From a virus, in IMG/VR virus record IMGVR_UViG_3300041809_000296, positions 1 to 46,083 of that record: DNA of 46,083 bases; one strand, written 5' to 3'. Both the position numbers and the translations under genes were made by a program. This document shows positions 1 to 46,083 of this stretch, in pieces. The notes under the pieces were generated by a model. The model was not told the DNA's origin. It worked only from the letters and a program-made list of their open reading frames with translations, and did no database searches. Position 1 is the first letter of the stretch. Each line of letters begins with the position of its first letter.

Positions 1-2065
1 AATCTCTTGATGTGAGCGTGATCGACGTAATTGCAACTGGAGTCGCCTTGTACCAGTCGCAGCTTCCTATTGTCTGGCCTATTCCTGCTCCTGCCACATG
101 TAGAAACGATTGCTCAGTCAGAGACTTGTTGAAGACTGACCCTGCATAGTTACCAATCGTTGCCGTAAACTGACCTTGGAAGCTATTGCCTGTAACGCCG
201 GTATAACCGATCTGGCAAAAGTCAGAAGCTGTCCCAGAGTTACTTCCACCGACGTAGTTGTAGTACCAGTCGTAGTCTCCGCTCGTGTCGCCGTTGAAAG
301 TGAGATTCACATTGTCAAACGTCGATGCCGGCGTAGTTTGGCCTGAGTAGGTCAGTGTCAAGTCCGTGCAGGTTGCCGGAATGCTGGAGAAGGTGATCGT
401 CGGCGTGGCGCTGCTCACCACGACCTGCTGTGGTGTCATACAAGCTCCCCCGCCACCGCCTCCACCGCCAGAAGGCCCTGTCGCTCCAGTGGCCCCTTGT
501 TGAGCTAACAACTGCCAATATGCTCCGGCGGTATCCAAACTTGGTTCTTGATCGGTATTAAGAGCTATTGCTATCCAAGAGGAACCAGCATCGCTTACGC
601 TATCAGTTGGGACATATTCAGTAGTATTGCTCCAAGGACCGAGCCAAGTAATACCTGCGGGCCCTATAGTAGGAGTATTCATCAAAGCTACACTACCTGC
701 TGACCAGCTAGCTACCCTTGTGTCTGGGTAATCTGTAGGTCCAGAACCAAACCCGTAGCCGTTTATTCCAGGATTGCCTCCTGTAATAGAAGTATCAGTG
801 GCTGTAAGTATAGTGACTCCGTCTAATATAAAACTTAATGATCCGTTTATGTTTGTAATAGTCTCTGTTGAGGTAGCTGTTAATGTAACTCCAGTAGCAG
901 AATTCAATACAGTGATAGTAGAGCCTTGTTGTTTAAACAAATAAGCTACGTTCGAAGTATTGGTAACGTATGCAGCATAGTAAGCTATTGTAGAACTGGT
1001 AGTTCCTTGAATATTAATAGCCGGTCCTATAGAATCTAAATCATGATCTAAACACTTGGCTTGTAAAACAACAGTAGCCGATTGGTTTGTACCCCACAAT
1101 TCTCCAGATTTAACAAAAGACATTGTAGCTCTGTTAGTGTCTACAGAAGTAACATATAAGCTCGGCGGAGTGGTGGTAGCGTCAATTCCGTAAGTACCGT
1201 CATTCTGTACCCAATAGCTGCTTAAAGACACTTCATTAAACGATTCATTCTCAGTAAATCTTGTAACAGATGTAGCCGTACTACTTCCTGCCAGCAATTG
1301 CCAGTAGGCGCCGGCTGTATCGGTATAAGGTTCTATACCTGTACTTGACGCGACAGCAATATAAGAAGCTCCGAGATCACTAACCCCATTCGTAGAAACA
1401 TATGCAGTTGTATTATTCCAAGGACCCAACCACGTTAATCCAATAGGACCTGTGGCTCCGGCAGCTCCGTTAGTACCGGCGGCCCCAGTAGCGCCTGTTG
1501 GGCCAGCTGCGCCTGTCGCTCCGGTTGCTCCAACAGCACCTCTTGGAATAGCAAAATTTAGGATGGCAGCGGCGCTGGATCCAGAATTCGTCACAGTGGC
1601 GTTGGATCCAGGAGCCCCTGTAGATACAGTGCCAACGGATATGGTGGCAGCCGTCCCGCTACCACCATTTCCATTTACCGCGGTAGTGATACGCGTAGCT
1701 ACATGAACTGATACTAAAGAGCCACCAGTCCAAGTAGCAGTTACCGTATAGTGATCGTACGGTAAAGTTACTGTTGGGTTACGGAGCGCATTCGCTACAG
1801 TAGTGTAAGTATCCAGTGTTTGGCAAGTACCTAGCTTGCCACAACCTTGAATTACAATACTGATAGTAGAAGGCGATCCGTTGATTACATACTCGAATGC
1901 GGGGACGAGCCCGGCATTTGATTTAATAGGTATAGTTTGTCCGCTATTCGTAATCGTTTGGTCATCCGTGCATACAGGAGTAGCGTTCAAATTGCAATTG
2001 CTTTGTGCATGGACGGAGAGCGCCAATGCAAGTACTAATAGACCCACTCCTATTGCCTTTTTCAT
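1..2065 (-). CDS. Collagen-like, two-module tail fibre/adhesin with signal peptide (partial)
   Basis: I translated this frame by hand from ATG at 2065 (ribosome site GGAGG) to the window edge: 688 codons without a stop, so the C-terminus is missing. Residues 1-20 form a signal peptide (MKK, hydrophobic core, SVHA before Q). A beta-rich part follows, then Gly-X-Y repeats of the GATGATGAAG type around residues 180-205. Two copies of a module beginning G(L/I)TWLGPW and ending DTAGAYWQLLA occur near residues 205-255 and 475-525, with a LamG-like beta region between them. A run of eight glycines follows, then a Cys-containing tip domain. Collagen-like repeats and such modules are typical of phage fibres that bind hosts. 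A signal peptide on a fibre is unusual, so a secreted adhesin is an alternative. GC content rises sharply after the Gly run. Confidence 0.8.
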   Translation of the reverse strand, partial: MKKAIGVGLLVLALALSVHAQSNCNLNATPVCTDDQTITNSGQTIPIKSNAGLVPAFEYVINGSPSTISIVIQGCGKLGTCQTLDTYTTVANALRNPTVTLPYDHYTVTATWTGGSLVSVHVATRITTAVNGNGGSGTAATISVGTVSTGAPGSNATVTNSGSSAAAILNFAIPRGAVGATGATGAAGPTGATGAAGTNGAAGATGPIGLTWLGPWNNTTAYVSTNGVSDLGASYIAVASSTGIEPYTDTAGAYWQLLAGSSTATSVTRFTENESFNEVSLSSYWVQNDGTYGIDATTTPPSLYVTSVDTNRATMSFVKSGELWGTNQSATVVLQAKCLDHDLDSIGPAINIQGTTSSTIAYYAAYVTNTSNVAYLFKQQGSTITVLNSATGVTLTATSTETITNINGSLSFILDGVTILTATDTSITGGNPGINGYGFGSGPTDYPDTRVASWSAGSVALMNTPTIGPAGITWLGPWSNTTEYVPTDSVSDAGSSWIAIALNTDQEPSLDTAGAYWQLLAQQGATGATGPSGGGGGGGGACMTPQQVVVSSATPTITFSSIPATCTDLTLTYSGQTTPASTFDNVNLTFNGDTSGDYDWYYNYVGGSNSGTASDFCQIGYTGVTGNSFQGQFTATIGNYAGSVFNKSLTEQSFLHVAGAGIGQTIGSCDWYKATPVAITSITLTSRD

Positions 2066-2096
2066 AGTATTACCTCCAAGTTAAAGTTTATTTGTA

Positions 2097-2182
2097 AAGG
2101 ACGGAGCCATATTGGATTTAGGCGGGAGCCTGCAGAGTTTGTATATATTAGGCTAACCAATATAGATAGATACTCCGTCCTT
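2097..2182 (-). other. Nested hairpin between tail gene and fibre gene
   Basis: Three nested inverted repeats: a 10-bp outer stem (AAGGACGGAG at 2097-2106 with CTCCGTCCTT at 2173-2182), a 7-bp middle stem (ATATTGG 2109-2115 with CCAATAT 2157-2163) and a 5-bp inner stem (AGCCT 2127-2131 with AGGCT 2150-2154). It fills the gap between the amber stop of the tail gene and the ribosome site of the fibre gene. There is no clear U-run, so it could be a weak terminator, an RNA-processing site or a leader that controls the fibre gene. Confidence 0.55.
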
Positions 2183-2190
2183 AGGAAGAG

Positions 2191-5100
2191 CTATTCGCTA
2201 TTTCTTCTAATGTCGGTCAACAAATCATTCTCGTCGTTGACATCTGCTTCTATACGGACGTTGGCGCGAGATCTGTGCGATGGCCTTGTTGTATAACGGA
2301 CATCTGGGTTTGAATTGCCGGCCCCTATCATAAGTTGTTCGACTGCTTGTCTAATTTGATCTTGATTTCTACTATCCCCAGAAGTCAACTCCCTTACGGC
2401 GCCGTCTACGTAAGGCTTTCTCCAAAGCATCTGAGATCTATCATCAAAAATATTGAAATCGTGAGCGTCGTATCCTTCTTGATTGATGATCTTAAGTTTT
2501 ACATCCTGATAATCTAAATTAGGGTCTAAAGCCGCCCCTTTCTTATCAGGTAAATGAATATTTCTAGTAAAAAAGAATTTAGCTATCTGGCGAGAACGAA
2601 GATAATCTCCCAGCTGGAGTTTAGTCTTAGCCTGCTTATACTCTTCAATATCTTCTTTAGTATAAGGCACTCCCTGAGAAGTATCAACTCCTGAGTCCTT
2701 ACCTTCCGAGACCCTAATGGCAGCTTGTTGTTTAATCCATTGGGCTTGTAAGGCTACTTTAGTTTCATCAGGGACTACATCTAAAATCTTGGATCTTACG
2801 TCTGGGTCTGTTTCTTCTACGAACTTCTTGAAGTATCTTGCCTCACGACTTTGCAATAAAGATGCCACATATCCGGCGGAGCCGAATAAGTTCGCGCCTA
2901 TAACAGTCCTCTTAGACTGGCTAGTATAACGTCCTCGGTTCTTTGGATCCCTAGAAGCCTCGCTTAACCCTCGTAAATACGATAGCATATCAACCATCGT
3001 ATCTAAGTCTCTTCTGTGTTCTACCTCTCTTGGAATTACATCGGCGCCTGTTACTTTGGCTATAGCTCCGCGCATATAAACAGCCAAGAAATCATGTATA
3101 GGCCTATCCCACCTACGCATACGAGTTCCAATAACTTCTTGCTGAAGATACTGACTATAAGCCGTGCGTTCTTGAGCAAACTTAGTATGGAAAGGAGAAG
3201 GCAAATAACGCATAGGGTTAAGTATACTTTGGTCTCCTTCAAAGAACATTTCTTCGGCATATTTACCGAATAATCTTCCTGCTCTTCCGTGCATAGCTTG
3301 TTCTTCAGCGCCGCCTAAGTCTTCTCTAAATCTACCATATCCTCGTTGTATAAGTTCCCTATTTATATTATCTCCGCCGGCGCTAATAACGGCTCTTATG
3401 TCTTCAGACGACTCAGCAGCCCCACGAGGTATAACTGCTTTAATATGAGTGCCTCCAGCAAGAGCTTGCGATATAAAAGCTGCTCTCTCTTTAGCTTTAG
3501 TATCAGCTTCTCTAACAGCTTGAGCTTTAGTAATTTTATTGGAGGCGCCAAGAATTTCAGCAGTCAGATCAGCCATAGAAGTGCCGACGGCACTAAACCT
3601 AAATGTTCTGCCTGGATATTCTTCTAGCTCTACTCCGTAAGGCGAAGCGTTCTTTACAGTTCCTTCTATAGCGTCTACTGGGGCATTAAAATGCCTCTTA
3701 GCTGTCTGCATAGTAGATTCTTTAGTTTGTTTAACTTGCTCTGTAATTCTTTCATATTCGACTTGTAAGTCAGGATTATCTTTGGCTTGCGCTCTTACTA
3801 TAGAAGAATATTTTTGATATTCTCTGGAATAAGGAAAAGCATCTCCAAGTATTTTAAGCTTATAAATATCAGGATAATCCTCAGGATCCACTCCTTTTAA
3901 TTCTGGATGGATTGCTTCGAATCCGGCGCCTGGGAGTCTAGCCCAACCCATTTCCAACTTGGAGTAGGGGTCTCCGGTTTTTGCGTTCAGGAGATAATCT
4001 TCTCCCGGTATCCAGCTTGGCATTTGATTCTTTAACTCGTTTACCTGTGGAGTATATCCTTCAGGCTGAACAAACCTACGAAGAGGTTCGGTATATCCCA
4101 TAAAGCCATGCTCAATATCTGGAGATATGAACATACCAGCTCCAAGATTCTTTTCATAATAAGCCTTTGAGGTAGATGTCATTTGCCGGGAGCCTTGCAA
4201 ATAGACATCCTGCTTCCTTCCTTGAGAAGGATAAGCAGCATTGAAAGCCGAGCGCATTATAAAACCTGGCAGCCCTATAAAGTCGGTCATAGTAAAAGCT
4301 TCACGCTTGAAAGCGTGCCATAAAGAGAATTCTTCTACAGGTTCAGATGGAGGTAAGGCCCCAGGCCCGCGCGGTTCAAGCCTATTTGAATATAAAGTAT
4401 AATCATCCCCAGCCTTCCATTCATCTTCATGCATTCTAACAGGAGGCTTAATTACTCTGCCTATAGTAGCAGCTAACAGGGGCCCTACAAGAGGGACGTT
4501 TGAGAAGGCCGGAGACGTTATAGGATAAGGCCTGTCTTCGTAATGCAAAGACTCCAAATAATAAGGACCCGAGAAGTGTTTAATAGGATGTAAAAATAAA
4601 TTATGAGACCAGTAGTTCTCTTCAGAGCCGTAAAGAGAAATCTCTTTGGCGTGAGACTTCATTAAGACAGAAGCGTGTGGTCTCCATGCTGTTATTCTAG
4701 TTCCCGACCATTGCGTGGAGTTGTGAGTAATATACCCTAGTACTTCGTAATGGTGATCTGAGTCTATAGTAAAATCATACACAGGACCGTTATAGTATTC
4801 TTCTCTTACCTTTACTACCTCATAGGCAATATAATCTTCAAATATTATATACTTACGCGTCCCAGACTCGCAAGCGATGTTATCTAAAGCCAGCCCTGTA
4901 TTTTTGTGTATATTAACAGACTCTTCAGATAAGTTGGCTAAGGATTCTAATCCCATACATATTCTGTATCCATGGAACGATTTACCTGCCAATCCTGGCA
5001 ATTGATATTCTTTATGAAATGACGTAGATTCTTCTCTAATAAAACCAGCGGCGCCAAATAAAGACATAAGCTTCTTAATAGCAATAACATTCACTAAATC

Positions 5101-7404
5101 CCTAGAACGAATTGAGGCTTGAGTTACTTTCCCTTTTCTTTTATGAAAACCTCCGTCCCCATAAAACCAGGCTTCTAAAATACCTTTAAAAAATTCTTTA
5201 GGAGCATTTTCAAATTTATAAAGATTGAGCTCTTTTATTCCATTAGTATAAAATAAAGCATAAAATAAATCAGCAAGAACACTAGAGGACACTCGTAGAC
5301 GATAAGCTTTGCCTGCCGCTTTATAAAAAACTGCCTTGCATCCAAATTTCTTTTCGTAGGTTTCTTTTAGGACAGATAATTCTGAAAACTCATCATAAGC
5401 ACCGACATGTTCTACTCCTCTAAGGCCGCGCTTCTTAGATGAGTTTAGATTTCCTTTCGCCAAAAAATGGCCAAACAAGAAGCCTAATTCGTAATCTAGT
5501 TCAAGCTCTGTAGGAACCCAACCAACTCCAGATTGTTGATAGCCTCCATGAAACCAATTTTTCTGCCTACAATAAATACGATTTAATTTATTATTAGTCC
5601 AATGGTTCTGAAGTAAAGAAGGTACGTCTAACCAGTCATTAGTTTCATTAGTATGAAGGCGAGGAGATAAAACATAATCTCCTGCTTTTATATCTCCTAC
5701 TCTTAAATCTAATATCTTACCATCACGATATATAGGTATTTCATGATTTGGGGTAAATCCTTGGTCATCTTTATTTCCGGCAACAGAAAGAATATAGACT
5801 GTACCTTTATATTGATATTCAAACCAGTTAGTAGGTTTCTCTAACACTCCTTTTCCATTAGGTATAAGTAGTTGTTGTTCGTAGATATCCTTTACTGTTT
5901 TAAGTCCGTTATTTGTAAGTTGTTGATTAGAAAGGACTTGGCAGCCAACTTCCCACCACCTACCTTGACGAACTGGGACTTCCTCTTCGCCGGAGTATAT
6001 TCTTCTAAGCTCAGCCCCTGTCTTTCTAGATCCAATCATCCCAGGAATGAAAGGAAGCATTAAAGCTAAACCTAATAAAGCTCCTTTTCCAGGAGCTCCA
6101 AACGATTTCCAGAATATACCGGCGCTTTCTTCTATAGTACGAGCATTTATTGCTTTCTCCAGCATTGACCCTCTTGGAAACACTGCTCCAGCTGCGTCTC
6201 TGGAAAGCCTTGCTGCTTTTTGAGCAGCTTGACTTGCTCCTTTAGGAGCAAATTCTCCAGCAACGACATCTCGCATATGGATTAAACCACCAAGAAAGGC
6301 TCCTCCGGCCGGAAGAGCTAACGGTGAGTATTGAGGAAGATTTCCTTCTTTCTCTTGGTACCAATCTGTTACAGACCTAGCTCCGGGTATCACGTCTGTC
6401 AAGTCAGCTCTTATTAGATTGGCTTTCAGTGGTAAGTCTATCAAAGCATTAGATATGTGATGGCCGGTTTTATAATCTATATATCTGGCAGCCGTTAGGC
6501 CTGCCACTATAGGTAAAGCTCTCTTAAGTAGAACTTCGTTTATTAAGCCGCCCTTCTCTAAGAATGGGATAGCAAATACTTTATTATATGTTCCTTGCTT
6601 TAACCCTAAACCTATTTCAGCCAGCATTCTTTGAGGTCTTTCAAACAGCTCGAAAGCCTGGGGACCTAAAGCTCTGTTTAGATTGCCGGCGCCTGATACG
6701 GCCTTTTCAAATAACCCTGCTCCTTCTTCTGCTTCAAAACTGGCATACCATGGAGCAAACTTTACACGAGCTCCTTCTACTGGTATCTTCCCTTGAACAC
6801 CCTTAGATAGATTAAATTTAAGAGGATCCTGCGAATGTCTAACGGCAGCAAAGTTTTCCCATAGTCTAGTTAAAGGGTTAGGTTCACTACTCCATTTAAC
6901 ATGTATATCTTGTAAAGGTCTATTATATCTAAAAGACGAGCCAGTCATTCTGCCGGCTGGGGCGAACCTAACCTTTACTCCAGGCTGCCCTTCCAAATCT
7001 AAGAATGGACTTCCTCTTACTCCGCGCTTGAAACGCAACCCTTCCTGGGAGGCTGCTATTACATCTACTTTATCTCCAAAAATCCTTTGGAAGTGTTCTC
7101 CAGTTGGGGTAAGAACTCCATTAGAAACTATTTGTTCTCTATGGAAGAATAAGTCATCTACTATATAAGACGCCGCCCTCTCGGATAAACCGAAAGTAGT
7201 TCCAAGTCTCTGAGGAGTTATATCCTCGAACTTCTTAGCAAATTTATATAGCTTAGTGGCGTAAGTAGGACTAAATTTAAGATAACTAGTATGAGTATGA
7301 TATAGTAAACTTCCTATAGTACCGAACGCTAAAGTACGCCAGACAGGGGAATATCCTTCTTCTGTTTCGAACGGGTCGATGTTTATTCCCCTATTTCCGT
7401 ACAT
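2191..7404 (-). CDS. Large tail/injected virion protein in tape-measure position, with intein and nuclease-like domain
   Basis: This 1737-residue product lies directly downstream of the tail-chaperone pair, where contractile-tailed phages normally keep the tape-measure gene. An intein occupies residues 488-895; the spliced product would be 1329 residues. Extein features are a hydrophobic stretch near 440-460, a conserved-looking RWWEVG/STQW motif at the intein insertion point, and a region around 1240-1386 resembling a staphylococcal-nuclease OB fold (begins VDAIEGTVKN, ends with INRELIQRGYGRFRE and an EEQAMHGRAGRLFGKYAEE helix). I see no long coiled coil, which is odd for a tape measure, so an ejected DNA-entry protein is a good alternative. 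The start is ATG with AGAGGAAAT upstream; the stop is TAG. A terminator at 7425-7452 separates it from the chaperones. Confidence 0.75.
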   Translation of the reverse strand: MYGNRGINIDPFETEEGYSPVWRTLAFGTIGSLLYHTHTSYLKFSPTYATKLYKFAKKFEDITPQRLGTTFGLSERAASYIVDDLFFHREQIVSNGVLTPTGEHFQRIFGDKVDVIAASQEGLRFKRGVRGSPFLDLEGQPGVKVRFAPAGRMTGSSFRYNRPLQDIHVKWSSEPNPLTRLWENFAAVRHSQDPLKFNLSKGVQGKIPVEGARVKFAPWYASFEAEEGAGLFEKAVSGAGNLNRALGPQAFELFERPQRMLAEIGLGLKQGTYNKVFAIPFLEKGGLINEVLLKRALPIVAGLTAARYIDYKTGHHISNALIDLPLKANLIRADLTDVIPGARSVTDWYQEKEGNLPQYSPLALPAGGAFLGGLIHMRDVVAGEFAPKGASQAAQKAARLSRDAAGAVFPRGSMLEKAINARTIEESAGIFWKSFGAPGKGALLGLALMLPFIPGMIGSRKTGAELRRIYSGEEEVPVRQGRWWEVGCQVLSNQQLTNNGLKTVKDIYEQQLLIPNGKGVLEKPTNWFEYQYKGTVYILSVAGNKDDQGFTPNHEIPIYRDGKILDLRVGDIKAGDYVLSPRLHTNETNDWLDVPSLLQNHWTNNKLNRIYCRQKNWFHGGYQQSGVGWVPTELELDYELGFLFGHFLAKGNLNSSKKRGLRGVEHVGAYDEFSELSVLKETYEKKFGCKAVFYKAAGKAYRLRVSSSVLADLFYALFYTNGIKELNLYKFENAPKEFFKGILEAWFYGDGGFHKRKGKVTQASIRSRDLVNVIAIKKLMSLFGAAGFIREESTSFHKEYQLPGLAGKSFHGYRICMGLESLANLSEESVNIHKNTGLALDNIACESGTRKYIIFEDYIAYEVVKVREEYYNGPVYDFTIDSDHHYEVLGYITHNSTQWSGTRITAWRPHASVLMKSHAKEISLYGSEENYWSHNLFLHPIKHFSGPYYLESLHYEDRPYPITSPAFSNVPLVGPLLAATIGRVIKPPVRMHEDEWKAGDDYTLYSNRLEPRGPGALPPSEPVEEFSLWHAFKREAFTMTDFIGLPGFIMRSAFNAAYPSQGRKQDVYLQGSRQMTSTSKAYYEKNLGAGMFISPDIEHGFMGYTEPLRRFVQPEGYTPQVNELKNQMPSWIPGEDYLLNAKTGDPYSKLEMGWARLPGAGFEAIHPELKGVDPEDYPDIYKLKILGDAFPYSREYQKYSSIVRAQAKDNPDLQVEYERITEQVKQTKESTMQTAKRHFNAPVDAIEGTVKNASPYGVELEEYPGRTFRFSAVGTSMADLTAEILGASNKITKAQAVREADTKAKERAAFISQALAGGTHIKAVIPRGAAESSEDIRAVISAGGDNINRELIQRGYGRFREDLGGAEEQAMHGRAGRLFGKYAEEMFFEGDQSILNPMRYLPSPFHTKFAQERTAYSQYLQQEVIGTRMRRWDRPIHDFLAVYMRGAIAKVTGADVIPREVEHRRDLDTMVDMLSYLRGLSEASRDPKNRGRYTSQSKRTVIGANLFGSAGYVASLLQSREARYFKKFVEETDPDVRSKILDVVPDETKVALQAQWIKQQAAIRVSEGKDSGVDTSQGVPYTKEDIEEYKQAKTKLQLGDYLRSRQIAKFFFTRNIHLPDKKGAALDPNLDYQDVKLKIINQEGYDAHDFNIFDDRSQMLWRKPYVDGAVRELTSGDSRNQDQIRQAVEQLMIGAGNSNPDVRYTTRPSHRSRANVRIEADVNDENDLLTDIRRNSE
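4720..5943 (-). mobile_element. Intein with LAGLIDADG homing endonuclease
   Basis: In-frame intein of 408 residues (488-895 of the host protein). It starts with Cys1 in EVG|CQVLSNQQL and ends in YITHN followed by Ser+1 of the C-extein, so all three splicing residues (Cys1, terminal His-Asn, Ser+1) are present. Block B shows TPNHEI. Two dodecapeptide motifs of the LAGLIDADG type are visible: LGFLFGHFLAKGN and FKGILEAWFYGDGGF, each with an acidic or equivalent polar position near its end; the first carries Lys where an acidic residue is usual. Block F is VYDFTIDSDHHYEVLGY. The intein DNA is noticeably more AT-rich than its surroundings. It should self-splice; whether the endonuclease still cuts is uncertain because of the first-motif substitution. 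Confidence 0.93.
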
Positions 7405-7424
7405 ATTTCCTCTTAAATAGAAAA

Positions 7425-7452
7425 CCAGCCGCTACTACTTATAAGCGGCTGG
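7425..7452 (-). terminator. Intrinsic terminator after the tail chaperone genes
   Basis: A perfect 9-bp stem CCAGCCGCT/AGCGGCTGG with a 10-nt loop is followed on the minus strand by TTTTCTATTT. It lies between the end of the chaperone gene (7475) and the start of the large tail gene (7404), so it may reduce expression of the latter relative to tube and chaperones. Confidence 0.85.
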
Positions 7453-7474
7453 ATATTAGACAATTGATTCATTT

Positions 7475-8047
7475 TTAACTTTGCCGTAAGGATGCTTTTC
7501 TTTCGAGAACCATTTTCTGAGCTTGAGTTAACGGGCGTTTAGGAACTTTAGGCGAGGCTTTAGATTGTGCTGTTACCGGTTCCGAATTACCATCTTCCCC
7601 AACAAGCCTAGGTTCTAAATTCTCGCCGGATATAAGCTCCGCTTTAGCTAAAACTTCAAAGAAAGTATCTTCATCCCAGCTTTCTATTTCTTCAAATGTA
7701 TATCTAAATACCCCAGCTATTACCGCTTTACATTGCTCATAATAATTACCATCAAGATCATTACGTTTTTCTATTAAGGCTGCCTTCATCTTATTTATAT
7801 CGCCGCCGAAGGCAGAATCCTTAAGTAGCTTTCTACCTAAGAAATCTACTACTCCGGCGGTGACGTATTCAAGAGGAAGACTTTCCTCCGGATCGGTTAC
7901 CATTCTATATAAGTCACAATACACTACCATTTCTGGCTCGTAGGTGAGCTTATTAGAAAGCAGCCTGTGTTCTTTACGAGTAAGACCTCTCCAACGTAAA
8001 TTGGCGCCACTCTTCCAGACTGCTACGTATTGTCTCTGAGTAGGCAA
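7475..8047 (-). CDS. Second tail assembly chaperone candidate (TTG start or frameshift product)
   Basis: A 190-residue, mostly helical protein with no clear domain. Position is the main evidence: it sits between the tube/first chaperone genes and the long tail gene, the usual place for a tail assembly chaperone pair. The first possible start is TTG at 8047, two bases after the TAA stop of the preceding gene (arrangement TAA-A-TTG), and no ribosome binding sequence precedes it. It is therefore made either by termination-reinitiation or by a +1/-2 frameshift from the upstream reading frame, as chaperone pairs in many phages use frameshifting. The frame is open upstream for only one more codon pair before a TAG. 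The C-terminus is Lys/Gln-rich and probably flexible. Confidence 0.6.
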   Translation of the reverse strand: MPTQRQYVAVWKSGANLRWRGLTRKEHRLLSNKLTYEPEMVVYCDLYRMVTDPEESLPLEYVTAGVVDFLGRKLLKDSAFGGDINKMKAALIEKRNDLDGNYYEQCKAVIAGVFRYTFEEIESWDEDTFFEVLAKAELISGENLEPRLVGEDGNSEPVTAQSKASPKVPKRPLTQAQKMVLERKASLRQS

Positions 8048-8048
8048 T

Positions 8049-8504
8049 TTATAAGTCTATAATAAGATTATCTATTACGGCCGGGTCGATATAATCAGAT
8101 AAATCCCAAATTACCGCATGAAGAGTTACTGCTAAGCCGGCGCCTGCTTGTCTAAGGTCATTATCAAGTAGCTTGCCGCCCTTAGTAAAGCTCGCCCATA
8201 AAGTACACTTAGAAGCTACAGCAAACTGTAGCTCTGCCAGTTGTTTGGTCTGATCCAGCTTAGCTACGTCGGCTTGTATGGCTGCCAATTCTAATGGAGA
8301 GAGCCCGCGCAATAAGACTGCGCGCTTACCATCAGGTAACTCAAACAAACGTACGCGCCCGCCAGGAACTTGCGACTTATAGCTTTGAATAATAGCTTCG
8401 CTTGGTGCGGTAGGGTATTTTGCTTTAAGATAATCGAATGGAGATAAAGGAACTTTATCTTCTTCAGGTTGGTGTGGTTCTAATACTTCATTTACTTCGG
8501 ACAT
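8049..8504 (-). CDS. Tail assembly chaperone (first of pair)
   Basis: A 151-residue protein with an acidic N-terminus, then a compact region with LPDGKRAVLLRGLSPLELAAI and, further on, QFAVASKCTLWAS and a helical end (LHAVIWDLSDYIDPAVIDNL). This layout (a short beta element, a helix with an acidic N-cap, then a conserved mid-protein Cys/Trp strand and a C-terminal helical bundle) resembles the short tail assembly chaperones that coat the tape measure during assembly. It follows the three tube-like genes and precedes the tape-measure-position gene. ATG at 8504 has a usable ribosome site (AGGAGAT). Assignment is by pattern and position. Confidence 0.65.
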   Translation of the reverse strand: MSEVNEVLEPHQPEEDKVPLSPFDYLKAKYPTAPSEAIIQSYKSQVPGGRVRLFELPDGKRAVLLRGLSPLELAAIQADVAKLDQTKQLAELQFAVASKCTLWASFTKGGKLLDNDLRQAGAGLAVTLHAVIWDLSDYIDPAVIDNLIIDL

Positions 8505-8532
8505 CTTGTATCTCCTTTGATACTGTTTATTG

Positions 8533-9510
8533 TTAGTTCATGCTGCGCGCCAGGAAACTGTAACTATCGAGAATCGAGCTATCTCCGTCGGCCAAAGTCT
8601 GCTCATTTGCTGTTAAAATACAATTCTTTATCGTCTTGGTTACTGTACGGCCGCCGCCCTCAAATACAAGCTTTATATCGAACGGAATGTTTCTATATGT
8701 AGCGTTATGGTTTGGTTGCTTGTTAGGGTTGGCTACAGATGCGGCGACTATTGAAGGCAAAGTAGAATCATTGGCAAACAATTTATCCAACTGGGCCCTT
8801 ATAGCAGACAATTGTTGTTGTGTCGCTCCCTCATTAGGCATACTTGATAAAGATAAATACTGTTGATATAAAGTTATAGCAGCTTGTTGTTTTGAAGGGG
8901 CTGTACTAACTGGAGTTGACTTCTTTGCGTGCTCATTCAATACAACATACAAATAACCTTCCGATATAAAGTTTATACTAAATTGTCCTTGAATAAGAGA
9001 TTTTCCATTACCTACTCCGTCCATTAGATTAGAACAATAACCGAATACAGGTACCCTATTATCCTGTAAGGTATACTGAAAACCCACAAGCTCGTCTATA
9101 AACATCTCTCCTATATACATTAGAGCCTGTGTAGGAGTAAAGTATTTACCATAATTATATGGGGGGAAGGTAAAAGGATAGGGAGTATTTGTTGTAGGGG
9201 TAGGGGTTGTAGGAGTAGCAGCAGCCCGTGGGTTAGTAGGAACTCCGGACGAAGTAGCGCTACTATCAGAAATAGATAAAGGGGGAAAAGTATACTGAAC
9301 TTTATTAGGTAATACTGTAAAAGAATCCGTCCTGGTATTAGTACCAAGAGTCCAAGTTATACTATAAGGACCGCCGAATAGATAAGAAGCCGCTGTCTGC
9401 TGTACACTGCCTGTAGAATCAGTAATACCGCTATCAGTAAAACCACTCGGGCCAGTAACCGTGTAGGAGGCGCCAGGAGTGTTCAATACGATACTAATAG
9501 AAGTAGTCAT
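8533..9510 (-). CDS. Tail tube-like protein 3 with N-terminal Ig-like domain
   Basis: 325 residues. Residues 1-75 look like an immunoglobulin-type beta domain (ASYTVTGPSGFTDSG, FGGPYSITWTLG). A Pro/Thr linker near 90-115 follows, then a tube-type core that begins with YIGEMFIDELVGFQYT and contains VPVFGYCSN and a GQFSINFISEGYL strand. This core has the same order of motifs as the two preceding genes: a helix, a strand ending in P-V/I, then a G-rich loop and a GxxxI strand. It is the third of three such genes and the most diverged, so it may be a minor tube, tube-tip or baseplate-tube protein. A Gln-rich insertion lies near 200-250. Confidence 0.6.
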   Translation of the reverse strand: MTTSISIVLNTPGASYTVTGPSGFTDSGITDSTGSVQQTAASYLFGGPYSITWTLGTNTRTDSFTVLPNKVQYTFPPLSISDSSATSSGVPTNPRAAATPTTPTPTTNTPYPFTFPPYNYGKYFTPTQALMYIGEMFIDELVGFQYTLQDNRVPVFGYCSNLMDGVGNGKSLIQGQFSINFISEGYLYVVLNEHAKKSTPVSTAPSKQQAAITLYQQYLSLSSMPNEGATQQQLSAIRAQLDKLFANDSTLPSIVAASVANPNKQPNHNATYRNIPFDIKLVFEGGGRTVTKTIKNCILTANEQTLADGDSSILDSYSFLARSMN

Positions 9511-9513
9511 TAC

Positions 9514-10473
9514 TTATCCAGCTAGATTATTGTTAGGGGAATTCAAGTTAGTAGAATTAAAAGGAGAATTTAGTGTATTACTTTGCTGTTGCTTCATTAC
9601 ACTACCAAATGTCTTATTATTCTGGAGCATGTTTGAAGGAGTCGTAGTCACTCCAAAAAATGAATTGAAGTTTAGCGGCGCCAGCGGCGTTAGGTCCGCC
9701 GCCACCCAAGTAATCTGTTGTTCTAATAGAATATCCTGTACACTAATTACAGTCCCATCGGTAACAAGTTCAACCCCTAATAGGCGCTGGGAGCTTACAT
9801 AACCAGCTTCATTAGAGAATAGCAAAGTAAAATCTATAGGAGGTAATTGATCTAATTTAGTATAAGTTGTATCTTTGCTCAAATCAGTCATTAAACCAGA
9901 CTGTAGAAATGTATATAATACTTCCGCTGTAGTCTTGGATAGTACCATAGTACCTGCTATTGTGCGCGTGCCGCGGCTAAACCCTTTAGGATTAATATAA
10001 CCGAACGCTCTAACTGGAACCTTAGACCTATGAATAGAAACGCTAAGGGTAGTTATTTCTATTAGTTGCTTGGCTATCCTAGATTGTATATTGGAACCAT
10101 TGAATACGGGCGTTTGTGGAATCTCTACTAAAACTCTACAATCAGATGCCGTAAATGTAGATTCTCCAGGATTGTCGTAAATAGTATTAATGGGATTCAA
10201 AGCAGGAGTTGCTATAGCGTTTGCTGTAGAAGGATCAAAAGTTAATACAGTTCCATTTCCTAAGTCTACATTTACTAAAGAGTTTGATTTGACTGGGCGG
10301 CCCTTGACGTCCATTATCGTAATAGGCTCAAGCGGTATAGGAGTAGAACCTATATCAGGAGTTGTAGTTGAAATAGGCTCCGAAGACACAACTATAGGAC
10401 TGCTCGACGACAAAGTAGCGGCAGGGTTTTGAAAATTCGATTGGTTTATATTCGCTATAGAAGGAATGGACAT
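9514..10473 (-). CDS. Tail tube-like protein 2
   Basis: 319 residues. The core motif is VSIHRSKVPVRAFGYINPKGFSRGTRTIAG, closely parallel to that of the preceding gene (EKAPIYTMGSPDPRAYSRN); the later region also matches, with LPPIDFTLLFSNEAGYVSSQRLLGVELVTDGTVISVQD against LPFDITLAATNEYGAMAGAKILGVEIL. Such pairs are typical of phage tube proteins or the tube-like proteins at the ends of the tail. The N-terminus is low in complexity (Ser/Thr/Pro) and the C-terminus is Asn/Ser-rich, both probably disordered. ATG at 10473 overlaps a hairpin-rich leader. Confidence 0.68.
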   Translation of the reverse strand: MSIPSIANINQSNFQNPAATLSSSSPIVVSSEPISTTTPDIGSTPIPLEPITIMDVKGRPVKSNSLVNVDLGNGTVLTFDPSTANAIATPALNPINTIYDNPGESTFTASDCRVLVEIPQTPVFNGSNIQSRIAKQLIEITTLSVSIHRSKVPVRAFGYINPKGFSRGTRTIAGTMVLSKTTAEVLYTFLQSGLMTDLSKDTTYTKLDQLPPIDFTLLFSNEAGYVSSQRLLGVELVTDGTVISVQDILLEQQITWVAADLTPLAPLNFNSFFGVTTTPSNMLQNNKTFGSVMKQQQSNTLNSPFNSTNLNSPNNNLAG

Positions 10474-10487
10474 AATATAAAAGAAGA

Positions 10488-10534
10488 CAGCTTAAGTATA
10501 TGGCAGCGTGAGCCGCTTGCCAAAACCTAAGCTG
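10488..10534 (-). other. Hairpin upstream of tube-like gene 2
   Basis: CAGCTTA at 10488-10494 pairs with TAAGCTG at 10528-10534, enclosing a second imperfect stem (GGCAGCG/CGCTTGCC, 10502-10521). On the minus strand it is followed by TTCTTTTATATT just before the start of the next gene. It could be a partial terminator that sets the ratio between the first and second tube-like proteins. Confidence 0.5.
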
Positions 10535-10564
10535 CCTAAAGAGAATGTCAGGTTGTAGGATAGA

Positions 10565-11605
10565 TTATTGCTGAGGTTGCCCGCCAGCTATATTGGCAAA
10601 TGGCGACTGCACAGCTTGGAGAGGTTCTACCGCGCGAGCTACGAAAGTAGCCTGAGTTTCAGTAACAGTATCGTCTATAGATACACCAGTGCCTTCATTA
10701 AGGATTTCGACTCCGAGAATCTTGGCTCCTGCCATAGCTCCATATTCATTAGTAGCAGCCAAAGTAATGTCGAACGGCAATATTTGGTCGGAATACCAAG
10801 GAGAGGCCAGTTCAGATAATCCACCTACAGAAGATAAAGTCAAATCATCCAAAGACGAGATATTAGAACCGATAGAAGGACCTATGTCACGAGTAATACC
10901 TGCCTGGAATACGGCCGCCCCTGTTACAGCATCAGGATCCATGTACTGTGGGCGGATCTCGTCTGCTTGGGCTACAAATTTGCCGCGAGCTTGATAGAAC
11001 AAATACAATAAAGCGTGGCGATCAAAGTTGACCCAAATCAAAGAGCCGGCGATGCCGCGCTTGTTGCGGGAATAAGCGCGAGGGTCAGGGGAACCCATAG
11101 TATAAATAGGCGCCTTCTCTCGTGTTATGGAGTAAGAAACGGCCTGCAGCTCTGCAAACTGGAATTGACCGATGCAAGCTCTATAATCTGCGCCCGCGAA
11201 CGAGTTATAAGAACGAGCAATCTCTGATTCTAATTGTCCGCCCACAAGAGGGTTAGTAGCCATTGAAAAATCTCCTTGAATTATTGTGTTGCTGACACCA
11301 GTACCTGATTTTAATAAAGTAGTTCCTACAACATAACCATCTACGGTTAGAGCAATAGTTGCATAACCGTTAGTTTGACTTGTTGCTAATCCATCAGGGG
11401 TTATAGATACTACGTCGGGGTCTGAAGAACTCCAAACTCCTCCACCAATTCCTATCTGGGATCCGTCCTCATAGGTATCTACTACTGATAATTGTGAGGT
11501 TTGGCCTATAAGGAGGGGCCCAGCATTAACAAATTCTCTCGTGTATACAGGTTCGTTGTAAGGCTCTTGGCCATATTGCCCGTATCCATATCCGGAGGAG
11601 GACAT
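10565..11605 (-). CDS. Tail tube protein with N-terminal Big_2-type Ig domain
   Basis: A longer frame starts with TTG at 11635 inside the sheath gene, but ATG at 11605 has an excellent ribosome site (GAAGGAGGATCCATT) and is chosen; the product is 346 residues. Residues about 25-105 form a bacterial Ig-like domain of the Big_2 type (VWSSSDPDVVSITPDGLATS, GYATIALTV). The rest is a tube-like fold with ITREKAPIYTMGSPDPRAYS and RNKRGIAGSLIWVNFDRHAL. It lies immediately after the sheath gene, as expected for the major tube protein of a contractile tail. The Ig domain would be displayed or used in tail contacts. Confidence 0.75.
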   Translation of the reverse strand: MSSSGYGYGQYGQEPYNEPVYTREFVNAGPLLIGQTSQLSVVDTYEDGSQIGIGGGVWSSSDPDVVSITPDGLATSQTNGYATIALTVDGYVVGTTLLKSGTGVSNTIIQGDFSMATNPLVGGQLESEIARSYNSFAGADYRACIGQFQFAELQAVSYSITREKAPIYTMGSPDPRAYSRNKRGIAGSLIWVNFDRHALLYLFYQARGKFVAQADEIRPQYMDPDAVTGAAVFQAGITRDIGPSIGSNISSLDDLTLSSVGGLSELASPWYSDQILPFDITLAATNEYGAMAGAKILGVEILNEGTGVSIDDTVTETQATFVARAVEPLQAVQSPFANIAGGQPQQ

Positions 11606-11624
11606 AATGGATCCTCCTTCTTCA

Positions 11625-13841
11625 TTACTGTCCAATACCTACGTTAGCAGTAAGCTGGATAAGTTCGTCGGCAGGATTGCAAGTTAGGGTCAAAGTTGCG
11701 TGTCCTATCTTTTGCTGAGCTGCTGTAGATGAGATAACTACGTTAGAATGGTTGCAATAGCCACGAGTTGTAAGATTGACTAAGTCTTGATCCAACTGAG
11801 TCTTCATAGCGGTTAAAGTCAAGCCATCAAGAGTAGACTGACCAATATAACCATTAGCTCTGTTAAGCAGAGTCTGTATTACCACTCCCATGCAACGGAC
11901 GCGCACCATGTTAGTATAGTCGCTATTATCGGAGGCCGCAGTTAAGTCATGTAACAAGGCAGGCTGAGCATTGTTTCCTTTGAACCTAAGGATACTGATT
12001 TTAGCCTCAGTCAAAGCATCCATTTGTGGAGGCGTTGCTTGCCAAGTCTGAGTTGCTTTAACTTGCTTGTTTGTTAGTCCGCTAGTAGCATCTAATGAGG
12101 ACAAGAAACCAGCTACAAGGCCGGCAATATTATTAACATAACTGACAGCCCAGCCATTAGATAGAGCTGCCCAATCAGCCGCAACGTGGAGATGGGCGCC
12201 AGCGTCGATAGGATTGCCATTAGGGTCTATCTCTATCTCACCGTCATATGAACCATCCGCAGTCACATATAAACCTGCTACACGGAAACCATTAGAGTAG
12301 TCAGCGCATAGAGAGTTCATCTTCTCTGCAGTAGTACCTACTAAGTAAGGATTGCCAAGCAAACCAGAACCATAAGTTACAGGATCCCCTGCAGTATTAT
12401 AAGTTGGAAGATAGCCAATCCACTTGCGGGTGTTCACTAAGTTAGTAGAGACCGGACCAGTAGTTCCAATAACTGCCACTACCAGAGGACCTATTTGGCT
12501 TAAATCGGCCGCAAAGTTTCCAAGAGTGCATCCATAGTTTACTTCCATAAATCCGGCGCCTTGACGGGCGGCAGCAGAAGCAAAACCTGGGGTTGCACCA
12601 GACTGAATATCAATCAAATCGTTCTGAACTATAAATGTATTAGTTCCAGCAACAGAAGAATCTTCTGTTCCAGTAATAGTGATTACAGCTCCAGTAACAC
12701 CAACTGTAATACCCGTTACTGAATTACCCTCTATAATTCCTGTAATCGCTGCGACTGCGTGAGCAAGAGTAGAATTGGAAAGAGTTACTGCTACCTGAGG
12801 GCCTGATCCCATCTGAAACACTAACGACCCTGATAGATTGTCGCCGGAGTTGGCAGCAGTAAGAACTACTGTGGAAGGAGTAGACAAAGTAGAAGCAGTA
12901 ATAACTGCGGGCAGGGCTCCTTCAAGAGTAGTAGTCAAACCACCATAAGCAGAAACTACGGTTCCATTGGAGTCCACAGACTCAGAAGCCCACTGATAAA
13001 CATTATCGTTGTACGCGTCAGTGGTTACACTCAACCAATCCAACGCGTCAGGATTAGTAACAGGGTTGTTAGCCGCAGTAGTAGAATCAGTAGAGTTATA
13101 GAAGGCTACGTTTGGCTGGTCGAATACGGCGTCAGGAGCATAGATAATCTTAACTACAATGCCCTCTAACAAATCCATAGCTTTACGAAGAGCTATGTAA
13201 AGCTGTCTTCCTGTAAGCTGGGTTCCATCGACTGGCTGTTGGGTTATAGTTGGAAGAGGTTGGTCTGAGGTTCCAGTTAAAGTAGAAAGCTTAGATACTA
13301 AGACGGCGCCAGCCAAAGATGGATCTTCGCCAGTGCCTATGGTCAAACCTACATTGCCAGCAACAGCTCCAGTTATAAAGATATTGGAAGTATCTACTGC
13401 AGCTCCGGCTTGATTAGAATAAACTATCTCGCCGTTTTCATAAACAGCAAGAACACCTTCAGCATACCAGATAGCATACTGACTAGCTGAGTCTGATTCT
13501 ACATCTCCGAAAGTAATACTAAACCCAAGGGTAGCATGGCCGCTAGTATTGTCAAGTCCAATACCACTTACAACCATAGGGGTTGTTCCCATACGGAAGG
13601 CAATGATATTGTCAGAATATGTCGCACACTCTTCAATAGCTCTCTCTAAACTTCCAGAGAAGCCAAACTGGCCAGCGGCTACGGAACGGTCGGTTACTTG
13701 ATATGGCGTGTTAACAACGCCCTGTCCAGCTGTGCCAATAACCAGAATGGCATCATCTTGAGGCGCGAACGCAGAAGTCAGTCCGCCATCCACGATATTA
13801 ACGATTGTTCCTGGCAGATAGTTATAAGGCAGAAAAGGCAT
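11625..13841 (-). CDS. Tail sheath protein with an inserted beta domain
   Basis: 738 residues. The N-terminus (MPFLPYNYLPGTIVNIVDGG, then DDAILVIGTAGQGVVNTPYQV and a segment on filling the ring with LERAIEECATYSDNIIAFRMG) is characteristic of contractile-phage sheath proteins. The C-terminal third also fits: TADGSYDGEIEIDPNGNPI, HLHVAADWAAL, AGLVAGFLSSLDATSGLTNK and KISILRFKG. The sheath surrounds the tube and contracts to drive injection. Residues about 315-415 hold an extra beta domain (begins ASTLSTPST, ends TGTEDSSVAGTNTF and NDLIDI) that is clearly related to one in the head protein at 22150-23751. It probably decorates the outer surface. The following tube gene starts near its end. Confidence 0.92.
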   Translation of the reverse strand: MPFLPYNYLPGTIVNIVDGGLTSAFAPQDDAILVIGTAGQGVVNTPYQVTDRSVAAGQFGFSGSLERAIEECATYSDNIIAFRMGTTPMVVSGIGLDNTSGHATLGFSITFGDVESDSASQYAIWYAEGVLAVYENGEIVYSNQAGAAVDTSNIFITGAVAGNVGLTIGTGEDPSLAGAVLVSKLSTLTGTSDQPLPTITQQPVDGTQLTGRQLYIALRKAMDLLEGIVVKIIYAPDAVFDQPNVAFYNSTDSTTAANNPVTNPDALDWLSVTTDAYNDNVYQWASESVDSNGTVVSAYGGLTTTLEGALPAVITASTLSTPSTVVLTAANSGDNLSGSLVFQMGSGPQVAVTLSNSTLAHAVAAITGIIEGNSVTGITVGVTGAVITITGTEDSSVAGTNTFIVQNDLIDIQSGATPGFASAAARQGAGFMEVNYGCTLGNFAADLSQIGPLVVAVIGTTGPVSTNLVNTRKWIGYLPTYNTAGDPVTYGSGLLGNPYLVGTTAEKMNSLCADYSNGFRVAGLYVTADGSYDGEIEIDPNGNPIDAGAHLHVAADWAALSNGWAVSYVNNIAGLVAGFLSSLDATSGLTNKQVKATQTWQATPPQMDALTEAKISILRFKGNNAQPALLHDLTAASDNSDYTNMVRVRCMGVVIQTLLNRANGYIGQSTLDGLTLTAMKTQLDQDLVNLTTRGYCNHSNVVISSTAAQQKIGHATLTLTCNPADELIQLTANVGIGQ

Positions 13842-13868
13842 CAGCGGATCTCCCTAATTGTGTTAATG

Positions 13869-14594
13869 TTACTGATTAGAATCTGTTGGCGGAAGCTCAA
13901 AAGTGAGTTTATCCGCATTGTCTATTTGCGCATAAGCAGTAAGTGAATCCAACTGCTTTGTGGAAAACGTATCCAAATACTGTACTCGAAACTGGTAAGT
14001 CAATGTTCCAAAATGTACTTCTTGCTGTTCCCTAGTTTCGAATTGATCTTCGCCGCGTCCTACAAACTGAAACATCGATATGCCTCGTCCGTCAAAAAAC
14101 TGAAGGACGTTAGCATAACGCATTAGCATTTTGTGGAACCATACTAATAACTTACTACGAGTATCACTAGATTTAGACCAAACGGTAAACTCAATAGTAG
14201 CTAATTCTTCCCACATTTGGGTAATTAATTGATACCCACTTAACCTAGGATCTCTTCCGTCTTGAAACCATGTAGGCTTGCGTGGTATACGCCCGCCGGC
14301 ATTATCCATAGGAGCCATTGTGGAACTTAATACTTTCCACGTAATTCCATCGAAAGGCTGGCCTTCTTTAGCAAAACGCTCCTTAGGAAAAGAATGCACA
14401 TAAAAAGGAACGGCGCCGTCTGGAACTTCCCCGCCTTGAGCTTGCAACTGCATCTCCAAGGCTTCACCGACAATAACGAAGAATCCATCTACATCTACTG
14501 CTTTAAGAGAAGAACGCAGCCTTGGAATTAATAACTCTGGAGGAGTCGGTGAAATCTTCGTAGTTTGTCCGACTATTCCTGGAAACTTCGCCAT
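13869..14594 (-). CDS. Neck/tail-terminator candidate
   Basis: 241 residues, no signature motif. The middle region contains YQLITQMWEELATIEFTVWS and KLLVWFHKMLMRYANVLQFF, with later strands GTLTYQFRVQYLDTF. That mixed helix and beta pattern, and the place directly upstream of the sheath gene, match tail-terminator or neck proteins in contractile phages, which cap the tube and sheath. The protein is soluble-looking without signal or membrane segments. The gene begins 22 bp downstream of a promoter-like motif (14617-14648), so it probably opens the tail transcription unit. Function is inferred from position only. Confidence 0.5.
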   Translation of the reverse strand: MAKFPGIVGQTTKISPTPPELLIPRLRSSLKAVDVDGFFVIVGEALEMQLQAQGGEVPDGAVPFYVHSFPKERFAKEGQPFDGITWKVLSSTMAPMDNAGGRIPRKPTWFQDGRDPRLSGYQLITQMWEELATIEFTVWSKSSDTRSKLLVWFHKMLMRYANVLQFFDGRGISMFQFVGRGEDQFETREQQEVHFGTLTYQFRVQYLDTFSTKQLDSLTAYAQIDNADKLTFELPPTDSNQ

Positions 14595-14616
14595 TTATAA
14601 CATTACCCATCAACAA

Positions 14617-14648
14617 CTGTCTAGTATAGTCTCATGTTTAGAGTTGCC
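14617..14648 (-). promoter_or_regulatory. Promoter-like site A (tail unit)
   Basis: On the minus strand GGCA, 16 bp, then TATACTAGACAG. The same combination with identical spacing occurs at 26564-26595, and the 12-mer recurs at 38957-38968. It lies in a 68-bp gap upstream of the neck/sheath genes. The TATACT part resembles a -10 box; the AGACAG extension is phage-specific. Confidence 0.65.
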
Positions 14649-14662
14649 AGATTTATAAACAC

Positions 14663-15259
14663 TTATGCTATTATTTCCTTTTCACAGCTTAGCTCAATAA
14701 ACTCTACCCTGCCGTGATCTCCAAACATAGGCGTCACAGAAAGTATCTTCCACTTAGCTGTTCTTATTGGTTGCTTGGTAGTTGCATCGTAAACAGCGTT
14801 GCCAAATCTATCTACCTTTACTTCAAAAAGCTTATCAGGAGATGAATTGTTAGGCAGTGTATATCTTTCATAATTAGGGAAAACATTCCATTCACAGTAG
14901 ATAGTAGCTTTTACTGGGTCGGTGTATCCAAACCCTGCCTCTGGGTATTGTCCTGTACCAAATATACCTGCTTTATATACGGGCGCTATGCCTGCGAATA
15001 AAACCATAGTTGCCATTCGCTCTCGGAATTGATAGCCTTCTCCTTGACAATAAATACAATTAGATATCCTTGAGTTGCCATCGTTTTTAGACCAACAGCC
15101 TGGGCATACTGTATCTGTAAGCTCACGTAATATAACCGGTCGGCCCTGTCCTATAAAATCGACAGATCCAAATATTACCGTGTGCATAGCTTCGCGTAAG
15201 TCCGATGTGCTTACATATGGACTTATTCTATCTTGCGGGTCTGCCCAAATATCTGACAT
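14663..15259 (-). CDS. Neck/connector protein candidate with zinc ribbon
   Basis: 198 residues. A four-cysteine cluster near the N-terminus (C52, C55, C68, C71 in CPGCW and CIYCQGEGYQF) forms a probable zinc ribbon. The rest is beta-rich with ATIYCEWNVFPNYERYTLP and a C-terminal strand ILSVTPMFGDHGRVEFIEL. The same arrangement occurs in head-tail joining proteins of large myoviruses, and the gene lies between the head/lysis genes and the tail genes. Its end is 34 bp from the promoter-like site A. Function is inferred from position and the zinc ribbon. Confidence 0.5.
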   Translation of the reverse strand: MSDIWADPQDRISPYVSTSDLREAMHTVIFGSVDFIGQGRPVILRELTDTVCPGCWSKNDGNSRISNCIYCQGEGYQFRERMATMVLFAGIAPVYKAGIFGTGQYPEAGFGYTDPVKATIYCEWNVFPNYERYTLPNNSSPDKLFEVKVDRFGNAVYDATTKQPIRTAKWKILSVTPMFGDHGRVEFIELSCEKEIIA

Positions 15260-15267
15260 TATATACC

Positions 15268-16020
15268 TTAGAATGTAGGAGTAGGTAACGGGAATGTAGC
15301 AAAATATGGATACTGAGTACTTAATGGAGACGTAGATTGATAAATACCAAAACGGAATCCTGACATTGGACCCATGAATAAAGGACTCGCATAAAACTTT
15401 ACTGGTTTGCCGCGGCCGCCAGTCAATCCGCCAGTGTCAACTGTTTGAGTGTTGGTTCCCATACCAGTTACTACCCAAGTACGAGCTGGAGTTCTTTCTT
15501 CCCAATCAAGTAAGCCTTTGGCGGCGAAACGTGGCCTTACGTGTCCTCCTGGAGCAATCTTACCTCCCGAGCGGACAGCTATTTCATATTCTTTGATTTC
15601 CTTATCTAAGTCTTTTAGTTTCTGTGATAAGCCTTCTGTTTCAAAGCCTTTATTTCTAACAAAAGTAAAGTTGGCAAGAGTGTGGGTTTGTGGGCCGCCG
15701 AGTAAAACAGATAAAGAAGTCAACATATCTTTGGTGGTTTTAGAACTAACCCAAAGATTTCTTGCGGCGCTAAACACTTTAGCGTGATCTCCTCCAGAAG
15801 GAGGATGAAAGTTTAACAAATCTACCTGTTGGCTAACTCTATATATATGCTCAGCCACAGTAATATCTTGAGCTCTTCTTAATAGAGGACCGCCTTCCAG
15901 TCTAACTTGGTCTACAGAAGCATAGAAAGGATGAGCAGCACTTATAACATCAAAAGTAACAGGCTCTTCTAAAACCTCCCCATCAGTGAGAGCAAGGCCT
16001 CTTGGTATAGTAATATGCAA
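15268..16020 (-). CDS. Unknown virion (neck?) protein, unusual start
   Basis: 250 residues of unknown family. Visible features are a short coiled-coil (SQKLKDLDKEIKEYEIAVRS, near 130-150) and aromatic, Gly/Pro-rich C-terminal strands ending in PYFATFPLPTPTF. The position between DUF6527 and the neck genes suggests a structural or connector protein. The start is uncertain. TTG at 16020 is the only ordinary candidate in frame, but the only good ribosome site (AAAGGAGG) lies about 20 bp further upstream and instead fits a seven-codon ORF (ATG at 16052, MKGGLKS, TAA). An ATC codon at 16035 has ideal spacing. A leader peptide or non-standard start is possible. Confidence 0.5.
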   Translation of the reverse strand: MHITIPRGLALTDGEVLEEPVTFDVISAAHPFYASVDQVRLEGGPLLRRAQDITVAEHIYRVSQQVDLLNFHPPSGGDHAKVFSAARNLWVSSKTTKDMLTSLSVLLGGPQTHTLANFTFVRNKGFETEGLSQKLKDLDKEIKEYEIAVRSGGKIAPGGHVRPRFAAKGLLDWEERTPARTWVVTGMGTNTQTVDTGGLTGGRGKPVKFYASPLFMGPMSGFRFGIYQSTSPLSTQYPYFATFPLPTPTF

Positions 16021-16060
16021 TATTAAATTTAAGATTTCAGGCCTCCTTTCATAAGTCCTC

Positions 16061-16450
16061 TTATTGCAATTTAAGTGCTACTGTTGCTGATCCCCAGTTG
16101 GATACATCAGCAGCGATGCGCGGCGCTGCGTCCCATTCGGGAATGTCCACAGTTTGCCCTGCCATTGCATGTGTGCAGTCACCGAGGAATTGTATTCGTC
16201 CTTCCGCGACGAAGCTATGGCAGCGCGGCGAAGTGCCCAATGATTCCTTGTTGACGAGCAGGGATGGTGTGAATGTTGGGGAACTGAAAGAACCGTTCCA
16301 TCCCCACTCGTTCATAGAACCATTGGAACCGGGAATCTTCCGGCCATTGACGCCGACATGGTGAGCATAGCCGCAAGCTGGACAGTGGAAGCAGAGCAGA
16401 TTCGGGGCCATCTCGTGAATGCGATCTCCAGCGGCCATCACTCCCACCAT
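16061..16450 (-). CDS. DUF6527 family protein
   Basis: 129 residues with the pattern I associate with the DUF6527 family common in phages and prophages: FHCPACGYAHHV, NGSFSSPTFTPSLL, RCHSFVAEGRIQFLGDCTHA and AGQTVDIPEWD. The conserved Cys and His residues (C23, C26, C77, C92) suggest metal binding. The biochemical function is unknown. ATG at 16450 directly abuts a ribosome site; ATG at 16438 (MAAGDRI) has GTGGGAG upstream and is an equally good start. The gene is clearly more GC-rich than its neighbours, and the shift continues into the end of the preceding gene, which suggests recent acquisition. Confidence 0.75.
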   Translation of the reverse strand: MVGVMAAGDRIHEMAPNLLCFHCPACGYAHHVGVNGRKIPGSNGSMNEWGWNGSFSSPTFTPSLLVNKESLGTSPRCHSFVAEGRIQFLGDCTHAMAGQTVDIPEWDAAPRIAADVSNWGSATVALKLQ

Positions 16451-16456
16451 CCTCCC

Positions 16457-16690
16457 CTAAGCCCCCGCTCGCAGGAGCGCCCAGCATAGGCCCGCGCCCA
16501 CGAGCAGGAACGCGGCGTCTGAATTCAATTGAGTCTGTCCTTTGGAGAAGCTCGTAGCTTGTTTTCCTACTTGCCAATCCGAATATAAAAATAAGTATAA
16601 AGTGTATTCTTCTGGATTACTTACTTGGGTAACTTTCAAAAAGTTTGTGGTAGGATAGTTCTGTGTTAAAGTTGTTGGTCCTAAAGACAT
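16457..16690 (-). CDS. Small protein with membrane-like tail; possible recombination chimera
   Basis: 77 residues, unknown. The first 60 residues (MSLGPTTLTQNYPTTNFLKV and following polar stretch) are written in AT-rich, phage-like codons. The last 17 (FLLVGAGLCWALLRAGA) form a hydrophobic segment in GC-rich codons, continuous with the DUF6527 gene. The original C-terminus may have been replaced when foreign DNA recombined in at roughly 16520. It could still function as a small membrane protein of the lysis region. The stop is TAG. Confidence 0.5.
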   Translation of the reverse strand: MSLGPTTLTQNYPTTNFLKVTQVSNPEEYTLYLFLYSDWQVGKQATSFSKGQTQLNSDAAFLLVGAGLCWALLRAGA

Positions 16691-16701
16691 AACACTACCT
16701 A

Positions 16702-17172
16702 CTATTTTCCAGTAAAAAACTTAAGTAAAAACTTTCCTGCCTCTATTATAACTACTATTACTCCGCTCGATAAAATAACGCTAAGCCAGCCCCTCTTATT
16801 ACTTATAGCTTTCTGTTTATTTTCTTCGTCAAGTTCACGCTGTTCTGCGGCGCCCTCTTCTTTATATTTAATAATGTTAAGATCAGAAATCTTCCTCTCT
16901 AAACCGTCGAATCGAGCTCCTGTTTGGTCGAATCGCTCGTCTGTCTTATCTTGCTGAACTTCCAGATAACCTGGAGGGCCGCCGCTCCCGTTAGACCATA
17001 GTCTGGATTGCCAGTTGGTAATCTTCTCCAACGCCTTATGGATGTCGACTTGGCCTTGCCTTAATTCGTCCACGGCTTCTATCATTGGGCATCCTATTCT
17101 GTGCGCCGAAACAGCCTCATCAGTAATACCTTTAATTACTAAAATTTCATCTGCCGTAAAGTTTACTGGCAT
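16702..17172 (-). CDS. XhlA-like coiled-coil protein with C-terminal membrane anchor
   Basis: 156 residues. The centre carries heptad-like helices (DKTDERFDQTGARFDGLERK) and the C-terminus a single hydrophobic segment (WLSVILSSGVIVVIIEAGKF) ending in Lys. This coiled coil plus C-terminal anchor matches hemolysin XhlA-type lysis accessory proteins, which work with holin and endolysin at the inner membrane. Its place two genes after a holin candidate supports this. Sequence similarity is too weak to be definite; a virion-assembly anchor is another option. Confidence 0.5.
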   Translation of the reverse strand: MPVNFTADEILVIKGITDEAVSAHRIGCPMIEAVDELRQGQVDIHKALEKITNWQSRLWSNGSGGPPGYLEVQQDKTDERFDQTGARFDGLERKISDLNIIKYKEEGAAEQRELDEENKQKAISNKRGWLSVILSSGVIVVIIEAGKFLLKFFTGK

Positions 17173-17203
17173 ATAATTATCTCCATTATCTCTTTAAGTG
17201 GCC

Positions 17204-17237
17204 CAGCGGCCCGGTTATTATGGTAATCGAGCCGCTG
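17204..17237 (-). other. Intergenic hairpin in the lysis cassette
   Basis: CAGCGGC at 17204-17210 pairs with GCCGCTG at 17231-17237 around a 20-nt loop. No U-run follows on the minus strand. It lies between the 165-residue gene and the XhlA-like gene and may protect or separate transcripts. Confidence 0.4.
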
Positions 17238-17265
17238 CCCGATTAAAAGAAACTACAGAGAAAAA

Positions 17266-17763
17266 CTACAGTTTTGGAACATTTAGTTCTGGGTGTTTAT
17301 CGGCCTCTTTATTCCAGGCCCCGACAAGAGCAGATCTAAAGCTTTCAAAAGGAAGTCTCTTGATCTTATATACTCCTACCCAAGGATTGTCTGGTTGTGC
17401 TTCAATCTGTGCTTTAACTAACAGAGCATCCTTTAACTGGTCGCCTGTTTGTTTATCTTGAGTTTGTATATTGGCTAATATAATAACAAGAGCATCAGAC
17501 GCGATAGCTACAAATGGAGCATATGGAGCGGTCTGCGGGATAACAGCCAATACAGCTTGTACCGATGATACAGCTGCTTCTATCTCAACTGTAGTATCTC
17601 CTGTTTGCCAATTCTGAGTAGCCGCTACGAGAGCATTAGCTGCTGTAATAAGGTTGGCAGCAACAGTAGGGTTCGAAGCTTGTTCTAAAGCGGCTATAGA
17701 TTTAAGAGCGGAGGCTATAGTAGCTCCGTCTATCTGTACCTGATTGCTATTTAATTTACACAT
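17266..17763 (-). CDS. Helical protein of the lysis cassette, unknown
   Basis: 165 residues, rich in Ala, Gln and hydrophobics with amphipathic helices (TIASALKSIAALEQASNPTV, VSSVQAVLAVIPQTAPYAPF, ASDALVIILANIQTQD), followed by a more polar, basic C-terminus. There is no clear signal peptide, and the hydrophobic stretches are too interrupted to call as membrane segments with confidence. It starts with ATG after AAAGGAGTAATAAAT, almost the same leader as the next gene upstream, suggesting duplicated translation signals. Its place next to the holin candidate suggests a role in lysis. Confidence 0.5.
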   Translation of the reverse strand: MCKLNSNQVQIDGATIASALKSIAALEQASNPTVAANLITAANALVAATQNWQTGDTTVEIEAAVSSVQAVLAVIPQTAPYAPFVAIASDALVIILANIQTQDKQTGDQLKDALLVKAQIEAQPDNPWVGVYKIKRLPFESFRSALVGAWNKEADKHPELNVPKL

Positions 17764-17780
17764 ATTTATTACTCCTTTAT

Positions 17781-18071
17781 TTATACTTTTGGGCCGGTAG
17801 GCGCGTCGGCTCCGACTGTATCGCCTTTTGCGACAGTAGTTGTGGTAGTTGTAGTTGTATCTTTAGGCCCCGGCGCCGGGTTAGGAGAGCCTACATTTAA
17901 CGCAAGCAAAACTAACGAATTCGCTCCAACGAAGAGCTCCCACATCTTAGCAGATAAAGGAGACAAAGCAGGAATTATCGTAGTAGCTATTGCCGCCATA
18001 AAGAATATTACATCCATTATTATAACAGTGAATACGGCAACGTTTTTTGAAGTGAAGTCTGGCAATTTCAT
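17781..18071 (-). CDS. Holin candidate (two membrane segments)
   Basis: 96 residues. Two hydrophobic segments are visible: VAVFTVIIMDVIFFMAAIAT (about 11-30) and MWELFVGANSLVLLALNVG (about 43-61), separated by a short turn. The C-terminal third is soluble, with a run of eight threonines and a Pro/Gly-rich tail. Length, two-segment topology and its location two genes after an M15 endolysin fit a class II-type holin that opens the inner membrane at lysis. A Thr-rich tail is unusual. The ribosome site is AAAGGAG. Confidence 0.55.
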   Translation of the reverse strand: MKLPDFTSKNVAVFTVIIMDVIFFMAAIATTIIPALSPLSAKMWELFVGANSLVLLALNVGSPNPAPGPKDTTTTTTTTVAKGDTVGADAPTGPKV

Positions 18072-18083
18072 AATATTACTCCT

Positions 18084-18677
18084 TTATTTAGTTGCTGTTG
18101 GTTCTACTGTCTTCGTCCGCTTTGCCATAAATCTCTTGACAGTAAGACTATGGGAGGCTTGTGGATTGAAGAAATATATAAGACCAGTCGAACCTTCAAG
18201 GGATCTCTTTGGACCAACTTGTCCGTACCGAAAGTCTATAGTAGACCACGCTAGGCTAGAAGTTAGTCTATACTGTGCCCCCGCACCAGCAATAAACGTA
18301 AACTTATTATTTGCATTATTTAGTGTTGACGTTCCGGCCGCGCCTTGTAGAAAAACAACGAGATTATCCGACGGGATATTTGTCTTATTACTAATATGAG
18401 AAATATCTGGCGTGTATTTCAATCCAGCAAGATAAGAATTGAAGCCAGCTGAAGAAGCAACAATCTCGTGGGCTTCAATATCGACACTATTGCTTTTTTG
18501 GGCTCCCCAATCAATCAAATCTAAACTCTGCGTAGTATGGTTGGCTGGGCTCCAAGAGCCGTTGTAGTTTAGAGCAGTAACTTCAGTAGTCGTAGAAAAC
18601 ACCAAACCTGTCTGAGCATAAAGGCCGGCAGATATAGAAAGAAATAAAATACAAATATATTTTAATACGGACTTCAT
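18084..18677 (-). CDS. Secreted, outer-membrane barrel-like protein in the lysis cassette
   Basis: 197 residues with a clear signal peptide (MKSVLKYICILFLSISAGLYA, cleavage before Q22). The mature part alternates polar and hydrophobic residues (FTFIAGAGAQYRLTSSLAWS, IDFRYGQVG, STGLIYFF), as in small outer-membrane beta-barrels, with a basic tail after the last strand. It lies between the endolysin and the holin candidate. A role in outer-membrane disruption, receptor blocking or superinfection exclusion is possible; none is proven. It suggests a Gram-negative host. Confidence 0.6.
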   Translation of the reverse strand: MKSVLKYICILFLSISAGLYAQTGLVFSTTTEVTALNYNGSWSPANHTTQSLDLIDWGAQKSNSVDIEAHEIVASSAGFNSYLAGLKYTPDISHISNKTNIPSDNLVVFLQGAAGTSTLNNANNKFTFIAGAGAQYRLTSSLAWSTIDFRYGQVGPKRSLEGSTGLIYFFNPQASHSLTVKRFMAKRTKTVEPTATK

Positions 18678-18684
18678 AAGTCTC

Positions 18685-19125
18685 CTATTTCACTAGAACA
18701 TTTTTATAGCTTAGACCGGCCCCAGTATTTCCTGTATAAGCCAGACGCCTTGGTGCGTTTTCACTGTCTGTTTGAAGGTGAATACAAGCGGGCACGCCTT
18801 CACTATTACTTTCTAATATTACTTTATCAAAAGGGAGTTCTGATTCAAGACGGATCCAATCGAATACTTCCTGCAAAGTATGTCCAGGAACCGAAATATC
18901 AGCAGCTGATCTTCCGCCTATAAATAGATGATAACTAGTAGGCTTGCCTCCAACTGCTTGATTATGAGCTGGAGGTCTATACCCGTCATGGACACTTACT
19001 GGACCCCATTTTTCTCTGATGGGCTCAAGGAGTGTCTCGCATATAAAATAAGCGTTCTGAATTATACGAGCTTCACACCCTGCTACCCCAAGCTCCGTAT
19101 CTTGAAAATGTGGCGTCAATAACAT
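18685..19125 (-). CDS. Endolysin, peptidase M15 family (D-Ala-D-Ala carboxypeptidase-like)
   Basis: 146 residues. The M15 core is visible: SVHDGYRPPAHNQAVGG (about 44-60), SYHLFIGGRSAADIS with probable zinc ligands His66 and Asp76, an acidic residue in VILES (Glu105) and a C-terminal His116 in ACIHLQ. Such enzymes cleave peptide cross-links of the cell wall. No signal peptide is present, so export should depend on the holin. The length is normal for a single-domain phage M15 enzyme. It opens the lysis cassette and ATG at 19125 has AAGGAG upstream. Confidence 0.8.
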   Translation of the reverse strand: MLLTPHFQDTELGVAGCEARIIQNAYFICETLLEPIREKWGPVSVHDGYRPPAHNQAVGGKPTSYHLFIGGRSAADISVPGHTLQEVFDWIRLESELPFDKVILESNSEGVPACIHLQTDSENAPRRLAYTGNTGAGLSYKNVLVK

Positions 19126-19135
19126 TGGAAACTCC

Positions 19136-19852
19136 TTAGGACGCGGGCCAGCCTGAAATTATTATGGAAATTGTTGAACCTGCTATTTTTACAGTCGGCG
19201 TCAATCCAGTAGGGATAGTTACTGAAGGATCATTCAGTATTGCCTCAAGAGACAACAGAACTTGTTCTGGAGTAATTGTGTTAGTGTTTATCGGCGCCGG
19301 AAATATTATATCTATCTCTTGAGACAAATCGTTGCCAACGGCCCATATCTGTTGTTCTATCTTAACCTTAGAAGGATCTAAAGGAATAAGAAGAGGAGGT
19401 AGGGGGGATGTTACTGGAGGAATAGATATATCTAAATCTCCAGTAGTAAAAGTCCATTGATAGTTGGAATCTAAGGTATCTGGAGGAGATTCTAAATTCT
19501 TTATAGATTCACTTAGGGCGGAGCCTGGGCCTACAAGTAATACCGTATAAACAACATCCGGTCTCAAAGGTCTAGTTGGACTAAATGTAACTACAGTATT
19601 CCCATCTGAGTTTGTGCTAAATGTAAACGTTCCTGGTATATATTCCCTACCGACGGCCGGCTTCGGAGACCTTGAGTTCAACTCAGTAGGGGACACGAAC
19701 TGAGTTTGTCCCGGTCCTGTCAAACTAAAAGTAGCAGGAGTAACAGTAGTAGTGTCTATAGGCTGGTCAAAAGTAACTATTATTTGGGCGCCTAAGACTA
19801 CTTCTGTCTGATTAGGGTTAGGTGACACCGAAATTACAGAAGGACTGGACAT
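19136..19852 (-). CDS. Ig-like (SbsA/Big_5-type) structural protein
   Basis: 238 residues. Residues about 4-125 follow the SbsA-type Ig pattern: VISVSPNPNQTEVVLGAQII, then VTFDQPIDTTTVTPATFSL, VVTFSPTRPLRPDVVYTVLL and WTFTTGDL. A Pro-rich linker and a second beta region (IDIIFPAPINTNTITPEQVL) follow. Such domains occur on phage head and tail surfaces and can bind carbohydrate. The gene lies two genes downstream of the major capsid protein, so a head decoration protein is the best guess. No signal peptide is present. Confidence 0.6.
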   Translation of the reverse strand: MSSPSVISVSPNPNQTEVVLGAQIIVTFDQPIDTTTVTPATFSLTGPGQTQFVSPTELNSRSPKPAVGREYIPGTFTFSTNSDGNTVVTFSPTRPLRPDVVYTVLLVGPGSALSESIKNLESPPDTLDSNYQWTFTTGDLDISIPPVTSPLPPLLIPLDPSKVKIEQQIWAVGNDLSQEIDIIFPAPINTNTITPEQVLLSLEAILNDPSVTIPTGLTPTVKIAGSTISIIISGWPAS

Positions 19853-19856
19853 TAAA

Positions 19857-20369
19857 CTACTCCAACTTTGTCTCTACATCTTCAATAGTTATAGCAGAAA
19901 GCCCCGTAAAGGAAGATTGCTTAGGTTTTTCAACTCTTAAACTGCCAGTAGTAGCAAGCTCTGCCTGCATACGTTCATAATCAGACTCATCTTTAGGTAT
20001 TATGACGTAGGAATTACCTTTATCGTCTCTACCTACTAATATTTTTGAGACTTCTTCGCCTTCTTTAATGGGCCCCAGCTGTCCTTCTTTGACTGCCAGG
20101 TCTATTTCTCCTAGTACTTGGCTTACTTTAGAACCAACTATATCATCCTTACTATCTGTTATATCGAGTAATATTCCAGAAGATAGAGCTGCTTTTATTG
20201 GTCCTTCTTGCGCAAAGCCAGGTACGGTCTCGATAGGATGATTTCTCGTAACGAAAAAACCGTAACATTGGAATCTTGGGGCCTTTGTCGTATTTAGCAT
20301 TAGCACGCGGCCGGCTAACGGCTCGTTTATAAGTGCTTCAGTTTCTTCGACTGAAAGTATTAAACTCAT
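19857..20369 (-). CDS. Head-associated protein, unknown
   Basis: The longest frame begins at 20390, but ATG at 20369 (MSLILSVEE) has TTAGAGG at ideal distance and is preferred, giving 170 residues. It is beta-rich at the N-terminus (AGRVLMLNTTKAPRFQCYGF) and acidic/helical in the middle. It follows the capsid gene across a terminator and precedes the Ig-like gene. A decoration or head-completion role is possible from position alone. Confidence 0.5.
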   Translation of the reverse strand: MSLILSVEETEALINEPLAGRVLMLNTTKAPRFQCYGFFVTRNHPIETVPGFAQEGPIKAALSSGILLDITDSKDDIVGSKVSQVLGEIDLAVKEGQLGPIKEGEEVSKILVGRDDKGNSYVIIPKDESDYERMQAELATTGSLRVEKPKQSSFTGLSAITIEDVETKLE

Positions 20370-20460
20370 TTGAACCTCTAAGTAAAGCATACTACGGGTT
20401 GCGTGATAACCAATGTTTATTCTACAGATATTGTTTTAATCATAAATACCTATCTTAAAC

Positions 20461-20495
20461 AAACAGGCAGGCGAAAACCTCGCCCGCCTGTTTTT
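20461..20495 (-). terminator. Intrinsic terminator downstream of the major capsid gene
   Basis: A GC-rich, nearly perfect stem (AAACAGGC-A-GGCGA pairing with TCGCC-C-GCCTGTTT) with an AAAC/GTTT-type loop. On the minus strand it is followed by TTTGTTT; on the plus strand by a T-run, so it can work in both directions. It ends the heavily expressed capsid transcript 32 bp after the stop codon. Confidence 0.9.
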
Positions 20496-20526
20496 ATTAC
20501 CCGTTACCCACTGTTTGTCGCCAAGA

Positions 20527-21870
20527 TTAAGTAGCGTTGTTCACATCGATAGGAGCGCTGGCATCAAATATCTTCGTATTAGGATTCATCAAATCCTGGA
20601 ATGCACTGTTAGAATCGGACAGATTGAATACAGTACGTGCAGGAAGAGTAAACTCGTTAGGACGAACCTTAACATTCTTAGCTACAGCAACAGCCTGTGC
20701 TTCGTGTAACATACCAAAGCCATAAGTTTCCTCAATAGCCATATATTGGATACCATAACGAAGATCAGACCAATCCTTGACGTGTGGATCTTCCTGTACA
20801 ACCAAGGCGCCCAGGTTGCGGGCCTCGAACATAAGGATGTTAGTCAAGCGGTTAATTGGATCGAAGAAGACAAATGGAGATACCAAGATACGGAAAGGAA
20901 GGCCAAGGTAGTTAGGCAGCTCCATGTAGGATTGCTGCTTCTGAGGTAGACCCTGAACTTTGGAAGTCTGACCGCCAGTTAACTGGCCTTGTGTGTACTC
21001 ACCCTGTTGACCTTGACCAAGACCAAGTCCACGATAATTGAAGAACTTGTTTCCAAGCTCAGCAGGATTTCCGCCCCAGTTAGCGAAGAAACTTCCGCCG
21101 CCAGCCTGGATAGCGAATTCACGAAGGACAGGATCCTTGACCCACATCAACCAAGTCATTGGGTGAACTAGCAGTGTGTCTGGAATAAAACCTTGTGCCA
21201 TAACTTGAGCATACATATCGAATATGTCGTCAAGAGTCATGGATCCGTTTAACTTACCAAGATAGTTACGACCAGTAGTAACACCCTTAATAGGCTGATA
21301 CTGTCCTGGAGCTACAGTATTTAAACGGGCGGCAGGATTGTTGTCATAAACAACAGTGCCTAGCTGAGTAATAAAGGAGAAGATATACTCTTCCTTATGC
21401 CGAGCCAGAGCATTACCAGCTAAGCGTAGCCAGTAATTAATCCATGGATAGGTAGATTCCTTCACAAAACGCTCATGAATCTTAAGACCTAAACCGTGAC
21501 GCTTTACAGTCAGCGCAAAGCTTTGTGCTCCGCCGATGTTGATATTCACGAATGGAACATCAGCGCCGTCGGCAACTTCTTCGGCACGAAGTGGTTCGAT
21601 GGCTGGGAATACAGTCATCATACCTTGTTCATATTCAATACGTTGCAGTAAAGACGTGCCGATAAGCAGAGGCTCAATGCCTTCCTGCACCATGGTTGTC
21701 ATAACCCTTGGAATCAGGAACGCTGCATTCTGGATATCCATCGCGTCCTTAATGGAGATTGTTTTCGAAGTCTCCGGATCAAACCCGTTTGTCCGGAAGA
21801 TGGACTCAAGACGACCCAGATTCTTGACGTCTTCGTCGTTCATCTGGAAAGTAGCAGCGTTACGTAGCAT
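20527..21870 (-). CDS. Major capsid protein
   Basis: A longer frame begins at 21975, but ATG at 21870 (MLRNAATFQM) has a strong ribosome site (TTAGGAGGC) and is preferred, giving 447 residues. The protein carries an N-terminal helix, an E-loop-like region around EQGMMTVFPAIEPLRAEEVA, SMTLDDIFDMYAQVMAQGF, PDTLLVHPMTWLMWVKDPVL, a Gly/Gln-rich loop and PFRILVSPFVFFDPINRLTN, as seen in HK97-fold capsids of large myoviruses. It is followed by a strong terminator and preceded by protease and head genes, the classic order. It should form the icosahedral shell after cleavage by the upstream protease. Confidence 0.88.
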   Translation of the reverse strand: MLRNAATFQMNDEDVKNLGRLESIFRTNGFDPETSKTISIKDAMDIQNAAFLIPRVMTTMVQEGIEPLLIGTSLLQRIEYEQGMMTVFPAIEPLRAEEVADGADVPFVNINIGGAQSFALTVKRHGLGLKIHERFVKESTYPWINYWLRLAGNALARHKEEYIFSFITQLGTVVYDNNPAARLNTVAPGQYQPIKGVTTGRNYLGKLNGSMTLDDIFDMYAQVMAQGFIPDTLLVHPMTWLMWVKDPVLREFAIQAGGGSFFANWGGNPAELGNKFFNYRGLGLGQGQQGEYTQGQLTGGQTSKVQGLPQKQQSYMELPNYLGLPFRILVSPFVFFDPINRLTNILMFEARNLGALVVQEDPHVKDWSDLRYGIQYMAIEETYGFGMLHEAQAVAVAKNVKVRPNEFTLPARTVFNLSDSNSAFQDLMNPNTKIFDASAPIDVNNAT

Positions 21871-21928
21871 GTGGTTGCCTCCTAAGGCAGGATAGTCCAA
21901 TAAGGACGAGGGTTGGATTATAAACAAA

Positions 21929-22126
21929 CTAAGATTTTGAGATCTGGACGGTGATTTCTGCTTTGCAGCGATCACACCTAAAAGATCCAGCTATTTGTCC
22001 CAAATCATTAATCTTAGCCAGCAATTTATTACAAGTACGGTTTGTTCCAACCCTCAGAGTATTACAACGCAGGCCGCCATTTACTATGACGGCTGCGCCC
22101 TTTGATATAATTACAGACTGCACCAT
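21929..22126 (-). CDS. Com-like zinc-finger protein
   Basis: 65 residues with cysteines C21, C32, C51 and C54. The segment TCNKLLAKINDLGQIAGSFR followed by CDRCKAEITVQ strongly resembles the Com zinc finger of phage Mu (CNKLLFK ... CPRCK), which binds mRNA and turns on translation of the DNA-modification gene mom. Here ten residues separate the first two cysteines instead of two. The gene is inserted between a head-protein gene and the capsid gene. Regulation of a neighbouring transcript is a reasonable guess; nothing proves it. Confidence 0.65.
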   Translation of the reverse strand: MVQSVIISKGAAVIVNGGLRCNTLRVGTNRTCNKLLAKINDLGQIAGSFRCDRCKAEITVQISKS

Positions 22127-22149
22127 GAAGGTGTCTCAACTCTTTTGGG

Positions 22150-23751
22150 TTAGAGATTTACACGAACCAGAACATGAGTAGAATATTCTGGATGCAGAGG
22201 TTTGTTCTGATCGTAAGCGCGCTTGAAAACCGCATCCGTGGTTACGGAGATATGAACTGGAATACCACCAGTAGCAGAACCACCCATACGGATAGCAGCT
22301 GGGTTAGGATCTACCATAGGTCCGACCATTGGACGATCAAACAAAGTACGAACACGATTCAAATATCCAACAGGATTCAAGTTCTGGATACCGATTATAC
22401 GTCCAACAAGATCCATAGGAGTATGGATAGTTGGGTTGTAAGGGGCAAAGTTACCAGCATCGGCCGCATAGCTCAGCGTATCGCCGGCGCGTGCAATAGT
22501 ACCAATACCACTAGCAACAACACCGGAACCGAAGCCAAAGTAGCCAGCTCCAACGCCGCGAGCGCCAGTAAAGTGAGTAAAGGTACGGCCGAACAACTGC
22601 TGATAACCAGTTACGCCGTCTCCAAAAGCAAGAGCGGCAAGTGTAGTTGGGGTAGCGCCAATCCAAGGCAGTTTCAGCACAAACTGAGTCTGGATAGCAG
22701 TTCCCATTTCGTGCATATAGTTCAGCACAGCAAAGTTAATAGGAACAACACCATCAAGAGTGTAGTTAATGCCGGTTGCAGAAGAACTGGCACTTACATT
22801 CTGGCCAACCAATACTCCACCAATATACTGATAGACGTTGCGAACAGTGCAGCCGATTGAACGAGCTACACCATAAGAGTAAGCAACCGTACCAGCAGTT
22901 CCGATGTCATCAATGTCGTTTTCAATGACTAAAGTATTAACACCGTTCACAGTGGCATCTTCGGTGCCAGTAAGAATTAACTGAGTAGCAGCGTGAGTTG
23001 CGGCGATCAGTGTATTCTGTCCTGCTGTAGTTAGTGCAGCATTAATTGCAGTAGCAGCTTGTGTAGTAGTTCCTTGGGCAAAAGTAGCAGTTACAGGAGC
23101 GTTTGCACCCATTTGAATTACAACTGTTCCACCGATAGTGTCTCCAGCAGTCCTTAAAGTCCAGGTTGCTGTAGAAGGAGCGCCAGTAGTAGAAGCTGCG
23201 ATTACTGGGCTAATAGGTACAGGAGTGCTAGTAGTAGGAACGTTAGTTCCAGTGGCGCCGCTGGTAAACAAATCGCAAGACCAAGCGAAGATAATATCAG
23301 TAGCCTTAATCGTGATAGCGGTACCATTAGGCAGGGTGATTACGTCGCCGGCCACAGCGTCGGCGGGGGCGGCAAGAACCGCATACTCACCGGCAGTCTG
23401 CACATAAGCAGAGGTCTGTGGGTTATAAGCAAAACCTATATCAAAAGGCTGATATACGATTACGCAATACTGTCCGCCGGAAGCCTTAAGAGGCTGAATA
23501 CCGCAGAACATACCGGCAGGCACCAAGCCGCCGTTCTTGTCTTGACCAACAAGCTGATGAGCACCAATTACAATACCAGCCAGCTTTGGATGACCCTGAT
23601 CTTGACGAAGAGTTGGAAGATAAGGCGCCGGATAGGCTATAGGTAGCCAAGGACGAAGCCATTCAGAAGCCTCTAAGTCCGGAGTTGTTTGACCGATACG
23701 GTCCTGACCAAATAGCGAGCCATAAAACTGTCCATTAACATCGAAGGGCAT
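22150..23751 (-). CDS. Head protein with a domain shared with the tail sheath
   Basis: 533 residues, encoded between the prohead protease and the capsid gene. The N-terminus (MPFDVNGQFYGSLFGQDRIG, then PWLPIAYPAPYLPTLRQDQG) and the Gly-rich C-terminal half (YFGFGSGVVASGIGTIARAG) are of no family I can name; similar proteins lie next to capsid genes in large myoviruses. Residues about 184-284 form a beta domain (begins ASTTGAPST, ends TGTEDATVNGVNTL and NDIDDI) that matches the insert of the tail sheath at many positions. A surface or minor capsid role is likely. A methyl-group or enzyme function is not indicated. Confidence 0.6.
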   Translation of the reverse strand: MPFDVNGQFYGSLFGQDRIGQTTPDLEASEWLRPWLPIAYPAPYLPTLRQDQGHPKLAGIVIGAHQLVGQDKNGGLVPAGMFCGIQPLKASGGQYCVIVYQPFDIGFAYNPQTSAYVQTAGEYAVLAAPADAVAGDVITLPNGTAITIKATDIIFAWSCDLFTSGATGTNVPTTSTPVPISPVIAASTTGAPSTATWTLRTAGDTIGGTVVIQMGANAPVTATFAQGTTTQAATAINAALTTAGQNTLIAATHAATQLILTGTEDATVNGVNTLVIENDIDDIGTAGTVAYSYGVARSIGCTVRNVYQYIGGVLVGQNVSASSSATGINYTLDGVVPINFAVLNYMHEMGTAIQTQFVLKLPWIGATPTTLAALAFGDGVTGYQQLFGRTFTHFTGARGVGAGYFGFGSGVVASGIGTIARAGDTLSYAADAGNFAPYNPTIHTPMDLVGRIIGIQNLNPVGYLNRVRTLFDRPMVGPMVDPNPAAIRMGGSATGGIPVHISVTTDAVFKRAYDQNKPLHPEYSTHVLVRVNL

Positions 23752-23764
23752 TTTAATTTATCCT

Positions 23765-26320
23765 TTACTTTGTAGCTGCGAGGGACTGGTATTCAAAACC
23801 AGCCAAGAACCTGCTTTTTTCTTTAGCCGTCATATAACGGAGTTTTGTCTGGAGATTTTGAGCCGCTTGGGCTGCTTCCAGTTCGCGTTGAGAATCAGTA
23901 ATTGTTATTACATGACTGTCGACGCTCTCCGTTACTCGCGCGTTATCGTCCATCTTCTTCAGTGACTCGACGGCCGTTGAAGTAGAATCGGTTTTCTTCA
24001 CCCATTGAAGTCCGTCCAGAATATCCTGTACGGTATCCCTCAAACTAATTAGAGTTCTTTTAGCCAAATCGTTAATCTTATCAGATAACTGGCTTGGAGT
24101 CAATCCTTTATAAGCATCTTGTCCTGTTAGAACTCCATGCATTACAATCTGCTGTGCAAGAGTTACTTTTCCTGCGTTCAATACGGCTTGGCGGGAGTCC
24201 ATCAGGCCGCTGATTTTTGTAGACAAAGTTTCTTTCTCAGCCGTCAATGAGTTAACAGCATTATTCTTTTCATCAACTTCTGCTTTGGATAGAACTACCT
24301 GGTCTTTACCAGCGAGAGCTCTAATAGCCCAACGCATTTCATCATCGGCATCCCAATCCATAAGCATCGCGCGAATTAACCAACGCAACTGATAACCGGC
24401 AGAATCTCTCTTTTCAGAAAGCTTATCATAAGCCTTATCTAAAGTAACTACAAGGTTTACCAGTTCTTCGCGCTCCTCTTCAGAGATACCTTCTTTTAGC
24501 TTGGCGTCGTCTGCCTGCTTCATCATAGAATCTATCAATACAGTAGCTCGGGCGATTCTCTTAGTATCTTCTGGCAGGGAGGAAACTTCGTCTTTCTTCT
24601 TAGCTGTTCCGCAATTAAGAGTCTTAGCTTTGCGCGATACGCAGGCAAGAATTTTAGCTTTTGTATCTGACGATACACTGGCGCGGCCGATTAGGCGCCT
24701 GGCGGCTACCACGTGGGCACAATCTGGCACAGGGAACGAACGGCCGGGGCCACAAAAGGTTCCTTTAGAAAGCTTATTACGCTTCTCGGTAGATAGTTTA
24801 GCATCTGCTACTATTTCGGCAGGAAGTTCTCCGTCTGCTACGGCAGCATCAAGTTCATCTTCAATTTCTTGATTAATACCGTCTACGTCGGCAAAATATT
24901 CTTTATCTGCTTCCGGGGCTGAGTCTTCCCAACCTTCCCAGTTGCAATCTGAGCCGTCGGCTGAACATTCATCGCCTTCAACGCTATTGATTTCTTTGTT
25001 TTGGAAGGCTTTAGTTTTCTTTGCTGACTTCTTAGAAATCTTCTTTCCAGACATACCGTTTGGCGCGGGCTCTACATCCCCATCATCATCGTCGTCATCT
25101 GGATCTTTCTTTTCTTTCTTCTTGCCGTCGGCGTCTTTCTCGCAAGTGCATTCCTTTTCAGGTTTACCACAATCTGGGCACTTCTTCGCGTCGACTGGAG
25201 AAACGAATTCTGCTAACTCTGCGGCCACGGCCGCGTCTATATCTGGAGCCTGATCCCAATTATTCTTTGTAATCTTAGCGTTAAGAGTAGAAACTAAGGC
25301 GCGTTTCTCAGACTGCAGATTCTCTTCCTCTGGGGACCATGCACTCAAACTGGCTCTCAAATCCATGGCTTTTTCTTTAGTTAGATCAGCCGACTTAATT
25401 TCGTCTTGGATCTTTATTACATCTAAAGTGGCGTCGTTTACTTTTAGCATCGGGTCCTCGGTTGCAATAAGGTCTGACTCATATAACCCGTCTTTCATGC
25501 TTATGCCGGCTGTTTCTATTCCGCGCTGTGCATCTAAAGACAAGCCAAGAAAGAATATCTGCTCAAGGCTATCAGTCAATACTTTTTTGCTGAGTGTAGT
25601 TGCGAATGGGTCCGCAGCAAAGTTAATAAAGGAAAGTTCCTCATTTACAATGGCGCCTGAAATCAAAAACATCTGGCGTCCGTCTACTTTTTGACCTAAC
25701 TTATGCTCGCACTTTCCGTCTGCTGCCCAATCAGTATGGCATATAGAACACAAAGCCGAATCAGTCTTAAATCCTACCGATACTGTCAGATACTCATCCG
25801 CAAGAACCTTACGGATAGCTTCTGGGTTAGTTATTCTTAAGCCTAAATCCGTATAACCTAGCCCAGTATACTCATCCAAGGGCATTAGGTTTTCAACAAC
25901 CCAATCTACAGTATCGAATAAATTATGACGTTTGCGGCCGTCATGTTGGTAGAATAGGAAATCTTTTACTATAGGGAAGTCCGCGGCATATTTCCAACTG
26001 GTATCTATGTATTTGGCTTCTAAAACCCTGCCAAGGACGTCGCCTTTTTCATCATGCCCAACTAATACAGGGCGGGGGGTTCTAAGGCAGGTTCCATCTT
26101 TTGTAAACTCTGGCAGCCACGTATGGGCTCCTTCCTGCATCTTATCAGGACGGTAGAACCTCATATTGCCATTTATAATGCCCGCATGGGTAGCCGCTAC
26201 ATGAACCAATAAGCTTCGTCCACCATCGGACTTTGAGTCTTTACACTCAAAAAGCTTATTGCGCTTGGCGTCAACAACTCGCCAGGTCTGCAGATCGCGC
26301 ATCTGAATCCAGTTGCCCAT
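23765..26320 (-). CDS. Prohead protease-scaffold fusion
   Basis: 851 residues. The N-terminal 250 residues look like a prohead protease: GIINGNMRFYRP, PVLVGHDEKGDVLGRV with a probable catalytic His89, and EYLTVSVGF with a probable Ser181. A zinc-finger-like insert follows (CSICH, CEH, residues 191-206). The rest is scaffold-like: long helices, CPDCGKPEKECTC, a run of Asp near 404-413, a Lys-rich stretch, a CGPGRSFPVPDCAH module near 520-560 and coiled-coil regions. Such proteases build the procapsid core and then cut themselves and the capsid. Fusion of protease and scaffold in one chain is known; its length here is large. Confidence 0.78.
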   Translation of the reverse strand: MGNWIQMRDLQTWRVVDAKRNKLFECKDSKSDGGRSLLVHVAATHAGIINGNMRFYRPDKMQEGAHTWLPEFTKDGTCLRTPRPVLVGHDEKGDVLGRVLEAKYIDTSWKYAADFPIVKDFLFYQHDGRKRHNLFDTVDWVVENLMPLDEYTGLGYTDLGLRITNPEAIRKVLADEYLTVSVGFKTDSALCSICHTDWAADGKCEHKLGQKVDGRQMFLISGAIVNEELSFINFAADPFATTLSKKVLTDSLEQIFFLGLSLDAQRGIETAGISMKDGLYESDLIATEDPMLKVNDATLDVIKIQDEIKSADLTKEKAMDLRASLSAWSPEEENLQSEKRALVSTLNAKITKNNWDQAPDIDAAVAAELAEFVSPVDAKKCPDCGKPEKECTCEKDADGKKKEKKDPDDDDDDGDVEPAPNGMSGKKISKKSAKKTKAFQNKEINSVEGDECSADGSDCNWEGWEDSAPEADKEYFADVDGINQEIEDELDAAVADGELPAEIVADAKLSTEKRNKLSKGTFCGPGRSFPVPDCAHVVAARRLIGRASVSSDTKAKILACVSRKAKTLNCGTAKKKDEVSSLPEDTKRIARATVLIDSMMKQADDAKLKEGISEEEREELVNLVVTLDKAYDKLSEKRDSAGYQLRWLIRAMLMDWDADDEMRWAIRALAGKDQVVLSKAEVDEKNNAVNSLTAEKETLSTKISGLMDSRQAVLNAGKVTLAQQIVMHGVLTGQDAYKGLTPSQLSDKINDLAKRTLISLRDTVQDILDGLQWVKKTDSTSTAVESLKKMDDNARVTESVDSHVITITDSQRELEAAQAAQNLQTKLRYMTAKEKSRFLAGFEYQSLAATK

Positions 26321-26327
26321 TATTTAC

Positions 26328-26513
26328 TTATCTCGTTGTGCCGCTTACACCGGGAACTATAATAGGAACTTGACCTTCGAAGCGGGTAGGAATAGGCGAT
26401 ACTCTGGCGCCAGGTTGTGGAACAAAAGTATAATTAGGATCTAACGGCATCTTCCGAACCTTGAATGGGGCATTAGGTTGCGGAATAGGCTGCGTGTTAT
26501 GGGTCTCTGCCAT
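26328..26513 (-). CDS. Small Pro-rich protein, unknown
   Basis: 61 residues, Pro-rich (IPQPNAPFKVRKMPLDPNYT, PIPTRFEGQVPIIVPGVSG) and probably extended. It is the first gene after promoter-like site B and lies 7 bp before the protease gene, so it belongs to the head-maturation unit. No family recognised. It may be a small head protein. Confidence 0.5.
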   Translation of the reverse strand: MAETHNTQPIPQPNAPFKVRKMPLDPNYTFVPQPGARVSPIPTRFEGQVPIIVPGVSGTTR

Positions 26514-26563
26514 CTTCAGTCCTCTTTATTTAATAATAGAAAGCTATCTAACGCTATTCGATA

Positions 26564-26595
26564 CTGTCTAGTATAGCAAAGCACAAGTTCCTGCC
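26564..26595 (-). promoter_or_regulatory. Promoter-like site B (head-maturation unit)
   Basis: On the minus strand GGCA, 16 bp, then TATACTAGACAG, identical in spacing to site A. The preceding six bases (AAATCC) also match site A (AAATCT). It lies in the gap after the amidinotransferase-like gene and before the 61-residue gene, so it separates the portal/enzyme unit from the protease/capsid unit. Confidence 0.65.
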
Positions 26596-26611
26596 GGATT
26601 TATCTTTTGGC

Positions 26612-27457
26612 TTAAACAATTGATTTGAACAAAGGCATTACAAGACAAGATAAGGCGCCTCCGCCCTTTTCGTATTCTGATAAATTGAATAATTTCAACT
26701 TCAGATTCATTTTGCCACATATATCTTCCCAAAACGAGACTTTATTTTTATAAGTCGATGAATTAAAATCTATAAGTATGGTATCTTCTATTCTAATAGC
26801 GTTGGTGGTACCAGCGACCCCAAGAGTAAGAGGTACAGGAATAATATTTGTAATTTTTTCGATCCGACTTATTATAGCCTTATCAAGCTCGTCGACTACT
26901 AACAATAAGTTTTGATTATCTATAGGAAAAGCAGAGCAATCGAGATGATATAAATAAGGATTAGTAAGCTTTATTGGAATAACCTCAACTCCAAATTCTT
27001 CTTCAAACCACTTTAAAGCCTCTAAACAAGTTCGTATTCCATAAGCTCCTATATAAGTATTTTTATTTATCTTGTGTAAATCGGCTTTTCCTTCAAACCA
27101 ATAAGGGCAAACTTCAGTATCATAGCCTAAACTAGAGAAGAAATTAAGCCCTATGGGGGTTTCTCCGCGGCGGGGATCGGATCGGAAATTGGAAATAACT
27201 ATTGAATTAGGATGGGAATCTAAATTTACACCTATGTTGGAACAGAAGACTAAGTCCTGGTTGTCTCCTATAGCGGGGAGGAGATTTACAGGCTTACAAG
27301 AAGATACATATTTGTATAGCTTTAGCCACTGGCTCAATGCTTTGTTTTTATCTACGACACGGAGATTGTCTGGTAGCTCCTCCATAAAAATATTGTTAGG
27401 AACTTTGGCTGAAAATGTTGATGGTGGGCACATTAAATACTGAGCTGGCTCACTCAT
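26612..27457 (-). CDS. Amidinotransferase / DDAH superfamily enzyme
   Basis: 281 residues. Motifs in order match the arginine-handling amidinotransferase superfamily: MCPP at the N-terminus, QDLVFCSNIG (67-76), FRSDPRRGE (91-99), FEGKAD (121-126), YHLDCSAFPI with probable catalytic His171, and GGGALSCLVMPL with probable catalytic Cys271. These enzymes use the Cys to attack a guanidino group and either transfer or hydrolyse it. The substrate is unknown: arginine deiminase-like, dimethylargininase-like or a true transferase are all open. It overlaps the decarboxylase-like gene upstream by four bases (ATGA), so the two are probably translated together and may act in one pathway. Confidence 0.72.
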   Translation of the reverse strand: MSEPAQYLMCPPSTFSAKVPNNIFMEELPDNLRVVDKNKALSQWLKLYKYVSSCKPVNLLPAIGDNQDLVFCSNIGVNLDSHPNSIVISNFRSDPRRGETPIGLNFFSSLGYDTEVCPYWFEGKADLHKINKNTYIGAYGIRTCLEALKWFEEEFGVEVIPIKLTNPYLYHLDCSAFPIDNQNLLLVVDELDKAIISRIEKITNIIPVPLTLGVAGTTNAIRIEDTILIDFNSSTYKNKVSFWEDICGKMNLKLKLFNLSEYEKGGGALSCLVMPLFKSIV

Positions 27458-28218
27458 TTTTGAAACACTACCTCCGATAGCCCAGCTTCTACATGAACAT
27501 AATTCAATACTTTAGTCGATAAGGAAAAATCCCCAGGTAAAATCAAATCGGCTTGACTTCCAGAACGAATTAGGGAGAATCTATCGCCTTGTTTATATTC
27601 GGCGCCTTGCTTAATACTAAAAGGGGCTATCACTTTATCATAACTGTCGGCAATTTCTACTATATAGTAAGAATACCCATCATCTCTAACGACTCTATTG
27701 AGCATTCTGGCGTTATGATAGAGATATTTATCTATCTCTTTATAAGCTCTGTCTAAGCGGCCGTGCAGAAGGTTTTCTTCAGCAAATATAAGAGGCTTGT
27801 TATGCGAATCTATTGGCTCAAGTTCTTCATAATATAGCCGGCCATTAGTAGGAAGCCTTAAGGTATGAACATCATAATCGGTAAGAAATATACCTATAGC
27901 TAAGCAAGGGCCCTGAAATAAAGGATAACCACCAAGCAAATCCAACGCTTTATAGTGTAAGCCTTTTATTTCTACTTCTTCGTCTAAAGAATCAAGCTGT
28001 ATCGCGTACAGAATGATACCGTCGGCTGGAGAATAAAATACGTCTTTATTAGGAACTATCTTTCTGGTGGGATCTCTATATACGATAGTATCGTAGAATT
28101 CATCATCAGGCATATCTCCGTACTTCTCTTCCATTTGCTTTGCCCACTTCATAAAATGAAGCTTATCTTTGGCAGTTTTGGAAGATGAATCTAACCGTAT
28201 ATTGTCTAATGTCTCCAT
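27454..28218 (-). CDS. Phosphatidylserine decarboxylase-like pyruvoyl enzyme
   Basis: 254 residues. Family motifs are present in order: SPADG (63-67, with Asp66), FLTDYDVHTLRLPTNG (111-126, with His118), HNARMLNR (169-175) and, at the C-terminus, a GDRFSLIRSGSQADLILPGD segment in which Gly220-Ser221 is the likely self-cleavage site that creates the pyruvoyl group. In the known enzyme, Asp, His and Ser form the processing triad and all three are here. The first His of the DYHxxH motif is Asp. The enzyme turns phosphatidylserine into phosphatidylethanolamine; here the substrate could also be another serine-like amine precursor. No membrane anchor is visible. Its location between portal and protease is unusual. 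Confidence 0.72.
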   Translation of the reverse strand: METLDNIRLDSSSKTAKDKLHFMKWAKQMEEKYGDMPDDEFYDTIVYRDPTRKIVPNKDVFYSPADGIILYAIQLDSLDEEVEIKGLHYKALDLLGGYPLFQGPCLAIGIFLTDYDVHTLRLPTNGRLYYEELEPIDSHNKPLIFAEENLLHGRLDRAYKEIDKYLYHNARMLNRVVRDDGYSYYIVEIADSYDKVIAPFSIKQGAEYKQGDRFSLIRSGSQADLILPGDFSLSTKVLNYVHVEAGLSEVVFQK

Positions 28219-28226
28219 AATGCCTT

Positions 28227-30395
28227 CTACTCCTGGCTTTGCTCGTCTTGTAGTATATCCGTAGAGGAGTCGGGATCAAGGGCATTAGAAATTAAAATAG
28301 AGATTAAGTCTGGATCGTAAGTTGTCCATAACATTACTTGTAAGTTATCTAATGCTATGTTTATATTTGGCTTTTCAGTTTCATCAGTAAAGCTTTCTTC
28401 GAACTTATCTATAGTTTCTTTAAGAACTTGTCCAACAGTTGCTTGGTACTTCTCATGGTCTACGGTACCGTTATCATCCTTAAGGTCTTCAATTAACTTT
28501 AAGACAGAGTCTGTCATTTCTGCCGCCAGACCTTCTAAACTACTCTTAGCTTTAGTAGGCCCTAAGTTAGAACCATACTGATTAGTTGGAGTTTCTTTAT
28601 TCTGAACTGATTTTGCCGCAGGCGAGCTCTTCTTAGCTGTAGCAGATTGTGGGCGGCCAGCGCCAACTCCAGCTACCTTAGCATGAGCAGTTTTAGCTTT
28701 CAAGACTTCAATTGTAGCTTTAGCTTTTCTTTCATGATGAGCTGTTTGATGAGCCGACAGTTTTATTTGAGTTTTGGCTTGGGCTTCAGCAGTTTGTGCT
28801 TGTAAAGGCAGAAGTTCTTTCTGAGCTTCGGCGGCATGGTCGGCAACTTCGATTGCTGATTTGGCTTTGGCTTTTTCAGTCTCTTGAACTAACTTAACAG
28901 TATGTAAAGCAAAGTTAAGTTTGGAACGCTGAGCATCTTTGAAAGCTCTACGACCCATAAGTTTTCGGCACTCATCCTCATCAGCTAAGTTATTCAAAAA
29001 CTGTTGTATAACATGATTCTCAAACTTAATTTTGTTATCAAGGTCGATTTCATGGAAATATATCCAAGTTCTGGCGACAGCTCTTTGAACCGACACTGAA
29101 TATGTGGCTTCTTGGAAGAATTCCTTGAACTGCGACATTCTTATCAGTCCGCCAAACAACTCAAGATCGTTCTTAATAGAATCCTTTAAGTTCTGAGATA
29201 TGTTTTCCGAAGTACTTCTACTTCCCGCATTCTTAGCATCTCCCATGTCTGCAGGGCTTACACCTAAACCTGTGTAAATACGAGCCTTATAGTGTTCTAT
29301 AAGTTTAGAATAATCTAAAACCTTACCCTCAGACCCTACAGCGGATACCTTAACTCTCTCGTCTGTAACGAAAACTCCTTCTTTAGGCATTTGCTGGATT
29401 TGCCAGTGGATCATGTCCACTTCACTCATCCCGCTCTCGCCATCGAAGCCGGCAGGATTTTCTTCATTACCAACGGCTACGTGAAATAGAGGGAATAAGA
29501 AGTTAATGAATAATAACTCTACGTTTTCTTCGAGGCGGCGTAGAGCAAAAATATCATCTTTCACGCCTATTAGGCGGGGCGTCCCATATCTATGTCCTGG
29601 CTTTACATCCCACTTTAGGTGTATAATATCGTCTAAATCTATGTCTTCGTAGGGGGCGCCCGTATCAAAGAATCGGCGCCAATGAATAGGTATCCCGTTA
29701 TTCATATAAGGGAATATCATATGAGCCGGGATTATAAGATAACCAGCTACAGGGTCTTTCTTAGCGTCTGGTTTTCTGGAAACAATAGTAGCGGATTCCT
29801 TACGCACTTTCTGCAAGAAACAATTCGAACATAAAAGTAAATTAAACAAGATCTGCTGGAAGAACGACTCAGTCGTACGTTCCATTACATATTCCATCGC
29901 TTCGTATCTGCGCTGGATATACTCCACATCTGGATCTTGATCTCCGGCTATTTCGAAGCCGTTTCTAAACATAAGAGAAATCTTGCGATTTATAGCTTGT
30001 TTTACAAATGGCTCGCTATCATATATAGTAAAAGGTTCCAGCATATTATATTCCGGCTGGACTATGCCCCATAACCTGCGATAAGTGGAATTAGCGTCAT
30101 CGGTTTTTTGAGCGATAGTTAGACCTAAAGGTTCAAGCTTTTTAAGCCCATCTCTCTCGAACTCACTATCACTAATAAAACGATCATCAGTTGTTTTCAC
30201 CAATGACTTAAATTCGGCCGACCTTTCTCCTAAACCCTTGACTTGTGGCTCAAGATTAATTCCATTTATAGAGCGCACAGTTGCTCGACTTTGGTTTGGA
30301 GTATTTAACTTACCTTCACTCCATAAACCAACACGCCTATTAATAGCGGCCTGCTTCTCTGTTTGTATTTCATTAGTATTAGTTTTACGAGGCAT
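28227..30395 (-). CDS. Portal protein
   Basis: 722 residues with features of large-phage portals: TIYDSEPFVKQAINRKISLM, YVMERTTESFFQQILFNLLL, IPAHMIFPYMNNGIPIHWRR, LDDIIHLKWDVKPGHRYGTP, LRRLEENVELLFINFLFPLF and an ARIYTGLGVSPADMGDAKNA loop near the clip/stem region. An Ala/Lys-rich coiled coil (about 535-595) and a disordered Ser/Ala stretch follow; the C-terminus is acidic. The portal dodecamer forms the vertex through which DNA enters and leaves and to which terminase binds. It lies between two unknown structural candidates and the enzyme pair. Confidence 0.9.
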   Translation of the reverse strand: MPRKTNTNEIQTEKQAAINRRVGLWSEGKLNTPNQSRATVRSINGINLEPQVKGLGERSAEFKSLVKTTDDRFISDSEFERDGLKKLEPLGLTIAQKTDDANSTYRRLWGIVQPEYNMLEPFTIYDSEPFVKQAINRKISLMFRNGFEIAGDQDPDVEYIQRRYEAMEYVMERTTESFFQQILFNLLLCSNCFLQKVRKESATIVSRKPDAKKDPVAGYLIIPAHMIFPYMNNGIPIHWRRFFDTGAPYEDIDLDDIIHLKWDVKPGHRYGTPRLIGVKDDIFALRRLEENVELLFINFLFPLFHVAVGNEENPAGFDGESGMSEVDMIHWQIQQMPKEGVFVTDERVKVSAVGSEGKVLDYSKLIEHYKARIYTGLGVSPADMGDAKNAGSRSTSENISQNLKDSIKNDLELFGGLIRMSQFKEFFQEATYSVSVQRAVARTWIYFHEIDLDNKIKFENHVIQQFLNNLADEDECRKLMGRRAFKDAQRSKLNFALHTVKLVQETEKAKAKSAIEVADHAAEAQKELLPLQAQTAEAQAKTQIKLSAHQTAHHERKAKATIEVLKAKTAHAKVAGVGAGRPQSATAKKSSPAAKSVQNKETPTNQYGSNLGPTKAKSSLEGLAAEMTDSVLKLIEDLKDDNGTVDHEKYQATVGQVLKETIDKFEESFTDETEKPNINIALDNLQVMLWTTYDPDLISILISNALDPDSSTDILQDEQSQE

Positions 30396-30403
30396 TTAAA
30401 TTC

Positions 30404-31969
30404 CTAACTATTGAGGCCAGTCAAAGAAGTTTGAATTCCAGATTGGGCTAATATAGCACTTGCACCTGCTGTGGGAGCGGGTATAGTTGGAGGAGTTAAA
30501 CTGATAGATCCGCCCTGCACTGTATAAACTGTTCCATTACCTGTCTTAGCACTGGCTAGTATATTACCAACCGTAACTAGTTGCTCAGCAGGATTTTGCG
30601 AGGCAATAGGTATTCCGCTTTGCTGTTCTGCTATAAATGCGGATATTAAAGAAGTTAGAGAAGTAATAGTAGAACTTACAGCCAATAACTTAGTCATCTC
30701 AGCAAAATCGGAAGTAGATCTGGCGCTCAATCTTTGGAAGGCGTCCTGATGCAACAAGTTGGCAGCCGCGGCTGATGCAGAACTAAACTGCAGTAAGCTG
30801 GATATTTCATTTAGTCCTGGGGAGAAACCTAAACTAGCTAACCCAGAAGGCATAGCAGGACTTAAAGCCAATCCGCTTTGAGAGAAATTATTTAGAGGCA
30901 TTCCTGCTAAAGGACCAGAGGGTTGAACGGACGGCGCCTGTGTCATTGACCTTACTACACCGACTAAAGAACCAATACCCTTAGATGCCCCCAATAAAGA
31001 AGTTACCGCACTCGCTATAGGGTTCGACATAGTCAAAACAGGAGTTACTGCCATCTGCATAATCCTATCCATTTGAAAAAGGATGGAAGAAGATTGAGTT
31101 AGCATTTGAGGAAAGATAAAAGCCGAAAGCCCTCCAGCCAAACCAGAAATACCTTTAGTTATGGCTCCGCCTTGTGCCATTTTTAATAGCGAGTTTATTT
31201 GAATGAGATTTTGCACAGAAACTGCCGCCAGTAAACCTACAGCGTTTCCTATGTCTGAAGCTATAGCATCTGGCTGAGATAGTATTTGATATACAGAAGA
31301 ATAATTCTGTCCTATTTGAGTTATATTGGTTTGAACAACTGCTGCTACGTCAGGGCTTATGTCAATTGAGGCCGCCGGTATTAGGTTTGGGTTTGGCTGG
31401 CTGGTAGAGGGAGTGTTAGAAACTATAGGATATTGAGATAAGGCAGATTGTATATTTGTATTAGATATAACATCAGATTTTAATCTGCGTAGTAATAAAG
31501 CCGATTGGGCGGAGAAATTCTGAGAAGCAGCTAGTTGATTTTCAACTGCTTTATTTACGATAAGCAAAGCTTGTGTCTGCAAAGGACTGGCTTGTACTGG
31601 AGAAGAAACACCAGCATTGAAGTTTACTTGAGCACATCCTAATTCAGCATCTAAAGTATAACCATACATTGCTATAGATACGGCTGGCGGTATATTGCCG
31701 TTATATATTTGAGATAAAACTCTAGCCGTATCAGGATCTGAAGAAGGATCTATATTTATTCCTAAGTTCTTACTTAAGCTAAATATAACATTCTGTAAAT
31801 AATTAGCCATGTCTATAAGATTGGCTAGTTGTGTTATTAAGCCTGCGGCCGTCGAAGAGCTTCCTACAGAAGAGCCGGCGGAACCAGAAACTACCGGCAA
31901 TTCCTGCGTCTCATAAGAAGGAACAGTGGGCGGTATGGTTCTCGTAAACTGAATGGGCTCGAAAGACAA
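30404..31969 (-). CDS. Unknown virion protein, TTG start
   Basis: 521 residues, Ser/Ala/Leu/Gln-rich, of unknown family. The N-terminus is disordered (SGSAGSSVGSSSTAAG); the rest alternates helices such as NQLAASQNFSAQSALLLRRL and hydrophobic stretches (GISGLAGGLSAFIFPQMLTQ). It could be an internal head protein or one of the ejected proteins. The first codon is TTG at 31969, one base after the TAA of the gene upstream (arrangement TAA-A-TTG) without a ribosome site, exactly as at 8047, so it is probably made by reinitiation or frameshifting. Confidence 0.5.
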   Translation of the reverse strand: MSFEPIQFTRTIPPTVPSYETQELPVVSGSAGSSVGSSSTAAGLITQLANLIDMANYLQNVIFSLSKNLGINIDPSSDPDTARVLSQIYNGNIPPAVSIAMYGYTLDAELGCAQVNFNAGVSSPVQASPLQTQALLIVNKAVENQLAASQNFSAQSALLLRRLKSDVISNTNIQSALSQYPIVSNTPSTSQPNPNLIPAASIDISPDVAAVVQTNITQIGQNYSSVYQILSQPDAIASDIGNAVGLLAAVSVQNLIQINSLLKMAQGGAITKGISGLAGGLSAFIFPQMLTQSSSILFQMDRIMQMAVTPVLTMSNPIASAVTSLLGASKGIGSLVGVVRSMTQAPSVQPSGPLAGMPLNNFSQSGLALSPAMPSGLASLGFSPGLNEISSLLQFSSASAAAANLLHQDAFQRLSARSTSDFAEMTKLLAVSSTITSLTSLISAFIAEQQSGIPIASQNPAEQLVTVGNILASAKTGNGTVYTVQGGSISLTPPTIPAPTAGASAILAQSGIQTSLTGLNS

Positions 31970-31970
31970 T

Positions 31971-32396
31971 TTATATGCCTATTACATTAGAAGCGGTAGA
32001 TACTGCTGATTTTATAGAAGAAGACGAGTTCAATAGGGTTGGCGCTATTGCAAAAACAGAGCCAAGGCTTAACAACCGTAAGAACTCATCTCCTACTTGT
32101 CCTAACACAGGATCTTCATAAGTTAAAGCACTTACACTTGGTTTTAATGAGGTGGGCGTAGGATATATAGAAGCCCAAGGGCCTCCTAATACTAGGGCGT
32201 TAGCGGCAGAATAAGCGGACATTTCGTCTACAAAGTCTTGATATCCATGGAAATTCTGTATTAAATATTTTAGCTGTCCGGCGAAACCTAACTCCTGTAA
32301 AAACTTCCAATTATTCAACTTAGCTGTTACATACACTCCTATTGGAGATTCGAATTCAGCCAATATTCCAGTCGTTATGTTAGTTTGTATACTCAT
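31971..32396 (-). CDS. Unknown structural candidate
   Basis: 141 residues, unknown. A compact N-terminal part (IQTNITTGILAEFESPIGVY, then WKFLQELGFAGQLKYLIQNF) is followed by a more disordered Ser-rich tail. Its ATG overlaps the stop of the terminase gene (32396), so it is translationally coupled to it, and its stop leads directly to the TTG start of the next gene. A packaging accessory or head protein is possible from position only. Confidence 0.45.
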   Translation of the reverse strand: MSIQTNITTGILAEFESPIGVYVTAKLNNWKFLQELGFAGQLKYLIQNFHGYQDFVDEMSAYSAANALVLGGPWASIYPTPTSLKPSVSALTYEDPVLGQVGDEFLRLLSLGSVFAIAPTLLNSSSSIKSAVSTASNVIGI

Positions 32397-34534
32397 TAAT
32401 AACGGCCTTTATTGAAAACTAAGCCTGTTCCTATAGTAAAGAAGGGAGACGTTCCTCTTTGAATTCCTTGTTGCCCAGTAAGGCTTGCTGTCCTAGAAGG
32501 AACTCTATTAGACGAAATTACTTGTGAACTACCAGGCACCACATAGGCGCCGCCGCGCAAAGTATGAGCTATTTTAGGAGTGCTCTTTGCCATTTGAGCC
32601 AGTCTAGAAGTAATACCAGCTCTATTTCTTAGAGCTTGTCGTCCTATATCTATTATGGAGCTTTGACTTTCAGGTTCTGGGTCGGGGGCTGTTTTAATTG
32701 GTTCTGGGCGGCCGGCTTTGCGGGGCATGGAGTCTAAACCTATACCCGAACCCCAAGTAGTAACATGAACTATTTGAGCAAGCCTCCTTATAGACTCATT
32801 AGTATGGTATAAACCATAATTTACTTCTATTCCAAGCATAGCTAGCATGAAGGCGTCTAAATCATGATCTCCAGAGTCTGCATCGGTTTCGTAACTGGCT
32901 GGCATTCCGTGTGCGGACCAACTGCGAACTCTATAGCCTCTCATCTGTTCTATTAATGTATCATCGTCTTCTTGAGACAGGTCGACTATTTCCTGCTCCA
33001 TAGCCATGACACAGCCTTCTACCATAAAAGGCTTAGTACGTCTTGTTTCAATATCTTCTTTTTTGCTGTCTTTAGTTTTCTTTTCTCCTTGTTCCCTATT
33101 AGGCACAAGTTTGTTAAAATCTAAAGTACCGCCAAAATCTATCTTATGTATATTTTTTAATTTATAAGCTTGTGGATCTCCTTTACCTGCTGTCTGGCCC
33201 TCTAGCCTAATAAGCTCATCTTGAGAAGCTCCGAACCCAGCATCTACGTAAATATGATTGCACATCCACTTCCTATTAAGACGTTTGATTTCAGCTATAG
33301 ATTTAACAGTAGTGGCGTCTGGTTCGTCTACTACGGACCGGTCGACTGTGCGGCGGCGCCTAGTCTCTGGGTTATATTCTACTATATATATTCTGGTTCC
33401 TGTGCCTTCACCGTTCCAATCTATACCCATAACATAATTACAAGCCGGGTCATATCTAATAGATCTGTGAGTAAAAGGATTTATAGCATGATCTATAAAG
33501 ACACTCTTGAAAACGCCAGCTGTGGGAGAACCAAATTCGGCTAAATACTCATGCATGTATCTTTCGGAAGTCTTAGCTTCACGAAGACATGCTTCTTTCA
33601 TTTCTTCGGACCAATCTGGATGGTCCATAATAGGATGGTAGAATTCTCTATAATCAGGGAATACTCTACACATCCTATAATATGTGCTACGTAAACCTGT
33701 AGGGGTGGAAGAACCGTGAAAGGTTAATTCTTTAAACCTTCTTAGCAAAGGCTGGATAGCGTCATAATCGGCTTCGGATAAGAAGTCTTGCTCGTCTATT
33801 CTTATACGGCGAGGGTTCTGGCCGCGCATAGATCCGCCCTTTTTACCAGAACCAGATCCTGCTGTGAATATCTTTATAATAGAACCGTTATTAAAACGGA
33901 GCATATAATAAGGGGATTGTTTTTGCCCAGCAAGGACTCCGTTTAATGTAGGAGAGTTTTCTAATTGTACTAATATATCTAAATACCACTGCTCAGCCAT
34001 AGTTTGCTGAGGACAGATTACCATGATTTCTAACTGCTTACGAGTCAGGGCTTGGTGTAGCTCTTCGCAAACCCCCATTATAGACTTCCCAGTGCCTCTC
34101 GCCAGTCTATCTACTTTACGGGGAGCTGTACAAACCATAGCATCCCTTTGGTACCAGCGAGGTATAAAAGGAACAAAATCATTGTCGGCATTCTTTACAA
34201 CCATATGCCGTTCTGCCCAGAAACAAGGGTCATATATCTCTCTTATTTGATCAAGAGACATAGGCTCCCCTAATACATCCATTTGTTCTTTCTTTAATCT
34301 AAAGAACTCTTCATCATATATACCACGGCATTTGATTTGAAACTGCTGACCTGGAAACTTCTTTTTATATTCTTCGTGGCATCTCCTGCATGTATCGTTA
34401 TCCATACGGCGAATAATACCTTTATCGGAGCCGTCTGGGTTTATATCCCGCTTTGCAACGCGCGCGAGGAAGTGCTGTTCTTCCTTTGGTTTGGAAGCTA
34501 ATAGAGTCGAGAGTGGTATAAACTGCGTAGCCAT
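32396..34534 (-). CDS. terL: Terminase large subunit (ATPase-nuclease)
   Basis: 712 residues. The ATPase half has Walker A (RLARGTGKS, 143-151), Walker B (IRIDEQ, 244-249) and a coupling motif HGSSTP (273-278). The RNase H-type nuclease half has VMGIDWNGEGTG (Asp372), HIYVDAGFG (Asp431) and DHDLDAF near 560, giving the three acidic metal-binding residues. An N-terminal CRRCHEEY segment (C49, C52, C69) may bind zinc. The enzyme powers DNA packaging through the portal and cuts the concatemer. It is longer than the common 400-600 residues because of this N-terminus and a basic, disordered C-terminus. Confidence 0.93.
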   Translation of the reverse strand: MATQFIPLSTLLASKPKEEQHFLARVAKRDINPDGSDKGIIRRMDNDTCRRCHEEYKKKFPGQQFQIKCRGIYDEEFFRLKKEQMDVLGEPMSLDQIREIYDPCFWAERHMVVKNADNDFVPFIPRWYQRDAMVCTAPRKVDRLARGTGKSIMGVCEELHQALTRKQLEIMVICPQQTMAEQWYLDILVQLENSPTLNGVLAGQKQSPYYMLRFNNGSIIKIFTAGSGSGKKGGSMRGQNPRRIRIDEQDFLSEADYDAIQPLLRRFKELTFHGSSTPTGLRSTYYRMCRVFPDYREFYHPIMDHPDWSEEMKEACLREAKTSERYMHEYLAEFGSPTAGVFKSVFIDHAINPFTHRSIRYDPACNYVMGIDWNGEGTGTRIYIVEYNPETRRRRTVDRSVVDEPDATTVKSIAEIKRLNRKWMCNHIYVDAGFGASQDELIRLEGQTAGKGDPQAYKLKNIHKIDFGGTLDFNKLVPNREQGEKKTKDSKKEDIETRRTKPFMVEGCVMAMEQEIVDLSQEDDDTLIEQMRGYRVRSWSAHGMPASYETDADSGDHDLDAFMLAMLGIEVNYGLYHTNESIRRLAQIVHVTTWGSGIGLDSMPRKAGRPEPIKTAPDPEPESQSSIIDIGRQALRNRAGITSRLAQMAKSTPKIAHTLRGGAYVVPGSSQVISSNRVPSRTASLTGQQGIQRGTSPFFTIGTGLVFNKGRY

Positions 34535-34542
34535 CTAGTGGT

Positions 34543-34971
34543 TTAATTAATCCTGGAAACTCCTACTGTAACTGGTCCAGGAGTTCCTGCATTTGTGGTA
34601 CGGAAATTCTGAGCTGTAATCTGTATAGGCTGCCCTTGAAGAGTAATGCCTTGATCTAGTTCGCCAACATATAGATTGCTACAGTTAAATAAACTAACCC
34701 CATCAAATTCTGCTACTTGTGTCATAACACCATTAATCAAGTTAGACACAACCAGGTCGCAGACTGTAAATCCGTCGGCAAAATTAGCCCATATTTCTAT
34801 AGAGTTGGCTTGCGGATTAAAAGCCGCCGAAGATGTATTAGAACTTACTTGGTTTAATATAACGGTTGGGGTGGAGAACTGCATAGGCAAGTCTCCTACA
34901 TTCCAAGTTGGAGGGAGGCCCATTGATGGATGAGTCTTAAAAGTACTACGCTTTGATGGTACACCTGCCAT
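34543..34971 (-). CDS. Unknown small beta-rich protein
   Basis: 142 residues, beta-rich (SIEIWANFADGFTVCDLVVS, NLYVGELDQGITLQGQPIQI, GTPGPVTVGVSRIN), without recognised motif. A Gly/Pro-ended C-terminus and lack of membrane segments suggest a soluble virion or decoration protein. It lies between the hydrophobic-protein cluster and terminase, 8 bp before the latter. Confidence 0.45.
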   Translation of the reverse strand: MAGVPSKRSTFKTHPSMGLPPTWNVGDLPMQFSTPTVILNQVSSNTSSAAFNPQANSIEIWANFADGFTVCDLVVSNLINGVMTQVAEFDGVSLFNCSNLYVGELDQGITLQGQPIQITAQNFRTTNAGTPGPVTVGVSRIN

Positions 34972-34981
34972 GTGTTTCTCC

Positions 34982-35482
34982 TTATCGGTGAAGGATTAGA
35001 GCTTCTTGTCCTAACCATTGTCTTGCTTCCGGCATAACACCAACTATATCTCTCATTGCTCTCTGCCGGCGCTTTTGAGCTGTAACTGTGTCTTCGTAAT
35101 CTCCGCCAAAAGCTACACGCCTTGATTTATTAGTAGACTTAATAGCAAAAGACATACCTTTAATTATAGGATCTTCTATTTTAGTGCTCACATAAGCTGC
35201 CAAAAACATAGCGGCAAGTGCTGCCGCACCTGGAGGACATCCAACAGTCGCTGTTATTCCAGCAGCCGTTATTCCAGTTAAAGGTAATTGTAAACCTAAA
35301 CCAGCAAGTCTACCAGTTAATGTTGGAAGTTGTTCCCCTGGTTTGGCCAATCCGGCTTCAAGAGCTACCGCTGGAATACACCATAATAAATTATCTTTAG
35401 CGAATCTAAATCCATGTGAAAAAGAATCCCCTACCACTGCTGGAAATGATGGAGGAATTTCTCTTGGTGTAAGTTCTTTCAT
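34982..35482 (-). CDS. Hydrophobic, Gly/Ala-rich protein 1
   Basis: 166 residues. The middle is hydrophobic and Gly/Ala-rich (LAGLGLQLPLTGITAAGITA, TVGCPPGAAALAAMFLAAYV) and the C-terminus is basic (TAQKRRQRAMRDIVGVMPEA). It overlaps the preceding gene at 35482. With the next two genes it forms a group of Gly/Ala-rich, helix-forming proteins. Membrane-active, ejected virion proteins are the best guess, since such proteins form pores for DNA entry; there is no signal peptide. Confidence 0.45.
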   Translation of the reverse strand: MKELTPREIPPSFPAVVGDSFSHGFRFAKDNLLWCIPAVALEAGLAKPGEQLPTLTGRLAGLGLQLPLTGITAAGITATVGCPPGAAALAAMFLAAYVSTKIEDPIIKGMSFAIKSTNKSRRVAFGGDYEDTVTAQKRRQRAMRDIVGVMPEARQWLGQEALILHR

Positions 35483-36366
35483 TATCTGCCGTTATGTAAA
35501 CCTAAAACTACATCCCCTGTTGCGGACATGGAATTCATTCTGTTTCGAAGGCCATTATCCTCGCGCTGGGCCATGTCCATACTACCATACCTTGGTCTGC
35601 CTGCATAAGCTGCACCAGCAAAAGCTAAAGTGGATAAACCTGCTACCAGGCCGCCTCTTCCTATAGGACCTATATTCTTCCAAAGTCTGGAGGCTCTTAA
35701 TCCAGTAGAGACAGCTAAACCGGCTCCGCCACCAATAACCCCGCCGGCTGCTGCTCCTCTGCCTGGATGTTCTCTATCAGCGTGGGCTCCTATCGCTGCT
35801 CCAACAGCGGCGCCTAAGCCAGTCATTAAGCCTTTACGTTCGGCTACTCTGCTAATGCCAGCCCCGATTCCCCCTGTAGCTCTGGCAGCAGAAAACTCAG
35901 TTCCTATTCCTTTAGCATAGGTTCCTATTCTGCCAGGGATACCTTTTACAAACCTACCAGCTCCTGTTATCTCAGGTCGTCCAGCTACTGCGCTTAGACC
36001 TGCTCCGGCTGCTTTAGCCTCGTAAACTCCTCTTGTAGGGGCCGCTCCTCCAGCTAACACTTCATCAAGAGTTTTAGTTACATAGCTTCTTTTACCTCCA
36101 GCATAAGTAGAAGCTATACCCTTCCTGTAGTTAGTGGAGAACTTTAAAGCTCCAGTCATACCTACAGTGCCGCCTATAGCATAAGTTAATCCTGAATCCC
36201 TTGCTGCCGCCGCTTTCTCTGAAACATCCCCTTCAGTAGTAGCATAAGTATGAGCTCCGGCATAAAGACCGGCACCTGTTCCGAAAGCCAACCCTAATGC
36301 CGCAGTCGGAGCATGAGTCCATAAAGAGGAACCTAAACGGCCGGCTAAGGAGGGAGCAAATGGCAT
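35482..36366 (-). CDS. Glycine-zipper protein 2
   Basis: 294 residues, extremely rich in Gly and Ala with small-residue spacing typical of glycine zippers (AALGLAFGTGAGLYAGAHTY, GGIGAGISRVAERKGLMTGL, GAAVGAAIGAHADREHPGRG, AAAGGVIGGGAGLAVSTGLR, GGLVAGLSTLAFAGAAYAGR). Several segments could insert in a membrane. Arg/Lys clusters lie between them. It may be an internal head protein that is ejected with DNA. No enzymatic motif is seen. Confidence 0.5.
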   Translation of the reverse strand: MPFAPSLAGRLGSSLWTHAPTAALGLAFGTGAGLYAGAHTYATTEGDVSEKAAAARDSGLTYAIGGTVGMTGALKFSTNYRKGIASTYAGGKRSYVTKTLDEVLAGGAAPTRGVYEAKAAGAGLSAVAGRPEITGAGRFVKGIPGRIGTYAKGIGTEFSAARATGGIGAGISRVAERKGLMTGLGAAVGAAIGAHADREHPGRGAAAGGVIGGGAGLAVSTGLRASRLWKNIGPIGRGGLVAGLSTLAFAGAAYAGRPRYGSMDMAQREDNGLRNRMNSMSATGDVVLGLHNGR

Positions 36367-36371
36367 TTATA

Positions 36372-36695
36372 TTACCAACCGCGTTTTCTACTAGATAAAG
36401 GCCCGCGCAACCCTAGACCATAACCTATGCCAGATATACCAACCATACCAGTCACTCCTATTGCAGCTGTTCTGGTAGGTGTAGACATCGCATAAGCTCC
36501 CAACCCCTTTAAGCTACCTCTAAGCCCACCAATTTCTCTACCCGTATTATAGTAAATCCTAGCAGACTTAGCTTCCAACTTAGCAGAATTAGCTAACCGC
36601 GAGGCAAGACCAGCAGCTCTGGACTCCCCAACATACTTCATACCAATATTCTGAATTCCACGTATAACTCTACCGGCTTCGCTAAAGACACCCAT
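36372..36695 (-). CDS. Gly/Ala-rich protein 3
   Basis: A GTG at 36707 opens a longer frame, but ATG at 36695 has GTGAGG at a good distance and is preferred, giving 107 residues. The C-terminal part (AIGVTGMVGISGIGYGLGLR) is a Gly-rich hydrophobic segment and the N-terminal part is helical and basic. It is the first gene after promoter-like site D. It shares composition with the next two genes and probably the same role. Confidence 0.5.
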   Translation of the reverse strand: MGVFSEAGRVIRGIQNIGMKYVGESRAAGLASRLANSAKLEAKSARIYYNTGREIGGLRGSLKGLGAYAMSTPTRTAAIGVTGMVGISGIGYGLGLRGPLSSRKRGW

Positions 36696-36712
36696 AGTAA
36701 ACCTCACTATTA

Positions 36713-36724
36713 CTGACTAGTATA
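36713..36724 (-). promoter_or_regulatory. Promoter-like site D (partial motif)
   Basis: On the minus strand TATACTAGTCAG, one mismatch from the TATACTAGACAG of the other sites. The GGCA element is not found at the expected spacing. It lies just upstream of the Gly/Ala-rich gene cluster, 18 bp before the preferred ATG. Confidence 0.4.
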
Positions 36725-36726
36725 AG

Positions 36727-37053
36727 TTAAAGCCAGCGAACCGCGCCGGCTTTGAGAACTCTTATGATTTCTTCTTTCCATAACTTGCCGTGGTAATCAC
36801 CGCGGCGGCCCCAAAGCTTAATATGACACATCTCATGAATTAATATAAGCTTAAAGAAACGACGGAATCCTGAGATGCTCGGACTCATTTTTATTATGAA
36901 AGGGCCATCGTCTGGTTTGGTACTTTCTGCTACACAATCATCAACTACAGGCATCCAGATCACCTTTGTGTCCAAAGGCAGTTCGTTGTTAAAGAAGCGG
37001 CGGTTAAAGTCTAAATATAACCGCCGCAATAAAGCATCTGAATGTTGAACCAT
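36727..37053 (-). CDS. SprT-like zinc metalloprotease
   Basis: 108 residues. The SprT-type active site is complete: HEMCH (73-77) with a third zinc ligand in DYHGKLWKEE (His88), and a YLDFNRRFFNNELP start typical of the family. In cells SprT/Spartan proteins cut proteins crosslinked to DNA. In phages such small versions could help packaging or DNA repair. It lies 6 bp after the phosphoesterase gene and begins with ATG. No signal peptide is seen. Confidence 0.8.
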   Translation of the reverse strand: MVQHSDALLRRLYLDFNRRFFNNELPLDTKVIWMPVVDDCVAESTKPDDGPFIIKMSPSISGFRRFFKLILIHEMCHIKLWGRRGDYHGKLWKEEIIRVLKAGAVRWL

Positions 37054-37059
37054 GGCTAT

Positions 37060-38124
37060 CTATTTTCCATTAAAAGCCGATACGTATTTGACGGCTTCTT
37101 TTATTGTCCAGAACGGAGTCATTTTGTGCTCGTCTGGGTGTAATACAATGCACGGATAAGCCGGGATTGTAAACAACGAAAAGTATCTCTTAGCATAACC
37201 AGAGTTAGTGTGTATGGAGCCGGTCGTAATAGCTACGTGTTGTTTATTACCTTCGTAATAGACGTCCAACTCAGGGGTATGCAGGTCGCCTTGTAGAACA
37301 AAGTCTCTATCTGGCGCCTCCATGCGGACATAACGCTTCGGTCCGTATACTCTTGAATATATAGAGTTACCTTGAAACTTATGATTACTAACTCCCTTAT
37401 ATTCTTGATTACCGACCTTAACTGTTACGTGGGCCAGCCCGTTGAAATAAGGAGCGTGACGAGACAACAATCGCTTTAATATACTAGATCCAGATAAAGC
37501 TTCTTGTCTGGTAATAGCGTGATTGCTCCAACCAGCCCAAGCTATCTTATGATCGATTTCCTTAACCCAAGCCTCGATGAACTGTTCCTGGACTTCAGGT
37601 GGAAATACCTGACTGGTTACTTCAAGAACATTACGTAGTTTAATGGCGTGCTCAGTTTCGTCACCAAGCATAACCATGTAAAGATTGGGAGTTTCTATTA
37701 TTTCTTGGGTTATATTACAGAACATAGAGTAATCGGCGCCCCAGGCGCCTATATGTTGGTCTGAGAATGTTGCCAATATAATCGGGCTAGAACCATCGCC
37801 TAACACAAACGTAGGCTCTTCATCTTGCGACCAAGAAGCTTTATGTTTTAGTTCTTGTCCTTTTTTAGCCCATTCCGCCCAGTCTCTCCAGTTGAATTCT
37901 CCTACTTTCTTTGCCTCTTGCTCAGCAGGGGCAGGCATTCTGGATACATACCTATCTACCGTCCTACTGCCTATATCCAACATCGTGGCAATAGTTCTAT
38001 TAGACAGGCCATCTTCTTTCAATTTAAATATCTTACGCCTTACTTCCAGTGGCAGAGAACCGTTTCGCACTTTCTCTTCGTTAGGGGTTGGTTGTATCTC
38101 TTCCGTATTAAGAGTATTCACCAT
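37060..38124 (-). CDS. HTH plus calcineurin-like metallophosphoesterase
   Basis: 354 residues. Residues 24-60 form a resolvase-like helix-turn-helix (LPLEVRRKIFKLKEDGLSNR, TIATMLDIGSRTVDRYV). From residue 118 a metallophosphoesterase domain shows FSDQHIGAW (Asp122, His124), MLGDETEHA (154-160), SNHAITR (201-206), a VSNHKFQGNS segment and LQGDLHTPEL. The metal-binding order D-x-H, GD, NH, GDxH is kept with GDLH in place of GHxH. The HTH suggests it acts on DNA near the packaging genes; a small-terminase-like DNA-binding role fused to a phosphatase or nuclease is possible. Confidence 0.7.
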   Translation of the reverse strand: MVNTLNTEEIQPTPNEEKVRNGSLPLEVRRKIFKLKEDGLSNRTIATMLDIGSRTVDRYVSRMPAPAEQEAKKVGEFNWRDWAEWAKKGQELKHKASWSQDEEPTFVLGDGSSPIILATFSDQHIGAWGADYSMFCNITQEIIETPNLYMVMLGDETEHAIKLRNVLEVTSQVFPPEVQEQFIEAWVKEIDHKIAWAGWSNHAITRQEALSGSSILKRLLSRHAPYFNGLAHVTVKVGNQEYKGVSNHKFQGNSIYSRVYGPKRYVRMEAPDRDFVLQGDLHTPELDVYYEGNKQHVAITTGSIHTNSGYAKRYFSLFTIPAYPCIVLHPDEHKMTPFWTIKEAVKYVSAFNGK

Positions 38125-38190
38125 TAATATAACTTCCTTTCTAAAAGCCGGGCGTCTGATTAAGCCCGCCCGGATTGTCGTGCGGGGAAC

Positions 38191-38949
38191 TTATTCAAAC
38201 GCAGGATCTAACTTCCTCAGCTTATCTCCTCTAGCAGCTTGTGCAGAACCAAGATCGTTACCTTTAGCCTTACCTTCAGCTTTCTTGATTTTCCATTGTT
38301 GCTCTGGAGTAAGCATCCAGTCCTTTAGTATTAGTCTACGCCTATCTTGTATGTTATCCAAACGTATCGTGTTTACGTGAAGGACCCGCTCCCAGGTGAG
38401 AGGCAAGACTTGTTGTGTACCATCAGAACCGGTAAAGTTAATAGCTTCTGTTGTATTGACTTGAGTTAGCCTGGCGGCTTCTCCGGTAGATAGGATGTTA
38501 ACGCAGCGCTGCTCTTGTAAATCCAACCACACTAGCTCAGAAACCGTTATACGGGCATCTTCTGTAAGCTGGGTTGGGTCTTGCCCGATGCGTTTACACC
38601 AGGCCACAAAGCGCTGCTCCGTAATTACCCTCTCGATTGGACATAGCTCTCCTTGCGGCGCCTTCTTAATTCTTAACAAAGGACACTTAGCGGCATATGG
38701 ACATTTTTGATCGGGAGGAGTATCTTCTTGATTACCAGGGCATACAAGAACCGACCCGGCGGCCGGTCCTAATATAACAAACGAGGCTTTAAAGCTAGCT
38801 AGCTCTTGTACTTCGTCTGGTGTGAGTTTTAGGTTCTTAGGTTTTGGAAGCAAGGAATCGAAGTTCAATTCAGGCTTCGACTCTAAAATGTCCAACCCTG
38901 TAGGCTGGAATACTTCCATCATGTCTTCAGAGCGGTCGTCTGTTTGCAT
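38191..38949 (-). CDS. Cys-cluster protein at head of packaging unit, small-terminase candidate
   Basis: 252 residues. Four cysteines (C70, C83, C89, C103 in CPGN, CPYAAKCPL and CPIE) suggest a metal centre, perhaps Fe-S. The middle is helical (EQRFVAWCKRIGQDPTQLTE, VSELVWLDLQEQRCVNIL) and the C-terminus is basic and Lys-rich. Similar proteins occur in the packaging region of large phages. Position before the terminase suggests a packaging or small-terminase role, but no DNA-binding motif is seen. ATG at 38949 is only about 8 bp after the promoter-like motif; the double ATG at 38922 is an alternative. Confidence 0.5.
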   Translation of the reverse strand: MQTDDRSEDMMEVFQPTGLDILESKPELNFDSLLPKPKNLKLTPDEVQELASFKASFVILGPAAGSVLVCPGNQEDTPPDQKCPYAAKCPLLRIKKAPQGELCPIERVITEQRFVAWCKRIGQDPTQLTEDARITVSELVWLDLQEQRCVNILSTGEAARLTQVNTTEAINFTGSDGTQQVLPLTWERVLHVNTIRLDNIQDRRRLILKDWMLTPEQQWKIKKAEGKAKGNDLGSAQAARGDKLRKLDPAFE

Positions 38950-38956
38950 TCTATTC

Positions 38957-38968
38957 CTGTCTAGTATA
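38957..38968 (-). promoter_or_regulatory. Promoter-like site C (packaging unit)
   Basis: On the minus strand the 12-mer TATACTAGACAG is exact. The GGCA element is absent; TAAC lies at that spacing. It is immediately upstream of the packaging-unit gene at 38191-38949, giving a leader of only a few bases if the motif is a -10 box. Confidence 0.5.
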
Positions 38969-38976
38969 TTTGTTTT

Positions 38977-39011
38977 GGGCCCAAGTTAACAGGGGATGCT
39001 AGCTTGGGCCC
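38977..39011. other. Hairpin upstream of promoter-like site C
   Basis: A perfect 9-bp inverted repeat GGGCCCAAG/CTTGGGCCC with a 17-nt loop. No U-run follows on either strand, so it is not a textbook terminator. It lies between the end of the Cys-rich gene (39106) and promoter-like site C and may isolate the packaging unit from upstream transcription, or be a regulator site. Confidence 0.55.
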
Positions 39012-39105
39012 TTAGAGTAGCGCTACATAATCGCCTTGGAGTCTCAAGATTGAGCCTCTCGATAGGCTAATTTAAGTATAGAGCAAGCGAAGCCTCAGCC
39101 AAATA

Positions 39106-39501
39106 TTAATCTATGCCTATTGGAAACAGTTGATAAGCGGAGGCGCCTCCAAGAACTGCCGGGATATGTCTAGAACAAACAGCCCTTCGTAATAGTTCTG
39201 TGTCGTTCCCATAAACCACATTGAACTCGGCAAGGTCTTGACACTGAGCTTCATCTCTATCTGTATAAGAACATAGGCTTCGGCCGCTAGTCTCCCAACA
39301 ACCCCTTCCGTTGTCAAAGCAGAGTAAGTCATATTTTCCATTGGAGCGCTTCAAATAATAAAAAGGCATTCCAACTCGATGGCACCCAGTACAAGCTAAC
39401 TGGACTCCTTTACCTACTAAGATTTGAGTAGTAACTTCTTCTTGAGGAGTATCAGAATCCTTTACTCCAAGAAGGTCATTTATTTCTGACGTAGAATACA
39501 T
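39106..39501 (-). CDS. Cys-rich (zinc-binding?) protein, unknown
   Basis: 131 residues with seven cysteines (C37, C40, C61, C68, C77, C87, C109) including CTGCHRVGMPFYYLKR and GRGCWETSGRSLC. Some of these may bind zinc. Nothing else is recognisable. It has its own promoter candidate (39519-39546) and the strong AAGGAGA ribosome site. A small regulator is possible. Confidence 0.5.
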   Translation of the reverse strand: MYSTSEINDLLGVKDSDTPQEEVTTQILVGKGVQLACTGCHRVGMPFYYLKRSNGKYDLLCFDNGRGCWETSGRSLCSYTDRDEAQCQDLAEFNVVYGNDTELLRRAVCSRHIPAVLGGASAYQLFPIGID

Positions 39502-39518
39502 ATTTTCTCCTTAATTTC

Positions 39519-39546
39519 ACTATAACATTAGAATTAGTCTTACCAA
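39519..39546 (-). promoter_or_regulatory. Sigma70-like promoter candidate
   Basis: On the minus strand TTGGTA, 16 bp, TATAGT, followed by the ribosome site and ATG of the Cys-rich gene. The -35-like TTGG start is shared with the candidates at 43098-43125 and 43533-43559. Confidence 0.5.
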
Positions 39547-39575
39547 TATAAGTACTTTAAACATATAAGTATTTA

Positions 39576-39602
39576 TATTTATTTACTTTAAGTAAATAAA
39601 TA
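39576..39602. repeat. AT-rich inverted repeat 1
   Basis: A 13-bp perfect inverted repeat (TATTTATTTACTT/AAGTAAATAAATA) with a single central base. Together with the next repeat it fills much of the 204-bp gap between the endonuclease gene and the Cys-rich gene. The minus-strand transcripts would form a hairpin; the DNA could also be a protein-binding palindrome. Confidence 0.7.
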
Positions 39603-39607
39603 TATAG

Positions 39608-39642
39608 TACTATATAATATTAGACTCTTATATTATATAGTA
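39608..39642. repeat. AT-rich inverted repeat 2
   Basis: 13-bp arms TACTATATAATAT (39608-39620) and ATATTATATAGTA (39630-39642) with a 9-base spacer. It lies 6 bp after inverted repeat 1. The A+T content is near complete and melts easily. Confidence 0.7.
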
Positions 39643-39705
39643 TATACTCGCTAGACGCTCGTATAATTAGGGTAGCACACAAATGTAGATTTGCCAAATA
39701 GGTAT

Positions 39706-40542
39706 TTATTTAGAATCTTTACAGGACGCCTGTTTAGCTTTAGTAAAACTATCAGTGTCGACCGGCCAGTTAGTCAGAGGCTCCATGGTTGAGGGCTTTG
39801 CCCCGACCGGCAGCCCAAATTTTATGCCTGTTATAGCTTCTATAACTTGAACGCTGACTTGGAATCGACTTATATCGTTAGGTAGTTTATCTTTCTGTGG
39901 ATAAACAAAAGCCAACACTTCAGAAGTTTCGGTGTCTATAATTATTTTATAAAAATCTTTGGGTACGTCTACTTTATCTTTCCCTATCTTTTTATCCATA
40001 CTTATATCATAAATAGGCCCTACATAGATAAGTAAAGTATGGTTTCTCATATAGGCCCAAGCCCTGACATCAAGCTCTAATGTCCTCCAGGCGGCTCTAT
40101 TTAAGCCAGGCAGTTGTGGGCTCATATTAGACAATATAAAGCTTTCATGCTCCACTACTTCATCCCACGACATATCTCCATCAGGCGCCATATGCCCCAT
40201 ATCATATCCGCTGCCCACATAATCGGCCGGCATAGCTCTTTTGCCTTTTGGCAGCGCTTGGTCTGTAGAAAACGCGTCTGACCTAGATATACAACCTAAA
40301 GTATGCTGCGGGGTAATAGTATAAGACACCCACTCTGGAATCTTGGCATCTAAATCGTTTGAGAGGACGTATGCCGTCCTACATATAAGCGAGTAGTTCC
40401 TCAACGTGAGAGGCATGTCAGGAAAACCATAAGGCAGGAATTGGTTACAATACGAGAGCGGATGTGGTTCTGCTTGCTGGGCAGAAAAAGGTACCGCCGC
40501 TAATAAAGCGGCGGCAAGAAGAATAAGTAATACTTTTTTCAT
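39706..40542 (-). CDS. Secreted DNA/RNA non-specific endonuclease (NucA/EndoG family)
   Basis: 278 residues. A signal peptide is clear (MKK, hydrophobic core, PFSA before Q22). The beta-beta-alpha nuclease site reads GYDMGHMAPDGDM (112-124) with His117 as the general base; the usual DRGH is DMGH here. LSNMSPQLPGLNRAAW (137-152) supplies the metal-binding Asn148. Such enzymes cut DNA and RNA with magnesium. With a signal peptide it would be sent to the periplasm or outside, so it may degrade DNA of competitors or free nucleic acid rather than host chromosome. Two Cys (C84 and others) may form disulfides. An AT-rich structure follows its stop codon. Confidence 0.82.
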   Translation of the reverse strand: MKKVLLILLAAALLAAVPFSAQQAEPHPLSYCNQFLPYGFPDMPLTLRNYSLICRTAYVLSNDLDAKIPEWVSYTITPQHTLGCISRSDAFSTDQALPKGKRAMPADYVGSGYDMGHMAPDGDMSWDEVVEHESFILSNMSPQLPGLNRAAWRTLELDVRAWAYMRNHTLLIYVGPIYDISMDKKIGKDKVDVPKDFYKIIIDTETSEVLAFVYPQKDKLPNDISRFQVSVQVIEAITGIKFGLPVGAKPSTMEPLTNWPVDTDSFTKAKQASCKDSK

Positions 40543-40553
40543 GCTATCCTCTA

Positions 40554-40859
40554 TTAAGATATAACTTTATTTCCTTTAGCGTCAATACGATCCATTCTGG
40601 GGCCCAAATAAGGAGCCACAGTTCCTTGATGGGTAGCGCAATACCTTTCACAGTCCATCAAATAGTTATATACATCGGCCGCAAGATCTCCTGCAGCTAA
40701 CAGTGTAGTTCCGTCAGATAGAGTAACTTTAAACTCTGTAGCCTTTAGAGAATCAGCAGGAGCTGGACGATTTAACTCCGCTTCTGCTAAAGTCTTAGCC
40801 ATGCTACTAGCCACGGTGGCTTTAGATTCAGGCCTCTTAGGTAATACTATCTTTGCCAT
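40554..40859 (-). CDS. Unknown small protein
   Basis: 101 residues. The middle is beta-rich with LKATEFKVTLSDGTTLLAAG followed by an Ala/Asp/Tyr/Cys helix (LAADVYNYLMDCERYCATHQ). No family recognised. It lies 11 bp before the endonuclease gene and 1 bp after the small membrane-protein gene, so the three are in one operon. Confidence 0.5.
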   Translation of the reverse strand: MAKIVLPKRPESKATVASSMAKTLAEAELNRPAPADSLKATEFKVTLSDGTTLLAAGDLAADVYNYLMDCERYCATHQGTVAPYLGPRMDRIDAKGNKVIS

Positions 40860-41009
40860 TTAAATCTCCTTATCTTTATTTTTAGTGCGTTTAAGTTCTT
40901 CGGCATCGAGCTTATATTTTTTAGTGCTCGGGCTTTCCGTCATAGGATATATTAGCCAACCAACAAATACAAAGAATAAAGCAAATAATGCTAAACATAA
41001 CCAACCCAT
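40860..41009 (-). CDS. Small single-pass membrane protein, 49 residues
   Basis: ATG at 41009 after GGAG, stop TAA at 40860. Residues 2-20 are a hydrophobic segment (GWLCLALFALFFVFVGWLI), followed by a basic, charged tail with KKYKLDAEELKRTKNKDKEI. It is tightly packed between two genes, with one base separating it from each. Size and topology fit small phage membrane proteins, for example lysis accessory or exclusion proteins, but nothing specific is indicated. Confidence 0.7.
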   Translation of the reverse strand: MGWLCLALFALFFVFVGWLIYPMTESPSTKKYKLDAEELKRTKNKDKEI

Positions 41010-41010
41010 A

Positions 41011-41280
41011 TTATTCTCCTGAGACTCCGGGTATAGAATCTAACACTATTATCTCTCTTTCTTCTAACCCTAAGCCAAATATAACTCTTCTCAAGGCTTC
41101 CTCCAAAGATAAGTGAAAGGTCTCTTTAAAGTCTGGATATATTTTTACAACAAAGCCTTGCATATAACCATGTCCTTTATAAGGTCTTGATTCTTTAGAG
41201 ATAAAGACTTTCTTAATAGGCTCTATGGGTCTGTTTCCTGTCGGCGCCATTAACTCCTCTTCGTCCAAAATATCTAACAT
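41011..41280 (-). CDS. Unknown small protein
   Basis: 89 residues from ATG at 41280 (CGGAGTATAGT upstream). ATG at 41250 (MAPTGNR) has an even better ribosome site (AGAGGAGTTA) and would give 79 residues. The C-terminal half has a helix and beta elements (FKETFHLSLEEALRRVIFGL, REIIVLDSIPGVSGE). No family is recognised. Confidence 0.5.
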   Translation of the reverse strand: MLDILDEEELMAPTGNRPIEPIKKVFISKESRPYKGHGYMQGFVVKIYPDFKETFHLSLEEALRRVIFGLGLEEREIIVLDSIPGVSGE

Positions 41281-41281
41281 A

Positions 41282-41725
41282 CTATACTCCGTAAACTACT
41301 TCTCCTGTGTTGCTGTCGATGGTAATAGGGTTAGTAGCTTCTCTTGGGGGCTCTATCCCTTCAGGCGGCGCCTTAATCCAAGATATAGATTCGACTTCTA
41401 TCCACCAGGGCCCGCTAGGAGGAAGAAAGTCTTTTATAACTCCATTCACGTCTGTATACGTACAAGAGTGTTCTATCTGACTGCGGACTTTATCTTCTAT
41501 TTTCCCGTAAAGGTATTCTGGTTCTGAATGTTCTATATCATAGCACCATTCGTAGAATTTCAATACAAACGAGATATACTTATTTACTACATTTTGGGAG
41601 ACTCGCCTAGACACAATACGAGGTCTATACCAAGCACACCCTTTACAAGTAAATATGTAAAGGAGTGTTTCGGGTTCAGGTTTTTCTTCTATAGGTTCAG
41701 TATTTGATAGTTCTATATCAGGCAT
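41282..41725 (-). CDS. Unknown protein with Cys near N-terminus
   Basis: 147 residues from ATG at 41725 (AGGA at a good distance; a TTG at 41731 lies too close to it). The N-terminus is acidic, followed by a LLYIFTCKGCAWYRPRIVSR segment with a CxxC that may bind metal, an aromatic helix (YISFVLKFYEWCYDIEHSEP) and a C-terminal beta part with IEVESISWIKAP. It overlaps the end of the next gene by 8 bases. No family recognised. Confidence 0.5.
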   Translation of the reverse strand: MPDIELSNTEPIEEKPEPETLLYIFTCKGCAWYRPRIVSRRVSQNVVNKYISFVLKFYEWCYDIEHSEPEYLYGKIEDKVRSQIEHSCTYTDVNGVIKDFLPPSGPWWIEVESISWIKAPPEGIEPPREATNPITIDSNTGEVVYGV

Positions 41726-41972
41726 TTTCAATTTCCTTTTCTGTGGGCTTGGATAAAGAAGAAGACAATATAGAAGAAGCTGCTACCAACCCAGACACAT
41801 AAGCGAATAATAATTCTTTCTCATTAGAAGATAGAGAATTATTGTCCTTTAATGCTAACAATAAGGTTTGTGAGTATCCAAACAAAGCGCCTAAAGCCGC
41901 CTCTGGTCCTTTACTCAGGACCAGGGCGGATATGTAGTTTACTTGGTTGTTATTTAAATCTGTATTAGTCAT
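41718..41972 (-). CDS. Small helical protein, unknown
   Basis: 84 residues with two helices rich in Leu, Ala and Ser (PEAALGALFGYSQTLLLALK, LLFAYVSGLVAASSILSSSL). The second may associate with a membrane. It overlaps both neighbours by 8 bases, showing translational coupling. No family recognised. Confidence 0.5.
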   Translation of the reverse strand: MTNTDLNNNQVNYISALVLSKGPEAALGALFGYSQTLLLALKDNNSLSSNEKELLFAYVSGLVAASSILSSSLSKPTEKEIENA

Positions 41973-42477
41973 TATGAGTAAATATATCTCCTAATACAGA
42001 GATCAGGTATTCTTTTGCTTCCTCTTCCCTGGAGGCAAGTATTACATCGAGGGCCAGCCTAATAGCCTCCCCATCGTCTACCATACAACGCCCTGCAACA
42101 TCTTTTATGAACTTCCATTCTTTATTAGTAAGTTCATTTCCGATGACTTCGTCTTTGTCTTCATCCTCTAAGAGCTCCTCAACTGTCGGAGCATCTTCGT
42201 CAGTAGTTGTTTCGTCATTTGTCTCTTCCACGTCCTCTTCACTGTCTTCCCCGTCCTCTTCCTCTTCAGGAGGAAAGACAGCTATCAGACCGCCGTCGCA
42301 TGCTATAAATCCTGAAGATATTACGTTGGGGGAGGGTTCAGTTCCTTCTTCTACTGCGGTTTCAATAGCATCCAGCACAACCACTGCGGCTTGCATGTAA
42401 TCTAGGGTTGCTATTGTGTTAATGTTTCGTACTTCAATTTCAGTACCTTGCGATGTCTTAAAAGTGATAGATTCCAA
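41965..42477 (-). CDS. Strongly acidic protein with TTG start
   Basis: 170 residues. The centre is a long acidic run of Glu/Asp (FPPEEEEDGEDSEEDVEETN, TTTDEDAPTVEELLEDEDKD). The flanking parts are folded: a beta/helical N-terminus (TFKTSQGTEIEVRNI, LDYMQAAVVVLDAIETA) and a C-terminal helix bundle (KEWKFIKDVAGRCMVDDGEA). The start is TTG at 42477 with GGAG at the right distance. Acidic phage proteins can mimic DNA and block DNA-binding host enzymes such as restriction systems; this is a possibility only. Confidence 0.5.
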   Translation of the reverse strand: MESITFKTSQGTEIEVRNINTIATLDYMQAAVVVLDAIETAVEEGTEPSPNVISSGFIACDGGLIAVFPPEEEEDGEDSEEDVEETNDETTTDEDAPTVEELLEDEDKDEVIGNELTNKEWKFIKDVAGRCMVDDGEAIRLALDVILASREEEAKEYLISVLGDIFTHND

Positions 42478-42529
42478 AGTATTACTCCTTCTTTATATAT
42501 TATTACGGTTTTTATGTAGTAGCCAAAGA

Positions 42530-42760
42530 CTAGTCCCAGGACCAGCCTCTTCTTTCTTGTTGCCTAGCGGCTATCGCGGCTTTTACTTTCTTAGGAGGAT
42601 GGCCGATATGGTAATGTTCACCAAACTCACATTTGTAAGGATGGCAGCTATCGTTCTTGGCTTTGTTCCATCGGATCGCCGCCAACTTAGCATCATCGAG
42701 AGTAGCGTATTGTACTTTACCCTCGCAGGAGTTCTTTCTTACCCTTCGTTTGCTGGACAT
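42530..42760 (-). CDS. Small basic zinc-finger-like phage protein
   Basis: 76 residues, basic. The motif KNSCEGKVQYATLDDAKLAA, IRWNKAKNDSCHPYKCEFGE and HYHIGHPPKK contains Cys and His residues arranged as in a family of small phage proteins that I recognise only as hypothetical. It is likely to bind nucleic acid with zinc. The C-terminus is Arg/Trp-rich. Confidence 0.6.
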   Translation of the reverse strand: MSSKRRVRKNSCEGKVQYATLDDAKLAAIRWNKAKNDSCHPYKCEFGEHYHIGHPPKKVKAAIAARQQERRGWSWD

Positions 42761-42761
42761 G

Positions 42762-43076
42762 TTAGTGTCCTTGTATAACTTCGCTTACTTCTACCAAACA
42801 AGGAACTCCTTTACGATTACGAACCAGTTTTCTAACACCAGGTCCTTTCAAAGGATCTGGATATAAATAGTGTGGTTCAGTAATAGTGTCTTCAAGATCT
42901 TCGATTTTGTCTTTAAGTCTTCGAATTTCTCCCCAATTCTTATCTGTGACGCTTATTGCTGCGGGCGCCCCATAAGAATGCGGAGCTCTTTGGAGTGTGT
43001 TTACAACAAAATCAAATATTTCTTCTTGACTTACTGTATCGGAAGTCTCAAGCTGAAATTCGATTCTCCAATGCAT
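42762..43076 (-). CDS. Unknown protein
   Basis: 104 residues. An N-terminal beta part (MHWRIEFQLETSDTVSQEEI) is followed by a helix with a charged coiled coil (WGEIRRLKDKIEDLEDTITE). The C-terminus is basic. ATG has AAAGGAGG upstream and a promoter candidate 22 bp further up. Confidence 0.55.
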   Translation of the reverse strand: MHWRIEFQLETSDTVSQEEIFDFVVNTLQRAPHSYGAPAAISVTDKNWGEIRRLKDKIEDLEDTITEPHYLYPDPLKGPGVRKLVRNRKGVPCLVEVSEVIQGH

Positions 43077-43097
43077 ATTATTTCCTCCTTTATCTAT

Positions 43098-43125
43098 ATT
43101 ATCTGTAGAGTGTTAGATTAGCCAA
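43098..43125 (-). promoter_or_regulatory. Sigma70-like promoter candidate
   Basis: On the minus strand TTGGCT, 16 bp, GATAAT, ahead of the gene at 42762-43076. TTGGC(T) is shared with the candidate at 43533-43559. Confidence 0.5.
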
Positions 43126-43160
43126 ATAAAACAAAGAGAAACAGGAATAAAGAGTAAGAT

Positions 43161-43358
43161 CTACATCTCCAGATAGGATAAATAGATGCCAATAACCCAC
43201 ATATGGAGGATCTTCAGCCATTTAACTACCCACATATAGGCTGCTTTTATAGCAACAGCCAAAGGAGAGTTGTCATAGAAGGCCGCGGCCGTAAAGTAAA
43301 CCAGGACTATAAATAAAGCGACAACGAAAGCAATTAAATAAACTATAACCACCTCCAA
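43161..43358 (-). CDS. Small membrane protein, non-ATG start
   Basis: 65 residues if translation starts at TTG 43358, five bases after the preceding stop; GTG at 43352 is possible. Residues 2-30 form one hydrophobic segment (VVIVYLIAFVVALFIVLVYF) and a second amphipathic/hydrophobic stretch follows (AAYMWVVKWLKILHMWVIGI). No ATG is available in frame. Length and topology suggest a phage membrane protein; function unknown. The start makes the call less certain. Confidence 0.45.
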   Translation of the reverse strand: MEVVIVYLIAFVVALFIVLVYFTAAAFYDNSPLAVAIKAAYMWVVKWLKILHMWVIGIYLSYLEM

Positions 43359-43363
43359 CCATA

Positions 43364-43513
43364 CTAACTACACTCACTACACAAGGGCCCGCCCATATCC
43401 TTAACAGTAGTCAAAATACACAACTTACAGACTAACTTATTGCATATATTACAACGAATACGGCGCGCACAGAGTTCATTGCACAGAGGACACTCTTTAG
43501 GTTTCTTTCCCAT
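43364..43513 (-). CDS. Small zinc-ribbon/RING-like protein
   Basis: 49 residues from ATG at 43513 (TTAGGAGAG upstream); the longer frame from 43576 has no good start. It contains CPLCNELC, RCNICNKLVCKLC and CSEC, i.e. several CxxC pairs in a zinc-ribbon or RING-like order. It is very small and probably a metal-bound regulator. It is the first gene of the leftward block. Confidence 0.6.
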   Translation of the reverse strand: MGKKPKECPLCNELCARRIRCNICNKLVCKLCILTTVKDMGGPLCSECS

Positions 43514-43532
43514 AAACTCTCCTAACTTTAAT

Positions 43533-43559
43533 AGTATATGTATATCCATAAATAGCCAA
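43533..43559 (-). promoter_or_regulatory. Promoter candidate for the leftward accessory block
   Basis: On the minus strand TTGGCT, 15 bp, TATACT, immediately upstream of the zinc-ribbon gene. TATACT is the -10-like part of sites A-D, without the AGACAG extension. Confidence 0.45.
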
Positions 43560-43770
43560 ATAAAAGCCCCGCGCACGATACCTGTTTTTGTTTTTATATG
43601 TAGAAAAGAAAGAGAGGAAAACTATAAGTAATGTAATCATAATGGAATCATATTGTAATCTTATGTAATTTTATGTAAAGATTCATAAAAAGTACTATTT
43701 TATAACCCCGGCGGAATCAACAAGTTAAATGCAGGAAATAAAAAATCCATAAATTTTTACACAGGATTAC

Positions 43771-43803
43771 ATAAGAATCCAATAAGAATCCAATAAGAAG
43801 TCA
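43771..43803. repeat. Three tandem 11-bp repeats (iteron-like)
   Basis: ATAAGAATCCA at 43771-43781 and 43782-43792 are identical; ATAAGAAGTCA at 43793-43803 differs at two positions. The period of 11 bp is close to one DNA turn, so a protein could bind all copies on the same face. They lie in an AT-rich region between divergent genes, as origins or operators often do. Confidence 0.75.
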
Positions 43804-44031
43804 TTAAATATGAGACCCTATATAAGGCCAAAAAACTACTTTTATATGTATATAGAATTACTTTATTGTAAGAAGATACCGTTTAGAAAAACTGTACTAC
43901 TTTTTCTAAATAAAGCTTCAAGACACAAAGAAGATAGTTTTGCAATAAGCAGGCTGAAATTTATGTACAGAATGGAGATACCAGGTAAGTAATATAGAGA
44001 TACCTTGGGCAAGGAAAGTTCCGAGCCCACG

Positions 44032-44050
44032 GGTACCTAATTCAGGTACC
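44032..44050 (+). other. Hairpin in rightward leader
   Basis: GGTACCT, loop AATTC, AGGTACC: a perfect 7-bp stem. It is followed by TATCTTTATA, too weak for a standard terminator. A possible competing pairing (GGGC upstream with GCCC) makes it suitable as a switch. Confidence 0.6.
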
Positions 44051-44067
44051 TATCTTTATATGAAAGC

Positions 44068-44106
44068 AATCAAGTAAGTCCTGACACGAAAGTGCAGGCA
44101 TTGATT
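44068..44106 (+). promoter_or_regulatory. Structured leader with GAAA tetraloop before rightward operon
   Basis: AATCAA at 44068-44073 pairs with TTGATT at 44101-44106, enclosing CCTG/CAGG and CAC/GTG arms closed by GAAA. The right arm ends next to the AAGGAG ribosome site of the gene at 44120, so folding could affect translation. Confidence 0.55.
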
Positions 44107-44119
44107 AAGGAGTAACACC

Positions 44120-44392
44120 ATGGAAAACACAAAGAAGTCTTTCTGGTCTCAGGTTGGTGATGTGGCTTGCTTTGGTCTCTACTTGACAGTTGGTACTGGC
44201 GTGGTCGTCACTGAAGCAGTGACTGAGATTGCTGCTCCTGCTATCAAGGCTGCGGCTATCTACACTGCCAAGGAAGGTGAGGAGTTTATCAACAAGACTG
44301 TCATCCCTGCATATCATGACGGGATGGCTCGTGGCAAGGAGGTTGCTTCTAAGTTGCAGACTCCTGCTGTAGCAGCTGTTGCTACCAAGTAA
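44120..44392 (+). CDS. Unknown small protein with hydrophobic N-terminal region
   Basis: 90 residues. Residues about 12-45 are hydrophobic and Val/Ala-rich (VGDVACFGLYLTVGTGVVVT, EIAAPAIKAAAIYTA); the C-terminus is charged then Ala-rich. It shares an organisation and a few residues (GF/FG, A-x-EAVT) with the gene at 44656, so they may be distant paralogs. The ribosome site is TTAAGGAG. GC-rich codons differ from the leftward block. Confidence 0.65.
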   Translation: MENTKKSFWSQVGDVACFGLYLTVGTGVVVTEAVTEIAAPAIKAAAIYTAKEGEEFINKTVIPAYHDGMARGKEVASKLQTPAVAAVATK

Positions 44393-44401
44393 GGGTGATG
44401 G

Positions 44402-44472
44402 CATGGAGTACAGTAATGTACTCCATGTAACCCCACAGACTGGTCCAAAGTCCAGTCATTGTAGTGAGGGTT
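44402..44472 (+). other. Two hairpins between rightward genes
   Basis: CATGGAGTAC/GTACTCCATG (44402-44427) is a perfect 10-bp stem with a 6-base loop. A second structure has AACCC/GGGTT (44429-44433 with 44468-44472) enclosing GACTGG/CCAGTC. No U-run follows, so these are more likely transcript-processing or stability elements than terminators. The second ends just before the next ribosome site. Confidence 0.6.
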
Positions 44473-44485
44473 GGAAGGAGAATGT

Positions 44486-44632
44486 ATGTCCCTTCGTTTG
44501 ATTCAAATAGCTCGCTGTATGGAGGAGCTACACGCAGCAATAGCTGACCAGGTACCTGGCAATGTGGGTGCTTTGATTAGTGAGATGGATTGGCGTGAGG
44601 AGCTGCATTACTGGCTCTTCGAGGTAGTATAA
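44486..44632 (+). CDS. Small protein, 48 residues
   Basis: ATG at 44486 with GGAAGGAG upstream; stop TAA at 44630. The protein (MSLRLIQIARCMEELHAAIA, ending MDWREELHYWLFEVV) is helical and acidic at its end. An ATG at 44482 in another frame stops after 18 codons. No family recognised. It is too short for standard gene-calling cutoffs but well placed in the operon. Confidence 0.6.
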   Translation: MSLRLIQIARCMEELHAAIADQVPGNVGALISEMDWREELHYWLFEVV

Positions 44633-44655
44633 CCGTCTGTTGAAGGAGGCCTTTA

Positions 44656-45003
44656 ATGGCTGAATCGAAACTGACAAACATCTTGGGTGGAATAGTAGGT
44701 TTTGGCTATTTCACCCTTGGGGTAACAGCGATGGCTGCTGAGGCGGTAACGCCTGGTATTCGGCAGGCCGCTGTTGCTGCTGGTAAGGCAACCTTATCTG
44801 GCTTGGATATAGCAGATAAGCATATCTCTGCTGGTGTCAAGGTGTTGATTGAGTATTTGGATCATCATCCTGGCATTGCCGCTGTTGTATCCCCTGTTTC
44901 TGTCTTTAGGCGCGTCGCTTATCGTCAGACTGAGGATTCAATCAATCGCAACCGAGCTCAGGCAGTTACTGAGTCAACACTTCAAGACGGGGAGGCAATA
45001 TGA
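44656..45003 (+). CDS. Unknown protein with hydrophobic N-terminal region
   Basis: 115 residues. The N-terminal part (TNILGGIVGFGYFTLGVTAM, AAEAVTPGIRQAAVAAG) is hydrophobic and resembles that of the gene at 44120. A helix follows and the C-terminus is basic and polar. The ribosome site is GAAGGAGG. The stop overlaps the next start (ATGA). Confidence 0.65.
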   Translation: MAESKLTNILGGIVGFGYFTLGVTAMAAEAVTPGIRQAAVAAGKATLSGLDIADKHISAGVKVLIEYLDHHPGIAAVVSPVSVFRRVAYRQTEDSINRNRAQAVTESTLQDGEAI

Positions 45004-45269
45004 ACAACGCGATTCAGTTTCTGAGTGGCCTGTCCGATGTGACATGGCTTGTCGTGGGTCTGGTTGTGTCCGGACTCTTGCTTATCATGGCGATAGTCAT
45101 GATTCACCGCAGTATGAGGCGCCAGCAGGAATGGAATGAAATGCTGAAAGCTGCCGCTGAAGCTGCTATAAAGGCGGATGCTCTTCGCGCCGCCCGCTTC
45201 AACGCTTCCCATAGAGGAAACTCTTTGGATGAGTGGGAAGTCTTTATAAGAGAGGGAGGAGTGAAATGA
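45000..45269 (+). CDS. Single-pass membrane protein
   Basis: 89 residues. One transmembrane segment (about 14-36: VTWLVVGLVVSGLLLIMAIV) is followed by a basic, Ala-rich helix (HRSMRRQQEWNEMLKAAAEA). It starts by an ATGA overlap with the preceding gene and ends by one with the next ORF, so expression of the three is coupled. Topology suggests an inner-membrane protein with cytoplasmic helix. Confidence 0.65.
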   Translation: MNNAIQFLSGLSDVTWLVVGLVVSGLLLIMAIVMIHRSMRRQQEWNEMLKAAAEAAIKADALRAARFNASHRGNSLDEWEVFIREGGVK

Positions 45270-45394
45270 CTCTCGCCGCATTGCTGAGGCCCGAGTAGTA
45301 TCAGAAGATTCAAGCCGTTCGTACGAAGCTTGATGTCGACTCCAACGCTTTCAAGTATGGCTGCAAGATTCCAAAGCAGCTTCAACAGAAGTAG
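45266..45394 (+). pseudogene. Small ORF interrupted by an in-frame amber codon
   Basis: ATG at 45266 has a near-perfect ribosome site (GGGAGGAGTGAA) but the frame meets TAG at 45296-45298 after ten codons (MTLAALLRPE). It then stays open for 31 codons (starting YQKIQAVRTKLDVD, ending KIPKQLQQK) to TAG at 45392. The codon before YQK would be Gln (CAG) with one base changed. The downstream part has normal gene-like codons, so this is probably a recently broken gene or a suppressible nonsense mutation; programmed readthrough is possible. Confidence 0.6.
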
Positions 45395-45417
45395 AACTGT
45401 TTAGGAAGGAGACTTCG

Positions 45418-45567
45418 ATGGAAACTATTTGGCTGGTTGTGATGAAAGACCCATACGAGAATCCAAAGGCATTCAAGAATGAAAAGGATGCTGAGGATTT
45501 CTTGAACGACACCCCACGCGCGGCGTATATGTGTAGGACTACTGTACGTCCGTACTATCGTCGTTGA
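45418..45567 (+). CDS. Small protein, 49 residues
   Basis: ATG at 45418 with AGGAAGGAG upstream, stop TGA at 45565. The product starts METIWLVVMKDPYENPKAF and ends in RRAYMCRTT-like aromatic and basic residues (YMCRTTVRPYYRR). A beta strand, a helix (NEKDAEDFLNDT) and a second strand suggest a small folded protein. It is followed by a strong terminator, so it ends this transcription unit. Confidence 0.65.
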   Translation: METIWLVVMKDPYENPKAFKNEKDAEDFLNDTPRAAYMCRTTVRPYYRR

Positions 45568-45585
45568 CTAACTTGGTCAGAAACT

Positions 45586-45605
45586 ACGGGCTCTTCGGAG
45601 CCCGT
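45586..45605 (+). terminator. Hairpin terminator with TTCG tetraloop
   Basis: ACGGGCTC, TTCG, GAGCCCGT: perfect 8-bp GC-rich stem with the very stable UUCG loop, followed by CCTTCT. It lies 18 bp after the 49-residue gene. The T-run is short, so it may be partial. Confidence 0.75.
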
Positions 45606-45642
45606 CCTTCTGCCCATTAGTAACTGAGCAGAGAAAAGGAGA

Positions 45643-46083
45643 ATGACAATGAACTTGATTCGAAAGATCTACAACTGCCGTTGGATCCCATTCAACATCC
45701 GCTGGAAGGTTTGTCACGAGTGGGTTGATGCTGTCAACGCTTTCAAGGCACGGCTTCACAGTGTCTTCACTGTCAAGCAGCTGCATTCGTTCCCGGCTGG
45801 TGAGAACCCGTTCTGGCACGATAGCTATCACACTGGTGTTTATCTTGGCAGAGATCTTCTTGTCATGAACAGCCTGGGATTGCAGGAGCCAGTTAAGGAT
45901 GGTTATATCATCCTGGTTCACATTCCGACTGGCCAACGCATCAAGGTCAGCTTTCCTGAGACGAAGATCTGTTGCGATTGCAGGAAGGTTTTGCCTGCCG
46001 ATTTGCAGACAGGTATGTCTGGTCCAATGATGTGTCACGAGTGTGCTGAAATTTATGCTCGTGAGTGTCTTATCGCCGCCTTG
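45643..46083 (+). CDS. Zinc-ribbon protein (partial, continues beyond window)
   Basis: ATG at 45643 with AAAGGAG upstream; 147 codons are open to the window edge. The N-terminus is basic with aromatic residues (MTMNLIRKIYNCRWIPFNIR). A beta part follows with GYIILVHIPTGQRIKVSFPE, and then a zinc-ribbon pair (ICCDCRKVLPADL, then MMCHECAEIYARE). Small zinc-ribbon proteins of phages often bind nucleic acid or RNA polymerase. Internal ATG at 45649 is an alternative start. Family unknown. Confidence 0.65.
   Translation, partial: MTMNLIRKIYNCRWIPFNIRWKVCHEWVDAVNAFKARLHSVFTVKQLHSFPAGENPFWHDSYHTGVYLGRDLLVMNSLGLQEPVKDGYIILVHIPTGQRIKVSFPETKICCDCRKVLPADLQTGMSGPMMCHECAEIYARECLIAAL

Follow-up and report, generated by a model that had tools for sequence, protein, structure and literature searches.

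Arginine dihydrolases turn arginine into ornithine, CO2, and ammonia. In ArgZ and AgrE, the dihydrolase domain is fused to a second domain that consumes its ornithine. The PF02666 family, to which the lipid phosphatidylserine decarboxylases (PSDs) belong, also contains PsiD, a soluble fungal L-tryptophan decarboxylase represented by PDB entries. Viral psd genes have been interpreted as lipid genes in a study of ocean viruses (PMC11360552). Pyruvoyl decarboxylases of ornithine and arginine from phages, of the SpeD type, have been shown biochemically, and phage-made polyamines are established (PMC9992855, PMC10407285), indicating that a need for polyamines exists in phages. An agmatine deiminase route with ADC, AIH, NCPAH, and HSS is attributed to chlorella virus PBCV-1 in work cited by PMC9992855. 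Here, we analyze a phage gene pair that encodes a PF02666 protein and an ArgZ-like member of the guanidino-modifying superfamily. With moderate confidence, we propose that a soluble offshoot of the PSD family acts as a pyruvoyl basic-amino-acid decarboxylase and, together with the ArgZ-like enzyme, makes a polyamine-like or guanidino-amine metabolite. The two would form a widespread, undescribed module of phages and bacteria; phages would synthesize the product while their heads are being assembled, and bacteria would secrete it, with one bacterial order sensing it as well.

The window, by which we mean the whole stretch of DNA analyzed, is a 46-kb IMG/VR virus record (46,083 nucleotides). It carries terminase, portal, major head, and tail-sheath genes and is therefore probably a fragment of a contractile-tailed phage; no phage DNA nearly identical to the window was found. 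The decarboxylase-like gene is the first of the pair and the ArgZ-like gene the second (Table 1). Their junction on the reverse strand reads ...TTTCAAAAATGAGTGAG..., in which the stop TGA and the start ATG share the letters ATGA. PHROGs assigns the pair to phrog_12670 and phrog_12759, neither of which has a known function. The coordinates and strand of the two genes, their overlap, and the Asp/His/Ser and His/Cys motifs are all as given in the initial annotation. The same annotation placed the pair between portal and protease genes. The portal assignment is sound, whereas the protease label, which belongs to an ORF separated from the ArgZ-like gene by a gap of about 290 bases, is weakly supported. 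Apart from the major head protein listed in Table 1, a separate ORF at 10565-11635(-) also matches a major head family (phrog_9206). Elsewhere in the window, a 1737-residue ORF at 2191-7404(-) includes an intein splicing domain that spans residues 497-895 (PF14890, E = 1e-8), with a score of 35.5 bits where the cut-off is 35.8.

Table 1. The gene pair and its surroundings in the window
Feature	Position	Strand	Details
PSD-family pyruvoyl decarboxylase proenzyme	27454..28218	-	254 aa; D66, H118; predicted self-cleavage at Gly220-Ser221; without N-terminal membrane anchor; pair-specific acidic E147 and D191
Guanidino-modifying-superfamily enzyme, nearest to ArgZ/AgrE arginine dihydrolase	26612..27457	-	281 aa; N22, N74, R96, E122, H171, D173, C271
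ATGA overlap of decarboxylase-gene stop and ArgZ-like-gene start	27454..27457	-	Putative translational coupling
Portal protein gene, directly upstream of the pair (context)	28227..30395	-	phrog_9232, E = 1e-33; Pfam Phage_portal, 1e-7
Next large ORF downstream of the pair, possible prohead protease (context)	23765..26320	-	Weak match to phrog_18299, E = 0.07
Major head protein, head-module context	20527..21975	-	phrog_3922

The two genes are nearly inseparable in phages. Among 80 IMG/VR loci found with the ArgZ-like protein, 79 carry the decarboxylase beside the ArgZ-like gene, nearly always as the next gene; at the lone exception, the contig stops 66 bases past the first gene. Most pair junctions are one-base overlaps. 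The ArgZ-like gene occurs in 47 public phage records (E ≤ 0.01) and the decarboxylase in 45, namely 39 of Campylobacter Fletchervirus and six of Bacteroides DAC-type phages, and both groups of phages also have the ArgZ-like gene. The pair is adjacent in DAC19. In Fletchervirus about 43 kb lie between the genes, and the retention of both despite this separation points to a link in function and not just in position. A homing endonuclease adjoins the decarboxylase gene in Fletchervirus (L004). Between the ArgZ-like and decarboxylase genes of locus L028 lies a small gene (10907-11434(+)) whose product has cysteines like those of a zinc finger and may be an HNH-type endonuclease.

The pair has a head-gene context in four phage types. 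Phages of a large T4-like group have the order terminase, portal, protease, probable scaffold, Gp23 major capsid, ArgZ-like, decarboxylase, and PhoH, with the pair directly after Gp23. In the window and in loci L102 and L085, the pair adjoins a portal gene or is separated from one by a few genes, and these portals belong to two other families. The head-module placement described for the window is thus seen in several phage lineages. In the group that comprises DAC19, L028, and L005, the pair is found among replication and nucleotide genes rather than head genes. The DAC19-type Bacteroides phages also have dCTP-deaminase/dUTPase-like and IMPDH/GMP-reductase-like genes after the pair (L002:18393-19875 and L028:13284-14744), raising the question of whether these phages alter their own purine nucleotides as well. 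In one phage locus (L092), a gene of the agmatine deiminase/peptidyl-arginine deiminase family, at 9115-9975(+), is positioned between the pair genes (PF04371, E = 2e-24).

The association extends to cellular genomes. When the decarboxylase was used to query 84,980 genomes of bacteria and archaea, the matches fell into two clear score classes, a high-scoring class of 51 loci (at least ~146 bits) and a low-scoring class of 29 loci (at most ~130 bits) that represents ordinary lipid PSDs. An ArgZ-like partner is encoded in the same locus for 47 of the 51 high-scoring decarboxylases and for none of the 29 ordinary lipid PSDs. The high-scoring class includes Latescibacterota, Verrucomicrobiales, Actinomycetota, Xenorhabdus, Photorhabdus, Sulfurimonas, and Sedimenticola, among others. 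A search of plasmids gave only distant DDAH-like or ordinary PSD matches. The near-perfect co-occurrence in phages and bacteria bears out the functional coupling that had been suggested from the window alone, and we reject chance adjacency of the two genes. In a quick tree, the phages of loci L091-L095 fall within the bacterial clade and the T4-like phages stand apart, so that phages are likely to have acquired the pair at least twice; the sequence of the window is on a long branch. A contig from a Flavobacteriales MAG (L119) has its genes arranged as in the phages and clusters with the T4-like ones in this tree, a hint that the T4-like group may have a Bacteroidota host.

The bacterial loci, which span many phyla, commonly encode exporters: a MATE exporter follows the pair in 20 of them and an ABC exporter is present in others, which suggests that the bacterial product probably leaves the cell by secretion. 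Ten Verrucomicrobiales loci (L124:11663-17101 and nine more, for example L109, L125, L130, and L144) combine the MATE exporter with a solute-binding protein, and a dCache-HAMP hybrid histidine kinase is often next. The one binding protein tested is PotD/PotF-like and nearest to spermidine/putrescine-binding proteins, with E values of 1e-36 to 1e-55. Judged by these neighbors, the arrangement looks like a set of genes to make, export, and sense a polyamine. The polyamine-binding neighbor is confined to a single bacterial order and counts as one evolutionary observation, not ten. PLP decarboxylases of the ornithine/arginine families are present in several pair-bearing bacteria, and given these other putrescine routes, putrescine supply alone does not explain the exporters. 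A test for simple replacement of PLP decarboxylases by the pair gave a mixed result in bacteria and so lent this idea no support.

These neighborhoods bear on two other interpretations. The make-export-sense appearance of the Verrucomicrobiales loci, with exporter, periplasmic polyamine-binding protein, and sensor kinase, would suit a pair that lowers arginine or makes a signal amine and so alters the host or neighboring cells instead of serving packaging. The phage loci contain neither exporter nor sensor, however, and the position in the head module is conserved in the T4-like group; we regard such a role as distinctly unlikely. The initial annotation had raised the possibility that DNA bases or virion proteins of the phage are modified; a group derived from arginine or ornithine would then be attached covalently. 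The head-module location in several phages agrees with this idea, as do the nucleotide genes near the DAC19-type pair and the modification of Fletchervirus DNA, in which deoxyinosine stands in place of guanosine according to work cited in PMC8713573. Deoxyinosine, however, would require neither enzyme in any obvious way, and in many bacterial phyla the pair is found where there are no head genes, with exporters and a polyamine-binding protein as its neighbors. The bacterial exporter operons speak for a small molecule in free form, and we consider covalent modification very unlikely.

The first gene had been assigned to the PSD family, and this call is borne out by a match to PF02666 PS_Dcarbxylase (E = 5.4e-21, residues 47-246) and an intact triad. 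D66, H118, G220, and S221 are invariant in all 77 viral relatives. The protein nevertheless falls short of the curated NCBIfam cut-offs for lipid PSDs, the best being TIGR00164 with 60 bits against the required 230. PF02666 is its only family match; none to the AdoMet decarboxylase (SpeD-type) family was found. We estimated the presence of a membrane anchor from the maximum 19-residue Kyte-Doolittle mean before the PADG motif, in those proteins that could be measured. None of the 75 viral and 33 bacterial decarboxylases linked to the pair exceeds 0.45 by this measure, indicating no membrane anchor, and 27 of 31 proteins in a comparison group lie above 1.6. The comparison group consists of lipid PSDs together with a few high-scoring proteins that have no partner. 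The pair family is further distinguished by E147 and D191, both of which occur in 124 of 124 sequences, compared with 0 of 26 and 1 of 26 lipid PSDs, respectively. The gain of these two acidic residues suggests a positively charged substrate.

The predicted structure of the decarboxylase has a pLDDT of 81.5. Its best and only convincing fold matches in the PDB are to PsiD, although the agreement is modest (TM 0.41-0.44). By analogy, PsiD offers a precedent for a free amino acid as substrate within the family, and the pair-linked enzyme probably acts on a soluble amino acid as well. The initial annotation had counted lipid head groups among the possible targets, such that phosphatidylserine would be converted to phosphatidylethanolamine and the head group then changed further. 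Membership of PF02666, the treatment of viral psd genes in the literature (PMC11360552), and the capacity of MATE or ABC proteins to flip lipids could be cited for this chemistry. However, every pair-linked decarboxylase tested is without the anchor that lipid PSDs carry, the acidic residues are specific to the pair, and no lipid-synthesis genes were recognized among the neighbors. We find a lipid role hardly credible and have rejected it.

The second protein is most similar to ArgZ/AgrE in both sequence and fold. The best PDB sequence match is to ArgZ/AgrE (E = 4e-21; 1e-33 with a profile), and the NCBIfam ArgZ models score 96-97.5 bits, below the curated cut-off (450 bits for NF052232, which scores 96 bits here). 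The NCBIfam DDAH model gives 77 bits, also below its curated cut-off, and Pfam DDAH_eukar gives 22.8 bits against a cut-off of 23. Both enzymes of the pair belong to known superfamilies, and neither reaches the curated cut-off of a characterized subfamily. The ArgZ-like protein is predicted with a pLDDT of 91.3, and the model superimposes onto product-bound ArgZ (6jv0) with a fold E value of 6e-24 and TM of 0.86/0.89. Other structures follow at a distance, namely DDAH (4e-15), HsvA (4e-11), and GATM (5e-10), with SxtG also further away.

The alignment identifies C271, H171, and N74 as the equivalents of Cys264, His168, and Asn71 of ArgZ. Two of these positions, N74 and C271, correspond to the sites mutated in the ArgZ structures N71S (6juz) and C264S (6jv1), and the title of the 6juz entry describes a trapped covalent intermediate. 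N74 and C271 do not vary among 79 viral sequences and are almost as constant in bacteria, and H171 is likewise invariant in the 79 viral relatives. Loss of Ser221 or Cys271 among relatives, which the initial annotation had singled out for inspection, is seen in none of the 77 and 79 viral sequences, respectively. N22, R96, E122, and D173 are also conserved, and position 126 is Asp in phages and mostly Glu in bacteria. Beyond what the PDB titles and the aligned mutant sequences convey, the roles of individual ArgZ residues are presumed.

Because the protein is nearest to a hydrolase and conserves the residues mutated in it, the sequence and the model favor a hydrolase that releases ornithine over a transferase, although the fold alone does not decide the matter. 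The second gene had been called amidinotransferase-like; the superfamily and its His and Cys stand, and the transferase subtype is probably incorrect. Were it nonetheless a transferase, the PSD-like enzyme would make an amine from an amino acid and the ArgZ-like enzyme would move the amidino group of arginine onto it, yielding a new guanidino-amine for export by bacteria and for use or release by phages. GATM, SxtG, and HsvA are amidinotransferases of the same superfamily, exporters adjoin the bacterial pair, and bacteria with the pair often have other routes to putrescine, all of which would fit. Nevertheless, sequence and fold lie much closer to ArgZ than to any transferase: the transferases have fold scores below those of ArgZ and DDAH, and a profile search reaches SxtG only at E = 0.087. 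The Asn that was mutated in ArgZ to trap the covalent intermediate is also invariant. We regard amidinotransfer as unlikely. The order proposed at first, decarboxylation followed by amidination, is accordingly less likely than a scheme in which a guanidine group is removed and a basic amino acid is decarboxylated.

The specific pathway that we propose is a soluble, two-step module from arginine to putrescine, to which we give about an even chance of being correct. The ArgZ-like enzyme would strip the guanidine group from arginine to leave ornithine. The PSD-like enzyme would self-cleave at Gly220-Ser221 to generate its pyruvoyl group and then convert ornithine to putrescine. In the reverse order, arginine would pass through agmatine and reach the same end product. 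The supply of ornithine by ArgZ to its own second domain offers a logical parallel to this scheme. Since the phage genes are mostly among or next to head genes, the polyamine would probably be made late, and it may serve as a counter-ion for DNA packaging or in translation. The packaged DNA of tailed phages carries polyamine counter-ions, which would suit expression together with head genes. Spermidine synthase was not found in 13 viral records tested, a result that is uninformative because putrescine requires none and many of the viral records are fragments. Counting against the pathway are the other putrescine routes of pair-bearing bacteria, the placement among replication genes in the DAC19 group, the Asp/Glu difference at position 126, and the modest fold match of the decarboxylase. 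The substrates, the order of the steps, the product, and the role in the head are what we infer from the conserved genes and residues, the predicted folds, and the neighbors.

If this proposal is correct, phages possess a compact two-gene route from arginine to a polyamine, built from enzymes not earlier linked to polyamines and located in the head module, where counter-ions for DNA are needed. Viral psd genes to which an auxiliary role in lipid metabolism is ascribed, PMC11360552 being one example, may then be misassigned when they belong to the pair subfamily. The proposal would also point to a metabolite, as yet uncharacterized, that is secreted by bacteria including Xenorhabdus, actinomycetes, and Verrucomicrobiales.

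No description of a system with this pair was found in the searchable literature, in keeping with the initial annotation, and its components are best understood next to their nearest counterparts. The dihydrolase domain of ArgZ/AgrE (cyanobacterial Sll1336 and Alr4995) is closest in sequence and fold, shares the catalytic Cys and His and the Asn of 6juz, and is coupled to an ornithine-consuming enzyme. The window protein, however, is only ~25% identical to it and far below the NCBIfam cut-off, and a separate pyruvoyl decarboxylase gene stands in place of the fused ornithine cyclodeaminase domain. With PF02666 enzymes, including PsiD, the decarboxylase shares the fold family and the Asp/His and Gly-Ser self-cleavage motif; unlike the lipid PSDs, it has no membrane anchor, has invariant E147 and D191, is nearly always paired with an ArgZ-like protein, and scores below the lipid subfamily cut-offs. 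HsvA (a polyamine amidinotransferase), SxtG, and GATM have the guanidino-modifying fold common to all these proteins, but their fold scores are more distant than those of ArgZ and DDAH. The SpeD-type phage decarboxylases are likewise phage-encoded pyruvoyl enzymes for polyamines, and the same reaction is supposed for the pair, yet they belong to the AdoMet decarboxylase family rather than to the PSDs, and pairing with an ArgZ-like protein is not mentioned in PMC9992855 or PMC10407285. The PBCV-1 pathway is similar in being a virus-encoded route from arginine to polyamines; it uses other enzymes and more steps, whereas the module described here consists of two genes, to which one phage (L092) adds a third that is agmatine-deiminase-like.
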